Shown here piece after piece: positions 1-58,072 of a stretch of 58,072 nucleotides of DNA (position 1 is the first letter of the stretch; every line of letters starts with the position of its first letter). The notes below the pieces were generated by a model that saw nothing but the letters and a program-made list of their open reading frames with translations, was not told the origin of the DNA and made no database searches. Location of the stretch: positions 1-58,072 of the forward strand of contig CALXKU010000017.1 in the NCBI GenBank assembly GCA_944389025.1. Direction: 5' to 3'. Origin of the DNA: an uncultured Spirochaetaceae bacterium (GTDB lineage: Bacteria > Spirochaetota > Spirochaetia > Sphaerochaetales > Sphaerochaetaceae). The position numbers were made by a program, and so were the translations under genes.

Positions 1-1
1 C

Positions 2-61
2 TCGTTGTTGAAGGTCAAGCCAGCAGAGGTGGAGAAGACTTTGAAGGAAATCCTAGTTTAG
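2..61 (+). CDS. C-terminal end of a truncated gene
   Basis: The frame starting at base 2 is open from the window edge and ends at a TAG at 59-61. It encodes about 19 residues ending in VEKTLKEILV, which would form a charged amphipathic helix. A rho-independent-type hairpin begins 12 bases after the stop, which supports this frame as the true 3' end of a gene entering from the left. The competing frame beginning at base 1 runs through the hairpin and is less likely. Too little is present to name the product. Confidence 0.45.
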   Translation, partial: SLLKVKPAEVEKTLKEILV

Positions 62-72
62 AAATGGGAATG

Positions 73-112
73 CAGGGTAGCATATGTTTTGCAAAATGCT
101 ACCTGTGATTTT
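73..112 (+). terminator. Intrinsic terminator hairpin between convergent genes
   Basis: GGTAGCAT (76-83) pairs perfectly with ATGCTACC (96-103). A few more pairs form outside once a single-base bulge is allowed. A T-rich tract (ATTTT) follows. It lies between the gene ending at 61 and the oppositely oriented ABC operon ending at 127, so it may stop transcription from both sides. Confidence 0.6.
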
Positions 113-126
113 CCCGTTAGCTTATA

Positions 127-954
127 TCAGCCTTTGATTCCAGATGAGGCCACACCCTGTACGAAATATTTCTGAGTGAATATGAAGAGTATGATTACAG
201 GAATGAGAGCAAGTGCCGATCCTGCCATCTGTACCGGCATGTTTGCACCTCCCTGTTCCTGGAAGAACTGTAAGGCAGGGGTTATGAGCTGCGTCTCTAT
301 GTTGTTTATAAAAAGGTATGGATCAAGGTAGTTGTTCCATATGTTTATGAACGAGAAGAGTACAGTTGTTGCGATAGCCGGGCCTGAAAGCGGTATGAAT
401 ATGCGTGAAAGTATCGTCAAGTGTCCTGCACCGTCTATTGTTGCAGCTTCTGTGAAATCTCCGGGAATCGAGCTGAAGAATTCTATCAGAAGTATCAGAT
501 AGAAGACCTCGCTTGCTTCTGGCAGAACAATGGACCAGAGTGTATTGAGTATCCCGATTTCCTTGAAGTAAAGATATCTTGGAACCATCGTCGTCTCACC
601 TGGAACCATCATTGTCGCCACAAGGAATGCCAGTATGAGCTTCTTACCCTTGAAATTAAGACGGCTGAATGAATAGGCGGCAAGAATTGTTATCACAAGT
701 CTTATGGCAATCGTCACAACAACTGTGACTATCGTATTACGGTACCAGTCTACGAAATTTGGATGTGAAAGCACCTGCTTGTAGCTACGCAGTGTATGCA
801 CGATTCCAGATGCGAAAAGAGGCTGGTAGGCCTGTCCTGATGGGCGGAAAGAGATTGCAACCATCATGATGAACGGATAGAGCATCATGAGGGCGAGGAT
901 CCACATTACAGCTGTGAATACAACATTTTTTGTTTTCAGTTTCTTTCTTCCCAT
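127..954 (-). CDS. Carbohydrate ABC transporter permease (MalG type)
   Basis: Inner-membrane subunit of a CUT1 sugar importer, 275 residues, the usual length for MalG-like permeases. About six hydrophobic helices are visible, the first at residues 12-35. The cytoplasmic EAA loop reads EAATIDGAGHL at about residues 170-180, followed by FIPLSGPAIATT; this is the contact site for the ATPase. The start overlaps the end of the upstream permease gene by 19 bases and has a GAGGG ribosome site. It is the last gene of the operon running from 3781 down to 127. No ATPase gene is present, so an unlinked shared MsmX-like ATPase probably powers it. Confidence 0.95.
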   Translation of the reverse strand: MGRKKLKTKNVVFTAVMWILALMMLYPFIMMVAISFRPSGQAYQPLFASGIVHTLRSYKQVLSHPNFVDWYRNTIVTVVVTIAIRLVITILAAYSFSRLNFKGKKLILAFLVATMMVPGETTMVPRYLYFKEIGILNTLWSIVLPEASEVFYLILLIEFFSSIPGDFTEAATIDGAGHLTILSRIFIPLSGPAIATTVLFSFINIWNNYLDPYLFINNIETQLITPALQFFQEQGGANMPVQMAGSALALIPVIILFIFTQKYFVQGVASSGIKG

Positions 955-1829
955 ATTGCCCTCGCTTTTGTGAACAGCCTGTTCACAATGATGATGAAGA
1001 TTGTGAAGATGACACCTTCGGCACTTGCCCTGCTGAACGCAAGGAAATTGAATGCGTCATCATAAATAAGAGCGGAAACAACCTTGCTCGACGTTCCAGG
1101 TCCTCCACCTGTAAGACCCGCAATCGCCGTGTAGTTCCTGAAAGAATTGATAAGCGTGATCGTAAGTAGCATGAAAAGTGTAGGAGTAAGGTAAGGCAGC
1201 ACGATATATCTCATCTTCTGCCAGAATCCAGCCCCCTCGATATCTGCAACCTCGTACATATCGGTCGGAATATCCTGAAGAGCCGCTAAGCATGTGATGA
1301 TGTTGAAAGCAAGTGCTGTCCATCCTGCTATGATCGCCGCTGTCGGAAGCGCCATGACCGGACTTGAGAGCCATCCGGGACCAGAGACTCCGAACAGGCG
1401 GAAAATCGCATTCACAGGTCCCCTTGTCGGATTGAGAAGGTATTTGAATACGATTCCGACCGCTATCATATTGGTTACATATGGGATATAGAAGCATGTT
1501 CGAACCGCGGTGCGTCCCCAGAACTTCTTATTGAGAAGCACGGCTACGAGGAAACCGAACACCATCAGGAATGCGATATATATGATGGAAAATACTATTG
1601 AATGACCAAAAGCCTCCCAGAAAGAGGCACTCTTGAGGACTGTGGCGTAGTTCTCAAAACCTACAAAGGTCGTATCCAGCAGCTTCATCTCCGAATTCCT
1701 GTCCCAGAATCCTACTGCAATTCCATAAAGCATCGGATAGAGCTTGAAGATTGCAAACATGGCAAGAAACGGTGCTACCAGGAGATAACCGATAGTAGCT
1801 TCTCCGCTTTTTATCGATCTTCTTTTCAA
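936..1829 (-). CDS. Carbohydrate ABC transporter permease (MalF type)
   Basis: Partner permease of the same CUT1 importer, about 297 residues with six or so membrane segments. The EAA loop is seen as EVADIEGAGFWQKMRYIVLP in the second half. A longer open frame begins with a TTG at 1841, but that codon overlaps the GGAGG ribosome site. The TTG at 1829 (MKRRSIKSG) sits five bases after GGAGG and is the better start. A GC-rich hairpin separates it from the binding-protein gene upstream. The sugar cannot be deduced from the sequence. Confidence 0.93.
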   Translation of the reverse strand: MKRRSIKSGEATIGYLLVAPFLAMFAIFKLYPMLYGIAVGFWDRNSEMKLLDTTFVGFENYATVLKSASFWEAFGHSIVFSIIYIAFLMVFGFLVAVLLNKKFWGRTAVRTCFYIPYVTNMIAVGIVFKYLLNPTRGPVNAIFRLFGVSGPGWLSSPVMALPTAAIIAGWTALAFNIITCLAALQDIPTDMYEVADIEGAGFWQKMRYIVLPYLTPTLFMLLTITLINSFRNYTAIAGLTGGGPGTSSKVVSALIYDDAFNFLAFSRASAEGVIFTIFIIIVNRLFTKARAIWEERN

Positions 1830-1847
1830 TTTTACCTCCAATTGTTA

Positions 1848-1872
1848 TAAGGGGGCCATTTCTGGCCCCTTA
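1848..1872 (-). terminator. Attenuator-like hairpin between binding-protein and permease genes
   Basis: GGGGCC (1852-1857) and GGCCCC (1864-1869) form a short GC stem that extends by A-T pairs on both sides with one bulged G. No long T tract follows, so partial termination or mRNA stabilisation is more likely than a full stop. Such hairpins commonly let binding proteins be made in excess over membrane subunits. Confidence 0.5.
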
Positions 1873-1878
1873 CCCTGG

Positions 1879-3192
1879 TTACTCAGCGTTCGCTATAGCG
1901 TCGTTGACTCTTGTCACTATGTTGGAAATGGCGGTATCGATGTCCTGCAGATTCATGTTATAGGAGGAAAGCTCTTCCTTAACTATGTTGTAGTACTCCG
2001 CTGCGGCTGTTCCTACGATATCGGAGGATACGCTGCCAAGACCGGTGTTGATGAGATTCTGATAGAGATCATCTACTGTGACCTGGCCATGTGAGGCTTC
2101 AGCGATCGAGCCGAATGCAAGCTGCTGATCCTCTTCGCTCATTGTTGCGAATGCAGGAATTCCACCCTCATACTTCCACTGGTTCTCCGCAATCCAGAGA
2201 GCGTATGTGAGAGCTTCCTCAGGATGCGCCGCATTCTTGTTGATTGCAACATAACCGAGGGATACAAGGTTGTTATTTCCTCCCTCTCCTGCTGACGGAA
2301 GTGGGGCTACCCCGTAGTTCCAATCCTTAGGATAATCTTCCTGACTGTTCAAAAGACGTGTGAACCAGTTGCCCTGAGGGAACATTGCAAGGCGGTAACC
2401 TTCAAGCGCATAATAGTTCCAGTTCGCATTCTCTGCCTCAAGTTCCGAAACCGATGGCTGAATGCCAAGATCGTTTGAAATATACTTGAACCACTGAGCA
2501 TACTCTTTGAAAACAGGATCATCGAAATTGCAGCTTCCATCCTCCTTATAGAAAGGAACTGCAAGCTGCTGGGCTGGCATGTACATCCAAGGAAGGTCGG
2601 CATTCATGAAAGACCCGTATACGCCCTTGCTCTTGTCTGTAAGCTTCTGAGCGGTCTCAACGTACTCATCCCATGTCCATGGTCCCCCTGGATAAGGAAC
2701 ACCTGCTTCATCGAAAATTGCCTTGTTATAGAATACGCAGTACATCTCCTGCTTGAAAGGAAGTGCGTAGTAGTTGCCATCTTCCTCAACAGGGAGGTTC
2801 GCTCCGTAAAGCGTATATGGGTCTATTCCGGCTTCCTCTACCGCTTCATTGAGTGGCATGAAGAATCCTGCAGATACCTGTCTGGAATAGTCCTTAGGTC
2901 CAAGGGTCTCGACTACGTCCACATCACTTCCACCCATGAGATCGATGTTTATCTTAGCCTTGTACTCATCCTCATCTCCCGGAACGGGCTGAACTACGAC
3001 GTGAATGCCCGTCTCAGCCTCGAAATCGGCGTTCATCGTGTTGAACCATGTCTCGTTGAGGTAGGTTGCAGTTACTGTTGTTGTGACGATTCTGTCATAT
3101 TCGCTTGCGGCGGATGTCTCCCCTCCACCCATTGCGAATACAGAGGTTGCTGTAAGAAGCATTACAGCAGCTACAAGCATCATCTTCTTCAT
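1879..3192 (-). CDS. Extracellular sugar-binding protein of ABC importer
   Basis: Solute-binding protein of the bacterial SBP_1 type, 437 residues. A signal peptide (MKKMMLVAAVMLLTATSVFA) is followed by MGGGETSAAS; no lipobox cysteine is present. Family-like segments include the D(M/L)GGSDVDVVE region, YALPFKQEMYCVFYNK and PWTWDEY. It captures a sugar or oligosaccharide in the periplasm and passes it to the permeases encoded downstream. The ribosome site is AGGAG, nine bases before the ATG. It is followed by a hairpin that may favour high expression of this subunit. Confidence 0.95.
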   Translation of the reverse strand: MKKMMLVAAVMLLTATSVFAMGGGETSAASEYDRIVTTTVTATYLNETWFNTMNADFEAETGIHVVVQPVPGDEDEYKAKINIDLMGGSDVDVVETLGPKDYSRQVSAGFFMPLNEAVEEAGIDPYTLYGANLPVEEDGNYYALPFKQEMYCVFYNKAIFDEAGVPYPGGPWTWDEYVETAQKLTDKSKGVYGSFMNADLPWMYMPAQQLAVPFYKEDGSCNFDDPVFKEYAQWFKYISNDLGIQPSVSELEAENANWNYYALEGYRLAMFPQGNWFTRLLNSQEDYPKDWNYGVAPLPSAGEGGNNNLVSLGYVAINKNAAHPEEALTYALWIAENQWKYEGGIPAFATMSEEDQQLAFGSIAEASHGQVTVDDLYQNLINTGLGSVSSDIVGTAAAEYYNIVKEELSSYNMNLQDIDTAISNIVTRVNDAIANAE

Positions 3193-3208
3193 TTTTTATT
3201 CTCCTTTT

Positions 3209-3781
3209 TTATTTTGTCTTTTCTTCGGCAAGGATTTTCAGAATCCTTTCGCGATAAGTCTTATCCCTTCCTTCCCACTCCGGATAGACCTTTGAGCCTT
3301 CCGCGTAGAAATCATCTTCGTTCCTTCCTTCTTCCTGTCCCTGAAGGGTATGCTTGTCGATAGCATAATCAGGAATCTGCGGCCTGAGATTTCCAGCCTT
3401 GTATTCCTTCATGATCCAGTTATACATCTCATCGCTGGACCTGTCTTTCTGGCTCTTGCATAGATAGCGTACAGCATGGATTGCAAGAAGACCCCTGTCT
3501 CCAGGCTGTTTTGTAACCCTTCTCATCTGATCAAGTTCACCGATGAGTACCGGTGCTACGGGATTTGCGAATCCAACATCCTCAACGCTTATTGTTCTCA
3601 GACGGAACCAGAGGTAATCCTCCATGTCCTCGCTCGTAATCATCATTTCGTAAGCGAGCGTTGCCGCGTTCTCTTCATGTCCTCTTCTGATTTCTTTCTG
3701 CAATGCGGAAATAACAAGATCTGCTGCAAGACCGCTTATCGTCTTGCACTTCTGCCACGGATCATATGGAAACTCTGCCAT
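3209..3781 (-). CDS. Stand-alone RarA/MgsA C-terminal-like protein
   Basis: Protein of 190 residues. The segment from about residue 17 onward (LAADLVISALQKEIRRG, then EENAATLAYEMM and ISVEDVGFANP) resembles the helical C-terminal domain of RarA/MgsA/WRNIP1 ATPases, which has the pattern ISALHK..R followed by SEDIG. The AAA ATPase domain itself is absent and no Walker motif is visible. In RarA this region mediates tetramer formation. Here the gene leads the sugar ABC operon, only 16 bases before the binding-protein gene, with a GGGAGGG ribosome site. Its role with a transporter is unknown; a regulatory or scaffold role is a guess. Confidence 0.7.
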   Translation of the reverse strand: MAEFPYDPWQKCKTISGLAADLVISALQKEIRRGHEENAATLAYEMMITSEDMEDYLWFRLRTISVEDVGFANPVAPVLIGELDQMRRVTKQPGDRGLLAIHAVRYLCKSQKDRSSDEMYNWIMKEYKAGNLRPQIPDYAIDKHTLQGQEEGRNEDDFYAEGSKVYPEWEGRDKTYRERILKILAEEKTK

Positions 3782-3866
3782 TTGATAACCCTCCCAAAAT
3801 ATGAATTCATGATATACGCTAAAAACTTTTCTGTTCTACCGGATTTTGTAGTAAGAAGTTTATGAT

Positions 3867-3896
3867 TTGTAGCATTCGTCATAATCGTTGTATAAT
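3867..3896 (+). promoter_or_regulatory. Sigma-70 promoter of the AraC gene
   Basis: TTGTAG (3867-3872), an 18-base spacer and a perfect TATAAT (3891-3896). The predicted transcription start falls only a few bases before the ATG at 3907, leaving no room for a ribosome site. Confidence 0.6.
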
Positions 3897-3906
3897 GTAT
3901 AAAGAT

Positions 3907-4812
3907 ATGAAACACCTGAAAGAAATCATACACTCTCCCCAGCGCTATGAGCAGTGGCATCTCTCTCCGAGGGTGCTCGATGTCTATCCCTTCCGTCTGG
4001 CTAAGGCAAGGCATGGCGGATACGGCCTTCATGATATAGATTTCTATGTAGAAAGGATTGCCTGCCGTGGTTTTAGCGCTGTTGTGATCACGCTTTCGGG
4101 CAGAGGCCGGTTCACCATGGAGGATGGTTCCTCATTTCTTGCAGTTCCTGGGGATGTATTTGTCTCATCTCCGTCAGGACAGGGTCACAGGGAGGAGACC
4201 GAGGGGCCTGAGCCATGGGAGCAGCTCTGGCTTCTCTTCTCTGAAGGCTCGGCAATCATTCCTGATACTATAGAAGACTATGGCGTTTTCCAGATAGATG
4301 CAAAACGGGAGACGGCGTTCATAAGGGAGCTTGTACGCAACATCATCGATGAGGATCTTTATGAGGGCAGTACCAGCTTCAAATCGATAGAGCTATCAGC
4401 GGAGCTTCTCCTTCTTATAATCCAGAGAGCCATAAGACCTGCTGGTAACATGGAAAACAGACTCCATCACAGCCAGCTCGCATTGCTCTGGAGCGAGGTT
4501 GCAAAAGACATGAAAGCTCCATGGAGGGTGGAGGATCTTGCAAGGATGATGAATTGCAGCAGATCACAGCTTACCAGGATCTGCAATGAGATATATCACA
4601 AGTCACCGGGACAGAAAATCAGGGAGCTTAAGATGGAGAATGCAAAGATACTTCTATCTGGCAGCTCTGTTCCGATACACGAGGTTGCGGAGGCGGTGGG
4701 TTTTTCAAGTCTCTCACTGTTCTCCTCCTCATTTGCCTCGTACACGGGTATGGGACCGCGGGAATTCAGAAAGATGAAAGCAGAGGAGGAGACTTCAATG
4801 AGAAAGAGGTAG
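3907..4812 (+). CDS. AraC-family transcriptional regulator
   Basis: About 301 residues. The N-terminal half looks like a cupin-type ligand-sensing domain (GRGRFTMEDGSS, then VPGDVFVSSPSGQGH). The C-terminal 100 residues carry two helix-turn-helix motifs typical of AraC/XylS proteins: VEDLARMMNCSRSQLTRICN and VHEVAEAVGFSSLSLFSSSF-like sequence, ending GMGPREFRKMK. It is divergent from the sugar ABC operon and so probably controls it in response to the imported sugar. I chose the ATG at 3907 (MKHLKEII) because earlier in-frame codons overlap or precede the promoter; this implies a nearly leaderless message. The exact start remains uncertain. Confidence 0.88.
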   Translation: MKHLKEIIHSPQRYEQWHLSPRVLDVYPFRLAKARHGGYGLHDIDFYVERIACRGFSAVVITLSGRGRFTMEDGSSFLAVPGDVFVSSPSGQGHREETEGPEPWEQLWLLFSEGSAIIPDTIEDYGVFQIDAKRETAFIRELVRNIIDEDLYEGSTSFKSIELSAELLLLIIQRAIRPAGNMENRLHHSQLALLWSEVAKDMKAPWRVEDLARMMNCSRSQLTRICNEIYHKSPGQKIRELKMENAKILLSGSSVPIHEVAEAVGFSSLSLFSSSFASYTGMGPREFRKMKAEEETSMRKR

Positions 4813-4916
4813 GGGAGTGCGGCATCGTGATGGATCGTCCTCTATCTGTTTGCTCTTATTCATTTACAGCAGACTGAGTCCAAGCTCAATTGCATTTTCG
4901 CATTCATCCTGTGGTC

Positions 4917-6254
4917 TCATCTGCTTTTCATGAGCCTTCTTATCCTCATTATGTAAATCAGGATCGCGGCCACTGCGGAGAGGACGGCAACAGAAGGTGT
5001 GACAAGCCAGAGTCCTTCCACTCCACTGTCTTTAAGGATGAACATCATCAGAATTGGGAATATGAGAGCGTTACATATTGAGAGAAGTGTTGCTTCCCCG
5101 CTTTTCCCTATAGCCGATGAGAACGACTGCCCTGAATAGCTTATCCACCTTACAATATATGTCAAAGCCATGAGCCTTATGGCATGGACTGCAAGAGAAA
5201 GTTCCCCTTCGTCTGTCGTAAGAAAGAGTGAGAATATGCTCCCCGGAAAGGCCTCGAGCAGGAAAGTACAGATGAGGCACAGTATTGCCAGAGCCACGGT
5301 GCATCGTACGGCTATCCGTGCCGCCCTGTCCTTCCTTCCTGCACCCCAGTTGTATCCGATGGCGGGCTGGAGGGAGTCGAAGACCCCATACATGCCAGGT
5401 ACGATGATACCATCGATGTTCATGAAGACCCCGAAAATCGAGACAGCAGTCTCTCCTCCGATTCTGAGAAGAAGCGTGTTCATGAGCACTGATGTGATTC
5501 TGCCCGATGTGTTGTTCAGGAAGTTCGGCAGTCCCTGAGAGAACATTTCCCTGATAGAGGCAAGGACATGCTTCGGTTTTACGAATCTGAGCGACATTTT
5601 GCCCCTTATGAAAGGGATCATGCATATTACGCAAGTTATGGACATTCCGAGGCTGGTACCGAGAGCGGCATATCCTATGCCCAGATCGAACACCCATAAG
5701 AAAAGAAGTTCGAAGGAAAGGCATAGGACGGCCAGAACGATGTTCATTACCATCGAAAAGCGTACCCAGCCGCATATCCTGAGGTAGTTGTCGAAAACGA
5801 AGACAAGGCAGGTGATAGGAATGAAGATCGTATAAGTTCCAAGATATCTTATCGCCTCCTTCATAAGTTCATCATCCGCTCCCATGAGAGAGAAGATGTA
5901 AGGACCTGTGAGAGTGAGGAGTACGGCGGTGAGCGTACTCAGGATGGATGAGAGCAGGACGGCTGTCGTGAACATCTCATTCGCATCTTCCTTCTTTCCC
6001 TTGCCGAGTCTGAGTGAGATGCCGATTGAAGATCCTACCGCGATCATGTCCGCAACGGCATAGGCAATTAGGAGCAGGGGATTTGCAAGATTGCCACCTG
6101 CGAAGGCAGTTTGCCCGAGGAAACGTCCGATAAGAAGCATCTCCACTGAAAAATATATGTTCGACGCAATCATCCCTATAGCCCCGGGGATTGCGGCTTT
6201 GAAGAAAAGCTTTGTTGGGTTTGTCTCAAGAAAAAATTTATGTTCCTCTGTCAT
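4917..6254 (-). CDS. MATE-family efflux transporter
   Basis: Multidrug and toxin extrusion type exporter, 445 residues with about twelve hydrophobic segments. Typical early sequence is seen: TKLFFKAAIPGAIGMIASNIYF, then a polar segment with GSSIGISLRLGKGKKEDA, and the repeat-half signature PAIGYNWGAGRKDRA. Such proteins expel cationic compounds using Na+ or H+ gradients. It is transcribed alone. No clear ribosome site precedes the ATG, but a nearly perfect 22-bp palindrome lies 16 bases upstream of the start and is a likely operator. The last 60 residues are less conserved. Substrate unknown. Confidence 0.92.
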   Translation of the reverse strand: MTEEHKFFLETNPTKLFFKAAIPGAIGMIASNIYFSVEMLLIGRFLGQTAFAGGNLANPLLLIAYAVADMIAVGSSIGISLRLGKGKKEDANEMFTTAVLLSSILSTLTAVLLTLTGPYIFSLMGADDELMKEAIRYLGTYTIFIPITCLVFVFDNYLRICGWVRFSMVMNIVLAVLCLSFELLFLWVFDLGIGYAALGTSLGMSITCVICMIPFIRGKMSLRFVKPKHVLASIREMFSQGLPNFLNNTSGRITSVLMNTLLLRIGGETAVSIFGVFMNIDGIIVPGMYGVFDSLQPAIGYNWGAGRKDRAARIAVRCTVALAILCLICTFLLEAFPGSIFSLFLTTDEGELSLAVHAIRLMALTYIVRWISYSGQSFSSAIGKSGEATLLSICNALIFPILMMFILKDSGVEGLWLVTPSVAVLSAVAAILIYIMRIRRLMKSR

Positions 6255-6269
6255 GATTTACTATTAAAA

Positions 6270-6291
6270 ACTATTGAGTATACTCTATAGT
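6270..6291 (-). promoter_or_regulatory. 22-bp palindromic operator upstream of MATE gene
   Basis: Read outward from the centre, the arms are TATACTC-T/A-ATAGT on one side and the complement on the other; only one pair of positions breaks the symmetry. It contains TATACT on the minus strand, usable as a -10 box, and overlaps TTGACT at 6290-6295. A regulator bound here would cover the promoter. No MarR- or TetR-type gene lies nearby, so the regulator is not identified. Confidence 0.55.
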
Positions 6292-6323
6292 CAAGTACTC
6301 AGACAGGCTATTGCAGATAGACT

Positions 6324-9300
6324 CTAAGAACAGTCAAGGGAGTTTTCTTTGTATAGTCTTTCTTTTATGAGAGCGGCTTTTATCTCCTCGGCACTGTCTG
6401 CTTGGCTCATAAGGCTTTTAAGGCATTCGCATATCTTTGGATATGCTTTGCTAAGTACTCTCTCCTCCCTGCTGTTAGCCCTTTTCTTCACGGTGTTCCA
6501 GCCAAGATGGAAAACTCTCTCATCCCCTCCGATCCTGAGTTCGAGGTTGATCCATTCCCCGTTCTCTTTTCTTATCCATACTGCCAAGTCATTTTCCTTC
6601 CAATCTTTCTTCAGCAAGCTTCTAATCTTATTAAGAAGGTCTTTGTCGAGTTCGATCAGTTGCATGTAGCTCTCTTTCGTGAATACACCATCTTCATTGC
6701 ATCGGAAGGAGATTTCACCGTATGGGGTCTGGGCGGTGTAAGTCCTCCATTTGCCGTTTCCTTCTTCCTTGATAAGCGTGATTGCCTCCTCATCCATCTC
6801 ATGATGGGATGCATTATTTACCGCCTCTTCTTTTTCTCCTCCTTCCTCATCCAGCAGGCTTATTTTCACAGCCTCTGACAGATCCTCGCTGATTTCAGAG
6901 AGGGCGAGGGAAGATGGTTTGCTCAATCTTTTCTCCCTTGCGTTCCATCCTATTCTGATGGTTTGATTTCCGTAGGCGAGATTGTAATTCTTCCAGTCAC
7001 CATTCTCATCTGAAAAACTGAGCTTCCAGTCCTTCTGCTGGCTTTCAAGAGCATCAATCAGGATGCTGCCGCAGATGGTTTTATCCCATACATTCTTATC
7101 GCCGATTACTATGATTTCTTTCTTTGCTCTTGATATGGCAACATTCAGCAGGTTAGGTGTGTCGGCAGCCCATTTGGCGAAATTGACTGAAGAGCTGTCA
7201 CAGCCAAGAACCAAGATGACCTCATCCGCTTCCTTTCCTTGGAACGTGTGGACGGTGCCGATTCTGCCATCAAGTGAGATTTTTTCAGCTTTCAGTTTTC
7301 TGGTGATTGAGTTCACCACGCTTATGAAAGGAGAGATTACAAAAAGGTCATCCCAGCTCTTTTTTTCCTTCAGAAGTGCAACAACCTTTTCAATCTGCTC
7401 ATCTATACTTCTGTTATATGGATTCTGCTTATTCTCCCTCCCAGCGATCTGGATCCATTTGGATCCGTCTGGTTTCTTCCCATCATTTTTCGTGCAGTTA
7501 ATCATGATGTTCTGATATGCCATAGAGTTGGAAATGGAGAACATAGGATCAAGGCATCGCCTGTGTACGATTAGGGGGCAGCCTATTCTGAGTCTGTTCT
7601 GGGTGAATTTTCTTGTTCCATAGTAGTATGACTGGCGGTCCGCAACGGTCTGGACGGAGTCTAGTGGCATATTCCTATCCCTTTTTCCTAAGCCATGGTG
7701 CAGTCTCAGAAAGTCATCAACACAATCCGGTAGCGTCATTACAGGCTCAATCTGAAACGGATCTCCCACGATTATTGCGTTTCTGGATCTGAAAAGGGAA
7801 CCTAGTGCGAAGTAGGGAAGTGCCTGTCCTGCCTCATCCACGATCAGAGTTGAGATCTTTCCTTCTCCTGTCTTTTCAAGCATCCTTGAGGCGGATGCGA
7901 ATGTCGTTGAGACGACGGGACAGACAAGAAAGAATGTGTTGAGCAGGCTTGAATATGATTGCTCCTCACGAGTTGCCGGGTATTTTAGCGAGGTATAGAA
8001 GTTTTCTAAGTTGTCTTTAAAAGCCTCGTTTCCTGTGAGAAATGCCTTATGAAGTGAGAGAGCTTTCCAGAAAAGCCTCTCTCTTTGCCGATTGTATTCC
8101 ATGAAGCTTTCATCGTTACCAAGTGCAGCCTCCTGAGCCTCTTCCCAGGCCATGATATCCTCTTTGTCCCTCTTGCTAAGATTGCGCTCTTTGAGACTTC
8201 GTAGTCTTATTATCTCTTTCGTCTTTGCGGCATTCTCTGCCATTTTCTTTGTATATGGCCAGACAATCGCATCCCTCATTTTTATGACATCTTCCTTTGC
8301 TTTAACATATTCTGCTTTTGCTCTCTTGAAATCGGGTCCGGCCATTTCAAGATATTGTTCTAGTGTGTTGTTTGTTTCATTGTCATTAGATATGCCTTTC
8401 AGAGCCTCAAGAGCCTTATTGATGTTCTCTGTTTTTCCCAGCGCTATGGATATGAGGCCCCAGCAGTTGCCTCTTATTTTGTTGTTTTCAATGAGGGTAT
8501 CTGCAACTTCGCTGAAGTAATCGATACTATCAAGTTCTTCTGGACATAAGCATTGCTCAGGGCGTTTTGGGAGTTCTTTTGTGACATTCTCAACCGCTGC
8601 GTTGTTTGATGATACCACGAGTATGCCGAATGATGAGAGTGTTTCATCGAGTTCGTAATAGTATTTCTTACTTTCTGGATCATTTTTCAGAAAGACTTTT
8701 CTAAATGGCTTTTCTTTTGTCTTAAAACCTGCTATTGCATCCGCTCTGCGAACAATAGCATCGGCTATTATTTCCTTGAGCAGCGTTGTTTTTCCCGTTC
8801 CTGGAGGGCCGTTTACTGAGAATATGGGCTCTTTTCGGCTGATTGCTATGTTGATTGCGACTTGCTGCATAAGTGAGGGATTATGAGGGGAAGGCCATTT
8901 GCCCAACGGGAATGCTTCCTTTGCAAGTATGCTCACAAGGCTTTCAGGACTGCTATCTAACTCTATTCCATCTTTTCTCTCATACTGTGGATCGGTTGCT
9001 TCGAGGAACTGCCTGATTAGCCTGTTTTCGAGCGGTATGGTTGAAAGATCGTCCATAAAGAAGCTATCGGTCAGAATGTTTCCATCAATCCTGTGGAAGG
9101 TTTTCTTATCATCAAGAAGGAACAGATCCTCGGGAAGCTTCAGGCTTTTTATTATATTTTTAGACAGCAGTGCAATCTTAGCCATGAATTTCTCATCTAG
9201 AAAGATGGCTTTATCTTCTTCGCCGAATATATCTTTTCTCAGCTTTTCTTCCAGCTCTTCTTTTTTTAGGAATCCGGACTTGTTCCGTATGAGTGCGAAC

Positions 9301-9626
9301 GCCCAGAGTGCTGGTGATATTACGATTGACTCCAGGCTAACTGTTTCTTTCCCGCTTTTCTGTCCCTCCTCCGCTTCAAAGATGGTTACTGCGACGAAAT
9401 CATCAGTCTCATCCATTACCTTGCTACCGCAGAGTTCCATCAGAGCTGAGAGATTTGCTCTTCCGAAGATGTATGAGGAGATTCCTGCTTTGGCTTTCGT
9501 TTGCTTTGTTTCTTTTGAATTTGTCCTGCTGACCCTGATGTCTTTTTTCGTGAAGATTCCGCATGAGAATATCTCCACGTCCTTAGCATACTCTATGTAC
9601 TTTGATACCTTCATAGCCCCACTCAT
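6324..9626 (-). CDS. Large SF1 (DNA2/NAM7/Upf1-type) helicase with repeated C-terminal module
   Basis: About 1100 residues. After a 270-residue N-terminal region come superfamily 1 helicase motifs: Walker A GPPGTGKTTLL near residue 275, Walker B LIVDEAGQAL near 595, motif III VGDPFQIEPV, motif V TVHTFQGKEADEV, and motif VI VAISRAKKEI near 835. A long insertion (about residues 340-570) lies between motifs Ia and II. Residues about 875-1075 hold three copies of a short unit beginning with N-G-x-W. Related proteins unwind nucleic acid with ATP; the role here is unknown and could be repair or defence. A GTG start at 9644 would lie upstream of the predicted transcript; ATG 9626 is preferred, with ATG 9614 as an alternative. 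Confidence 0.85.
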   Translation of the reverse strand: MSGAMKVSKYIEYAKDVEIFSCGIFTKKDIRVSRTNSKETKQTKAKAGISSYIFGRANLSALMELCGSKVMDETDDFVAVTIFEAEEGQKSGKETVSLESIVISPALWAFALIRNKSGFLKKEELEEKLRKDIFGEEDKAIFLDEKFMAKIALLSKNIIKSLKLPEDLFLLDDKKTFHRIDGNILTDSFFMDDLSTIPLENRLIRQFLEATDPQYERKDGIELDSSPESLVSILAKEAFPLGKWPSPHNPSLMQQVAINIAISRKEPIFSVNGPPGTGKTTLLKEIIADAIVRRADAIAGFKTKEKPFRKVFLKNDPESKKYYYELDETLSSFGILVVSSNNAAVENVTKELPKRPEQCLCPEELDSIDYFSEVADTLIENNKIRGNCWGLISIALGKTENINKALEALKGISNDNETNNTLEQYLEMAGPDFKRAKAEYVKAKEDVIKMRDAIVWPYTKKMAENAAKTKEIIRLRSLKERNLSKRDKEDIMAWEEAQEAALGNDESFMEYNRQRERLFWKALSLHKAFLTGNEAFKDNLENFYTSLKYPATREEQSYSSLLNTFFLVCPVVSTTFASASRMLEKTGEGKISTLIVDEAGQALPYFALGSLFRSRNAIIVGDPFQIEPVMTLPDCVDDFLRLHHGLGKRDRNMPLDSVQTVADRQSYYYGTRKFTQNRLRIGCPLIVHRRCLDPMFSISNSMAYQNIMINCTKNDGKKPDGSKWIQIAGRENKQNPYNRSIDEQIEKVVALLKEKKSWDDLFVISPFISVVNSITRKLKAEKISLDGRIGTVHTFQGKEADEVILVLGCDSSSVNFAKWAADTPNLLNVAISRAKKEIIVIGDKNVWDKTICGSILIDALESQQKDWKLSFSDENGDWKNYNLAYGNQTIRIGWNAREKRLSKPSSLALSEISEDLSEAVKISLLDEEGGEKEEAVNNASHHEMDEEAITLIKEEGNGKWRTYTAQTPYGEISFRCNEDGVFTKESYMQLIELDKDLLNKIRSLLKKDWKENDLAVWIRKENGEWINLELRIGGDERVFHLGWNTVKKRANSREERVLSKAYPKICECLKSLMSQADSAEEIKAALIKERLYKENSLDCS

Positions 9627-9633
9627 TGCCAGA

Positions 9634-9663
9634 TATTTTCTCACGTGCGTTTTTCATTGTCAA
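9634..9663 (-). promoter_or_regulatory. Promoter of the helicase gene
   Basis: On the minus strand a perfect TTGACA (9658-9663) is followed by an 18-base spacer and AAAATA (9634-9639). The expected transcription start is at about 9627, next to the ATG at 9626, which implies a leaderless mRNA. Confidence 0.55.
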
Positions 9664-9752
9664 AAGGGAAGAGGTATGGCGTGAGATTTTTTCCAATATG
9701 ATAGCAAGATTGGTCCCCTCGTGCTAAAATCTGAGAAAAGAAGGAGGCTATG

Positions 9753-11795
9753 ATGCATTTTTCCCCTGAGAATCTCGATTTTGAATTGAGTCCTTACACC
9801 GGACTTACGAGAAAGCATTGGATAGACGCTGGAAAGTTCATTCTGGAAGGCGTGTTCAGAAATATCAAGACAATGGACTCCCCGGTCCTTGTTCCGCGCT
9901 ATGAATGGGAAGTCACTTATCCGAATAAGAACACTCCCGCTTGGAAGGTACAGGCTGAGTATTATGAAGGGCTTGCAAGAAGCTTCTTCATCGCTGCCCC
10001 TCTTATAAGTATCGAACCTGATCTGGTAATTGCAGGAAAGAGCATGAGAGAGTATTACAAGAGGCATATTCTGCGTTCCTGTACACCGGGCGATGAGTAT
10101 TACGTGTTCAGCTACAGCGATATGGATAAGGACTCGAAGCCGTCCTTCGATCTGCATACATATCAGCAGACAGTTGAGACATGTGCCATGGTAATCGGAC
10201 TCGTTACAACGAGAAAGGAAATCTGGGAGACGTATACGAAAGAGGAGAAGGATACGATAGCATCCTTCCTCCATGATTATGCCGAAAAGGCGACCGTACC
10301 GCAGAACTGGCGACTTTTCAACATGCTCGATCTTGCCTTCCTCAACATGATGGGCTATGAGATTGATAAGTCAATCATGAGGGAGCATGCGCAGGCGATA
10401 CTCGCATATTATGCTGGAGATGGCTGGTACCGCGATGGACATACGTTCGATTACTATTCGGCATGGGCATTCCAGGTCTACGGCCCGATATGGTGCGCAT
10501 GGTACGGTTATGAGAATGAACCTTATATTGCAAAGAGATTCGAAGAGAATTCAAATGAGCTGATGAATACCTATGACAGGCTTTTTGATGAGAAGGGCAA
10601 TGTCACGATGTGGGGCAGAAGCAACATATACCGCAATGCGGCAACATCACCGTTCGCGGCGAATTACAATCTGAAAAATCCAACTGTGAACCCTGGCCTT
10701 GCAAGAAGGATCTCTTCTGGTGCACTCATGCAGTTCTTCGGCCGAGATGACGTGCTTTACGAGGGTGTGCCTGTTATCGGCTTCTACGGTCCGTTTACTC
10801 CGATGGTTCAATCTTACAGCTGCGCCGAGAGTCCGCTATGGCTTGGCAAGGCCTTCCTCTGCCTCGAACTGCCGGAGAATCATCCGTTCTGGACTGCGAA
10901 AGAAGAGGGTGGTGTATGGGATGAGATGGAAAAAGGGGAAGTGAGAGAGACTGTTCTTAACGGTCCCGGACTCTGCCTGACAAGTCACCACGATAACGGT
11001 GAGATGACAATGCGAACCGGTAAGGTGATAAAGCGTGTCGGGGACAGCAATGGAAGATGGTGTTATGCGAAACTCTCATATAACAGCCGCTATCCATGGG
11101 AGTCGGATCTCCCATCAGGACTCAGTGCCGCATCCTATGTGCTTAAGGAACCCGATATCGATAAGACGGAGCAGATCAATGCGATCTACTGGAGCGGGGA
11201 AAGGAAAGAGGTGCTCTACCGTCGTGCCCTCTTCGGGTTTGAAAGCTCAAGGGATTACCACTGGACCAGCATGATCGATCTTGCCGATTTCCCAGTATCA
11301 AACGGAATCGTAAGGGCTGATAAGCTCCGCCTGTTCCATAAGCCGGTTGATATCTATCTCGGCTCTTACGGTTTCCCATGCCCGGATGCCAAGTGGAGAA
11401 TTGAGGAGAAAGGGGATGCGAAGGCCGTTGTACTTTCAGGTCACGGAAGTGATGGAAAGCCTCGCCATATGGCAATGACCATCTTCGGTGGCTGGGATGA
11501 GCTTAAGGTGGAGAAGAGCACCGGTACTAACCCCGATACCTCAGAGAGCTTCATCATATTCGCTCATGCGTCAAGAGAACGTCTTTTCGCATATGAGCCC
11601 TATGTCCTCATTAGCCAAGTAATTACCAAGGAAGGGGATGTGGACTTTACGGATGATGAGATCTTCAGTATCGAGAAGATTGATTATACCGATAAAGAGA
11701 GATGTGGGGGCTACGGTCCTGTTACCATATCTCTGAAGAATGGGAAGATCTATACTGTTGATTTCAACGGTATGGATGGCAATCTCATGGTATGA
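9753..11795 (+). CDS. DUF2264 domain protein, probable glycan-degradation factor
   Basis: About 680 residues without a signal peptide, hence cytoplasmic. The N-terminal part (LTRKHWIDAGKFILEGV) and the repeated aromatic segments GDGWYRDGHTFDYYSAWAFQ and FDEKGNVTMWGRSNIYRN match the DUF2264 family, which is expected to form an alpha/alpha toroid like many polysaccharide lyases and unsaturated-glycan hydrolases. DUF2264 genes usually sit in polysaccharide-use regions, but the reaction is not established to my knowledge. The ATG at 9753 is five bases after AGGAGG and preferred over the adjacent ATG at 9750. It is a single-gene transcript closed by a hairpin at 11806. Confidence 0.85.
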   Translation: MHFSPENLDFELSPYTGLTRKHWIDAGKFILEGVFRNIKTMDSPVLVPRYEWEVTYPNKNTPAWKVQAEYYEGLARSFFIAAPLISIEPDLVIAGKSMREYYKRHILRSCTPGDEYYVFSYSDMDKDSKPSFDLHTYQQTVETCAMVIGLVTTRKEIWETYTKEEKDTIASFLHDYAEKATVPQNWRLFNMLDLAFLNMMGYEIDKSIMREHAQAILAYYAGDGWYRDGHTFDYYSAWAFQVYGPIWCAWYGYENEPYIAKRFEENSNELMNTYDRLFDEKGNVTMWGRSNIYRNAATSPFAANYNLKNPTVNPGLARRISSGALMQFFGRDDVLYEGVPVIGFYGPFTPMVQSYSCAESPLWLGKAFLCLELPENHPFWTAKEEGGVWDEMEKGEVRETVLNGPGLCLTSHHDNGEMTMRTGKVIKRVGDSNGRWCYAKLSYNSRYPWESDLPSGLSAASYVLKEPDIDKTEQINAIYWSGERKEVLYRRALFGFESSRDYHWTSMIDLADFPVSNGIVRADKLRLFHKPVDIYLGSYGFPCPDAKWRIEEKGDAKAVVLSGHGSDGKPRHMAMTIFGGWDELKVEKSTGTNPDTSESFIIFAHASRERLFAYEPYVLISQVITKEGDVDFTDDEIFSIEKIDYTDKERCGGYGPVTISLKNGKIYTVDFNGMDGNLMV

Positions 11796-11805
11796 GACCA
11801 CATTG

Positions 11806-11830
11806 GGCACAGGTTGATTCAGCCTGTGCC
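11806..11830 (+). terminator. Terminator after the DUF2264 gene
   Basis: GGCACAGG (11806-11813) pairs perfectly with CCTGTGCC (11823-11830) around a nine-base loop. Only a weak T-rich stretch (TTATGCTACTATT) follows, so termination may be partial. Confidence 0.6.
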
Positions 11831-11913
11831 TTATGCTACTATTGAGGCACGGAGGGCTAGAATGTCATCAAACCAGAATAATTAATAAGCGCTTATTTTT
11901 CTGGAGGATTTTG

Positions 11914-13425
11914 ATGTATTTGGAGCTCAGTAATATTTCTTTCTCATACCCAGAAGCTGGGTATTCTTTATTCTCATCTCTCTCACTGTCTTTTTCTAAA
12001 GGCTGGACTGTTATCGCAGGTGCTAACGGGTGTGGAAAAAGCACTCTTGCCTCCATTGCCGCTGGTCTTCTGCTTCCTGATTCTGGTATGGTCAGAAGAA
12101 GTTCTGATGTGATACTCTGCCCTCAGGTTTTCGAGGGCCTTCAGCCTGAGGATTGGAGCGATATCTTCTCTTTTGACAACCATATTGGCATGCTCAAGTC
12201 AACACTTGCGTTAAGCGATGAGATGATAGAACGAGAGGACACGCTATCTGGAGGTGAGAAGAAAAGACTTCAGATTCTTGCCGCACTTTCACATTCCCCT
12301 GAGATACTGATACTTGACGAGCCGACGAACCATCTGGACGAATATAGTAGGAGCCTGATCATAAAGGCTTTGAGGACATTTGATGGAATCGGGATAATCA
12401 TCTCACATGACAGGACATTTTCCGATGCACTTTCAGAGCGGACGGTAATATTGGAACGTGGTACCGATGGACCTGTTTCCATTGAGGACATCCCACTCCC
12501 TCTTTCCTTGGCTCTTTCTGAGAGTGAGAGAAGGAAGGAAAGCGGAAGGGAGAGATACGACGGCATACTTTCAGCAATATCTTCCGAACAGATGATAGCC
12601 CGTAAAATCGGAGAGAGAAGCCAGAAGAAGCAGAGAGGTCTCTCAAAGAAGGGAATCAGTAGCAAGGATCATGATGCGAAAGCGAAGATAGATGGGGCAC
12701 GCCTTACAGGGAAGGACGCCTCGCTGGATGGGGCGATGAGAAACCACTTAAGCCGCTCTCTTCAGCTTGAGAGGGAACTTGAGAGCATCAGTAAACCTCT
12801 AATGAGAAAAGAAGGACTCAGTCTTCCTAAGGGATCCTATGTACCCAATCTGTCATTTCCAGAGTCGACTATAGAAGAGGGGTCTTACTCTCTTCATGTA
12901 CCTTCCCTTACTCTGAAAGCAGGGTCACACATAGCCATCAAAGGTCAGAACGGAAGCGGAAAGACGCTTTTCATGAAAGCCTTCTATAAGAGCCTTTTGG
13001 AACAGGGGAAAGGGGAGTATGTGCTCTATATTCCTCAGGAGTTCAGCAGGGATGAGGAGAGTGCACTCCTTTCCGCTTTCAGTTCACTTGAGGATGATGA
13101 GAAGGGAATCGTACTCTCTGACATGTTCCGCATGGGATCAAACCCATCAGCACTGTTTTCCCAAACCCTCTCTTTAAGCCCGGGGGAGATGAAGAAGCTT
13201 GCTCTGGCTCTCGCAAGAAGAGATGGGCGTACTGTGCTATTAATGGATGAGCCGACAAATCATCTGGACATCGTGTCGATGAGGATTCTTGAGAGGATGC
13301 TTGGAGAGGATGCCCGTGATATGACTATAGTTCTTGTAAGCCATGATGATGTTTTTCTCTCTTGCTGTACTGATACGCTCTGGCATGTGGAGAGAAGAGG
13401 GGATGAGGGGTATCTCATCGTTTGA
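11914..13425 (+). CDS. ABC-F family ATPase
   Basis: Soluble protein of 503 residues with two ATP-binding domains and no membrane segment. Domain 1 has Walker A GANGCGKST, signature LSGGEKKRLQI and Walker B ILILDEPTNHLD. Domain 2 has GQNGSGKTLF, LSPGEMKKLALA and VLLMDEPTNHLD. The linker contains GISSKDHDAKAKIDGARLTG, as in a clade of ABC-F proteins related to ribosome-protection factors. ABC-F proteins act on the ribosome, either in translation or by displacing antibiotics; which applies here cannot be told. A longer frame from 11833 has no support: the GGAGG at 11902-11906 points to ATG 11914. Confidence 0.88.
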   Translation: MYLELSNISFSYPEAGYSLFSSLSLSFSKGWTVIAGANGCGKSTLASIAAGLLLPDSGMVRRSSDVILCPQVFEGLQPEDWSDIFSFDNHIGMLKSTLALSDEMIEREDTLSGGEKKRLQILAALSHSPEILILDEPTNHLDEYSRSLIIKALRTFDGIGIIISHDRTFSDALSERTVILERGTDGPVSIEDIPLPLSLALSESERRKESGRERYDGILSAISSEQMIARKIGERSQKKQRGLSKKGISSKDHDAKAKIDGARLTGKDASLDGAMRNHLSRSLQLERELESISKPLMRKEGLSLPKGSYVPNLSFPESTIEEGSYSLHVPSLTLKAGSHIAIKGQNGSGKTLFMKAFYKSLLEQGKGEYVLYIPQEFSRDEESALLSAFSSLEDDEKGIVLSDMFRMGSNPSALFSQTLSLSPGEMKKLALALARRDGRTVLLMDEPTNHLDIVSMRILERMLGEDARDMTIVLVSHDDVFLSCCTDTLWHVERRGDEGYLIV

Positions 13426-13490
13426 GCGAAAACTGATTCTGGAAAAACATAGAGACGGCATGTATCATGAGCATTACAGGAGGATGCGCC

Positions 13491-14366
13491 ATGTATGAAC
13501 TTATTCAGGCATATGGGAATAGTTATTACATTGAGAGCCCTGCGAAGATCGGGCTTGTTAGAATTAATGAAAGCGAGGTCTGCTTGATCGACAGTGGTAG
13601 CGATAAGGATGCAGGACGGAAGGTGCGTCAAATACTCGATTCGAATGGCTGGAAGCTCAGGGCAATATATAACACTCACTCCAACGCTGACCACATAGGA
13701 GGAAACAGCTATCTTCAGAAGCAGACAGGTTGCAGGATCTTTTCTCAGGGGATTGAGTGTTCTTTTACACGGCATCCAATCCTCGAGCCCTCATTCCTTT
13801 ACGGGGGATACCCGGCAAAGGATCTCAGGCATAAGTTTCTGATGGCGGCGGAAAGCGATGCTGAGTATCTGAGGCCAGACTCTCTTCCTGAGAGCATGAG
13901 CATTATACCGCTTCCCGGGCACTTCTTCGATATGATAGGTTTCCGTACCTCGGATGATGTGGTATATCTTGCCGATTCTCTCTCAAGCGTTGAAACTCTT
14001 GAAAAATACGCCATAACATTCATCTACGATGTTGGTGAATATTTAAAGACTCTTGAGGCGCTAAAGAACATGAAAACCCGTCTTTTCATACCTTCTCATG
14101 CTGCTGCCACCGATGATATTGCTCCCCTTGCTGAGTACAACATAAAGAAGGTTAATGAGGTTGCAGAAAGAATACTTGACTCATGTGAGATGGTAAGTTC
14201 GGATGAGGTCATAGCAAGGGTATTCCGCTCTTACGGTCTTACAATAAACATTCAGCAATACGTCCTTGTAGGTAGCACAGTAAGATCGTATCTCTCATGG
14301 CTCAAGGAGAGGGGTGATGTGGAGACTGTTGCCAGTGACGGTATGATTCTCTGGAAAAGGGTTTAA
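13491..14366 (+). CDS. Metallo-beta-lactamase-fold hydrolase
   Basis: About 291 residues. The metal-binding core reads THSNADHIGG near residues 67-76, where the usual HxHxDH has asparagine in place of the second histidine. Further ligands are LPGHFFDMIGF and VYLADSLSS, and a late histidine is in IPSHAAA. The C-terminal 80 residues look like a winged helix (VSSDEVIARVFRSYG, TVRSYLSWLKERGDVE), as in the MBL-fold proteins called lactamase_B_2-like regulators. AGGAGG at 13478-13483 fixes the start at 13491. Substrate unknown. The H-to-N change could alter the Zn1 site. Confidence 0.8.
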   Translation: MYELIQAYGNSYYIESPAKIGLVRINESEVCLIDSGSDKDAGRKVRQILDSNGWKLRAIYNTHSNADHIGGNSYLQKQTGCRIFSQGIECSFTRHPILEPSFLYGGYPAKDLRHKFLMAAESDAEYLRPDSLPESMSIIPLPGHFFDMIGFRTSDDVVYLADSLSSVETLEKYAITFIYDVGEYLKTLEALKNMKTRLFIPSHAAATDDIAPLAEYNIKKVNEVAERILDSCEMVSSDEVIARVFRSYGLTINIQQYVLVGSTVRSYLSWLKERGDVETVASDGMILWKRV

Positions 14367-14383
14367 TTGCTTTAAGTTTTTCT

Positions 14384-14411
14384 TTGACTGGAAAACATTT
14401 TTTATTATACT
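14384..14411 (+). promoter_or_regulatory. Promoter of the DUF234-type ATPase gene
   Basis: TTGACT (14384-14389), a 16-base spacer and TATACT (14406-14411). The -10 box lies inside the left arm of a large inverted repeat. Confidence 0.6.
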
Positions 14412-14460
14412 GATTTTGTAATCATTGAAATATTTTCATTGATTTTATATTCAGTATAAT
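14404..14460. repeat. 57-bp nested inverted repeat before the ATPase gene
   Basis: The outer arms ATTATACTGA (14404-14413) and TCAGTATAAT (14451-14460) are perfect 10-base complements. Inside them AATCATTGAAA (14420-14430) pairs with TTTCATTGATT (14434-14444) with one mismatch. The whole block could fold as an almost continuous hairpin or cruciform. It ends three bases before the GGAGG ribosome site of the next gene. It may be a large operator, a 5' leader hairpin, or the footprint of a small mobile element; no target duplication is obvious. Confidence 0.65.
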
Positions 14461-14472
14461 ATTGGAGGCGCA

Positions 14473-15843
14473 TTGTTCTACCATCGTCAAAAAGAAATAG
14501 AAATAATCCATTCCTTTTTCTATGCGAGAAAACATGCGATGCTTGTTTATGGAAAGAGAAGAGTAGGTAAAACAACACTTATAAACAAGGCTCTGGAGGC
14601 GTATGATGGAAAGGTGATTTCTTTCCAATGCACAAGTGAAGGGTATGAAAGCAATTGTGTTCAACTGTCAAAGGAAGCCTCCAATACACTTTCCATGGAA
14701 ATTGGTCGATTCGATTCATTTTATGATATCTTTCGTTTTCTTGTATCCACTAATGAGGATATTCTTGTAGTAATCGATGAGTATAATGAGCTAAAGGAAG
14801 CGTATGGTGGTATCCAGACTGATTCCATGATGCAGAAAATCATTGATTCTTTATTGGATTCCAAGGTGAGGCTGATTATTTCCGGCTCAGCTGTTTCCAT
14901 CATGACTGAATTGCTTGACTATTCAAATCCCCTGTTCGACAGGTTTCATGTTGCGATGAAACTGAAAGAGTTCGATTATTATGAAGCATCATCATTCGTT
15001 CCTGCTTGGTCGAATCGTCAGAAAATCATGCTGTATTCTATTTTCGGAGGTTCTCCTGCCGCTCTTGAAATGGTTGATCCATCCTTGTCTCTTAAAGAGA
15101 ACATAAAACGGCTGATTCTGGATGGTCAGGGAAGTGTCCGTGCCTTAGTTGAAAACGCCTTGCTAAAGGAATTCGGAAAAATTGGTCCAGTTCTGAGTAT
15201 AATGACCCGTCTTGGAAATGGGAAACGAACATATGGGGAGCTTAAAGAGGTATTTGACCAGAAGAACACTGGTAATCTTTCTAGGTGGCTTACAAAGATG
15301 GCTTCTAACGATATGGTCTCAAGGCTTGTTCCCATAAATGAGAAAGAAAAAGGGAAGAAGGTGTTTTATTCTATTTCAGATAATCTTTTCCGTTTTTACT
15401 TCACGTATGTGTATCCTAACAGGTCTAGGCTTGAGAGGGTTGGTGTCGATGCGGTATATGAGGCGTTAATCGCACCCTCACTGGAAACATACGTAAGCTA
15501 TCGTTTTGAGGATATCGCGAAAGAGTATTTCTCAAAGTTGGCAAAAGCTGGAAAATTGGAAGGCATAATAGATATCGGAAGCTATTGGTATGATGACAGA
15601 GAAAGGCATACGAACGGGGAGTTTGATGTTGTCCTTGAATTCATTAATGGCTATGACGTTTTTGAGGTGAAGTTCCTTAGCAGAAGCATGTCTGAAGAAA
15701 TGGCGAAAGAGGAGGCAGAGAAAATAAGGGAGATAAAATCCTTCAAAGCACGGAGAATAGGTTTCATATCCCTTTCTGGATTCTCTTTTTCCTCTGATGA
15801 GTATGTTCTTGTTGACGGTGATATGCTCTTTTCTAAACCATAG
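14473..15843 (+). CDS. Archaeal-type ATPase with C-terminal nuclease-like domain (DUF234 type)
   Basis: 456 residues. The N-terminal P-loop ATPase domain begins with RQKEIEIIHSFF and has Walker A YGKRRVGKTTLI (residues about 25-36) and Walker B ILVVIDEYNEL. A winged-helix segment follows (GELKEVFDQKNTGNLSRWL), then FRFYFTYVYPNRS and a PD-(D/E)XK-like core (GEFDVVLEF, then DVFEVKF). This layout is typical of the ATPase_2/DUF234 family, common in archaea and patchy in bacteria; its cellular role is poorly known. The start is TTG at 14473 after GGAGG. The flanking inverted repeat and decayed gene suggest a mobile history. Confidence 0.85.
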   Translation: MFYHRQKEIEIIHSFFYARKHAMLVYGKRRVGKTTLINKALEAYDGKVISFQCTSEGYESNCVQLSKEASNTLSMEIGRFDSFYDIFRFLVSTNEDILVVIDEYNELKEAYGGIQTDSMMQKIIDSLLDSKVRLIISGSAVSIMTELLDYSNPLFDRFHVAMKLKEFDYYEASSFVPAWSNRQKIMLYSIFGGSPAALEMVDPSLSLKENIKRLILDGQGSVRALVENALLKEFGKIGPVLSIMTRLGNGKRTYGELKEVFDQKNTGNLSRWLTKMASNDMVSRLVPINEKEKGKKVFYSISDNLFRFYFTYVYPNRSRLERVGVDAVYEALIAPSLETYVSYRFEDIAKEYFSKLAKAGKLEGIIDIGSYWYDDRERHTNGEFDVVLEFINGYDVFEVKFLSRSMSEEMAKEEAEKIREIKSFKARRIGFISLSGFSFSSDEYVLVDGDMLFSKP

Positions 15844-15950
15844 AGGTAAAGAAAAGCAAAATCCTTTAAAGTGGATGTGCGAACAAAAGTTAGCAACAAC
15901 GGCCAGTATATGTTCCCATATCGTGGTATCCACATCCGTTCTTTCCTCCT

Positions 15951-16284
15951 GTGAAAGAAAGTGTCATGTTCTCTCTTCCCCCGCTATCTGTTATGTAGAA
16001 GCCTACCGGATTCTTCAGCAATGATGGAAATCTCTATTACCGCAACAAGGGGGTTGGGGCCGATCTTTCCTTCCAGACCTTTCGCACGCACTCCCCGTTT
16101 CTTGATGCCTTCATCTTCACATTTGCAGGATACAGCTGTCATATGCAAGTGACTATTATTCGGACTTTACCCTATCTGGGCTAACGACTACACATGCTCG
16201 GTTGAGCCGTATTATGATACGACGGTCTTCCCTTCAAGGACCTTGGAATGGGGCGTCCGTTATGAGTTCGAGTTCTCAGAATGA
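15951..16284 (+). pseudogene. Remnant of a beta-barrel outer-membrane protein gene
   Basis: Three reading frames must be joined to recover a coherent protein tail. Frame A from 15951 contains a TAG at 15996, then GFFSNDGNLYYRNKGVGADL and SFQTFRTHSPFLDAFIFTFAG. Frame B near 16148 reads SDYYSDFTLSG. Frame C from 16183 reads NDYTCSVEPYYDTTVFPS and ends in RYEFEFSE with a stop at 16282. Alternating polar and aromatic residues and the aromatic-rich C-terminus are typical of outer-membrane barrels. One stop and two frameshifts make it a dead gene. No intact N-terminus with a signal peptide is seen. Confidence 0.6.
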
Positions 16285-16313
16285 GAAGAGGCCGGTTTCC
16301 CCGGCCCCTCTTC
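16284..16313. terminator. GC-rich hairpin between convergent units
   Basis: GAAGAGG-CCGG pairs with CCGG-CC-CCTCTTC, with a small bulge. It lies between the end of the outer-membrane remnant and the end of the nucleotidase gene and has no strong T tract on either strand. It probably acts as a bidirectional terminator. Confidence 0.5.
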
Positions 16314-16332
16314 ATCTCATCAAAAGCATTAA

Positions 16333-17949
16333 TCAGATGACATGAATCCTTCCCTTTGGAGCTGCGTAATCTTCTCCTACGACTCCTCCAAGGTATTCCG
16401 TGATGTATGACATAACTGCCTCATCAAGAGGAATTCCAGTGTCGAACTTGTTGTCGGAAGAAGCGAACGCATAGTACGTATCGCCACCGGCAGCCATGAA
16501 GTCATTGGTTATGACCGCATAAGTTGCACTCTCATCGAATGCATTGCCATTCACACTGTTGATAGTAACCCTGTTGATTGACGCAGGTCCGTAATATGTG
16601 GATGCAGGATAGGTCTCCGCATTGCTGTCATATGCCTTGCTCGTGTCCACAGTGAACTCGATTCCCGCTACCTGTGGGAATCCTCCTACAGCAGTAGGTG
16701 TGCAATATGTTGAAGCTTCCAGAGCTTCGAGAAGCTCAGAGCCTGTCACGTATACGACAGTGATCGTGTTACCGAAAGGAAGGACGGTGTTCACATCCTT
16801 CTTCGTGATGCTGCCGCTTGCGATCGATGCCCTGATTCCTCCACCGTTGACGATTGATACCGCATATGAAGGAGCCACGGAGAGGCTTCCCTCATCTTTC
16901 AGAATCGTCCACATGATGGCATCGGAAACGAGATCTCCGAGGTTCGTCTCCTCAGTCCTGTTACCAGGATCTCTTTCTCCGTTGAGATCGACCAGGGATT
17001 CAGCAAAGACGACATTGTACTCTCCGTTGACCCTGTCCATGATCTCCTGTGCATAGCCGGAAACAGATGGATCGTTAGTCACGTCGTATACGGTGCTTCC
17101 GTTCTCATCATGGCTTACTCTCTGCAGATAGTTGCTTTCGATCGTCTTGCTTTCGTTATCGATTACTATCACGCCGATGTTTGCAAATGCCGTACCTGTT
17201 GACTGGATAGGTTCCCCGTTCTCGCCTTCAGTCATAACCGTGTGAGAGTGTCCGTCGATTATGAAATCGAAACCGGTGGTGTTGGCATAAAGGTCAACGG
17301 ATCTATTCGGCTCGGACTCCGCGTCCACTCCAAGGTGTGAAAGTGCGATTACGAGATCCGCTCCTTCCGCTTTCACTTTTTCGATGTTCTCGTTGGCAAT
17401 AGCATATAGTTCTTCTGCTGAGGCGAACTTAAGCCCCTTGATAAGCGCCGGATTCGCTTTTGTCTGCGCCTCAGGTGTCTCAAAGCCTATGAATGCGATC
17501 TTCATGCCACTTTCAGTTGTGATGATGGTATATGCCGGGTAGATGGTAGCACCGTTCTCATCGAACACGTCTGCACAGATTACCTGGAACTCAGCATTCT
17601 CAAGATTCGATTTTAACTGTGCATAGCCGTAATCGAACTCATGGTTGCCAAGGGTTGCGACATCATAACCGGCGGCATTCATCATTGTGACTGCATCCAG
17701 TCCCTTTGATGTGCTGACGTAAGTGGTGCCCTGACTGAAATCTCCGGCATCAACGAGGATGACTTCAGCACCCTCCGCTTCGAATTCATTCCTGAGCTGG
17801 GCGATGTTCGCATAGCCTGCAATCGCACCGTGCACATCATTCGAGTGGAGAATAACCGTTTTTCCCGTGTAAGTTGCAGCAAATGCTGCGGAAACGGCAA
17901 AAACAGCAAGAACCAACAGAGCAACAATCTTCTTAAGCTGTTTTCTCAT
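16333..17949 (-). CDS. Secreted 5'-nucleotidase / UshA-like metallophosphatase
   Basis: 538 residues with a signal peptide (residues 1-25, ending SAAFAA). The metallophosphatase half has the dinuclear metal motifs HSNDVHG, VDAGDFSQGT, LGNHEFDYG, ALSHLG and IDGHSHT. The C-terminal 5'-nucleotidase domain holds NLGDLVSDAI, VNGGGIRASI and the substrate loop with TYAVITNDFMAAGGD. Enzymes of this family hydrolyse nucleotides or related phosphoesters in the periplasm or outside the cell to salvage nucleosides and phosphate. The ribosome site is AGGAGG. It is a single-gene unit with its own promoter upstream. Confidence 0.93.
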   Translation of the reverse strand: MRKQLKKIVALLVLAVFAVSAAFAATYTGKTVILHSNDVHGAIAGYANIAQLRNEFEAEGAEVILVDAGDFSQGTTYVSTSKGLDAVTMMNAAGYDVATLGNHEFDYGYAQLKSNLENAEFQVICADVFDENGATIYPAYTIITTESGMKIAFIGFETPEAQTKANPALIKGLKFASAEELYAIANENIEKVKAEGADLVIALSHLGVDAESEPNRSVDLYANTTGFDFIIDGHSHTVMTEGENGEPIQSTGTAFANIGVIVIDNESKTIESNYLQRVSHDENGSTVYDVTNDPSVSGYAQEIMDRVNGEYNVVFAESLVDLNGERDPGNRTEETNLGDLVSDAIMWTILKDEGSLSVAPSYAVSIVNGGGIRASIASGSITKKDVNTVLPFGNTITVVYVTGSELLEALEASTYCTPTAVGGFPQVAGIEFTVDTSKAYDSNAETYPASTYYGPASINRVTINSVNGNAFDESATYAVITNDFMAAGGDTYYAFASSDNKFDTGIPLDEAVMSYITEYLGGVVGEDYAAPKGRIHVI

Positions 17950-17979
17950 TTTCTCAGACCTCCTTATAGTCTTAGTTTA

Positions 17980-18009
17980 ATATTCGCTTTCACGCTGTTG
18001 TATTGTCAA
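17980..18009 (-). promoter_or_regulatory. Promoter of the nucleotidase gene
   Basis: On the minus strand a perfect TTGACA (18004-18009), an 18-base spacer and GAATAT (17980-17985), followed by AGGAGG before the ATG at 17949. Confidence 0.5.
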
Positions 18010-18129
18010 GTATGGATGTTTTGGACTATGAAGGGATGGCTAAGGATACGTCGGGGTAAAATGAGCTGTATGGAAGGTCTCTCTCCTGTAGCATTTATCG
18101 CAATTCATGGCTCTTTCATCTTCTTCTGA

Positions 18130-18158
18130 TTGTAATACTGTAGCAAGGACCGTAAAAT
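18130..18158 (+). promoter_or_regulatory. Promoter of the two-component operon
   Basis: TTGTAA (18130-18135), a 17-base spacer and TAAAAT (18153-18158), leaving a leader of about 80 bases before the kinase start. Nothing else gene-like is seen between 18010 and 18240. Confidence 0.5.
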
Positions 18159-18244
18159 TTGGGCAAAGCTCTTTTTCGTGTCTGTCCCATCTCTGCCATT
18201 CTATCTAGCGATATGAGAATGGAGCCTGATATATGGAGGATTAG

Positions 18245-19546
18245 TTGGAAATCATTGATGACAGATTGTTCTATATCCTGAGGGTCGCTGTGGTGTCTCT
18301 TGCTCATGGCTTTTCTCTTGCAATGCTTTCCAGAAGCGATGGAAAGAGCTCCAATGCCGTATTGTGGATGGTTGCTATCACTCTTACTCTGACTCTTGGT
18401 GGTGTCATCCTGGTGTTCCTGCTTCCTCTGAAATTTCTTAATGTCTCAGCAACGGCAATGATGATGCTATTTCTTCTCTCAGCCGCATTCTGCGCTATGA
18501 ACCGTACAACTCCGATGACCGAGCGTCTTTTCATTTTCATCATCTATGTGTCGGTTTTCATGCTTGCTGTGGGATTCTCCAATGCCATCTCTTCCATCCT
18601 TTTCCCTCCTGAAATGGTTGAACATGCTCAGCTCATCATTCGAACTTCTTTCTCTGTCATTCTGATCATTCTTTTAAAGATGTTTCTCAGAGATAGAATC
18701 TACAGCCTTCTTGATGATTTGGCCTATCATGGAGCTGAGATCACGCTGTTCTCCTGGCTGGTCGGGCTGAGCATCCTTTCGTATGTCATATTCGCAGCCT
18801 TTTTCATTTCAAATCCGGTGGAGAAGCTTGTGGTACTTTCAATCATGGTCCTTATGGTCATATCAGGACTTACTGTTGCAATCAGGCTTGTTCGCCTTAC
18901 TAAAAGGGAAATGGAAGCAAAGAGGGCTGCCCAACGACAGAGACTCCTAGAGGACGAACTCGAGGCAGAGAAGGCATTCGTAGTGAAAGCTAAGGAAATG
19001 AGACACGATCAGAGGCATCATGACCGTGTGCTGCTTGAATATCTTGAGGAGGGAAAAATCGAGGAGGCGAAAAACTATCTCGGAGCTCATGAGCGGACGA
19101 TTTCTGATGACAGCCTTATGTCCTGGTGTGGAAATCCGCTCTTTGATGCCCAGCTCAGGATTGCATGGCGACATTGTAAGGCACATGGGATAATGTTTGA
19201 TGTCGATGTGCATCTCCCTTCCGATGGCGTGGTTGATGATTTGGATTTCGTCACGGTTGCCGGAAATCTTCTTGAGAATGCTATTGAGGCTGTAGAAAAA
19301 TGTCAGACTAAGTATATCTCTGTGGTATCGAAGCTGTCGAATGACCGCCTCCTTCTTGAGATAAGGAATACATACTCTGGGGAAATCGTATGGGTTGACG
19401 GATTTCCACGCAGTACGAAGAAAGGCGGCGGAACAGGGGTGAAAAGCGTTGCTGAAATACTTTCCCGCCTCGGAGGATTGCTTCATCAGGAAAATGATGG
19501 AAACATCTTCATTTCCCGTGTGATAATTCCTGTAGGAAAGCTATGA
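18245..19546 (+). CDS. Sensor histidine kinase, AgrC-like GHKL type
   Basis: 433 residues. The first 220 residues form about six membrane segments, followed by a coiled-coil linker rich in E, K and R (residues 215-250). The phosphoacceptor region reads MRHDQRHHDRVL near 257, matching the HDxxHH style of AgrC/LytS-like kinases. The ATP-binding domain has NLLENAIEA (N box) and a glycine motif GGGTGVKSV. It probably senses a peptide or membrane signal and phosphorylates the response regulator encoded 18 bases downstream. The start is TTG at 18245 after GGAGGA; the regulator also starts with TTG. Confidence 0.88.
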   Translation: MEIIDDRLFYILRVAVVSLAHGFSLAMLSRSDGKSSNAVLWMVAITLTLTLGGVILVFLLPLKFLNVSATAMMMLFLLSAAFCAMNRTTPMTERLFIFIIYVSVFMLAVGFSNAISSILFPPEMVEHAQLIIRTSFSVILIILLKMFLRDRIYSLLDDLAYHGAEITLFSWLVGLSILSYVIFAAFFISNPVEKLVVLSIMVLMVISGLTVAIRLVRLTKREMEAKRAAQRQRLLEDELEAEKAFVVKAKEMRHDQRHHDRVLLEYLEEGKIEEAKNYLGAHERTISDDSLMSWCGNPLFDAQLRIAWRHCKAHGIMFDVDVHLPSDGVVDDLDFVTVAGNLLENAIEAVEKCQTKYISVVSKLSNDRLLLEIRNTYSGEIVWVDGFPRSTKKGGGTGVKSVAEILSRLGGLLHQENDGNIFISRVIIPVGKL

Positions 19547-19564
19547 TAAAGAGGAGAAGATATT

Positions 19565-20293
19565 TTGATACGCATCGCAATCTGTGATGACATGAAGACC
19601 AGTCTGGATGAAATCTCATCATTAGTGAAAGATTATTTCTCATCACGGCCCTCGGCGCGGTATATAGCGGAGGAATACACATCTCCGCATTCCTTGGCTG
19701 AAAGTAATAAGGCTTACGATATCCTGATTCTCGACATAATAATGCCATCTCTCTCCGGTACTGAAATCGCAAAGCGCATACTCAGTCGGAATCCTGAGTC
19801 CAGAATCATATTCATATCATCAAGCAGGGATTATGCTGTCGATGCGTTCGCACTCGGCGCCCTCCATTACATTACCAAGCCGGTTGGAAGAAGGGCATTT
19901 GAAGAGGCCATGAACAGGGCCATGGAATCTTTAAGGGGAAAAGAAGAACGCAGACTCATGATAAACATGAGGAACTCCATGGTGCACAGTGTGGAATGCA
20001 GTAAGATAATCTATATTGAGAGCATAGGCTACACGCGTATCGTACACACGGCAGCTGGTAATTACGAGGAGGTTAAGCAGACCCTTTCCGCATTGTATGA
20101 GGAGCTTGAGAAAATCTGTCACGGAAAGTTCATCATGCCTTACCGTGGATACATTGTAAACCTGGATTCGATACGGACTATAACGCCGGGAAAGATAACT
20201 TTGTGCGATGGCTCTGCAGTGCTGATCAAACGTGGTGATTATCGTCGAATCCGTGATATTTTCTTTTCCTGGGTATTCTCATCTCATAAGTAG
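19565..20293 (+). CDS. LytTR-family response regulator
   Basis: 242 residues. The receiver domain has the acidic pair in AICDD (residues 5-9), the phosphoacceptor aspartate in ILILDIIMPSLSG, and the conserved lysine in YITKPVG. The C-terminal LytTR DNA-binding domain begins near residue 140 (IIYIESIGYTRIVHT) and contains the typical MPYRGYIVNLDSI segment. It acts with the preceding AgrC-like kinase. The targets are not evident; the only neighbours are a small membrane protein on the other strand and an AraC gene. The start is a TTG after an AGAGGAGA ribosome site. Confidence 0.92.
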   Translation: MIRIAICDDMKTSLDEISSLVKDYFSSRPSARYIAEEYTSPHSLAESNKAYDILILDIIMPSLSGTEIAKRILSRNPESRIIFISSSRDYAVDAFALGALHYITKPVGRRAFEEAMNRAMESLRGKEERRLMINMRNSMVHSVECSKIIYIESIGYTRIVHTAAGNYEEVKQTLSALYEELEKICHGKFIMPYRGYIVNLDSIRTITPGKITLCDGSAVLIKRGDYRRIRDIFFSWVFSSHK

Positions 20294-20326
20294 ATTGCAG
20301 CAGAGGCTTTGGAAAAAGAGCAGAAA

Positions 20327-20521
20327 TCAAAGCTTGTTCTTCTTCGCTTTCTCTCTTCTTGAGAACGCGGATACTAGGCTCATCCAGACCATGATTATTA
20401 TCACATAGAAAAGACCTTTAGCCAGAGTGATATCCTCACTTATGAAAACATGGGGAAAGAATGTGATGAATACTCCTGCGACGATTGCCGTGATTATTGT
20501 CGAGATTATGTATTTGAGCAT
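20327..20521 (-). CDS. Small two-helix membrane protein
   Basis: About 64 residues with two hydrophobic helices (YIISTIITAIVAGVFITFF and GLFYVIIIMVWMSLVSAF) and a basic tail RREKAKKNKL. An AGGGAGG ribosome site six bases before the ATG at 20521 supports this start over the upstream codon at 20542. It ends 33 bases from the response-regulator gene, which points toward it. Function unknown; it could be a small regulator of a membrane partner. Confidence 0.6.
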   Translation of the reverse strand: MLKYIISTIITAIVAGVFITFFPHVFISEDITLAKGLFYVIIIMVWMSLVSAFSRREKAKKNKL

Positions 20522-20580
20522 TCCATTCCTCCCTGCTACCAAATATTCTATGGCAAGTGAGAATGATTATCAACTTGGAA

Positions 20581-21390
20581 TCATAGTATGTGACCTTTTC
20601 GGTATTCTTTCGGGGTCGTGCCCTCAATCTGCTTGAACTGGTGTGAGAATGTGTATGAGTCGGGGTAACCGAGCATGTCCGCAACCTCGGAGCACCGGTG
20701 TCCCATCGATAGAAGCTGCTTCGCATTCTCTATCTTGTTTTTCAATCTATATTGCTGTGGTGATATTCCGTATTCGGATGTGAAATTCTTTCTAAATGTG
20801 TTATAACTCATCGAGTATTCAGCCGCTATCTCCTGCAACGTGGATGAGAAATCGACTTCAAGCCGTGCCTTTGCCCGCCTGAGTGTGTACGACTTTCCGT
20901 TAATCAGGTACGGGGAGAGCAGATGGAGTATGTACCGTTCGATTACGGGAAGAAGGGAAAAAAGATCCTCATCCCCGCTTTCCCTTATTCTTTCAAAAAT
21001 CATGAGGAAGTCGTCGAGGTATTTCCTCGGATCATCAATATCGAAAACAGGGGGGACATTTATTAGGTTGGGATGCACGTCGAGGAGAAGTGCAAATATC
21101 TCACGTGGAAGCACAAGATAGCATCTTCTGTGAAAACACTGAGAGGAGAGGTTGAGGGAGTAGTCCATCATTGGATGGCGGAAAAGAACGGTTGAGGGCC
21201 TTATCTCATATTCCTTTCCATTAGCTGTAATATTCCCGGAGCCAGATATGACAATAGTGATCACCATTCCTTCTTCCATCCGTGATGAGCGCCGTATGCT
21301 TTCCGTGTTGCAGCTTACTCCTGAATAAATCTTTCCACTTAAAGTCTGTGCGTATTTGCTTGCATGTCCGTCTATCCAGTCATAGTTCAT
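20581..21390 (-). CDS. AraC-family transcriptional regulator
   Basis: About 269 residues from the ATG at 21390 (MNYDWIDGHASK). The frame stays open to 21588, but that part would overlap the start of the divergent oxidoreductase gene, so the shorter form is preferred. The N-terminal half is a cupin-like sensor (SGSGNITANGKEYEI, RPSTVLFRHP). The C-terminal half has two helix-turn-helix units (TLQEIAAEYSMSYNTFRKNF and CSEVADMLGYPDSYTFSHQF) ending in GTTPKEYRKG. Being divergent from the oxidoreductase and sugar ABC genes, it probably regulates them. Confidence 0.88.
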   Translation of the reverse strand: MNYDWIDGHASKYAQTLSGKIYSGVSCNTESIRRSSRMEEGMVITIVISGSGNITANGKEYEIRPSTVLFRHPMMDYSLNLSSQCFHRRCYLVLPREIFALLLDVHPNLINVPPVFDIDDPRKYLDDFLMIFERIRESGDEDLFSLLPVIERYILHLLSPYLINGKSYTLRRAKARLEVDFSSTLQEIAAEYSMSYNTFRKNFTSEYGISPQQYRLKNKIENAKQLLSMGHRCSEVADMLGYPDSYTFSHQFKQIEGTTPKEYRKGHIL

Positions 21391-21493
21391 ATCAATAATT
21401 ATATTACGAGATATCATATTTGACAAATTCTTATCTGATTTAAGCATTCTCAACAGACTTTTTCGGACCGAAGATAGAATTAAGAGGCTTGAT

Positions 21494-23260
21494 ATGAATG
21501 CAAAAGTACTGAATGAAACTCTGCTCCTTTCCGCAGCTGCGTTCGAGAATGCTGGCGGCTGGATCCGCGATAGCGAATTCATACTCACGATGGGCGGGGT
21601 ATATATGCTTGCCCATGGGCTTGGCTATCCTGTTGAGGATGCGTCCAGCTCTTTCATTGCCGAGAGGGATGGGGATTATCATGTTTATGCATATACTTTT
21701 AACTGGGTTGCTCCTTGGCATAAGGATATGCACCCCGGTGAATTCGAGATTCATGTCGGTCAGTCTCGCACATGCACTCTTGGAATCAGGTGTGAAGAGT
21801 GGGGCTGGGAGTATGGAGGATTGCTTCATATCGCAAAGGGTGAGAATACTATAAGGCTCCATGATCTCACTGGATTTGAGGGACGTGTCGCTTATATCTA
21901 TATTACAGCAACGGAGAGAGAGCTTCCTAGTGGGCGAAATGAAGTTCTCGATTTCTATATAAATGAAGTCATAAAAAACAAAAAGAGCTATACCTTCGAT
22001 TTTGTTGCAATCGGAGGAGGCTTTGCAGGAATGTGCGCCTCAATAGCTGCCGCACGAGGGGGACTTTCTACAGCACTTGTGCAGGACAGGGCGATGGTCG
22101 GTGGAAACAACAGCTCTGAGATCAGGGTATGGCTTGGAGGCGGTACGAACTACGAGCCTTTCCCCGGGTTAGGGAATATCGTCGGCGAGTTTGAGCAGAA
22201 GAGGATAGGGCATTACGGTCCTGAGAACAAAGCAGAGCTTTATGAGGATGAGAGGAAGATGTCCCATATCAGGGCAGAAAAGAATCTGAGCCTTTTCATG
22301 GAGCACTCTCTCATACGTGTTCAGAAGAGCGGTGATGAAATAGCAAAGGTAACTCTTCTCGATTACAGGAATGAGGAACTTGTCGAGATAAGCGCGCCGC
22401 TATTTGCAGATACGACGGGTGATGGTAATCTTGGTGCTCTTTCAGGGGCCGACTATGAAGTTACAACCAATGGGCACATGGGACTTTCGAATCTCTGGCA
22501 CATAGAGAAAGTTGAGAATGCAAGGCCGTTCCCCCGTTGTCCTTGGGCAATAGATCTGAGTACGGTAACTTTTCCCGGCAGGAAGGACCATGTCGATTTC
22601 TATGGACATAGCGGGGTAGAATCGATGGGTTGCTGGTTCTGGGAAAGCGGAATGACCGAAGATCCGATAGAGAAGGCAGAGTATGCCAGGGATGTGAATT
22701 TCCGTGCGATGTATGGGGCCTGGGATACTTTGAGAAACGTTGATGGGGACTATCAGGATTATGAGCTGACATTCGCAGCCGCGATTGCAGGAAAAAGGGA
22801 ATCCAGAAGGCTCTTGGGGGATATCGTTCTGACGAAGACCGATTTCAAGTACACATTCCCCGATGCGTGTGCTGCCACCACATGGAATTTCGATGTGCAC
22901 TATCCTCATAAGAATTATTATGAGGCGTTCAAAGAGGGAGATGCTTTCATAACGATGGATTGCAGGGAAATCGTGAACTGGCCGTACTTCCTGCCTTACA
23001 GGATCCTTTATTCTCGAAACGTTAATAACATGTTCATGGCCGGGCGCAATGTCAGCGTATCGCACGATGCGTCTGGAACAGCACGTGTAATGAGAACATG
23101 CGGCATAATGGGGGAGGTCGTGGGATACGCAGCAAGAATCTGTAAGAAGTATTCGTGCAACCCCAGAGAAGTATATACTCAGCATCTTGATGAACTGCTG
23201 AATCTGCTCAAGTCAATTGAGAAAAAAGAGGTGTTCAAGGCCGGAAGCACGGTTGTGTGA
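21494..23260 (+). CDS. FAD-dependent oxidoreductase with N-terminal beta-sandwich-like domain
   Basis: 588 residues. Residues 1-140 have an all-beta look (ERDGDYHVYAYTFNW, GEFEIHVG, GENTIRLHDLTGFEGRVAY), similar to carbohydrate-binding modules. From residue 168 an FAD-binding Rossmann domain begins, with GGGFAGM at 174-180 and a second FAD contact in GGNNSSEIRVWLGGG, as in the PF12831 group. Near the end MFMAGRNVSVSHDA and VMRTCGIMGEVVG match the FAD-closing region. Related proteins occur in polysaccharide-use loci and are thought to oxidise sugar units. It lies 31 bases upstream of a sugar-importer operon and is likely co-transcribed. There is no signal peptide. Confidence 0.85.
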   Translation: MNAKVLNETLLLSAAAFENAGGWIRDSEFILTMGGVYMLAHGLGYPVEDASSSFIAERDGDYHVYAYTFNWVAPWHKDMHPGEFEIHVGQSRTCTLGIRCEEWGWEYGGLLHIAKGENTIRLHDLTGFEGRVAYIYITATERELPSGRNEVLDFYINEVIKNKKSYTFDFVAIGGGFAGMCASIAAARGGLSTALVQDRAMVGGNNSSEIRVWLGGGTNYEPFPGLGNIVGEFEQKRIGHYGPENKAELYEDERKMSHIRAEKNLSLFMEHSLIRVQKSGDEIAKVTLLDYRNEELVEISAPLFADTTGDGNLGALSGADYEVTTNGHMGLSNLWHIEKVENARPFPRCPWAIDLSTVTFPGRKDHVDFYGHSGVESMGCWFWESGMTEDPIEKAEYARDVNFRAMYGAWDTLRNVDGDYQDYELTFAAAIAGKRESRRLLGDIVLTKTDFKYTFPDACAATTWNFDVHYPHKNYYEAFKEGDAFITMDCREIVNWPYFLPYRILYSRNVNNMFMAGRNVSVSHDASGTARVMRTCGIMGEVVGYAARICKKYSCNPREVYTQHLDELLNLLKSIEKKEVFKAGSTVV

Positions 23261-23291
23261 CGGTTTTAAATAAAGAAAAAAGGAGTAGAAG

Positions 23292-24557
23292 ATGAGAAAA
23301 TTATTATCAATCGCTTTGGTTATGATTCTTTCCCTCTCCCTTTTCGCAGGCGGTGCGAATGAGAGCACAGTTGCGGATGGTGAAGGTACGTCAATCGTCT
23401 GGGCAGGCTGGTCCGGAGAGGAAGAGGCTACAAGGGATATCTTCCAGAGGATGAGAACAACTTATGAAGAGATGAGCGGAAACACCGTTAACTGGGTTGG
23501 CTGGACATGGGCTGATACCGCACAGCAGCTTCTGATCAGGCTCCAGGGAGGAGAACAGCTGGATATCGCACAGGCTGATATCGGCATTTTCAACACAGTG
23601 GCGCAGACTGGAACGCTTGCAGACCTGAATGAGGTATTCGGCGAGGAGTGGCTCAAAGAGAATTTTGCGGAAGCAACCCTTGCTGTTGGACAGATTGATG
23701 GTAAGCAGCTCGGTCTTCCTTGGTCGATGGCTTCTATCACAATGGTATACAATCCAGAGATCCTTTCCCGTGCCGGATGGGACACCGTTCCTACAACTAT
23801 CGAGGAGTTTGAAGCATGCATGGCAGATATTGCAGCACTTGGAGAGGGCATAATCCCGTACGGAGTATCAACAAAGGATGATACGGCAGCCGGTGACCTC
23901 ATGCCATGGCTCTGGACATTTGGAACAAGCCTCTTTAACGAGGATGGAACTGTTAACCTCGGACCTGAGGCTGTTGATACGATCAACTGGTACAAAGACA
24001 TGCTTGCAAAAGGCTATATCCAGATGGATATCGGAAGGGGAGATGCACGTCAGCTCTTTGCACAGGGCAAGATGGCGTTCTATGATGATGCCGTTGTTGC
24101 TAAGGGCCAGGCTGTAAGCGCCGGAGTCGATCCTGCAGAGGTCGTTAACGTATGTTCTGCAATGCCTCGTCCTGTCCTAAACGAGGGTGATGAGAGTCAG
24201 AGCACGATGTGGGGTCACATGCTTGTCATATTCGATTCCTCAAAGCATAAGGATACTGCAGCTGATTTCGCTAAGTTCCTGATCAGCGATGAGGTGGCAC
24301 TTGAGTATTTCGAGCAGAACGGTATGCCTCCTGTAACCAACAGTGCGGCAAATACCGAGGAGGTCCTCAATGATCCGTATCTCAAGGGATTCCTCGATGC
24401 TACCGCTACGGCAAAACTTGATGAGACTGCAAGAATGACAAATGCAAGTGAAATCAAGACAATAGTGGTTGAGGAGCTTCAGAGAACGCTTCTTGGACAG
24501 ACAACAGCTGAAGAGTGTGTTGAGAACATGAGAGCAAGACTCAGTTCTGCGATCTGA
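23292..24557 (+). CDS. Extracellular sugar-binding protein of second ABC importer
   Basis: 421 residues with a signal peptide (MRKLLSIALVMILSLSLFAG) followed by GANESTVAD, a style common in Sphaerochaeta-like binding proteins. SBP_1-type features include VWAGWSGEEEATRDIF, the LDIAQADIGIFN segment and LGLPWSMASITMVYNPEIL. It binds a sugar outside the membrane for the two permeases that follow at 24581 and 25488. The ribosome site is AAAGGAG. The preceding oxidoreductase suggests the substrate is an oligosaccharide processed in the cytoplasm. Confidence 0.94.
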   Translation: MRKLLSIALVMILSLSLFAGGANESTVADGEGTSIVWAGWSGEEEATRDIFQRMRTTYEEMSGNTVNWVGWTWADTAQQLLIRLQGGEQLDIAQADIGIFNTVAQTGTLADLNEVFGEEWLKENFAEATLAVGQIDGKQLGLPWSMASITMVYNPEILSRAGWDTVPTTIEEFEACMADIAALGEGIIPYGVSTKDDTAAGDLMPWLWTFGTSLFNEDGTVNLGPEAVDTINWYKDMLAKGYIQMDIGRGDARQLFAQGKMAFYDDAVVAKGQAVSAGVDPAEVVNVCSAMPRPVLNEGDESQSTMWGHMLVIFDSSKHKDTAADFAKFLISDEVALEYFEQNGMPPVTNSAANTEEVLNDPYLKGFLDATATAKLDETARMTNASEIKTIVVEELQRTLLGQTTAEECVENMRARLSSAI

Positions 24558-24580
24558 TATTGTTTTAATGGAGGAGTATT

Positions 24581-25471
24581 ATGGCGAAATTCAAGAATAA
24601 CGGACGGCTTACTGATACACAGACGGGAGTGCTTCTGGTAATCCCGGGCCTTGCGGTCTTTATCGCCGTAATACTCTATCCGTTCATCAGTGCGATCCTG
24701 ATGTCTTTCACGGACCGCTCTCTATTAAACCCCAATTCGAATGTGGTCGGTTTTGAGAACTACGTGAAGGTGTTCTCTGATCCGTACTTTTTCAAGACCG
24801 TGTGGACGACGGTGGTCTTTGTCGTCTTTGCCACGCTGATACCTTTCACCCTTGGACTCATATGGGCTATCGTTCTCAATCAGGGATTTCGCCTCAGTGA
24901 GTTTTTAAGGGGTGTCACACTGGTTAACTGGATTATTCCAGGAACTGCGATAGGTTTCCTCTGGTCGTGGATATTCAACGGTCAATATGGAATACTTAAC
25001 GGACTGCTGACTTCTATGGGAATAATAGATGAGAACATAAGCTTTCTCGGACAGCCGGTAAGCGCTCTAATCTGCGTCATAATAGCCAGAAGCTGGCAGA
25101 TGCTTCCATGGTATATGGCGTTCCTTCTTGGAGGACTGCAGTCTGTGCCTCAGGACAGGATTGAGGCGGCCAGAATCGATGGGGCTAACAATCTTCAGAC
25201 ATTCAGGTATATCGTGATTCCCGGAATGCGTCAGATCTTCTTCCTCGTGCTCATCCTTGGAGCAATAGGCAATCTGCAGCATTTCGATATTCCGTGGACG
25301 ATGACGGAAGGCGGTCCTGCAAGGGCTACCACAACCCTTTCCATCGAGGTATACCGTACAGCTTTCAAGAACTGGAAGCTTGGGCAGGCTGCGACTGTCG
25401 GAACAGTGTGGGCGATTCTGCTCCTTCTCTTCTCGGTAGTCTATCTGAAACAGGTCAAAGAATCTGATTGA
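24581..25471 (+). CDS. Sugar ABC transporter permease (MalF/UgpA type)
   Basis: 296 residues with six predicted membrane helices. The EAA loop is seen as RIEAARIDGANNLQTFRYIV, near residue 190-210. It pairs with the next permease as the channel of a CUT1 importer. The ribosome site is GGAGG, seven bases before the ATG. The gene follows the binding-protein gene by 23 bases, with no terminator in between. Confidence 0.94.
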   Translation: MAKFKNNGRLTDTQTGVLLVIPGLAVFIAVILYPFISAILMSFTDRSLLNPNSNVVGFENYVKVFSDPYFFKTVWTTVVFVVFATLIPFTLGLIWAIVLNQGFRLSEFLRGVTLVNWIIPGTAIGFLWSWIFNGQYGILNGLLTSMGIIDENISFLGQPVSALICVIIARSWQMLPWYMAFLLGGLQSVPQDRIEAARIDGANNLQTFRYIVIPGMRQIFFLVLILGAIGNLQHFDIPWTMTEGGPARATTTLSIEVYRTAFKNWKLGQAATVGTVWAILLLLFSVVYLKQVKESD

Positions 25472-25487
25472 AAGGGGGTAGTGGAAT

Positions 25488-26318
25488 ATGTTTCAGAAAA
25501 CATTGGCATTCAGGATTTTCTTCACAGTGTCCCTCTTTTTAATCGGATGTTTCGTCTTTCTTCCTCTTCTCTGGATGATTAACACGGCCCTAAAGCCTGC
25601 GGATAAGACATTCACACTTTACTTTTTCGCCGGGGAACTCACTCTGGATAACATAATCGGAATCCTCAGTGATAAAACCATCATGACGTATCTCAGGAAT
25701 TCGCTTATCGTATCGTTCCTTTCATCGTTCATGGCGACTCTGGTATCATCTTTCGCTGCCTACAGCTTCTCGAAGTTCCGTTACCGCGGGAGAAAGGCGA
25801 TCATGGGTGCTTTCATGATGAGTCAGGCATTCCCTCAGGCGATATTGCTACTTGCCATCTATCTTATGATGCAGCGCTTCCATCTGCTGGGCTCCTATTG
25901 GTCGCTGCTAATAAGCTATGTTGTCTTCACACTTCCTGTCGGCACATGGACTCTCAAGGGGTATTTTGACGGGATATCCAATTCCTTAATCGAGAGTGCG
26001 AAGATAGATGGAGCGGGGAACCTGAGAATCATGACACGAATAGTGTTCCCGATGGCGATTCCCGGCATGATATCGATAGCCATATACGGTTTCGTATGGT
26101 CCTGGAATGATCTGCTCTATGCTATGACGCTCGTAACCGATCCGTCACGCAGAACACTTGCCCCGGGTCTTGTCATGACATACCTTGGGGAAGCCAGCAC
26201 GAACTGGGCGGCGATGATGAGTGCTTCGATTGTCGCGTCCATACCGGTAACAATCATATTCGTCTTCCTGCAGCGCTATTTCATAACAGGTCTTACAAGC
26301 GGTGCGGTGAAAGAGTGA
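25488..26318 (+). CDS. Carbohydrate ABC transporter permease (MalG/UgpE type)
   Basis: 276 residues, six membrane helices. It has the MalG-like early segment LWMINTALKPADKTF and the EAA loop LIESAKIDGAGNLRIMTRIV near residues 165-185. It completes the membrane part of the second CUT1 importer. As with the first importer, no ATPase gene is present, so a shared ATPase encoded elsewhere is expected. The operon ends here; the next gene has its own promoter. Confidence 0.94.
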   Translation: MFQKTLAFRIFFTVSLFLIGCFVFLPLLWMINTALKPADKTFTLYFFAGELTLDNIIGILSDKTIMTYLRNSLIVSFLSSFMATLVSSFAAYSFSKFRYRGRKAIMGAFMMSQAFPQAILLLAIYLMMQRFHLLGSYWSLLISYVVFTLPVGTWTLKGYFDGISNSLIESAKIDGAGNLRIMTRIVFPMAIPGMISIAIYGFVWSWNDLLYAMTLVTDPSRRTLAPGLVMTYLGEASTNWAAMMSASIVASIPVTIIFVFLQRYFITGLTSGAVKE

Positions 26319-26320
26319 GT

Positions 26321-26349
26321 TTCACTTTTTCTCCAAGATGATGTAGAAT
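26321..26349 (+). promoter_or_regulatory. Promoter of the small secreted peptide gene
   Basis: TTCACT (26321-26326), a 17-base spacer and TAGAAT (26344-26349). The ATG at 26356 is six bases after the -10 box, which would give a leaderless transcript. Confidence 0.45.
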
Positions 26350-26355
26350 CAGGGT

Positions 26356-26547
26356 ATGAAACGATTCTTATTGTTGTCATTACTTGCAGTTCTTTGCATT
26401 TTCTCGGTTGCTGCACATCATTGGAAAGGATCTCATTATGTGATGCCGGGGTGTCATGAGCAGAGAGTTTCCATCTCCCAGCATGGATGCTATCATCATG
26501 AACCATGCGCCTACGGTAGTGGAAGCTGTGTCATAATAGTCAGATAA
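26356..26547 (+). CDS. Tiny secreted His/Cys-rich peptide
   Basis: 63 residues. Residues 1-20 are a classic signal peptide (MKRFLLLSLLAVLCIFSVAA). The mature part of about 43 residues starts with HHWKGSH and contains seven histidines and four cysteines, spaced as GCHEQ, HGCYHHEPC and SGSC. This is a metal-binding or disulphide-bonded composition. I do not recognise a family. It follows a sugar-importer operon but has its own likely promoter and no Shine-Dalgarno site. The coding case rests on the signal peptide, composition and promoter placement; it could still be a chance frame. Confidence 0.55.
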   Translation: MKRFLLLSLLAVLCIFSVAAHHWKGSHYVMPGCHEQRVSISQHGCYHHEPCAYGSGSCVIIVR

Positions 26548-26563
26548 TAAGAGGAGGCTTATC

Positions 26564-26585
26564 TTGTCCTAGCAAGGACCTTTTC
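26564..26585 (+). terminator. Weak hairpin with T tract after the peptide gene
   Basis: GTCCT (26566-26570) pairs with AGGAC (26575-26579), followed by CTTTTCT. The stem is short. Confidence 0.3.
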
Positions 26586-26609
26586 TGTTATGATGTCCTG
26601 AATTCTGTT

Positions 26610-27213
26610 TTATTTGATGAATTTCCCTATAAATGATACGGAAGGACCTATCGTAAGAGCAAGAGCGACTGTGCCGATTGTAAGCTTTCCACCTGCTATT
26701 ATCCCGATGATTATCATGAGGAAATCCCATGCCATGCGAACTAATGTGAATGACAGTCGAGTGTGCTGAGAGACCATCGTTGAAATTGAATCGAATGGTG
26801 CCTGTCCAAGGTCCGCGTTCATGTACAGTGCTACGGATACGAGAAAGAAAGCAAGGGCGACGATGAATGTGAGAGTCCTGTATGGCTGGACTGTAAAAAT
26901 GAAATCTGGAAGATATTTTTCTTCAAGATAGGTGCAGAAATCGGAAGTGTACAATAAGTGTCATGTTAGCTATCGTGCCTATGCCTATGAGCTTTCTTCC
27001 CCATATGATCTCAGGAATGAGAAAGAGGGCATTCGTACACACGAGCGTTGTTCCTAGTGATATGCCGAATTTTGCCGCCACCGAGGAGTTCATGAAGGAT
27101 GAGGTGTCTGTACCGTATCCCACTTTAAGCAGGAAGGAAAGGAATATGCCCATCCCGAATATTCCCAGAAACATATAAGCCAGCCGCTTTTTCAAAGACA
27201 TGTCAATCTGCAT
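26610..27213 (-). pseudogene. Frameshifted YczE/YitT-like membrane protein gene
   Basis: Two overlapping frames give the two halves of one membrane protein. The first, from ATG 27213 (MQIDMSLKKRLAYMFLGIFG) with a GGAGAGG ribosome site, ends in IGTIANMTLI. The second continues from about 26954 with YTSDFCTYLEEKYLPDFIF and holds the typical ALYMNADLGQAPFDSIS motif of YczE-type proteins. A single-base shift near 26950-26956 separates them. Joined, the product would be about 200 residues with five helices, a normal family length. No slippery homopolymer is present, so a mutation or sequence error is more likely than programmed frameshifting. Confidence 0.75.
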
Positions 27214-27295
27214 TCTGCCCTCTCCCATGATGCGAGTAAGCATTATTACAGGAAAGCAAGAGCTGTTCAATATCTTTGAAAGGAATGGGCTCGAC

Positions 27296-28105
27296 TTATT
27301 TCATGTATTCTGGAATGATTCCCGAGTATCCCATTTCTCTTGATGCCTGCCTGCTTATATCGAGCATGAAAGGGACTATCCTGTCAAAATTGTTTTCATT
27401 CACGACTGTGGCAGACCCAGAGAGGTTTATCGCAGCTATTATCTTGTTTGAGATGTCATAAACAGGGACGGAAACGCATCTCAGTCCTATTTCAAACTCC
27501 TCGTTGTCAAGTGAATACCCATGGGCTCTGATCCAATCCAGTTCTTCTTTTAGTTTATCAAGATTGGTATACGTGTTCTTCGTATACTGGGTAAGACCAT
27601 GAACCCTGCTGTACTTCTCAATCTCTTCCCATGTATGGTTAAGCAGATGGATTTTACCACCTCCCGTAGCATGCATAGGTCCGATTTTCCCCAGTCTTGT
27701 AAGAGCTTGCATTATCCTCGTGTTGCTGATCTCCGATGCTATATATACCATCTGCATATCACTCTCAACACTTATGGAAGCGGCTTCATTGAATTCATTG
27801 ACGACATCAAGCAGGTACTTCTCCAGAAGGGTTTTCAGAGAGAAGTTGAGTTTCGTCTTGTTTCCTAGCAGCGTCAGTTTGTATGTTAGCTGATAGAATC
27901 TTCCATCACTTTCGCAGTGTTTGATATACCCCTGGTCTATAAAAGTATTGACCAAGCGCAGTGTCGTAGCAGGAGGGAGCGAAACGGATTCCGCAATATC
28001 CTGAAGCCTGACTGGACGTTCGAATTCTGTCATCGCTTCCAGTATCCTTAAAGCTTTTATCAGGGCCTGATTCTGTTTTGTTCCTTTTGTTTTTTCCATA
28101 TTCAT
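27296..28105 (-). CDS. IclR-family transcriptional regulator
   Basis: 269 residues. The N-terminal winged helix-turn-helix reads LRILEAMTEFERPVRLQDIA, then LPPATTLRLVNTFIDQGYI. The C-terminal effector domain (residues about 90-260) contains MHATGGGKIHLL, the family-typical RAHGYSLDNEEFEIGLRC and VPVYDISNKIIAAINLSG. It is divergent from the SDR/TctBAC operon and shares a 100-base promoter region with it. It probably controls uptake of the TctC ligand. A second IclR gene at 39001 belongs to the same cluster; the two differ in sequence and may respond to related molecules. Confidence 0.93.
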   Translation of the reverse strand: MNMEKTKGTKQNQALIKALRILEAMTEFERPVRLQDIAESVSLPPATTLRLVNTFIDQGYIKHCESDGRFYQLTYKLTLLGNKTKLNFSLKTLLEKYLLDVVNEFNEAASISVESDMQMVYIASEISNTRIMQALTRLGKIGPMHATGGGKIHLLNHTWEEIEKYSRVHGLTQYTKNTYTNLDKLKEELDWIRAHGYSLDNEEFEIGLRCVSVPVYDISNKIIAAINLSGSATVVNENNFDRIVPFMLDISRQASREMGYSGIIPEYMK

Positions 28106-28122
28106 CTTTTAAAACTTTTTTG

Positions 28123-28189
28123 TTGACAATTTAAGTATACACCATTTAGAATTTTTTTAAAGTGAAAACTAATTTTGAAAAGTAAAATT
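28123..28189 (+). promoter_or_regulatory. Promoter and candidate IclR operator of the SDR/TctBAC operon
   Basis: A perfect TTGACA (28123-28128), an 18-base spacer and TAGAAT (28147-28152) form a strong promoter. Just downstream AATTTT (28171-28176) and AAAATT (28184-28189) are an inverted repeat around GAAAAGT. The shared string ATTTTGAAAA also occurs, in reverse, at the second IclR-linked promoter near 39900, so it may be the recognition sequence. Confidence 0.5.
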
Positions 28190-28215
28190 TAGAAATCACT
28201 TTTATGGAGAATGTA

Positions 28216-28980
28216 ATGAAGGACCTTTTCTCTTTGGATGGAAAGATTGCGCTACTTTTCGGGGGTGGTGGGGATATATCTATAGCCGTTGCCCGTGCTT
28301 TTGCAGACTATGGAGCAAAAATAATACTCTCCGACAACTCTAAAGAACATCTGCAGAAAGCTAAAGAGGTTCTTTCCTCTGATGGTTTCGATGTGGAGAT
28401 CCAGGAGGGTAGCATAACTGATGTTGCATTCATCAGGTCCCTTGCTGATAGTATTTACTCCCGTTATGGGAGACTTGATATCCTTTTCAACAGCGCTGGA
28501 GTCACATATCGCAAAAGTATTCGGGATATGAGCAATGAGGAATGGATGAATATCGTAGATGTGAATCTGAATGGTACATACCATGCTCTAAGGGAGTTCG
28601 GACTGAGAATGTGCGATCAAGGACATGGGCACATAATCCAGGTGCTCTCAACCGGAGCATATCGCTTTGGTGCAAATTTCGTCGCATACGGTGCTACCAA
28701 GGCGGCCCAGAGTGCTCTGATAAAAGGCCTTGCGATAGAATGGGCTCCTTATAACCTCAATGTAAACGGAATCGCACCGACTGCGACAGAGACGAATTTC
28801 ACAAGGGATTATTACAGGGAAAATCCTGAGAAGATGGAAGCCACAAGGAATAATCATCCTTATAAGAGGCTTGGCAGGCCAGATGATTATGTGGGGGCTG
28901 CGATATATCTTGCCTCAGATGCCTCCGCGTTTGTAAACGGTGAAGTGATAATAGTTGATTCTGGAAAGACGGTGAAGTGA
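28216..28980 (+). CDS. SDR-family NAD(P)-dependent dehydrogenase
   Basis: About 254 residues. The Rossmann cofactor loop reads LLFGGGGDISIAVARAF, a slight variant of GxxxGxG. Other short-chain dehydrogenase marks are LFNSAGVTYR, the catalytic serine in STGAYRFG, and YGATKAAQ with the catalytic Tyr and Lys. The end reads ASAFVNGEVIIVDSG. It oxidises or reduces a hydroxyl or keto group, probably on a sugar acid or polyol given its neighbours. GGAG at 28206-28209 supports the ATG at 28216 over the one at 28204. It is the first gene of the TctBAC operon. Confidence 0.93.
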   Translation: MKDLFSLDGKIALLFGGGGDISIAVARAFADYGAKIILSDNSKEHLQKAKEVLSSDGFDVEIQEGSITDVAFIRSLADSIYSRYGRLDILFNSAGVTYRKSIRDMSNEEWMNIVDVNLNGTYHALREFGLRMCDQGHGHIIQVLSTGAYRFGANFVAYGATKAAQSALIKGLAIEWAPYNLNVNGIAPTATETNFTRDYYRENPEKMEATRNNHPYKRLGRPDDYVGAAIYLASDASAFVNGEVIIVDSGKTVK

Positions 28981-29540
28981 TGAGTGCGGAAAAAAGCGTG
29001 AAGAAAATAAGGATTATGACGGAAACCGGATGTTCTTGCGTTGCTGAGCGTCTTTTCTTCAGGATGATGAATGTAAAAAGGATCGCATTAAGCTTTCTCC
29101 TGCTTGCGTTTTTCGCAGTGTTGGTTTCTGCTGTCGGTTTCGATAACAAGGCATCCTCTCCGCTTTTGATTCTTTCTTCAATTTTCGCTCTGCTTTTTCT
29201 TTGCCTACTTCTATATGTTCTGAAAATAAGGCCTGAGATGATTGGCAACATAAGGAAAGAGGATCGGATGCAAGGAGAGGGGATTTTCACTCCATCTTCC
29301 TTTTCTGTTGATTTCGGAGAGGGAAAAATCAATCTGGATTATAAGGCTATAAAGGGACAGTTCTGGTATGGTGACCATTATTTCCTCTTCATCGATTCGA
29401 AGAATTATCGAAGTATAGTGGCTTTTCCAGTTGTGGAGGGCACGTTTGATAGCGTATATATGCTGGCCGATTCTCTGACTAGGAGGAAAATCAGGCTGGT
29501 TCAGATAAAAAGCAAAAATAAAAAAGGAGAAAATGAATGA
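28980..29540 (+). CDS. Membrane protein with YcxB-like C-terminal half
   Basis: About 186 residues. The ATG at 28980 overlaps the SDR stop codon (TGATG). Two hydrophobic helices lie at about residues 32-55 and 60-82 (IALSFLLLAFFAVLVSAVGF, LLILSSIFALLFLCLLLYVL). The soluble C-terminal part, with FSVDFGEGKINLDYKAIK and HYFLFIDSKN, resembles YcxB-like domains. It also overlaps the start of tctB by four bases, so it is translated with the operon. Function unknown; the link to tricarboxylate-type uptake may be only positional. Confidence 0.65.
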   Translation: MSAEKSVKKIRIMTETGCSCVAERLFFRMMNVKRIALSFLLLAFFAVLVSAVGFDNKASSPLLILSSIFALLFLCLLLYVLKIRPEMIGNIRKEDRMQGEGIFTPSSFSVDFGEGKINLDYKAIKGQFWYGDHYFLFIDSKNYRSIVAFPVVEGTFDSVYMLADSLTRRKIRLVQIKSKNKKGENE

Positions 29541-30001
29541 AGCAGCTGATTTTGGAGAGAGTGAGGAAGATCGTATCGATTGTCCTCTTTCTCGTCGGCA
29601 TACTGGCTCTTGTCGTAACACTTTCCACGATGAAAGTCGGTTCTTTCACAAAGCCTCAGGAGGGATTCACCCCAGTCTTGTTCTCCATACTGCTAATCGG
29701 TTTTTCCATACTCAATATCGTTATTGAGTTCATAACACCGAATAGCATCCCTGGAGAGCTTAAAGATGTTAACTGGAAGAAGTTCTTCCTCTATTTCGCA
29801 ATATGTATCGTATATGTCTTCCTTGTAAAGAAGATCGGTTTCGCAACAGATACGTTCATCTGTCTGGCTCTCATGCTGAAACTTGCCGGTCTTAAGGGGT
29901 GGGTGAAGACCATTGTCATATCATTGATAGTAAGTGTTCTCATATGGGCGCTCTTCACACTTGCAATGGGTGTGCCACTACCGGCAGGAATTCTGATTTG
30001 A
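29537..30001 (+). CDS. tctB: TctB-like small subunit of a TTT transporter
   Basis: 154 residues with four hydrophobic helices, the size and layout of the TctB subunit. The mid segment DVNWKKFFLYFAICIVYVFLV and the last helix ending MGVPLPAGIL are typical. It works with TctA in the inner membrane for cation-driven uptake. It overlaps the preceding gene by ATGA, and the next gene starts 14 bases later. Confidence 0.88.
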   Translation: MKQLILERVRKIVSIVLFLVGILALVVTLSTMKVGSFTKPQEGFTPVLFSILLIGFSILNIVIEFITPNSIPGELKDVNWKKFFLYFAICIVYVFLVKKIGFATDTFICLALMLKLAGLKGWVKTIVISLIVSVLIWALFTLAMGVPLPAGILI

Positions 30002-30014
30002 GGAGGAATGGATT

Positions 30015-31529
30015 ATGTTTGACTCGTTGCTTTTACTTTTGAACGGCTTTGTCGACTGCTTGTCTCTTATGAACATATTCTGTGCCATTGTGGGATCTCT
30101 TCTTGGGTCCCTCATCGGTGTGCTTCCCGGTCTCGGGATATCGGGAACGGTTGCCATTCTGCTTCCTCTGACATACGGGATGTCTCCGCTTTCGGCTCTC
30201 ATCATGATTTCCGGCATATATTTCGGATCCCAGTATGGCGGAGCAATAACATCCATCCTCGTGAATATTCCAGGTGAGGCCACAAGTATCGTCACATGTT
30301 TCGACGGTCATCCGATGGCAAGAGAAGGAAAGGCTGGAAAAGCTCTCTGTATTTCTTCGATAGCTTCCTTTGTCGGAGGCTTCATTGGAACGCTGGGCCT
30401 TACATTCGCAGCTGCCGCACTTGCCCGTGTCGCGCTTTCCTTTGGAAAGGTCGAATTCTTCGCCATAGTTGTTTTCGGCTTGCTTCTGCTGACAAGTATA
30501 TCCGGCAAGAACCAGCTCAAAGGGCTCATCTCTGTTGCTTTGGGCGTTCTCCTCGGTTGTGTCGGGCTTGATTCCCTATACGGAAAGGCCAGGTTCACAT
30601 TCGGCATCGTGAATCTTTACAGCGGCATTGATTTCGTAACCTTCATCATGGGTGCATATGGCATCACGGAATTGCTTAAGGCGATCTGCATTCCTGAGGA
30701 GCAGGGTGAGGTCCTTGAGTTCAGTCTTCGTGATCAGTTCCCGAATAAAAAGGACTACAAGGAATGCTGGCTACCGACTTTAAGAGCAAGCGTTCTCGGT
30801 TTTGCTGTCGGTCTTGTTCCTGGCGCGGGCTCCACTCTTTCTACATTCTTCGCATATGGAATGGAGAAGGGACTTAGCAAGCATCCAGAGAAATTTGGAA
30901 CAGGTGTGCCTGAGGGGATTGCCGCACCTGAGGCTGCAAACAATGCCGCCATGTATGCTGGTCTGGTACCTTTACTTAGCCTTGGCCTCCCATTTACCAG
31001 TTCAATGGCGCTTTTGATGAATGCCTTCATAATCCACGGCATAACCCCAGGACCACTTTTCATATCTGAGCATCCTGATCTCTTCTGGGGACTGATAGCT
31101 TCGATGTTCCTTGGAAACATCATACTGCTAATCATAAATCTCCCATTCGTCGGACTCTGGGCGAGGCTTCTTAAGGTCGATTTCAATATCCTGATGCCAC
31201 TTATCACATTCATAACGTTCGCAGGCGGATATGCGATTAATTACAGTGTGTTCGATATGGGAATGATGGTGGCATGCGGTTTTGTCGGATTCTTCCTCGG
31301 CCAGTGCGGATATAATATGGCGGCCTTGGCCGTCGGACTCTTCCTCAGTCCTACGTTTGAAGGATCATTGCTTGGCACGATGACGCTATACCATGGTGAT
31401 ATCTTTGCCGCTCTATGGGACAGAAAACTTGCATTGGTAATAATCATCCTCGGCATTGCAGCTTTCATATTCTCCTCCGTAAAGAGTTCCAGAAAGTTCT
31501 TCGCGGAAAGGAATGCCATGAAAGCATGA
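30015..31529 (+). CDS. tctA: TctA-like large subunit of a TTT transporter
   Basis: 504 residues with about twelve membrane helices. Typical TctA motifs are GVLPGLGISGTVAILLPLTY, the YGGAITSILVNIPGE segment, VGLVPGAGSTLSTFFAYG and the GIAAPEAANNAA stretch. It is the transport channel for carboxylates delivered by the TctC protein encoded next. AGGAGG precedes the start. Such transporters carry citrate, tartrate, malonate, terephthalate and other acids, so the substrate cannot be named from this subunit. Confidence 0.95.
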   Translation: MFDSLLLLLNGFVDCLSLMNIFCAIVGSLLGSLIGVLPGLGISGTVAILLPLTYGMSPLSALIMISGIYFGSQYGGAITSILVNIPGEATSIVTCFDGHPMAREGKAGKALCISSIASFVGGFIGTLGLTFAAAALARVALSFGKVEFFAIVVFGLLLLTSISGKNQLKGLISVALGVLLGCVGLDSLYGKARFTFGIVNLYSGIDFVTFIMGAYGITELLKAICIPEEQGEVLEFSLRDQFPNKKDYKECWLPTLRASVLGFAVGLVPGAGSTLSTFFAYGMEKGLSKHPEKFGTGVPEGIAAPEAANNAAMYAGLVPLLSLGLPFTSSMALLMNAFIIHGITPGPLFISEHPDLFWGLIASMFLGNIILLIINLPFVGLWARLLKVDFNILMPLITFITFAGGYAINYSVFDMGMMVACGFVGFFLGQCGYNMAALAVGLFLSPTFEGSLLGTMTLYHGDIFAALWDRKLALVIIILGIAAFIFSSVKSSRKFFAERNAMKA

Positions 31530-31576
31530 ATCAGAAAATAGGGGGATAACCCTAAAAAATAAAAAAGGAGAAAAAC

Positions 31577-32575
31577 ATGAAAAAAGTTCTTTTATCGTTA
31601 CTCGTTCTGCTTATGGCAGTGACCATGGTCTTTGCACAGGGACAGAAGGAAAGTGGAAGTGTGGATGCTGATGGCAACTGGACTCCATCAAAGGAAGTTT
31701 CCGTTATCGTCTCATATGCTGCCGGTGGAAGCACGGATCTTCTCGCGAGGACATTCGCGAATGAAGCCGCTTCCGTATGGGCTACACCTCTGGTAATTAA
31801 TAACATGCCTGGTGGTGGAAACGCTATCGGATTCTCAGCCCTGAGACAGGCAGCTCCTGATGGACTTACAATCGGAAATACCAATTCATCCGTTGTCGTC
31901 AACTGTCTGACAGGAGAGACTCCATTCGTCTACTACGAGGAACTCCAGCCTATTTGCCAGGTAGGTTTCGCTCCTTATATCGTTTATGTTGCAAAGGATA
32001 GCCCGATTCAGAATCTTGCTGACCTCGAAGAAGCAGTCAAGACCCGCGATGTAGTCATGGCCGCAAATAATCGTGGTGGGCAGACTCATTGGGAGCTCGA
32101 ATACTTTGCGATGAAAGTCGGTTCTGATATCACAGCTGTCATTTATGATGGAGGATCTGCCTCGATAGCAGCAGTTCTTGGAGGACATGCCGAGGTGACT
32201 GTTCAGGCACCTTCCGACGGACAGGAATATGTACGCTCCGGAGATCTCAGGGCGATTGCAGTACTTGATGACGCAAGGCTTGAGACCGATATATACAAGG
32301 ATGTGCCTACATCGGTTGAGCAGGGATATGGATGGCTTCAGAACGGATTCTTCCATGGCTACTCAGCTCCTAAGGGAATCGGAGAGGCTCAGCTCAAGTA
32401 TTTCGAGGACGGCTTCAAGAAGGCTCTTGAGATCCCAGAGGTAAGGGAGAAGATCGAGTATTACGGTTTTACTGTTGACTATCAGGATGCCGAAGGCTTC
32501 AGACAGGTCTGGCTTGATACTGTTGAGCAGTATAAGACGGTTATTGCTGAGCTTGGAGACCGCCTGACAGAATAG
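31577..32575 (+). CDS. tctC: TctC-like (Bug family) periplasmic binding protein
   Basis: 332 residues with a signal peptide (MKKVLLSLLVLLMAVTMVFA). Bug-family marks are VIVSYAAGGSTDLLART near residue 45, VINNMPGGGNAIG, and the DGLTIGNTN segment. The protein captures a carboxylate and delivers it to TctAB. The gene ends in a strong terminator, so this subunit closes the first transcript while the three paralogous genes downstream depend on read-through or another promoter. Confidence 0.95.
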   Translation: MKKVLLSLLVLLMAVTMVFAQGQKESGSVDADGNWTPSKEVSVIVSYAAGGSTDLLARTFANEAASVWATPLVINNMPGGGNAIGFSALRQAAPDGLTIGNTNSSVVVNCLTGETPFVYYEELQPICQVGFAPYIVYVAKDSPIQNLADLEEAVKTRDVVMAANNRGGQTHWELEYFAMKVGSDITAVIYDGGSASIAAVLGGHAEVTVQAPSDGQEYVRSGDLRAIAVLDDARLETDIYKDVPTSVEQGYGWLQNGFFHGYSAPKGIGEAQLKYFEDGFKKALEIPEVREKIEYYGFTVDYQDAEGFRQVWLDTVEQYKTVIAELGDRLTE

Positions 32576-32596
32576 TTTCCTCTGATTTTGAAGGTT

Positions 32597-32631
32597 TGCC
32601 GGATTGTCATGCCTGGCAGTCCGGCATTTTT
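32597..32631 (+). terminator. Strong intrinsic terminator after tctC
   Basis: The 12-base arms at 32597-32608 and 32615-32626 (core TGCCGGA / TCCGGCA) pair throughout, with two G-T wobbles, around a six-base loop, followed by TTTTT. It lies before the ribosome site of the next gene. Confidence 0.85.
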
Positions 32632-32644
32632 AAGGAATAGTACA

Positions 32645-34330
32645 ATGCCTGATTTTAAAGACAGACTACTTGAAATACATGGATCGAACATGTGGAGTGG
32701 CTATCATGTCAACAGAGCAATCGAATTTGCCAGAAGATATGACATGACCGGCATCATCTTCCATGCGAATGACATAATAGACAAGGCTATCAAACCGGAT
32801 AGGTATTTCTCTCCGAACGAATCCCTTCTGAAATTCAATAACAGGGACGGGGATACGAAGAATTATAAGTACTATCTTAAGAATGCAATCGATAAGATAA
32901 CCGATTCCGGCCTTGAATTCTATGCCGAAGTCAAGGAGATTTATTTCGCATATGAGCTCCTTGAACAGATGCCGGGATTAAGAAAGGAAAATGGTGCACT
33001 ATGCCCGACAGACCCGTTCTGGTGGGAGTTCCTGGATGCGAAGCTAGAAGAGTTCGCATCAAGATTTCCTCGCGTTTCAGGTGTGATTGTCAGCGCTGGT
33101 ACAAGGGAGAGCATGGTCTCTCTTGCTGATAACAGATGTACCTGTGAGCGTTGCAAGGGTTATTCGATGGATGAGTGGTATCGTCGGCTCATTGAGACGA
33201 TGTTTCTCGCCCTTGACCGTCATGGTATGAAGCTGATTGTCAGGGAATTTTCTTATACTGCGGATCATCAGTATGCGATGATAGATGCGGCACGTGAGAT
33301 TTCAGATAAGATAATAATCGCTATAAAGAAAGCTCCTCACGATTATTATCCGACATTTCCGCTCAACCCTACGGCAGGAAACTGCGGAGGCCTTGAGGAG
33401 TGGATTGAATTCGATACTTGGGGACAGTACTTCGGCCTTGGTGTCATGCCGGCCAGTGTTTTAGAGGACATGCAGGAAAGACTGCGCTATTACAAGGCGA
33501 AAGGTGCTGATGGTATCATGCTAAGGACGGACTGGGAGAGGCTGTTAAACGGAAGTTCGTTCAATTCGTTTTCAATGCTGAATCTTATTGGCGGGGCAGA
33601 ATTGGCAAAAAATGTCGAGTGTCCCGTGGAAAAAATATATTCAAAGTGGCTTGAGTATGGACTATTAAGCCCGCTTGAGGAGGACGATACGTTCCCCCAG
33701 ACGCCATCGATGCCAAAGAACCCGAATGCTCGTGACATTCTCATGAGATTCATGCAGGATTCATGGCGCGTACAGGAGAAGGCAATATATGTGCGGGGCC
33801 ACGTATTCAACCGCAATGCACAGATGTTTGACAGATATTTCCTCACTTATTTCATCATGACAGTGCAGCACACCAGGGATCACTGGGATAAGGGTGCGAG
33901 CCGTCTTGTGGAACCTACGGAAGAGAACATGAGGGCGATCATAGATGAAAAGGATGAGGCGGTAAGGATAGCCAAATCCATGCGCGACTATCTTAATCCA
34001 TCTGAGCTCGGGGTAAGTGCGGATGTGGAGAAATATCTTTATTTTCTCCTCGATGCGTATCCCCTTTATGCGGAGATATTCAGGGCTCAGATAATAAGTG
34101 CGATGTATATAAGAAGGGTGGAGGTCTATAAGGATAGCACATATCTGGAGAAGGCCTTCTCTTCCCTTGATGTCTTCCCGTCCCTTGCAGAGCGGCTTGG
34201 CGCTATGGTGGATGGGCATCATTATACGAACAATGTTGAGTACGTTCTTGATAAGGACAGGATTCTGCGTTTTAAAGCTGACTGCGAGCGCGTTTTGGAA
34301 GAATTAAGAAAAAAAGGAGAGATGAAGTGA
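32645..34330 (+). CDS. Uncharacterised glycosidase-like protein, paralog 1 of 3
   Basis: About 561 residues, no signal peptide. It alternates predicted strands and helices as in a (beta/alpha)8 barrel for the first 350 residues, followed by a mostly helical 190-residue tail. Motifs shared with the next two genes: LEIHG near the start, EVKEIYF, CPTDPFWWEF, GTRES, the cysteine cluster CTCERC, PHDYYP, EFDTWGQYFGLG and RTDWE. The acidic residues in these are candidates for catalysis and the CxCxxC cluster for a metal site. Overall style resembles glycoside hydrolases acting on acidic sugars, but I cannot assign a family. The start is the ATG at 32645, after AAGGAA; an earlier codon lies inside the terminator. 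Confidence 0.75.
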   Translation: MPDFKDRLLEIHGSNMWSGYHVNRAIEFARRYDMTGIIFHANDIIDKAIKPDRYFSPNESLLKFNNRDGDTKNYKYYLKNAIDKITDSGLEFYAEVKEIYFAYELLEQMPGLRKENGALCPTDPFWWEFLDAKLEEFASRFPRVSGVIVSAGTRESMVSLADNRCTCERCKGYSMDEWYRRLIETMFLALDRHGMKLIVREFSYTADHQYAMIDAAREISDKIIIAIKKAPHDYYPTFPLNPTAGNCGGLEEWIEFDTWGQYFGLGVMPASVLEDMQERLRYYKAKGADGIMLRTDWERLLNGSSFNSFSMLNLIGGAELAKNVECPVEKIYSKWLEYGLLSPLEEDDTFPQTPSMPKNPNARDILMRFMQDSWRVQEKAIYVRGHVFNRNAQMFDRYFLTYFIMTVQHTRDHWDKGASRLVEPTEENMRAIIDEKDEAVRIAKSMRDYLNPSELGVSADVEKYLYFLLDAYPLYAEIFRAQIISAMYIRRVEVYKDSTYLEKAFSSLDVFPSLAERLGAMVDGHHYTNNVEYVLDKDRILRFKADCERVLEELRKKGEMK

Positions 34331-35997
34331 GAAGAGGTTATCAGGACAGGATACTTGAAATTCATGGATACAACATGTGGAACATGTTTCACGTGGACAG
34401 GGCGATAAAATTCGCTGAGAAATTCAAGATGACGGGAATAATATTCCATTGTAACGATCTTATTGACAGAATGGTGTTCCCGGAAAAGTATTTTTCAAAA
34501 GACGAGCTTTTGGCTTACAATCCCGTGCGTAACAGCGTTACGAAAAGCAACAGGTATTACCTCAGATCCGTGCTTGATAAATGCCATGAGGCAGGTCTTG
34601 AGTTCTATGCCGAGGTCAAGGAGATATATTTCCCATACGATCTGCTTACAAAATATCCAGAGCTCAGAAAATCCAATGGACAGCTTTGCGCCTCCGATCC
34701 ATTCTGGTGGGAGTTCCTGGAAGCGAAATATGATGAGTTCTTCTCTCTTTTCCCAGATGTTGCGGGAATCAGCGTAAGCCCCGGCACAAGGGAGAGCATG
34801 GTAAGTCTTGCAGCAAACAGGTGCGATTGCGAAAGATGTAGGAGTTATGATATCGACCAGTGGTATCATAACCTTCTTGAAGCGATGCATAAGAGCATAT
34901 CAAAAGCAGGAAAGAGGCTTATTGTCAGAGATTTCTCTTATACGAAGAAACATCAGTTCGCGATGGTGGATGCCGCTCGCGGCGTAAGCGAGGATATCAC
35001 GATGTCGATGAAGATGGTTCCTCATGACTATTACCCGGTCTTCCCTGATAATCCTGCAATCGGGAATACAGGCGGGATGAGACAGTGGGTCGAATATGAT
35101 GCCTGGGGTCAGTTCTTCGGACTTGGAGTGTTCCCATGTTCTGTTGCTGAGGATATGCAGGGTAGGATGCTTAGGTACTATGACAAGGGCGCCTCAGGAG
35201 TCACGATAAGAACGGACTGGGAGAATATGGCGCAGTCCAGCACTTTCTGCTCATTCAACATGCTCAATCTCGTGGCAGGGGCCATGCTCAGTTATGATAT
35301 AGATACTCCAATGGATGAGATTTACAGGGCTTGGGCCGAGGAATACGGACTGGTATCTCCTTTGATTCAGGATTCCTTCCCTCAGATTCCATACAGGGTG
35401 AGTGATGCCTCATCGATTGAAAAGCTTCATTCATTAATGGTCTATGGCTGGAAAGCGATAGAAAAGGCTATCCACATCAGGGGACATGTTTTCAACCGTA
35501 ACTCGCAGATATTTGACAGGTATGACCTGCCATACAACATAATGACCGTATTCCATAGCAGGGATCAGTGGGAACCTGATGCTCATAAGAGGGTGGAACC
35601 TACAGACGAGAATATTCCGATCATTCTGGATGAGAAGGATGAGGCGGTAATGTACGCTTCAAAGGTCGCCACACTGGCAAAGGATCTCATAGGTGTGACC
35701 GATGATGAGAACATCAGAGCATATCTTACTTTCCTTGTGAAGGCTTTCCCTCTTTATGTGGAAGGATTCAGACTCGAGGCCGAGACTCTCATGTATGCGA
35801 AGAGGGCAGAGGCAGGAAATCCTTGCTACCTTGAGAAGGCGAAAAAAAGTCTTGAGAAATATGATGATCTTGCATCCCGATATAAGGATATTGCCGCACA
35901 TAAGGGATATTCCGGCATTGTTGAATACATGCTCGATGGCGATCGTCTGATACGCTATAAGCATGGCGTTGAGAAAGCTCTAGGCATTGGAGAGTGA
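34327..35997 (+). CDS. Uncharacterised glycosidase-like protein, paralog 2 of 3
   Basis: 556 residues, by eye about half identical to paralog 1 over its full length. The same motifs occur: LEIHGYNMW, EVKEIYF, DPFWWEF, GTRESMVS, CDCERC, RDFSY, PHDYYP, EYDAWGQFFGLG and RTDWE. The GTG start at 34327 overlaps the stop of paralog 1 by four bases, after AAAGGAG, so the two are translationally coupled. No signal peptide. The pair probably arose by tandem duplication and could form a hetero-oligomer or act on different linkages of one substrate. Confidence 0.75.
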   Translation: MRRGYQDRILEIHGYNMWNMFHVDRAIKFAEKFKMTGIIFHCNDLIDRMVFPEKYFSKDELLAYNPVRNSVTKSNRYYLRSVLDKCHEAGLEFYAEVKEIYFPYDLLTKYPELRKSNGQLCASDPFWWEFLEAKYDEFFSLFPDVAGISVSPGTRESMVSLAANRCDCERCRSYDIDQWYHNLLEAMHKSISKAGKRLIVRDFSYTKKHQFAMVDAARGVSEDITMSMKMVPHDYYPVFPDNPAIGNTGGMRQWVEYDAWGQFFGLGVFPCSVAEDMQGRMLRYYDKGASGVTIRTDWENMAQSSTFCSFNMLNLVAGAMLSYDIDTPMDEIYRAWAEEYGLVSPLIQDSFPQIPYRVSDASSIEKLHSLMVYGWKAIEKAIHIRGHVFNRNSQIFDRYDLPYNIMTVFHSRDQWEPDAHKRVEPTDENIPIILDEKDEAVMYASKVATLAKDLIGVTDDENIRAYLTFLVKAFPLYVEGFRLEAETLMYAKRAEAGNPCYLEKAKKSLEKYDDLASRYKDIAAHKGYSGIVEYMLDGDRLIRYKHGVEKALGIGE

Positions 35998-35999
35998 CT

Positions 36000-37694
36000 A
36001 TGGACGCTGATTTCAAGATTCGTGCACTGGAGATACACAGCCTCTACGCATGGGATTTCTCACACGTAATGAAAACCATGGATATTATGGACAGGCTGAG
36101 CTTCAATACGCTCATTATTCACAGAAATGATATTGTGGAGATGCTTGAGTATCCTGGCTTCATTTTCGGATATAAGAAAAAAGTGGCTGATGATTCGCTT
36201 TTTGACGTGTATGGTCAGTGCTTCAGAAAGATATTCAGAAATACTCCGACACGAAGGTCGAATATATTCAACAAACGGGCGTACATGAAAAGGGTCCTTG
36301 CAGAAGCTGGTAAGAAAGGAATCTCCGTTTATATTGAGAATAAGGAACTCTATTTCCCTGATATCCTCCCCGAATTGAGACCTGAACTCATAAGAGATGG
36401 TCATGTATGTCCAACCGATCCTTACTGGACTGGATATATAAAAGCAAAGTTTTCTGAGTTCTTCAGGGATTATCCTGAAGTAAAGGGTGTCATAACCAGC
36501 ATAGCGACCAGTGAGAGCAAGATTTCGATAAAATCAAACAGGTGCCATTGTGAACGCTGTAAGTCGACTCGGAGCGAGGACTGGTATCGTACGATTCTCA
36601 GCGCGATGCATGATGTTCTCTCCTCTCTGGGAAAGGAACTCGTAGTACGTGATTTCGTATTTGATTCTCAGTCTCAGAAGGAAATAGCGAGCGTGATGGA
36701 GGGCTTGGATGACGATGTGATCATATCCCTTAAAAACACTCCTCATGACTACTATCCGACATTCCCTGTAAATAAGAGGATAGGGGATGTTGGAAATCAT
36801 AGGCAGTGGGTTGAGTTCGATACGATGGGGCAGTACTATGGCATGGGAGTCGGGGTTGCCGATCTCATGGAAGACTACAGGTTCCGTCTCGAGGATGCGA
36901 AAAAGAAAGGGGTGGAGGGTGTTATTTTCAGAACCGATTGGGAGAGTCTTGACGGACATTCCGTTTTTAAGACTCCCAATCTGATCAACGTGTATTCAGC
37001 TGCCATGCTCTCTTTGGATGTAAGTACTCCGGCAAGGGATATCTATGGCAGATTCGCAGATGCGGAAGGATGGATATGCGGTGAGGTGGAGGAAGCGGTT
37101 GATTATCTGAAATCCGTATATGAGAACACTTGGAGTGTTACAAGCCGTACAGTCTTTGCCGACGGTTGCGTTTTTTCCGATTCCAGTACCATGCCAATCA
37201 GCATGGAACACGCACTCTGGCTTGCTGAGGAGAAGAATTCACTCAGGGACTGGGTCCCTGAAAAAAAGGATAGTCTTTCCCCTCTTAGGTCATCCTTGGA
37301 GAAAGTATTCAGGGAAAAAGATGAGGCATTGGAGGATCTGAATCGTATTATCGGAATCTCCGATGCTGTTCCTCCTTCCATCAACAAGGAGAAAGGAGAA
37401 TGGCTTAAGAACTGGATGCACGTCAACAAACTGTATCTTGAAATGTTTTCTACCTGTACGAAAGCGGTAATGGATGCACGTTATCTTACTCAGAGTACTG
37501 AGAATGATGAAGCTTTCAGGTGTGAGAGAAGAAAATCTTTTTCCTCTCAGCTTTCAGCTCTCCTTGAGCTGGAAGAGCAGTTTTCTGTATTATGGGCGAA
37601 GACCGATTACGCAGAGCATGTGATTTACACGTTGCTAGATCCTGACAGGATCAGATGTCTTCGAAGAAATCTAATGTCGCTTAACATTATCTGA
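36000..37694 (+). CDS. Uncharacterised glycosidase-like protein, paralog 3 of 3
   Basis: About 564 residues, clearly homologous to paralogs 1 and 2 but more diverged. Conserved parts are LEIHS, ENKELYF, CPTDPYW, CHCERC, VVRDF, PHDYYPTFPVN, EFDTMGQYYGMG and RTDWE. The GTRES motif has become ATSES. An extra loop of about 15 residues sits near position 75 (TPTRRSNIFNKR). The start codon lies two bases after the paralog 2 stop. Retention of the acidic motifs in all three argues for active proteins. The iron-type alcohol dehydrogenase gene follows directly. Confidence 0.75.
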   Translation: MDADFKIRALEIHSLYAWDFSHVMKTMDIMDRLSFNTLIIHRNDIVEMLEYPGFIFGYKKKVADDSLFDVYGQCFRKIFRNTPTRRSNIFNKRAYMKRVLAEAGKKGISVYIENKELYFPDILPELRPELIRDGHVCPTDPYWTGYIKAKFSEFFRDYPEVKGVITSIATSESKISIKSNRCHCERCKSTRSEDWYRTILSAMHDVLSSLGKELVVRDFVFDSQSQKEIASVMEGLDDDVIISLKNTPHDYYPTFPVNKRIGDVGNHRQWVEFDTMGQYYGMGVGVADLMEDYRFRLEDAKKKGVEGVIFRTDWESLDGHSVFKTPNLINVYSAAMLSLDVSTPARDIYGRFADAEGWICGEVEEAVDYLKSVYENTWSVTSRTVFADGCVFSDSSTMPISMEHALWLAEEKNSLRDWVPEKKDSLSPLRSSLEKVFREKDEALEDLNRIIGISDAVPPSINKEKGEWLKNWMHVNKLYLEMFSTCTKAVMDARYLTQSTENDEAFRCERRKSFSSQLSALLELEEQFSVLWAKTDYAEHVIYTLLDPDRIRCLRRNLMSLNII

Positions 37695-37706
37695 AGGAGG
37701 ATGGGG

Positions 37707-38990
37707 ATGAACTACAAGGAAAGAGCTTATAGCTTATTGAAAGACTGGAAGAAGGACGATTACCTTATGGGTGTCGGCTGTCTTTCTGAGATTGGAAAGA
37801 GGGCAGTGGCTTTTGGGCACCGTGCCTTGGTCATTGCAAACATGGGACATATAGGAGAGACTGTATCAGCTGTTATCAGAAGCCTTGAGCTCTCCGGAAT
37901 AGAGGTCATAACGGGAAAAGCCGTCAAAGGTGCGAAAAATAACGCCCCCCTTGATGATCTTTACCGGCTTGTGGCCACAATCTTGGCTTATGAGCCGGAT
38001 TTCATAGTTGCCATCGGTGGCGGTTCTACACTCGATGTGGCAAAGGCGGCAAACACTGTTGCAACTCTTGCTAAAGAAAATGGGATTGATGTTAACCCAT
38101 ATTTCGGTACGGGGAAAGTATCTGAAAGCCTTAAAAAGGAAGGAAAAAAACTTCTTCCGCTTATAGCGGTGGAAACCGTCTCTTCCTCCGGCAGTCATCT
38201 TACCAAGTATTCTAATATCACGGATATGAGCACAGGGCAGAAGAAACTGATTGTTGATGATGCAATTACCCCGTCCCTTTCTGTTTTTGATTACAGTGTT
38301 ACCTCTTCTCTTCCGATATCGACAACTCTTGAGGGTATACTTGATTCGCTTTCGCACTCATATGAGGTGTTCTGTGGAGCTAAAGGGGAGAAGTATGATA
38401 AGGCAAAAGAGGTCTTCACCGTATGTGTAAATCTTCTTTTCACGTATTCCGAACGTCTTATCAACAACCCTCATGACGTGGAGGCAAGAGAGGCCATTGG
38501 GCTTGCAAGCGATCTTGGTGGGTATGCGATCATGATTGGTGGAACTTCAGGAGGCCATCTTACCTCATTTTCTCTTGTCGATTCCATGCCTCATGGACTT
38601 GCTTGTGGAATCATGAATCCGTATTACACCGTATTTTACAGCTCAGCAATTGAAGAGCAGCTGAAGGTTTTTGCAGAGATTCTTTCTTCCTATGGTTATG
38701 CTGAGCATTCGATTTGCGGTCTCTCTGGAAGGGACCTTGCCGAAGCTGTAGCAAAGGCAATGCTGAGATTCAACAGGACGATCGGTGCTCCGGTAAAATT
38801 AAAGGATGTTCCCTCATTCAACCCTGACATCCACATTCCTCGGGCTCTCTCTGCCGCCAAGGACGATGATTTGAAGATGAAGCTTCAGAACATGCCGGTT
38901 CCTATGACCAAGGATGATGTGGATGAGTACATGGCACCCATACTCAATGCTGCAGCAGATGGCGACTTATCGATAATAAAGACGATGTAG
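37707..38990 (+). CDS. Iron-containing alcohol dehydrogenase family protein
   Basis: About 427 residues. The NAD-binding segment is FIVAIGGGSTLDVAKAANT, with the GGGS motif. Candidate metal ligands are the D and H residues in the region DSLSHSYE and later SMPHGLACG, with a further histidine expected near the C-terminal third. Family members reduce aldehydes or oxidise alcohols, and some act on sugar acids. A GGAGG at 37696-37700 places the start at 37707 rather than the ATG at 37701. It follows paralog 3 by 12 bases and probably belongs to the same transcript, acting on the product of the paralogs. Confidence 0.88.
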   Translation: MNYKERAYSLLKDWKKDDYLMGVGCLSEIGKRAVAFGHRALVIANMGHIGETVSAVIRSLELSGIEVITGKAVKGAKNNAPLDDLYRLVATILAYEPDFIVAIGGGSTLDVAKAANTVATLAKENGIDVNPYFGTGKVSESLKKEGKKLLPLIAVETVSSSGSHLTKYSNITDMSTGQKKLIVDDAITPSLSVFDYSVTSSLPISTTLEGILDSLSHSYEVFCGAKGEKYDKAKEVFTVCVNLLFTYSERLINNPHDVEAREAIGLASDLGGYAIMIGGTSGGHLTSFSLVDSMPHGLACGIMNPYYTVFYSSAIEEQLKVFAEILSSYGYAEHSICGLSGRDLAEAVAKAMLRFNRTIGAPVKLKDVPSFNPDIHIPRALSAAKDDDLKMKLQNMPVPMTKDDVDEYMAPILNAAADGDLSIIKTM

Positions 38991-39000
38991 CTTTCCGTCT

Positions 39001-39786
39001 TCAGGGCATTCCTCTGAAGCCGAGTGCCCTTGACGACTCTTTTGCTATGTTTTTCATGAACAATACAGCCTCTTTCTCATCTTGAAGTCTCTGTATAGGG
39101 CAGGAGAGGCTTATTGTTGCAATAATCTGCCCAGTATATGACATTACAGGGACGGCAAGCGTCTTGAATCCTACCTCATGCTCTTCCTTGCTCCATGCGA
39201 AGCCACGCTTCATAGTCTCTTCCAGTTCCCCCTTCAGATCATCGAGGGCGCATATCGTGTTTTCTGTGAATTTATAAAAAGGTCTTCTTTCTTGCAGTAT
39301 TCTCAGCTTCTCCTCGGAGTACTCGGTAAGGAATATCTTCCCCTCCGCAGTGCAATGCATGGGTACGACCTTTCCTATTCTTACATTGCTGCTTAACAGA
39401 CGGTTTGAATCTCCTACGCAATCCAGATATACGACCTGCATGTTGTTCTCAACACATAGCGATGCCGTCTCCTGAAAGTGTCTGGATATCCTTTCAACAT
39501 ATTCATGAAGATTATCCGTGAGCTGATAGTTGTTCATGCAGTAGTATCCTATTTCTGCAAGTTTTAAGGTGAGACTGTACGTCTGAGCCTCATCGTTTCT
39601 TTTCACATAGCCGCATTCTATGAAAGCATTCAGGAATCTGTACACTGTGCTGGATGAAAGGCCGGAGTCATTTGCGATATCGAGCAATCGCATCGGTTTC
39701 CTGTAGGAGACCATTTTCTCGAGAATCAGCATTGCTCTGCCTAGGGATATGTTCTGTTTCTTGCTTTTCACATCCTTGTCATCCAT
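39001..39786 (-). CDS. IclR-family transcriptional regulator (second)
   Basis: 261 residues. The winged helix-turn-helix reads MRLLDIANDSGLSSSTVYRF and LNAFIECGYVKR. The effector domain contains PMHCTAEGKIFLTEY and the family-typical RGFAWSKEEHEVGFKT. It lies between the paralog/dehydrogenase operon, whose end faces it, and the divergent hydroxyacid-dehydrogenase/larA operon, whose promoter it probably controls. The ribosome site GGAGG lies before the ATG. It is related to, but distinct from, the IclR protein at 27296. Confidence 0.93.
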   Translation of the reverse strand: MDDKDVKSKKQNISLGRAMLILEKMVSYRKPMRLLDIANDSGLSSSTVYRFLNAFIECGYVKRNDEAQTYSLTLKLAEIGYYCMNNYQLTDNLHEYVERISRHFQETASLCVENNMQVVYLDCVGDSNRLLSSNVRIGKVVPMHCTAEGKIFLTEYSEEKLRILQERRPFYKFTENTICALDDLKGELEETMKRGFAWSKEEHEVGFKTLAVPVMSYTGQIIATISLSCPIQRLQDEKEAVLFMKNIAKESSRALGFRGMP

Positions 39787-39890
39787 TTTGCCTCCATCAA
39801 TAACTCCTGTTTAGATCATTATGAATATTTTATGATGTATGTTTTGAAAAAGAAAGGGGAAAAGTGGCTATTGGTATTGAAAATGAAAAA

Positions 39891-39928
39891 TGATTTTGTT
39901 TTTCAAAATCAATATGATGTGTTATAAT
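39891..39928 (+). promoter_or_regulatory. Promoter with overlapping IclR-type operator
   Basis: TGATTTTG (39891-39898) and CAAAATCA (39904-39911) form a perfect inverted repeat around TTTTT. It covers the likely -35 box TTTTCA (39900-39905), which is 17 bases before a perfect TATAAT (39923-39928). Binding of the divergent IclR protein here would block or guide RNA polymerase. Confidence 0.6.
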
Positions 39929-39949
39929 TTCCTCAGAAGGAGGACTGTA

Positions 39950-40906
39950 ATGAATATCAGTTTGTTAGAACCGCTTGGTGTTCCAGATGAGATGATTGAA
40001 TCGCTTTCGAAGCCTATAAGAGACATGGGGCATACGTTTACTTATTATAATCAGAAAACGACAGACATAGAGGAGCTTAAGAAGAGAAGCGCTGGCCAGA
40101 ATGTCGTAATGATTGCGAACAATAAATACCCTGCAGAGGTAGTGGAAGCAGCAAAGGACCTTAAGATGCTTGCCGTTGCTTTCACCGGCATCGATCATGT
40201 TGGACTGGATGCATGCAAGAAGAATAATGTCACGGTATGCAACTGTGCAGGATATTCGAACGTATGTGTTGCAGAGCAGGCGGTCGGTATGGCCATCTCA
40301 CTCATGAGATATTTTGTCGAATGCGATAATGCTGTCAGACATGGTGGAACAAGTGCTGGTCTCACAGGAACGGAGATTGCAGGAAAGAGGGTAGGTATCA
40401 TAGGTTGCGGACAGATCGGTACAATGACAGCAAAGCTATTCCAGGCTTTCGGGGCTGAGGTTGTGGCATATGCTCGTCACGAGAGGGAGGAAGTTAAGGC
40501 GCTTGGAGTCAAATACGTCTCTCTCGATGAGTTACTCAGCACATCAGATATCATAAGCTTACATATGCCGAACAATGCCTCGACGAAGGGTATGATTGGA
40601 AAGAATGAGATTGCAAAGATGAAGAAGAGCGCGATTTTCATCAACTGCGCTCGAGGTCCGATTGTTGATAACGCTGCTTTGGCGGATGCTTTGAATGAGG
40701 AGAGAATCAAGGGGGCTGCAATTGACGTGTATGACATGGAGCCGCCGATTCCATCGGACTATCCCCTTCTGCATGCAAAGAATGCTCTTCTGACCCCTCA
40801 TGTTGCATTCCTTACAAAGGAAGCGATGGTAAGAAGGGCGAAGATCGAATTTGATAATGTCATCGCATTCCTTAACGGCAACAGTCAGAATGTCTGTCAG
40901 CTTTAA
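39950..40906 (+). CDS. D-isomer-specific 2-hydroxyacid dehydrogenase
   Basis: About 318 residues. The NAD-binding motif is GKRVGIIGCGQIG near residues 145-157. Catalytic-type residues occur in FINCARGPIVDNAAL (Arg), DVYDMEPP (Glu) and LLTPHVAFLT (His). This family interconverts 2-keto acids and D-2-hydroxy acids with NAD(H). An AGGAGG at about 39938-39943 and the TATAAT upstream select ATG 39950; the longer frame from 39890 overlaps the promoter. It is co-transcribed with the LarA-family gene, suggesting that the racemase makes the D-form which this enzyme oxidises, or the reverse. Confidence 0.92.
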   Translation: MNISLLEPLGVPDEMIESLSKPIRDMGHTFTYYNQKTTDIEELKKRSAGQNVVMIANNKYPAEVVEAAKDLKMLAVAFTGIDHVGLDACKKNNVTVCNCAGYSNVCVAEQAVGMAISLMRYFVECDNAVRHGGTSAGLTGTEIAGKRVGIIGCGQIGTMTAKLFQAFGAEVVAYARHEREEVKALGVKYVSLDELLSTSDIISLHMPNNASTKGMIGKNEIAKMKKSAIFINCARGPIVDNAALADALNEERIKGAAIDVYDMEPPIPSDYPLLHAKNALLTPHVAFLTKEAMVRRAKIEFDNVIAFLNGNSQNVCQL

Positions 40907-40909
40907 GCA

Positions 40910-42184
40910 ATGGCTGAGCAAATAAAGATTCCATATGCAAGGACTTCCCTTTCCTTCTCTCTCGAGGAGGGAAGGGACTGTGTTATCGCTGAGAATAATC
41001 TGGACACGTTTTCTCCACCTTTTGGTGAAGATGAGATTCTGGATTACGCTTTCTCCCATCCGATAGGATCTCCTTCCCTTTCTGAACTCGCTAAAGGGAA
41101 AAGCAATATCGTGATTATCGCCAGTGATCATACCCGTCCGGTTCCAAGCCGTCAGATAATCCCTAGAATGCTGAAGGAGATAAGAGCATCATCCCCTGAT
41201 GCCTCCGTTACGATTCTGATTGCCACAGGTTGTCATCGTTGCAGTACGGATGATGAGCTGAGAGAGAAATTCGGAGAAGAAGTATTCGAACATGAAAGAA
41301 TCGTAGTGCATGATTCTGCTGATGAATCGTCTCTGGTTTCGATTGGAAGACTTCCCTCTGGCGGTGATCTCAGAATAAATAGGATAGCTTTCTCTGCTGA
41401 CCTTCTGATAAGTGAAGGTTTCATAGAGCCACATTTCTTTGCGGGCTTTTCGGGTGGAAGGAAGAGCGTGCTTCCCGGCATTGCTGCGGAGGATACTGTT
41501 TTTTATAATCACAACGCGGCTTTCATCAAAGATGCGAAAGCACGTGTTGGAATACTTGATGGAAATCCGATTCACGAGGATATGATTTACGCGGCGAGAA
41601 AAGCAAAGCTCAGATTCATCGTGAATGTCGTCCTGAATACGGAACACAGGATCATCGGAGCTTTTTCCGGTGATGTTGATGCAGCACACAGGAAGGGCGT
41701 CCAATTTCTTTCATCTCTTGCTGGAATCAGCATGCGGAAAGCTGATTTCACAATAACATCCAACGGCGGCTATCCCTTGGATCAAAATATATATCAGGCT
41801 GTTAAGGGTATGTGCACCGCAGAGGCCTTCACCAAGCCTGGGGGTGTCATCATAATGGCCTCCTCATGTGTTGATGGTCATGGAGGGGATGCGTTCTATT
41901 CCACTTTCTCATCTGGAAAGAAAGCCTCTGATATCTTGAAGGAAATAGAGGCAAGAAATATGAATGAAACTCGGAAGGACCAGTGGCAAAGCCAGGTGTT
42001 TGCCAGAATCCTGTCACGTTATACGGTCATTCTCGTATCTGAGGCAGATAGGAGTCTTGTCGAAAGCATGCAGATGATTCCTTCTTTTAGCATAGAGGAT
42101 GCTGTTAGTAAGGCTGATGAAATATTGGGAAAGAAAGGAACTATCAATGTGATTGCTAATGGAATAGCGAGTATCCCATCATAG
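40910..42184 (+). CDS. larA: LarA-family nickel-dependent racemase/epimerase
   Basis: 424 residues, the usual LarA length. Family motifs: ASDHTRPVPSRQ near residue 68, EPHFFAGFSGGRKSVLPGI with the lysine that binds the nickel-pincer cofactor, and YNHNAAF following. LarA interconverts L- and D-lactate; relatives act on malate, other 2-hydroxyacids and D-gluconate. The cofactor-making genes larB, larC and larE are not in the window. It starts three bases after the hydroxyacid dehydrogenase with no clear ribosome site, so translation is probably coupled. The gene ends six bases inside a convergent MATE gene. Confidence 0.9.
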   Translation: MAEQIKIPYARTSLSFSLEEGRDCVIAENNLDTFSPPFGEDEILDYAFSHPIGSPSLSELAKGKSNIVIIASDHTRPVPSRQIIPRMLKEIRASSPDASVTILIATGCHRCSTDDELREKFGEEVFEHERIVVHDSADESSLVSIGRLPSGGDLRINRIAFSADLLISEGFIEPHFFAGFSGGRKSVLPGIAAEDTVFYNHNAAFIKDAKARVGILDGNPIHEDMIYAARKAKLRFIVNVVLNTEHRIIGAFSGDVDAAHRKGVQFLSSLAGISMRKADFTITSNGGYPLDQNIYQAVKGMCTAEAFTKPGGVIIMASSCVDGHGGDAFYSTFSSGKKASDILKEIEARNMNETRKDQWQSQVFARILSRYTVILVSEADRSLVESMQMIPSFSIEDAVSKADEILGKKGTINVIANGIASIPS

Positions 42185-43519
42185 CCCAAGCCTCTTTTTC
42201 TCCCTTTCATATGCCAAAAGACATATCAGAAAATATATGCTCCATCCGATTGGAACGATATGCCATATCACACTTACTCCAAAAACAGGGGATAGTGTGA
42301 TGGCTCCTATGAGACGGAATGAGAGATTTGCTATGCTTGCCACTGTGAATGCAGTCATCTTTCCCATTCCTTTCAAGACTCCCCCTGTAATCATCGCAAA
42401 ACCAAGAATCCCATAGAACCAGCCAAGATATGAGAGGTAGCTTCTGCCTGTCTCATATGCTATCTCAGTTCCTTCCTCTCCTAGGAAAAGGGACATGATT
42501 TTTCCATTGAAGAGCTGAAGAATAAGGCATGTAATAGCTGAAAATATAACTATCAACAGGAATGCGGATCTAAGGCCCATCCTTATTCTTTCCCTTTTTC
42601 TTGCCCCGATATTCTGTGCGGTATAAGGGCTCATGGCGTTTCCGATGGTACTTAGCGGGACTGTTGCTATCGTATCGATTCTCATTGATGCCGAGTATCC
42701 TGCAAGCACCCCGCTTCCATATCCATTCACAACGCTCTGAACGAGCATCATTCCGAGGTTGATGGTTGCCTGCTGTATTATTGAGGGCAGGGCGATTCGT
42801 CCTGTTTCTCTGAGCATCCTGCCAGAGTAGAGTACGTGCTTTGCAGTTTTGAAAGATGTAAGTGTTCTCAGCAGTATGACGAAAGAGATCACAGCAGATA
42901 GAGCCTGCGAAATTAGGGTTGCCCATGCGGCTCCCGCAACTCCCATTGAGAGGCTCGTTACCGCGATGATATCAAGAACTATGTTCAGCATTGATGAGAA
43001 TATGAGCAGGAATAGTGGGGTTTTCGAGTTTCCAAGAGAGTTGAACACAGAGGAGAGGATGTTGTACATGAAAAGGAATGGAAGCCCGAGAAAATAGATC
43101 CTGAGATATGTAACAGCATCGCTCATGCTATTCTCAGGCGTGTTGAGAGCATTCATTATATTGTCTGAGAATATGAATCCCGCTATGCCTAGAAGGATGG
43201 AGAGAGCTAGGAATGATATGAGATTCGTGGATATGCTCTCTTTCATTGATTCATGTTTGCCCTCACCGAAAAGCCTGCTGGTGATTACGCTTGCACCGCT
43301 TCCACCTCCGACGGCGATTGCGATGAAGACGGAAGTCAGGGCATAGGATGATCCGACAGCTGCAAGTGCTTCTTCTCCGACAAAGCGTCCTACGATTACA
43401 GAATCTGCCATTGTGTAGAACTGCTGGAAAAGGTTACCTATCATCATTGGAATTGAGAATCGCAGAATGGCATTAAGCGGCTTTTCCCTTATAAGGTATT
43501 CTTCATTCCTCTCCCTCAT
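42179..43519 (-). CDS. MATE-family efflux transporter (second)
   Basis: 446 residues, twelve helices. It has the NorM/DinF-type opening AILRFSIPMMIGNLFQQFY, TMADSVIVGRFVGEEALAAVG, and the second-half segment IGNAMSPYTAQNIGARKRER. It exports unknown compounds. The ribosome site GGAGAGA precedes the ATG. Its 3' end overlaps the larA 3' end by six bases, so the two transcripts are antisense at their ends. Confidence 0.93.
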   Translation of the reverse strand: MRERNEEYLIREKPLNAILRFSIPMMIGNLFQQFYTMADSVIVGRFVGEEALAAVGSSYALTSVFIAIAVGGGSGASVITSRLFGEGKHESMKESISTNLISFLALSILLGIAGFIFSDNIMNALNTPENSMSDAVTYLRIYFLGLPFLFMYNILSSVFNSLGNSKTPLFLLIFSSMLNIVLDIIAVTSLSMGVAGAAWATLISQALSAVISFVILLRTLTSFKTAKHVLYSGRMLRETGRIALPSIIQQATINLGMMLVQSVVNGYGSGVLAGYSASMRIDTIATVPLSTIGNAMSPYTAQNIGARKRERIRMGLRSAFLLIVIFSAITCLILQLFNGKIMSLFLGEEGTEIAYETGRSYLSYLGWFYGILGFAMITGGVLKGMGKMTAFTVASIANLSFRLIGAITLSPVFGVSVIWHIVPIGWSIYFLICLLAYEREKKRLGL

Positions 43520-43695
43520 GACTCTCTCCTCAATTTAATATAAGCCTTAATTGTTGTTATTGCCACAAAATGAAAAGATCGGGTAAAATTTTTAATTTAT
43601 TTTTCCCTTATTGCTAGCCTATGCGGGCAAATACGTATACAATTGGGCTACAAGATTGGTTTTGATTTTGAATTTTATTTTTTTAGGGGAGTGCG

Positions 43696-44808
43696 ATGAT
43701 AGAGATTAAGCACCTTAAAAAAGTATTTGATGATGATACCATTCCGTTGCGTGACATAAATGTCACGATTAATAATGGGGATGTAATATCAATCATAGGG
43801 CCATCCGGCACAGGAAAATCAACACTGTTAAGATGTATAAACATGCTGACTGAACCCACAGAGGGCAGTATTATCGTTGATGGCCAGGATATCACTGAAA
43901 AGGGATGCAATCTTAACGAGATAAGGAAGAAGATGGGAATGGTTTTCCAGTCCTTCAATCTCTTCGGACATCTCACGATAATTGAGAATGTAATGAACCC
44001 TCAGATCACGCTTCTTGGAAGAAGCAGGCAGGAGGCTTATGACAAGGCCATGTACCTGCTCCAGCAGGTAGGACTTGCATCCAAGGTGTTTTCTTATCCA
44101 GATGAGCTCTCTGGTGGTCAGCAACAGAGAATCGCAATTGCACGCACACTTGCCATGGATCCGGATATCATTCTATTCGATGAGCCGACAAGCGCTCTCG
44201 ATCCCTCGATGATCGGTGAGGTTCAGTCTGTAATCAAGATGCTTGCAAAGAGCGGACGTACGATGATGATCGTCACTCATGAGATGGATTTTGCGAGAAA
44301 GATATCCAATCGCATCCTCTTCATGTATGATGGTTATATCTATGAGGAGGGAACTCCGAAACAGATTTTCGAACATCCTCAGAGAGAGCTTACTAAGAAA
44401 TTCATACAGCGCCTCTCCTCTCTTACATATCGGATCAAATCTGCTGAATTTGATGTGGAGGCCATGAGTGATGAGCTCATGGGATACGGTGAGAAGCTTC
44501 TCATCGAGGCAGAGAGACTTAGCAAGCTCATGCTCGCATTCGAGGAAATCTGCATGAACAACCTTCTTATAGATGTGGAAGAGCCGGATATCCTCGTTAA
44601 GGTCGAGTATTCCGAGAAGCTCGATATCCTTACCATGCTCATCTGCTATAAGGGAGAAAAGTTCGATGTCCACACCTCAGCCAGTAAGCTCTTCCAGAAC
44701 CTGCTTGCAGAGCCTACGACAGACGTTATGCAGAAGGATGTCACGGACGATCCGCTCGGATATGAGCATATGATCTCAATTCGTTTCCGCTGGATGGAGG
44801 AAGAGTGA
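43696..44808 (+). CDS. Polar amino-acid ABC transporter ATPase with extra C-terminal domain
   Basis: 370 residues, about 125 more than the usual GlnQ-type ATPase. Walker A is GPSGTGKSTLL near residue 36, the signature LSGGQQQRIAIAR, Walker B IILFDEPTSALD, and the switch histidine in VTHEMDFAR. Residues about 250-370 form a second domain. The segment LMLAFEEICMNNLLI near 280 and CYKGEKFD near 320 resemble the N and G1 regions of anti-sigma-like GHKL ATPases, in degenerate form. It energises the fused binding/permease protein that starts at the overlapping stop codon. Confidence 0.88.
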   Translation: MIEIKHLKKVFDDDTIPLRDINVTINNGDVISIIGPSGTGKSTLLRCINMLTEPTEGSIIVDGQDITEKGCNLNEIRKKMGMVFQSFNLFGHLTIIENVMNPQITLLGRSRQEAYDKAMYLLQQVGLASKVFSYPDELSGGQQQRIAIARTLAMDPDIILFDEPTSALDPSMIGEVQSVIKMLAKSGRTMMIVTHEMDFARKISNRILFMYDGYIYEEGTPKQIFEHPQRELTKKFIQRLSSLTYRIKSAEFDVEAMSDELMGYGEKLLIEAERLSKLMLAFEEICMNNLLIDVEEPDILVKVEYSEKLDILTMLICYKGEKFDVHTSASKLFQNLLAEPTTDVMQKDVTDDPLGYEHMISIRFRWMEEE

Positions 44809-46313
44809 TGAGAAGAACCGTTTTATTATTGCTTGTGCTTCTTCTGGCTGCTTTATCGCCCATTATTGCCGCTGAGTATGAGACAATTGAGGATCTTGAT
44901 GGTAAGAACATCGGGGTACAGACAGCGGTATTATATGAAGAGCTGATCGCGGACAGGGTACCGCATAGCACGATACAGTATTATACGATGCCTAATGACA
45001 TGATTCTTGCACTCCAGTCGGGGAAGGTTGATGCCTATCTCATTGAAGAGGTCAGCTATGGAGTGCAGAAGAAGAATCATCCAGAGCTTACAGTACTCGA
45101 TGAGCCTGCTGGGTATATCAACGCAACCTGCATAATCGGTGAGAATGAGAGACAGGACAGACTCCTGAGTGAGCTCAATACCTTCATCGCCGACAGCTGG
45201 GAGAACGGTCTTCTGGATGAGCTCTATGATTACTGGATTGCCGATTTTGATCCCGTGAACGATACCTGCGACACAACTGGATTCACCGGGGAAAGCGGTA
45301 CTATTGCAGTTGCGGTGGAAGGCGGATATGAGCCTTTCTCTTTTATCAGCAACGGAAACATTTCCGGTTTTGATGTCGATTTCATCTGTCGTTTCGCTCG
45401 TGAATACGGTTATACTCCGGAGTTCTACGAGGTTCCGTTCGAGGCGATCGCACCGGGTGTTGAGAGTGGTAAATACGATATCGGAATGAACATAGTCGTG
45501 AGTGCTGAACGTAATGAGACGGGAACGCTTTCCGACGTGTATTATACGACACCTATCAGGCTCGTAGTCCTTGGCGAGGACGATTCGAATATAGGTTTCT
45601 TTGAATCTCTAGGACAGAGTTTCGAGAAGACCTTCATGAGAGAGGGTAGATGGAAGCTGTTTGTTCAGGGTGCAGGAATCACAATCCTGATAACCGTCAT
45701 CTCAATACTTGCGGGAACCCTCCTTGGCTTCCTGGTCTACATGCTTTGCCGTAAAGGCAACAAGGTCGCCAATTCCATCACCAATTTCTTCTTATGGCTT
45801 ATTCATGGAATGCCTACCGTACTGCTTCTCATGATACTCTATTACATCGTGTTCGGATCATCATCGCTGAGCGGTACATGGGTGTCAATCGTTGGATTCT
45901 CCCTCATGTTTGCATGCGCTATGATTGACATGCTTCGCGTAGGATGCAGTGCGATTGGAAGGGGACAGTTCGAGGCTTCGAGGGCTCTTGGATATTCGGA
46001 TAGCCAGAGCTTCTTCCGGATCATCCTTCCTCAGGCGGCTCAGCACTTCCTGCCGATTTACCGTAATGAGGTGGTCACACTTATAAAGGAGACCTCCGTT
46101 GTCGGATACATCGCGGTTCTTGATCTTACCAAGATAAGCGATCTTGTAAGAAGCAGAACGTATGAGGCTTTCTTCCCTCTGATTGTCACGGCGATAATGT
46201 ATTTCGTTATTTCCGCAATTCTCACACGCATAGTTACAGCCGTTGAGAACTCAATCAATCCTAAGAGAAGGAAGAAGGAAAAGATTTTAAAGGGAATAAA
46301 AGAAATAGAGTAG
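44808..46313 (+). CDS. Fused amino-acid binding protein and ABC permease
   Basis: About 501 residues. A signal peptide (residues 1-22) is followed by two half-domains of an SBP_bac_3-type binding protein in reversed order. First comes the part normally at the end (DLDGKNIGVQTAVLYEELI, LQSGKVDAYLIE), then from residue about 165 the part normally at the start (VAVEGGYEPFSFIS, then GFDVDFI and SGKYDIGMNIV). From about 285 the permease has five helices with the EAA-type loop EASRALGYSDSQSF. It imports polar amino acids, with the sensor domain tethered to the channel. ATG 44808 overlaps the ATPase stop (TGATG). Confidence 0.88.
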   Translation: MRRTVLLLLVLLLAALSPIIAAEYETIEDLDGKNIGVQTAVLYEELIADRVPHSTIQYYTMPNDMILALQSGKVDAYLIEEVSYGVQKKNHPELTVLDEPAGYINATCIIGENERQDRLLSELNTFIADSWENGLLDELYDYWIADFDPVNDTCDTTGFTGESGTIAVAVEGGYEPFSFISNGNISGFDVDFICRFAREYGYTPEFYEVPFEAIAPGVESGKYDIGMNIVVSAERNETGTLSDVYYTTPIRLVVLGEDDSNIGFFESLGQSFEKTFMREGRWKLFVQGAGITILITVISILAGTLLGFLVYMLCRKGNKVANSITNFFLWLIHGMPTVLLLMILYYIVFGSSSLSGTWVSIVGFSLMFACAMIDMLRVGCSAIGRGQFEASRALGYSDSQSFFRIILPQAAQHFLPIYRNEVVTLIKETSVVGYIAVLDLTKISDLVRSRTYEAFFPLIVTAIMYFVISAILTRIVTAVENSINPKRRKKEKILKGIKEIE

Positions 46314-46324
46314 TTTTTGAAGAT

Positions 46325-46361
46325 TCCGCTATGGGGGGAGACCTCGTAGCGGATTTCTCTT
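46325..46361 (+). terminator. Terminator after the amino-acid ABC operon
   Basis: TCCGCTA (46325-46331) pairs with TAGCGGA (46347-46353), followed by TTTCTCTT. Internal G-rich and CC segments can extend the stem. Confidence 0.65.
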
Positions 46362-46713
46362 AAAGAAGCCCTTTCAGCCTTCCAGCAAGATATAGTGGGA
46401 TATTGATAACCTCCCCATCCTTTTGATAGCCCATCTTTGAAAACCTGATTGCAACCTCCACTTTTATTCTTGAATTCCAAATGTTGATTCGTCTCAGGAG
46501 GGATGCTTGTCATGAAGTCGAAAACATATGACAAAGCGCAATCTCATAAGCCTCAGAGAGTCGTATCATGATAGTTCTTATTTCATACATGAAAAATTCT
46601 TTTTAGAAATTACGGGGAATCCCCTTATTGATAATATATATACTTATTGATAAGGGAAAGTCGTATAATTATTTTATCTTCTTAATTAATTACTTGTGTT
46701 ACAAATAATTAGC
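46362..46713. other. Gene-poor spacer with AT-rich repeat
   Basis: No gene is supported. A 47-codon minus-strand frame (46506 to 46365, ending YLAGRLKGLL) has a protein-like look but no start or ribosome site and may be a relic. Further on, TTATTGATA occurs twice (46625-46633 and 46644-46652), and CCCTTAT and ATAAGGG at 46622 and 46650 form an inverted repeat around an AT-rich core. This could be a regulatory site for the next gene. Confidence 0.4.
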
Positions 46714-46743
46714 TTGCATTTTTTAGAGCCTTGTCTCTATATT
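46714..46743 (+). promoter_or_regulatory. Promoter of the 414-residue hypothetical protein gene
   Basis: TTGCAT (46714-46719), an 18-base spacer and TATATT (46738-46743), followed by GAGGAGA (46753-46759) before the ATG at 46767. Confidence 0.5.
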
Positions 46744-46766
46744 ATTGTCCATGAGGAGAATATGGT

Positions 46767-48011
46767 ATGTTTGCACCTGAGTTGATTTCCTGTAAGGAGA
46801 GACTAAATTGCAATAACGGTTGGAATGGGACAATGGTGAGTTCTGGTAGGGAGAAGGCTTTGCTGGATGAGCTTTATCGCATTCTCGATCCGATCCGACC
46901 AATGGGAAGAGATGATAACAAGCGGTTCTGGATACGCGTGCTGCGTGGCAGTGCCGACGATTCATTTTCCTATGATGAGATGAGAGAGTGGGGAGATGTA
47001 AAGAGCCGTGATGAATTTAAATCTGAATTTCTTTCCTTTTTCCCTGATGAGGAATACTGGTTCCCCATAGAGACTATGGAATACAGGGGGTACAGGGCGG
47101 TTTTCCTGCAGTATCGATGCATACTGGAATATGAGCCGAGAAAAGATATGCCAGCTCAGGGGAGACAGGCCTGGGGAGACGAAGTTGAGATCATGCTTGA
47201 TTTTCTCATCAGTAAGGCAAAGGAGTGCATGGCCCTGATCATGGAAGGTAGGTATAACGAATACATTGATGAAAATCTTCCTCTAAAATATCGCAAGGGC
47301 TATATCGAGACGAAATATTACTATCAGGCATTTCCTGAGGCGAGGGAGAACATGCTTTGCGGTCTTAGGGATGCAGAGATTGATGAGTTTCGCTATATCA
47401 TAGAAAGCGGGGAGTGGAAAGAGGCGAACATAGGGCGGCTCTCAGGGATGAGTGCCTCCCTTTACTATGATGTGGTAGCCGAATGCTATGAGGCAATCGG
47501 TGGGAGGTATGGGAGGCTGGCTAGTTCAAAAGAGACATACATGCGCTTTGCCGATGGTCGGGATAACAACCTTACTGAAATTGATGATGAGAGTGAGGAG
47601 GAATATCAGAAATGGTATGAAAGGACTCATAGCGGACACGCGTGGGAGATAATCTCCGGACATACGGATACGATGCTTCATCTATACACCTGCAATGATG
47701 AGGGAGGTTGGTATTTCAGTGTATCGGGGACACTCAGGATCATGGAGACGGTGAGAACGTTCCTTACTGTGAGAATGCTGGGCTATCCTGTTACGATATA
47801 TCGTCCTGAGAGAATATTGAAAGCATGCCTTGCTACTGATAAGTTCGGGGTAGTACCTGAAGGAATCCTTCCTTTCGGTACTTCAAACCTGCCTGATGGG
47901 GAGTTCGTAATGCATACGATAAACCTGGACAGCGAAGAATACAGGAATAATAGGATCATACTGGACAACATCAAGTGGTACGATCTTGAGAAGGTGCATC
48001 TCAAGGAATGA
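46767..48011 (+). CDS. Conserved hypothetical protein, 414 residues
   Basis: Soluble, acidic and aromatic-rich protein without a signal peptide or membrane segment. The ribosome site GAGGAGA seven bases upstream supports the ATG at 46767, although the more protein-like part begins at MVSSGREKALLDEL (46833). Visible segments are LSGMSASLYYDVVAECYEA, the YMRFADGRDNNLTEID stretch, GHAWEIISGH and FGVVPEGILPF. I recall similar hypothetical proteins of unknown function in gut Firmicutes and Bacteroidetes, but cannot name a domain. It is a single gene with its own promoter. Confidence 0.75.
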   Translation: MFAPELISCKERLNCNNGWNGTMVSSGREKALLDELYRILDPIRPMGRDDNKRFWIRVLRGSADDSFSYDEMREWGDVKSRDEFKSEFLSFFPDEEYWFPIETMEYRGYRAVFLQYRCILEYEPRKDMPAQGRQAWGDEVEIMLDFLISKAKECMALIMEGRYNEYIDENLPLKYRKGYIETKYYYQAFPEARENMLCGLRDAEIDEFRYIIESGEWKEANIGRLSGMSASLYYDVVAECYEAIGGRYGRLASSKETYMRFADGRDNNLTEIDDESEEEYQKWYERTHSGHAWEIISGHTDTMLHLYTCNDEGGWYFSVSGTLRIMETVRTFLTVRMLGYPVTIYRPERILKACLATDKFGVVPEGILPFGTSNLPDGEFVMHTINLDSEEYRNNRIILDNIKWYDLEKVHLKE

Positions 48012-48017
48012 ATCACA

Positions 48018-48047
48018 TTGAAAATTCCTTTCTTTTGTTGCTAAGAT
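48018..48047 (+). promoter_or_regulatory. Promoter of the third MATE gene
   Basis: TTGAAA (48018-48023), an 18-base spacer and TAAGAT (48042-48047). The ATG at 48058 is ten bases further with no ribosome site between. Confidence 0.45.
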
Positions 48048-48057
48048 AATCCAGATT

Positions 48058-49377
48058 ATGAGTGAAGATCTTACAAAGGGAAGCGTAGCGCGTTCGCTTC
48101 TCTCTTTTACGATACCTCTTGTCTTAAGCGGACTTCTGCAGCAGCTTTTCAACTGGGTGGATGCGTTCATCGTTGGTAATGTCAACGGAGAGCTGGCACT
48201 GGCCGGAATCGGGGCAACATCGTCCATCTACAATCTGTTCATCACCGTCATTACTGGATTCACAGCAGGACTTTCCGTCCTTACAGCGCAGCAGTATGGG
48301 CGAGGGGAAAGGGAGAGGATTTCTGGAACGCTTTCATCGTTTTCGGTAATTCTTACCCTTTTTTTCCTCTTAGTCGCGACGCTTGGAATCATTTTCATTG
48401 ACGGCATCCTTCACCTCATGGATACACCTGAGAACATCTTCTCAAGTGCTGCGGGGTATTTGCGGATCATTCTTATCGGTATACCTTTCCTTGCGCTCTA
48501 TAATACTTATTCGGCAATCCTGAGAGGCCTTGGCAACAGTCGTGCCCCTTTTGTCGCGGTTCTCATCTCATCGGTTGCTAACGTTGTTCTTGATCTCGTA
48601 TTCGTCATACTCTTCGGCCTTGGAGCCTCCGGTGCTGCGGCGGCAACAGTAATTGCACAGGCTGCCATGACGGTTTTCATAGTCATCTATGCTCATATCA
48701 GATACCCGATTTTACATTTTTCTTTCATTAAGAAAGACTCTTTGCATAAAGGACTCTCTTTTGGCCTTCCTCCCGCCTTGCAATCAGGTGCAAGCTCTAT
48801 TGGAAATGTGATCCTTCAGCAGTTCATGAATGGTTTCGGAGAGAAGACCGTTGCCGCAATCACCACCTCATATCGTGTCGATACCGTGATACTCCTTCCG
48901 ATTACGAATCTCGGTTCTGGTATTGCGACTGTGGCGGCGCAGAATATAGGTGCGGGTAATGAGCAAAGGGCGAGAAAGGTGCTCAGGGTAGGAATGCTCA
49001 TGATGGCAGCGGTCTCCATTATTCTGACCCTTGTAGTACTCTTATTCGGAGCTCCTTTGATAGCTCTTTTCGGACTCAGTTCAGATACTGTTGAGATTGG
49101 CCGCTCATTCTTTCATGGAATCGCTCCGTTTTATATCGTTTTCGGTCTCAGCATGGCCGTACGCGGGTATCTCGAAGGTACGGGTGATATGCTCTTCTCT
49201 GCTTTGGCGGGGATATCGTTCCTTGTGCTCAGAATTATATGCTCTTACGCCCTTGAGGATTACTTTGGTAACATGGTAATCGCATATGCGGAAGCTATTG
49301 CATGGGTCTTCCTGCTTATTATTGTAAGTTTGCGCTACCGTATGAGGAGGCTGAATCAGAAAGCTCTCTGGAAATAG
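48058..49377 (+). CDS. MATE-family efflux transporter (third)
   Basis: 439 residues with twelve helices. Typical segments: SLLSFTIPLVLSGLLQQLF, VDAFIVGNVNGELALAGIG, and in the second half IATVAAQNIGAGNEQRARK. It exports unknown drugs or metabolites. No Shine-Dalgarno site is visible before the ATG, so the mRNA is probably almost leaderless. The 3' end overlaps the convergent GntR-family gene by 22 bases. Confidence 0.93.
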   Translation: MSEDLTKGSVARSLLSFTIPLVLSGLLQQLFNWVDAFIVGNVNGELALAGIGATSSIYNLFITVITGFTAGLSVLTAQQYGRGERERISGTLSSFSVILTLFFLLVATLGIIFIDGILHLMDTPENIFSSAAGYLRIILIGIPFLALYNTYSAILRGLGNSRAPFVAVLISSVANVVLDLVFVILFGLGASGAAAATVIAQAAMTVFIVIYAHIRYPILHFSFIKKDSLHKGLSFGLPPALQSGASSIGNVILQQFMNGFGEKTVAAITTSYRVDTVILLPITNLGSGIATVAAQNIGAGNEQRARKVLRVGMLMMAAVSIILTLVVLLFGAPLIALFGLSSDTVEIGRSFFHGIAPFYIVFGLSMAVRGYLEGTGDMLFSALAGISFLVLRIICSYALEDYFGNMVIAYAEAIAWVFLLIIVSLRYRMRRLNQKALWK

Positions 49378-50057
49378 GTCTTGTACTCATCCGTGAAGAG
49401 CTTGCTACCGAGCCTTCTTATACCTCCGGATAGGTGGGCTCCCATCAGCTCTTCAATCCCTTCCGTTTCTTTCTTGTCTATGATTTCCATTATCTTCCTG
49501 TGCTCCCTGATGACGTCGGGGACATTGTTTGCCCCGACGATATCGAGCCTTATGAAACGTGAGTAATCGGGATGGGGCTTTGTTATCGTCTCCCATATGT
49601 ACATCTTGTTAGTAGAGCGGAACCATATCCTGTGCATCTCAAGATCTTTCTTCAGAAAGTTGTTGATATCAAAAGTGGAGAGGTCCTCTGTTCCCTTTGC
49701 CGCATCTTCGAGCATGCTGAGCGAATAACGTACGCTTTCGATGTCTGTAGGGGATGCAGATCTTATGAAATCTCTGAGTATCATGGATTCGACTGCTACG
49801 CGCAGGTATATGAGCTCGGAGGCTGTCTCTATGTTTATCGGCTCTACGAATGTTCCCTTTCCTGCTATGATTTTTACAAACCCGTTTTCTTCCAGGCGCT
49901 GAAGAACGCTCCTGATAGGGGTGCGTGAGAGGTTGAAGCGAACTGCCAGAGAGTTTTCCGCAAGCATCTCGTTGGGCTTTATCTTAAGAGATACTATCTC
50001 CTCTTCGAGTATGTCGTATATCTCGCCAGCTCTTTTCTGTCCTCTCTCCATCGCCAT
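49356..50057 (-). CDS. GntR-family regulator, FCD subfamily
   Basis: 233 residues. The N-terminal winged helix-turn-helix reads RAGEIYDILEEEIVSLKIKP, then LAVRFNLSRTPIRSVLQRLE and FVKIIAGKGTFVEP. The C-terminal FCD domain is all-helical, with metal or ligand residues in KKDLEMHRIWF and REHRKIMEIID. FCD regulators sense hexuronates and related acids. It is divergent from the TRAP operon; three TGTATACA sites lie between them, so self-regulation and control of the transporter are likely. Confidence 0.93.
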   Translation of the reverse strand: MAMERGQKRAGEIYDILEEEIVSLKIKPNEMLAENSLAVRFNLSRTPIRSVLQRLEENGFVKIIAGKGTFVEPINIETASELIYLRVAVESMILRDFIRSASPTDIESVRYSLSMLEDAAKGTEDLSTFDINNFLKKDLEMHRIWFRSTNKMYIWETITKPHPDYSRFIRLDIVGANNVPDVIREHRKIMEIIDKKETEGIEELMGAHLSGGIRRLGSKLFTDEYKTYFQRAF

Positions 50058-50094
50058 CCCTCCTTTTATGAGTTTTACAAATCATGGAATATCT

Positions 50095-50106
50095 CCTGTA
50101 TACAGG
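50095..50106. promoter_or_regulatory. GntR operator 1 (12-bp perfect palindrome)
   Basis: CCTGTATACAGG is a perfect 12-base palindrome 38 bases upstream of the regulator start. It probably mediates autoregulation. Confidence 0.65.
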
Positions 50107-50234
50107 TTCCATCCGACTTTATTATAAGGCCATGATAAATTTTAAATCAACGAAATTCGTTACAGTATAAGAAATATACACAGTGCAATACGCAATAGAA
50201 ACCAGAATAATGAAAATTTTTGTTGCAGAGTGGA

Positions 50235-50271
50235 GAAAACCGTGTTAGGCTCATAGTATAGATGTATACAT
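50235..50271 (+). promoter_or_regulatory. TRAP operon promoter with GntR operator 2
   Basis: TTAGGC (50235-50240), a 16-base spacer and TATAGA (50257-50262). The perfect palindrome ATGTATACAT (50262-50271) begins at the last base of the -10 box and would cover the transcription start. Confidence 0.6.
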
Positions 50272-50327
50272 GTTTATAGGAAAATAAGGAACTTTCTTAT
50301 AAATATAGTAAATATAGTTAAATACCA

Positions 50328-50335
50328 TGTATACA
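50328..50335. promoter_or_regulatory. GntR operator 3
   Basis: TGTATACA again, centred 65 bases after operator 2 and 41 bases before the dctP start. The spacing is close to six helical turns, so two bound dimers could interact by looping. Confidence 0.6.
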
Positions 50336-50375
50336 GATATGTTTTAAGGATGTAACGCATAGGAGGATCGCAAAA

Positions 50376-51419
50376 ATGAAGAAAGCGTTATCAGTTCTGT
50401 TGGTTCTATTGATTGCTTCATTTGCCCTTTTCGCAGGTGGTAGCAATGAGTCCAGTGCGGCAGCAAGTGCGGATGATCCGTTTGCTGGACTTGGAAACTA
50501 TACGATGATGATCGGGCACTCACAGCCTGCAGACAATCCGAGGTCTATTTCCCTTGAGAAGTTCGTCTCTGATGTCGAGGCTAAGACGAACGGACATGTT
50601 AAGGTTCAGGTATTCGGAAACGGACAGCTTGGAACAGAGAAGGAGATGCTCGAGCAGGTAGTTATCGGAACACTGCAGGGAATGAGGGGAGGTCAGTTCG
50701 ACTTCACTCCGAGGCTGCTGATGTTCACACTTCCTTTCCTTGCTCAGACAAGAGAGGAGGTTACAGCTCTTCTTCATAGCGATCTTGCTGCGAAAGTATG
50801 TGCTGAAGCTGAGGCGGAGACAGGAACGGTTATTATAAACCTCTGTGATGCCGGTGGTTTCAGGCAGTTCTCAAATAATAAGCACGCTATTACCAAGCCT
50901 GAGGATCTTCAGGGGCTTAAGATGAGAACGGCTGGAATGGAGACGATCGACAGGACATTCCGCGCACTTGGTGCTACCACAACACCTGTTCCTTACTCAG
51001 ATCTTTACATGGCGCTGAGAACTGGAGTTGCAGATGGTCAGGAGAATCCTTGGACAAACGTTTCAAGCATGAAGTTCTATGAGGTCCAGAAGTACTTCAC
51101 AGAAGTGAACTATCAGTTCCATCCGGATCCGTTCTATGTGAACGAGGCATGGTGGAACAGTCTTCCTGAGGAATTCCAGACAATAATCCGCGAGTGTGCT
51201 ACCGAGATGGGTACATACAATGATGAGCTGGTTGATGAGCTTCAGAGCGAGGCCAGACAGGCGGTTGTTGACGCAGGTGGTGACATCTACGTTCCAACCG
51301 AGGAGGAGCTCCAGGCATTCAAGGATGCTGTTCAGGTCGTATATCAGCAGTGCATCGACTCCGGTATCCTCTCGGCAGAAGAGCTTGCAGAGCTTCAGGA
51401 AATCGTAGCAAACAACTAA
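50376..51419 (+). CDS. dctP: TRAP transporter periplasmic binding protein (DctP)
   Basis: 347 residues with a signal peptide (MKKALSVLLVLLIASFALFA) followed by GGSNESSAAAS. DctP-type segments: MIGHSQPADNPRSISLEKF, ADGQENPWTNV, and the conserved arginine region LKMRTAGMETIDR that contacts the ligand carboxylate. It captures a C4-dicarboxylate-like or sugar-acid ligand for DctQM. The AGGAGG ribosome site is strong. A terminator follows the gene, which should make the binding protein more abundant than the membrane subunits. Confidence 0.96.
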   Translation: MKKALSVLLVLLIASFALFAGGSNESSAAASADDPFAGLGNYTMMIGHSQPADNPRSISLEKFVSDVEAKTNGHVKVQVFGNGQLGTEKEMLEQVVIGTLQGMRGGQFDFTPRLLMFTLPFLAQTREEVTALLHSDLAAKVCAEAEAETGTVIINLCDAGGFRQFSNNKHAITKPEDLQGLKMRTAGMETIDRTFRALGATTTPVPYSDLYMALRTGVADGQENPWTNVSSMKFYEVQKYFTEVNYQFHPDPFYVNEAWWNSLPEEFQTIIRECATEMGTYNDELVDELQSEARQAVVDAGGDIYVPTEEELQAFKDAVQVVYQQCIDSGILSAEELAELQEIVANN

Positions 51420-51433
51420 GTAAGAAATCCGTG

Positions 51434-51470
51434 ATACTCCTGGGAGGGTGTCCTTCCAGGAGTATTTTCT
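51434..51470 (+). terminator. Strong hairpin terminator between dctP and dctQ
   Basis: A ten-base stem (51434-51443 with 51456-51465, core ACTCCTGG / CCAGGAGT) extends inward with AGG/CCT, followed by TTTTCTTT. It is inside the operon, so partial read-through must supply dctQM unless another promoter exists. Confidence 0.8.
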
Positions 51471-51488
51471 TTAACTCAGGAGAGATCT

Positions 51489-52028
51489 ATGAATAGCACA
51501 TTGAAAAATGTGGGAAAGAAACTTTATGACATCTATTTCACGATAGGTGCCATTGCGATGGCCCTTCTGGCGATTCTCGTCGCTTTCACGGTTATCGCAA
51601 GATATTTCTTCGCCCATAGCTGGAAAGAGCTGGCTGAGTTCATTACTACGCTCTTTGCCTTCACTACATTCTGGGGAATGGGTGTCTGCCTTTTAAGAAA
51701 TGATCACGTCATCATCGATATCGTCTATGACAGGATCAAGCCGTCCATCAAGCGCTGGGTAGCCGTATTTGATTACGTGATCGTGTTCATAGTTGTTGCC
51801 GTATTCACATATTTCGGCTTTAAATATGTCGCCGCGGCAGGTAAGCAGATAAGCCAGGGAATGGGAATTCCAATGTATTACATGTACGGGATAATGCCTG
51901 TTTCCGGAATCCTTTGTGGAATTTGCACGATTATTAAGATTGTTGGATTCATAACTGCCGACATCTCGGAATTCGCACCGATCTACTACGATAAGGACAG
52001 AGACGGTGAAGGAGGGGATAAGAAATGA
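51489..52028 (+). CDS. dctQ: TRAP transporter small permease (DctQ)
   Basis: 179 residues with four membrane helices. Typical segments: ALLAILVAFTVIARYFF, WKELAEFITTLFAFTTFWG, and a DHVIIDIVYDRI loop. It forms the membrane complex with DctM. The ribosome site is AGGAGA. It overlaps dctM by four bases (ATGA). Confidence 0.93.
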   Translation: MNSTLKNVGKKLYDIYFTIGAIAMALLAILVAFTVIARYFFAHSWKELAEFITTLFAFTTFWGMGVCLLRNDHVIIDIVYDRIKPSIKRWVAVFDYVIVFIVVAVFTYFGFKYVAAAGKQISQGMGIPMYYMYGIMPVSGILCGICTIIKIVGFITADISEFAPIYYDKDRDGEGGDKK

Positions 52029-53314
52029 TTACGATGGTTATCCTTCTGGCTCTTCTCATAGTTTTCGTAATTATCGGAGTGCCACTTGCTTTTGCAATCG
52101 GTGCGGCATGTATAACATACCTGCTGTCAAATCCGCTACTTCTTCAGATGCTTCCACAGAGGATCTGGAACGGAGCTTACAGCGACCTGATGATCGCTAT
52201 GCCGCTCTTCATGCTCGCTGGAGACATAATGAGCAGCGGTGGACTTACTAAGAGGATCATAAGCTTCTGTAAGCAGATTCTTCGTCCTATCCATGGAGGT
52301 CTTGGCGAGGTAAATATCGTAGACTCAATGATTTTCGGAGGTATCTCCGGTTCCTCCGTTGCTGATACTTCTGCCCTTGGAAGCATCATTATCCCGGCTA
52401 TGGAGGCTGATGGGTATCCAAGAAAGGTCGCAGCAGGTATTACAGTCGCTTCCTCCACCATGGGTATGATCATACCGCCATCCACTCCTATGATCGTCTA
52501 CTCGATGATCTCCGGAGCCTCTGTTGGAGCGCTCTTCCTTGCAGGAGCGATTCCAGGCATCCTTGTCGGACTCTGCCAGCTTGCTTTCGTCGTCTTCATG
52601 TCCATGAAGAATCACTGGCATCCTGAGCGGGAGAAGTTCAATGCGAAAGAGTTCTGGAAGGACATCCTCGGTGGAGTGCCAGCCATACTGATGCCGCTAT
52701 TCATCATTCTTGTGGTATCGACAGGTATCTGTACTGCCTCTGAGAGTGCTGGGGCGGCCGTGTTCTATGCTCTTATTGTCGGATTCTTTGTTTACAGGGA
52801 GCTTACATGGAAGGATGTTTGGGAAGCTGTTAAGAACACGTTCGTATCATCAGCATCCGTTATGATCATCATCGGATTCACGACGATTTTCACCTGGATT
52901 CTTACTATGGAAGGAGTACCAGACCAGGTAGGTGCGTTCTTCACATCTCTTAACATGCCACGCTGGGCAATCGCAATCGTATTCGACATCATGATTCTCC
53001 TTATCGGATGTTTCATCGATGTAAGCCCCGCGATTCTCCTTCTTACCCCGATCATGCTGCCGGTTATGGATGCGTACGGCTTCTCATCCCTGCAGTTCGG
53101 CGCAATGCTCATAACAGGTCTTGCAATAGGACTTTGCACACCTCCTGTTGGAATGTGTCTCAACGTATGTAACAGGATCATGAAAATGCCTATTGTTGAA
53201 ATATTCAAGGGTGCAGCTCCGTATCTCTGCTGTAACGTCGTCGTTCTCATCGCAATCAGCCTCTGGGAACCGCTTACTACGGGACTACCTCTTCTCTTCG
53301 GATACAGCATTTAA
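52025..53314 (+). CDS. dctM: TRAP transporter large permease (DctM)
   Basis: 429 residues, about twelve helices. Family motifs: LFMLAGDIMSSGGLTKRI, GGISGSSVADTSALG, the MGMIIPPSTPMIVYS segment and GLCTPPVGMCLNV. It is the Na+-driven channel of the TRAP system. It shares translation with dctQ and is followed 12 bases later by the aldolase gene. Confidence 0.96.
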   Translation: MITMVILLALLIVFVIIGVPLAFAIGAACITYLLSNPLLLQMLPQRIWNGAYSDLMIAMPLFMLAGDIMSSGGLTKRIISFCKQILRPIHGGLGEVNIVDSMIFGGISGSSVADTSALGSIIIPAMEADGYPRKVAAGITVASSTMGMIIPPSTPMIVYSMISGASVGALFLAGAIPGILVGLCQLAFVVFMSMKNHWHPEREKFNAKEFWKDILGGVPAILMPLFIILVVSTGICTASESAGAAVFYALIVGFFVYRELTWKDVWEAVKNTFVSSASVMIIIGFTTIFTWILTMEGVPDQVGAFFTSLNMPRWAIAIVFDIMILLIGCFIDVSPAILLLTPIMLPVMDAYGFSSLQFGAMLITGLAIGLCTPPVGMCLNVCNRIMKMPIVEIFKGAAPYLCCNVVVLIAISLWEPLTTGLPLLFGYSI

Positions 53315-53326
53315 AGGAGGATGGAA

Positions 53327-54112
53327 ATGACACTGAAAGAGAAAATGAGGAAAGGGCCTGTGTTCGGAATGGCATGTTTTACAGGTGCTACCTGTGTTAT
53401 AGAGAGCATCGCAATGTCCGGCCTGGATTTCATCTACCTTGATCTTGAGCATACGAACTGGATGCTCGGAGAGGATTTCGAGAAGCAGATAATGGCTGCA
53501 AAACTTCATGATATCGGAGTGCTCGTAAGAATGGCCGATGATGATGAGGTCGCAATCAGGAAGGTCCTTGAGTGGGGTGCTGACGGTGTCGTCATCCCTC
53601 ACTGCAAGACAGCTGAGATGGCAAAGCGTGCAGTGGAAGGTGCGAAGTTCTATCCGCTTGGAAGACGTGGCGGTGAGACGAATGTGCGAGCCGCCGGTTT
53701 CGGCTATAAGGATTTTGACTGGAACAGGTACATCGACAGCCAGAATAGCGATACTCTGGTTATCCCGATGGATGAAGATTTCGAATTCACCGACAACATC
53801 GATGAGATCCTCTCTGTTCCTGGAATTGATGCTGTGAATTTCGGACCTATCGATTATGCGGTCTCAAAAGGACTCAAGATCGGTTATACGATGGGAGAGG
53901 ATGTTAAGAAGGCCTTCAAGACACTCGTTGGCAAAGCCAAGGAAAAGGGGATTGGTGTACTTGGACCTGTCGTTCCTCCTACTAAGGAGAACCTTAAGGA
54001 AGCGATTGAGGATGGCTATACGATGATCATTCTCGGAAACGATATGTGGCACTTCCAGAAAGCGCTCAGAGAACTCGTGAAAGACGAGGTTGATGAGGTT
54101 AGAAAAGGCTAA
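53327..54112 (+). CDS. HpcH/HpaI-type class II aldolase
   Basis: About 261 residues. Family motifs: FIYLDLEHTNW, GADGVVIPHCKTAEM, GRRGGETNVRAAGFGYKD and NFGPIDYAVSKG, with metal-binding E and D residues in the last two. Such enzymes split 2-keto-3-deoxy sugar acids into pyruvate and an aldehyde. Linked to a TRAP importer and an FCD regulator, it suggests use of a sugar acid. The GGAGG at 53316-53320 favours ATG 53327 over the one at 53321. A terminator follows, closing the operon. Confidence 0.92.
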   Translation: MTLKEKMRKGPVFGMACFTGATCVIESIAMSGLDFIYLDLEHTNWMLGEDFEKQIMAAKLHDIGVLVRMADDDEVAIRKVLEWGADGVVIPHCKTAEMAKRAVEGAKFYPLGRRGGETNVRAAGFGYKDFDWNRYIDSQNSDTLVIPMDEDFEFTDNIDEILSVPGIDAVNFGPIDYAVSKGLKIGYTMGEDVKKAFKTLVGKAKEKGIGVLGPVVPPTKENLKEAIEDGYTMIILGNDMWHFQKALRELVKDEVDEVRKG

Positions 54113-54138
54113 TCACTTAAGCATATATCCCTCTTCTT

Positions 54139-54169
54139 GCGGACGTCATTAATCTGGCGTCCGCTTTTT
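54139..54169 (+). terminator. Terminator of the TRAP/aldolase operon
   Basis: GCGGACG (54139-54145) pairs with CGTCCGC (54158-54164), followed by TTTTTC. Confidence 0.85.
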
Positions 54170-54246
54170 CGTTAAACATTTCTGACTTTTCTGCAACTAA
54201 GGAATATGAGCAGACGTCCTCTGCTTAATTAGCAAGGAGAAATCAG

Positions 54247-54785
54247 ATGGATTTTTTGAAAGAAGATTTTCTCTCCTTTTTTCTTAGCGACAGGAAAGTT
54301 GGATATTCCACTTCGGAGAAAAGGAGGAATGACGGAAAAAGGGAAAGTATTTTCTCAAAGGTATGGCAGCATGTTCAGGATATGGATCTTACGGATGATC
54401 TTATGTTTCGTATCGTTCTACATACCGGGCTTTAAAACTGGGAGCATAACCAAAGCAGTTACTAACTATGAGATTCCCGGGGCATCGACCAAGAGTTCCA
54501 GACTTGATGTGTATGCGGAGAGTCAAGAGTGTGTAATCAACATAGAGCTTCAGAAAAGACGGGATGAGTATATGAGTGAGAGAATCTGGCAATATGGGGC
54601 AAATATTGTCTATTCATTCATACTCCGTAGCTCTGAAGAGTTAGAGGTATTGAGGAAGGTAGGGTGGAGGAGAGACTGAATTTCCTAAGGATCCTCTTAA
54701 AGGAAAATAGTGCTTTCGATATATCAAGCAAATATGGGATACCCCTAAATGAAGTAAGTGCCGTAGAGAGAAGTCTCCGGCTTTG
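54247..54785 (+). pseudogene. Remnant of an Rpn-family PD-(D/E)XK nuclease/transposase
   Basis: Starts with an ATG after AAGGAG (MDFLKEDFLSF). The first frame reaches DLTDDLMFRIVLHTGL and stops. A second frame carries KSSRLDVYAESQECVINIELQ, the nuclease core (D, ExQ), and ends SERIWQYGANIVYS then a stop. The tail RLNFLRILLKENSAFDIS and VSAVERSLRL lies in a further frame to 54785. The parts match the DUF4351/Rpn type order but are shortened, and a central region is missing. At least two frameshifts make it inactive. Rpn proteins promote recombination and are frequently decayed. Confidence 0.65.
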
Positions 54786-54837
54786 ATTCGTTTTTTCGAG
54801 AAAATATTGATTTCAATATTTCCATATTCTTACCAAG

Positions 54838-54868
54838 GAGGAGAGCGGAGGTTCTCTTCCTCTTTTTT
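54838..54868 (+). terminator. Terminator after the Rpn remnant
   Basis: GAGGAGAG (54838-54845) pairs with CTCTTCCTC (54854-54862), one T bulged, followed by TTTTTT. Confidence 0.6.
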
Positions 54869-54894
54869 GCATATTTCCAGATATGTGATATAAT
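54867..54894 (+). promoter_or_regulatory. Promoter of the KamA-like gene
   Basis: TTGCAT (54867-54872), a 16-base spacer and a perfect TATAAT (54889-54894) preceded by TGTGA. It follows the terminator directly. Confidence 0.65.
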
Positions 54895-54927
54895 TATAAA
54901 ATAAACATTTTCAAAGGAGGTCATTTA

Positions 54928-56016
54928 TTGAAGAAATGGGAAAAAAGACTTAGCGAATGTAAAAGAAGTGTTGTTGAGCTGAAAGAGAGGCTCAGGCTAT
55001 CAGATGAAGAGGTTGAAAGACTTAAAAGGATAGAGGAGAGGTATCCTCTCTGTATTCCCGATTACTATCTTGATCTGATAGACCCTGATGATAGGGAAGA
55101 CCCTATAAGAAAGATGGCGATTCCAGATTATATGGAGTTCTCTGAAGGAGGGGAGAAGGATACCAGTGGGGAGGCTGATAACACTGTCGTACAGGGAATG
55201 CAGCATAAATATGATCAGACTGTACTGGTTCTCTCGACGAACCAGTGCGCCATGTACTGCCGGCACTGTTTCAGGAAAAGACTTGTCGGGCTATCTTCCG
55301 AGGAGATTGCAGAGAAACTCCCAGAAATGGCATCTTATGTCAGAAAGCATGGAGAAATAAACAATGTTCTCATCTCGGGCGGGGATGCGTTTCTAAATTC
55401 TAACGAGGTAATAAGAAGATATCTAGAGACATTCTCTTCAATTGAGAATATCGAGTTCATACGTTTCGGTACGAGAACTCCGGTATCATTTCCTTACAGG
55501 ATTACGGAAGATGAGGAGCTATTAGCTATACTTTCAGAAGCGGGGAGAGCGAAGGAAATAATCATCGTTACGCAGTTCAATCATCCAAGAGAGCTTACCA
55601 AAGAGGCAGTCAAGGCTATAAGAATGCTGCATGATGCCGGTGCTGTTATACGTAATCAGACGGTGCTCTTAAAAGGGGTGAATGACTCTCCGGAGGTTCT
55701 TTCCTGTCTTATGAATTCTCTTGTAAGCAATGGTGTGATGCCTTATTATGTTTTCCAATGTCGCCCGGTCGAGGGGGTGAAGAATCAGTTCCAGGTTCCA
55801 CTTGAGAGGGGATCTTTTATTGTTGATAGTGCAAAGAAAACGATGAGCGGACCGGCTAAGGCATTCAGATATGTGATGTCCCTTCCCAGCGGTAAGATTG
55901 AGATTCTTGGAAAGCTCGGTGATGAGATGCTTTTCAAATACCATCAGGCGAAGAGAGAGGAGGACTCATCCCGTTTCTTCACACGAAAGGCGGTAAGTGA
56001 TGAGTGCTGGTTCTAG
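54928..56016 (+). CDS. KamA-like radical SAM aminomutase family protein
   Basis: 362 residues, shorter than classical lysine 2,3-aminomutase (about 416). The iron-sulphur motif is CAMYCRHCFRKR near residues 109-120. Later family segments are NNVLISGGDAFL, IRFGTRTPVSFP and RNQTVLLKGVND. The lysine expected to bind PLP is probably in SLPSGKIEI near residue 330, but the glycine-rich PGGGGK form is absent. It may be a lysine 2,3-aminomutase making beta-lysine or a relative with another substrate. TTG start after AAAGGAGG; its 3' end overlaps a convergent gene by four bases. Confidence 0.85.
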   Translation: MKKWEKRLSECKRSVVELKERLRLSDEEVERLKRIEERYPLCIPDYYLDLIDPDDREDPIRKMAIPDYMEFSEGGEKDTSGEADNTVVQGMQHKYDQTVLVLSTNQCAMYCRHCFRKRLVGLSSEEIAEKLPEMASYVRKHGEINNVLISGGDAFLNSNEVIRRYLETFSSIENIEFIRFGTRTPVSFPYRITEDEELLAILSEAGRAKEIIIVTQFNHPRELTKEAVKAIRMLHDAGAVIRNQTVLLKGVNDSPEVLSCLMNSLVSNGVMPYYVFQCRPVEGVKNQFQVPLERGSFIVDSAKKTMSGPAKAFRYVMSLPSGKIEILGKLGDEMLFKYHQAKREEDSSRFFTRKAVSDECWF

Positions 56017-57056
56017 AATGAGAGGCTGACCTCAAGGGCAAGCACATCTCTTGGGGATAGTCCGTAAACGACGCCATAGTCCTGGTAGTAATATGCTACG
56101 GCGATATTAACGAAGAACAGGTCCAGCTCAGCTCCGAAACTCGGATAGCCACCGTTGATGCCAGCATTGATTGTGATGAAATCTGTTATTCCGATAGAAA
56201 GTCCGGCATTGAACGCTCTCATGAGATCAACGCTTGTCCTAACTCCTGTGATATCCCTCAGCCCTGCCTCCAGATCGAGAGATAGGAAAGACCAGGAGAC
56301 GCCATAGCCTAGTGCGGCATCAAGCGAGAAAGCCTTGCTTGGAAAGCCTTCATCTGCGGAAAACCCGATATCCCTTAGTACTATTGCCGCTCTTAAGCCA
56401 TGTGGAAATGAGGCATATGCACCAGCATCCAGTGCTACAGCCTTGCTCCGGTTCAGACTGACATTGTCTGCGATGCTATTATCTATGAGAATCCCTACGG
56501 CGGTATCGATTCCAACAGGGCTTGTTGCTACCGAATATAGCAGTTTAGGTTTCACACCGATCTCAAGGCTGTACTCATCCCAATCGCACTGAAAAGCGAA
56601 AGCAGAGGAAAGCTCTGCTAATATGCTGGCAGATAGGGTGGTGCCGACGGAACCTCCGCTTGTCACGACTTCCTCCTTGAGCGAGAGATTCATACCAAAC
56701 CCTCCCGCAGAGAATGAAATACGCTCTGAAAGCCTCATAAGTGGCATGGTGCTGTTAAATTCCCTAAGTATGTCCAATAGGCTGTTAAGTACCCTCTCTT
56801 CATCCTCCGATCCAAGATCGTTAATATGTCTGATGATATCGTTGGAAAGAAGGGCTTTTGCATTATAAAGCCTGACATTTACGGGGATGGAGATGCTATA
56901 GTTTTTTGCTGCGAGGAATGCCGGATTGTGCGAGAATGCGTATTCCGTGTCATTGCTTGTCAGCACGGCATCGGCACGGCTTAAGGCGCTGATGGATGAT
57001 GAGAAAAGCGGAATGGCTATGAATGATATGATAAGGAGCGATATGATTTTTCTCAT
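56013..57056 (-). CDS. Probable beta-barrel outer-membrane protein
   Basis: 347 residues with a signal peptide (residues 1-20, ending PLFSSSISA). The rest is rich in alternating polar and hydrophobic stretches such as AFAFQCDWDEYSLEIGVKP, SWSFLSLDLEAGLRD and NIAVAYYYQDYG, and ends in VLALEVSLSF with a terminal Phe, as in outer-membrane barrels. Function unknown; it may be a porin or surface protein. Its start overlaps the end of the lipoprotein gene by four bases (ATGA), so the two proteins are probably made together and may interact. Confidence 0.7.
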   Translation of the reverse strand: MRKIISLLIISFIAIPLFSSSISALSRADAVLTSNDTEYAFSHNPAFLAAKNYSISIPVNVRLYNAKALLSNDIIRHINDLGSEDEERVLNSLLDILREFNSTMPLMRLSERISFSAGGFGMNLSLKEEVVTSGGSVGTTLSASILAELSSAFAFQCDWDEYSLEIGVKPKLLYSVATSPVGIDTAVGILIDNSIADNVSLNRSKAVALDAGAYASFPHGLRAAIVLRDIGFSADEGFPSKAFSLDAALGYGVSWSFLSLDLEAGLRDITGVRTSVDLMRAFNAGLSIGITDFITINAGINGGYPSFGAELDLFFVNIAVAYYYQDYGVVYGLSPRDVLALEVSLSF

Positions 57057-57859
57057 AGGAAAGCCCCTATTATCGAGGAGAGGTTGATGAAAGACGGAAT
57101 GTCACTACCAACCTGGTCTATCTCTGCTACCGCGTCAATGAAAATCCTTGTGAGAGTCACTGCGTTATCCTTTATTATCGAGGCCGTGGTCTCATTCCAG
57201 AAGTTCTGGCTTTCCGCCAGCTCCGGGAGTACATATTCAGTCACATCCCCAGGAAGCTCTATGATTATCCTGTAGAGCATGTCTATCATGGAGGAGAGCA
57301 TATCGATAGTGAGCTGAATTGCTATGTAATCCTTTCTCGTACTGCAACCGCTTTCAGAAATGAGGCTTTGAAACTCAAGGAAAAATTCGTTTATCGCATC
57401 CAGATTCAGTTCAGGTTCTATCTCTCTTATCTCTTGCGTGATGTTAAGCACACAGACCCTTATGTCGTCTATTATCCAGTATGCAAGTTCCTTTGTGCTC
57501 ATGGAGACGGATTTTGTGTAAAGATCAAGAGGCTCTGCAAGGTATTCTTCTATATCACCATAACGCGTCACGTAATAAAGGCTCTGAATAAGTTTTGTCA
57601 GCTCACCCTTCTCAAGCTGTCTGAATACTATATGATCTTTTGCCGGGGTGTAATTGATTCTGATAGCCCCGTTATAATTCCTTGATAGGCTTAGGAGATT
57701 GAATTCACTTCCTTCCTTTATCTCTGCAACCTCTGTTTTTATCACGAGATTCTCAAGCGGATCATAAAGTCCGAGACTGTCATAGATGTTCGGGTTATCG
57801 CAGGAGGAGAGTAATGTGAGTGCAATCAGGGTGATGGCAATTATCGGCAGTTTCCTCAT
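57053..57859 (-). CDS. Predicted lipoprotein
   Basis: About 268 residues. The N-terminus MRKLPIIAITLIALTLLSSC ends in a lipobox (LLSSC), after which DNPNIYDSLGLYDP begins the mature protein. The remainder is mainly helical, with no recognised domain. A second cysteine (ESGCST) lies in the mature part. The ribosome site GGAGG precedes two adjacent ATGs (57862 and 57859). It is the first gene of a two-gene unit with the barrel protein. Confidence 0.75.
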   Translation of the reverse strand: MRKLPIIAITLIALTLLSSCDNPNIYDSLGLYDPLENLVIKTEVAEIKEGSEFNLLSLSRNYNGAIRINYTPAKDHIVFRQLEKGELTKLIQSLYYVTRYGDIEEYLAEPLDLYTKSVSMSTKELAYWIIDDIRVCVLNITQEIREIEPELNLDAINEFFLEFQSLISESGCSTRKDYIAIQLTIDMLSSMIDMLYRIIIELPGDVTEYVLPELAESQNFWNETTASIIKDNAVTLTRIFIDAVAEIDQVGSDIPSFINLSSIIGAFL

Positions 57860-57879
57860 CATTTCTCCTCCAGAGAGGA

Positions 57880-57885
57880 ATTATA
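57880..57885 (-). promoter_or_regulatory. -10 box of the lipoprotein operon
   Basis: A perfect TATAAT on the minus strand, 21 bases before the start. The -35 is unclear. Confidence 0.4.
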
Positions 57886-58072
57886 GCATACGGGATGGAA
57901 CAACATCAGCCTCTATGGTAATAATTCAGCATAGGGATGAAAGCTTTTGATAAATGCCGGTGAAATTTACAAAGCATCGGCAAGAAAGCTATCATCTTTT
58001 AAGGTGATGGATGAATTGTCGTAAATCCCTTCTCCTCATATGCTTCCCTAATCTATACCGTATATGAGATAA
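57886..58072. other. Window-end spacer
   Basis: No supported gene on either strand. Short minus-strand frames enter from the right edge (one ends at about 58051) and could be the tail of another gene, but there is no way to confirm this. Confidence 0.3.

Follow-up and report, generated by a model that had tools for sequence, protein, structure and literature searches.

A GH67-related protein family encoded in three tandem copies beside a tripartite tricarboxylate-type transporter in a spirochaete

What do three adjoining, mutually similar genes encode when no curated family model recognizes them? The question is raised by a locus on a 58,072-nt stretch of DNA from an uncultured Spirochaetaceae bacterium (contig CALXKU010000017.1; hereafter the window), where the three genes, denoted A, B and C, lie among the following features.

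27296..28105, minus strand: IclR-type regulator, divergent from the operon; clusters in BLAST with the other IclR gene, at 39001
28204..28980, plus strand: SDR-family sugar/polyol-type dehydrogenase
28977..29540, plus strand: small conserved protein (187 aa), found ahead of TctB in five loci
29537..30001, plus strand: TctB-type membrane subunit
30015..31529, plus strand: TctA-type membrane subunit, a conserved neighbour
31577..32575, plus strand: TctC-type solute-binding protein of a tripartite tricarboxylate transporter (TTT), a conserved neighbour
32597..32626, plus strand: terminator-like hairpin and T-run separating the transporter genes from A, B and C (consensus match only)
32645..34330, plus strand: copy A, GH67-like family protein, 561 aa, ATG start
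34327..35997, plus strand: copy B, GH67-like family protein, 556 aa, GTG start
35994..37694, plus strand: copy C, diverged subfamily, 566 aa, GTG start
37701..38990, plus strand: iron-containing alcohol dehydrogenase, beginning 6 nt after the end of copy C; probably the last operon gene
39001..39786, minus strand: another IclR-type regulator, convergent with the operon

A, B and C are complete paralogous open reading frames arranged head-to-tail, and both the A/B and the B/C junction are 4-nt overlaps reading GTGA. For A, an upstream TTG at 32588 offers an alternative start; because that reading would cross the hairpin (13 pairs) and T-run, which lie inside the extended frame, A most likely starts at the ATG at 32645. 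Translation of C may begin at an ATG at 36000 instead of the GTG. A and B are 52% identical, with C at 32% to A and 30% to B. PHDYYP and RTDWE are the same in all three copies, and four further motifs vary slightly in the order A, B, C: LEIHG, LEIHG, LEIHS; EVKEIYF, EVKEIYF, ENKELYF; CTCERC, CDCERC, CHCERC; and EFDTWGQYFG, EYDAWGQFFG, EFDTMGQYYG. An earlier, sequence-only reading of this DNA had placed the first start at 32645 and described end-to-end genes with overlapping or abutting codons, these shared motifs, and two close copies beside one diverged copy, all of which we find as described. Chance likeness is excluded, since the similarity among the paralogues spans about 550 aligned residues, the motifs recur in 31 further homologues, and a set of polar residues is invariant in all 34 sequences. 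The proteins show no signal-peptide-like N terminus, and A, B and C are probably cytoplasmic enzymes.

The sequence-only reading had also been unable to assign the genes to a known family, and model searches agree: none of the three copies reaches the cut-off of any Pfam, NCBIfam or PHROGs model. The sole recurrent weak Pfam signal is GH67M (PF07488), which gives C 13.3 bits against a gathering cut-off of 23.5, does not match A or B, and touches only 5 of 23 family members (best E 0.028); the window's own genome contains no PF07488 match. DUF4838 (PF16126) is touched by one of the 23 (E 0.038), again below the Pfam cut-off. Searching the PDB with single sequences yielded nothing useful, no homologue with known activity was found, and a literature search found no paper on the family. 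PHROGs, phage and viral-contig searches returned no member, and therefore nothing points to a phage gene. A scan of 84,980 species genomes with two peptide patterns, which sets a lower bound, turned up 16 loci, spread over spirochaetes, Clostridia, Paenibacillus and two MAGs of Pseudomonadota. The distribution among sampled genomes is rare and patchy: 7 of 48 genomes from the window's own genus carry the family, as do 2 of 393 in the phylum sample, and the sampled family group that includes [Clostridium] citroniae has it in 3 of 397. A survey had been proposed to see whether homologues always occur in twos or threes; the range is one to three, and about half of the carrier genomes have a single copy.

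AlphaFold2 models of B and C, built on 23-sequence alignments, were obtained with high scores (pLDDT 91.6 and pTM 0.91 for B; pLDDT 90.7 and pTM 0.91 for C). Both show a (b/a)8 barrel in which the eight strands come in barrel order; behind it lies an all-helical C-terminal domain, in B from about residue 312, in agreement with the TIM barrel and helical tail anticipated from the letters. In Foldseek searches of the PDB, the first matches of both models were the GH138 alpha-galacturonidase BP0997 and GH67 alpha-glucuronidases (E about 1e-13 to 1e-12), with BP0997 (6hzf, 6hzg) on top for each (E 3e-13 for B). VIA-align ranked GH67 best by Z, with values against 1l8n of 23.6 for B (rmsd 4.0, 414 residues aligned) and 24.2 for C (rmsd 4.3, 436 residues), at 10–14% identity in the structure alignment. 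Against GH138, B gave Z 22.1 (6hzg; rmsd 4.1, 489 of 556 residues) and C gave Z 20.5 (6hze), a lower rank than for B. This low rank for C is no evidence against GH138. GH20C followed at Z 21.7 (B) and 23.1 (C) and GH84 at about Z 20.5, both with larger full-length rmsd (6–9 Å), and GH115 was matched by C in Foldseek at E 4e-7 to 3e-6, by fold comparison alone. GH67, GH115, GH20 and GH84 had all been named beforehand for structural comparison and proved the right places to look. As the Z values of GH20 and GH84 nearly equal those of GH138, Z alone does not separate these families; sequence does.

At the level of sequence, GH67 stands out. A 23-member profile already had GH67 as its top PDB match (E 0.084), and with deep members added, the 34-member profile matched GH67 at E 1.1e-4 in an alignment that covers the barrel as well as the helical tail; the same profile found no sequence-level match to GH138. 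In hhalign, run in local mode (global mode gave 0%), the family aligned with five spirochaete GH67 proteins at a probability of 91 and E 9.5e-7 over 378 columns. Reversed GH67 scored 0 and the unrelated TIM barrels UxaC and UxuA scored 0.7 and 2.4. Because the match so far exceeds that of the control barrels, there is good evidence that the family and GH67 share common descent. The two are not coextensive. Residue 2 of the model aligns to residue 139 of 1l8n and the proteins begin at strand b1, so the GH67 N-terminal domain is absent from the family.

The alignments also cover active-site residues of GH67. In an ungapped stretch of the 34-member profile match, GH67 residues K359, P362, D364, E386, E392 and G395 correspond to K229, P232, D234, E256, Q262 and G265 of copy B; the general acid Glu285 aligns to E156, and the Arg of the GH67 motif IWRAFVY to R201. 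PDB titles name GH67 variants at two of these positions (1k9e, E285N; 1mqr, E386Q). Thirteen residues of B, namely E11, H41, K98, E99, E156, R201, K229, D234, E256, R295, D297, W298 and E299, are invariant in 34 of 34 members. As in GH67, it is the C-terminal ends of strands b4, b6, b7 and b8 that carry the invariant acids. A change concerns Asp364 and Glu392, which we take to be the base carboxylates of GH67: Asp364 is kept, whereas at position 262, equivalent to Glu392, 32 of 34 members have Gln and only the deep members L037 and L043 have Glu. These two have the motifs PQDFYPTFP and EYEVMGEYFG, and PQDYYQTFP and EYETFGEYYG, respectively, which look intermediate to GH67. In model B, the loop with residues 232–234 has pLDDT below 50; the catalytic acid of GH67 likewise lies on a mobile loop (PMC3879575).

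A second distinguishing feature is a cluster of four cysteines (C121, C166, C168 and C171, a C + CxCxxC arrangement), invariant in 34 of 34 members and absent from the aligned GH67 set. The sequence-only reading had taken the cluster, together with the conserved acids, to imply catalysis with a bound metal. The invariance of the cysteines would fit such a role; however, CxCxxC occurs at the equivalent place in 2 of 12 DUF4838 proteins examined, where an upstream Cys also lines up with C121, and the family has a non-metal catalytic residue set matching that of GH67. Since the cluster recurs in DUF4838 and the acids are placed as in GH67, a structural zinc site formed by C121 and CxCxxC is the likelier interpretation and probably the correct one, and metal-dependent catalysis through the cysteines is hardly credible. 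Profile alignment of DUF4838 as a set with the family gave a probability of 75, the two Cys-motif sequences alone only 33%.

These comparisons place the family relative to known enzymes. With GH67 (AguA of G. stearothermophilus, 1l8n/1k9e; GlcA67A of C. japonicus, 1gqi) it has in common the barrel, the helical C-terminal domain and the positions of the acid, Asp364, Lys359 and Glu386; it differs in the missing N-terminal domain, the Glu392-to-Gln change, the Cys4 cluster and scores below the GH67M cut-off. GH138 BP0997 (6hze/6hzf/6hzg) aligns over the whole model length in fold comparison only; the extra N-terminal part of GH138 chains is missing in the family, and no sequence similarity is detectable. 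The core fold of the GH115 alpha-glucuronidase BoAgu115A (4c90/4c91) scores as related to that of C in Foldseek (E about 1e-6). GH115 and GH67 have no active-site residues in common (PMC3879575); the family, unlike GH115, shares such residues with GH67. Some DUF4838 members resemble the family in having C + CxCxxC after strands b3/b4, whereas DUF4838 open frames were found mostly at 600–2100 aa and lack clear D234 and E256 equivalents. GH20C and GH84 have a similar barrel and helical region (Z 20–23). The family is thus a GH67-superfamily group that lacks several defining features of GH67 and is represented by no curated Pfam or NCBIfam model.

Gene neighbourhoods bear on the substrate. Among 25 contexts, two of which (L004 and L018) come from separate contigs of a single genome, 23 have a solute-binding-protein importer within 6 kb (10 TTT, 11 carbohydrate-type ABC and 2 peptide-type ABC); the two importer-less contexts lie on a 4-kb contig and at the end of a contig. 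The enzyme subfamily does not predict the transporter type. In the window, the Tct names (29537–32575) rest on sequence reading and BLAST clustering, not on a Pfam scan. TTT and TRAP systems carry mostly carboxylates, and nearly all known TTT substrates have two acid or similar groups (PMC5812351). Because an acid-type importer adjoins A, B and C, imported acidic sugars are the probable substrate. An SDR gene lies beside family genes in 14 of the 25 contexts (12 by tally plus L008 and L012, which the ORF picker had dropped). Various loci also contain 2-hydroxyacid dehydrogenases, LarA, FAA hydrolase, an RraA-like aldolase, AcnX or an MFS lactate/oxalate transporter; LarA, FAA hydrolase, RraA-like and AcnX neighbours suggest acid catabolism, not necessarily of sugar. 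The Pelagibacterium halotolerans homologue has a GH43 xylosidase and an SDR nearby, and the [Clostridium] asparagiforme homologue a GH28; neither another glycoside hydrolase nor xylan genes were found in the window operon. The layout of enzyme plus importer resembles the Paenibacillus JDR-2 aldouronate cluster, in which an intracellular GH67 is encoded with GH10, GH43 and an ABC importer (PMC4765114).

Two further lines were considered and set aside. UxaC is found in 21 of 23 carriers and UxuA in 20 of 23; as UxaC is present in 43 of 48 genomes of the genus anyway, its co-occurrence is uninformative and was dropped as support for a uronide role. A relative from K. aerogenes lies among RhiN and polygalacturonase genes and reads TPERFWP for PHDYYP, without CxCxxC; because its active site is degenerate, this context was reduced from evidence for a pectin substrate to a hint.

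The history of the three copies was read from a tree, which has two main clades, A/B and C. Within it, each window gene groups with its counterpart from [Clostridium] citroniae; L005 falls with all three, together with L004 for A and with L019 for C. The two loci have the gene order SDR-x187-TctB-TctA-TctC-A-B-C in common. As each copy is orthologous to a gene of the same operon in [Clostridium] citroniae, local duplication as the origin of the set is rejected; on the evidence of tree and gene order, A-B-C is an old paralogue set moved between phyla as a cassette. The suggestion that tandem retention reflects division of labour survives in part: single-copy genomes speak against it as a general rule, whereas the persistence of all three ancient orthologous lineages side by side in a second phylum argues for distinct roles of A, B and C.

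Several explanations compete for these data. That the copies are merely diverged GH67 alpha-glucuronidases acting on xylan-derived aldouronates accords with GH67 being the best structural and only significant sequence relative, and with the GH43 xylosidase and SDR beside one homologue; the sub-threshold GH67M scores, the missing N-terminal domain, Gln for Glu392, the Cys4 cluster and a window operon without xylan genes make it distinctly unlikely. GH138-type alpha-galacturonidases working on pectin-derived oligosaccharides are unlikely too, to a lesser degree: BP0997 is the first Foldseek match of B and C over their whole length, a GH28 lies near one homologue and the degenerate K. aerogenes protein among pectin genes, whereas the likeness is one of fold, with the catalytic residues outside the comparison and no sequence match, and the K. 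aerogenes protein no longer carries either the HD or the Cys motif.

A substrate-assisted beta-N-acetylhexosaminidase of GH20/GH84 type would account for the high Z values of those families. GH20 and GH84 use an adjacent acid pair after b4. The residues around E156 form the motif T/S-[RGSK]-E-S/A, however, and none of the 34 members has an Asp directly before it; the rmsd is larger, the invariant Arg/Lys set suits a uronate, and the importers are of acid type, so that this assignment is very improbable. Lyases, epimerases or other sugar-acid or hydroxy-acid catabolic enzymes on a GH67-like barrel would explain the acid-catabolic neighbours, from SDR and 2-hydroxyacid dehydrogenases to AcnX and the MFS transporter, as well as the loss of the Glu392 equivalent. 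Against them, the family retains the acid and the base Asp of GH67 at invariant positions, and the neighbours vary while importer and family gene are constant; we regard this alternative as distinctly unlikely.

We consider it reasonably probable, if far from assured, that A, B and C are a cytoplasmic glycoside hydrolase family, distant relatives of GH67 and GH138, that exo-cleaves uronic acid from an imported acidic glycoside; uronides, already put forward for screening, remain the best substrate guess. The TTT would import a small acidic glycoside, whose terminal uronic acid would be exo-cleaved in the cytoplasm. E156, after b4, would protonate the leaving group, and D234, after b6, would activate water or, less likely, act as nucleophile, assisted by Q262 and/or D258 after b7. 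The uronate carboxylate may be held by R201, K229 and neighbouring basic residues, zinc on C121 and CxCxxC would probably serve structure, and the products could pass to the SDR and the iron-containing dehydrogenase. The copies probably differ in linkage or aglycone specificity; glucuronides and galacturonides are both candidate substrates, and the reaction may be an inverting one. Speaking against a uronidase are Gln in place of Glu392, the low pLDDT of the 232–234 loop, GH20/GH84 Z values near that of GH138, the failure to find a homologue of known activity or another glycoside hydrolase in the window operon, and neighbours that suggest acid catabolism not necessarily of sugar. A bolder formulation, to which we give somewhat less than even credence, is a new family in a GH67/GH138 superfamily, with a zinc-knuckle barrel, a Glu392-to-Gln base and a TTT-fed cytoplasmic pathway that dismantles uronides.

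A family with no Pfam or NCBIfam model thus spans Spirochaetota, Bacillota and Pseudomonadota and is found in gut bacteria. The change from Glu to Gln at the GH67 base, with Glu kept in two deep members, offers a direct test of a change of mechanism within one fold. The link to TTT points to an acidic glycoside pathway overlooked by annotation pipelines, and a TTT-fed uronide pathway, if true, would involve a transporter class otherwise associated mostly with di-acid substrates.

Homologues of copies A, B and C, the GH67-like paralogues, include genes split between reading frames in other genomes. In Klebsiella aerogenes (LR134122.1; locus L077:12016-13675), a distant relative with neighbouring RhiN and polygalacturonase genes is broken across two reading frames, and has lost both the PHDYYP motif and the cysteine motif (C plus CxCxxC). 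Copy B of the metagenome-assembled genome Spiro_01 (locus L004:5109-6778) is likewise split between two frames, close to codon 234; the split reflects either a sequencing error or a pseudogene.

In Acetatifactor muris, a Tn916-type integrase (L007:14662-15855) lies ~3 kb from the family gene, consistent with mobility. Deep family members in two genomes adjoin PF03747 ADP-ribosylglycohydrolase-family proteins (L054:7522-9522 and L056:11009-13099). The 4050-bp pPHB2 of Pelagibacterium halotolerans (L078) codes for nothing but a GH43 protein, an SDR and an unannotated family member, whose gene spans the origin; no replication gene is annotated on it, and this 'plasmid' is possibly an assembly artefact.

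Within the window, the product of 40910-42184 scores above the NCBIfam cut-off for LarA, the nickel-dependent lactate racemase, and its gene neighbours a 2-hydroxyacid dehydrogenase at 39890. A second carbohydrate locus is likely at 21494-26318, where a PF12831 FAD-dependent oxidoreductase and, by reading, a putative ABC sugar importer are encoded; an AraC regulator adjoins these genes. Between the TctC gene, read as encoding a solute-binding protein, and copy A, a strong hairpin with a T-run (32597-32626) may, by attenuation, lower expression of the enzymes relative to the transporter.
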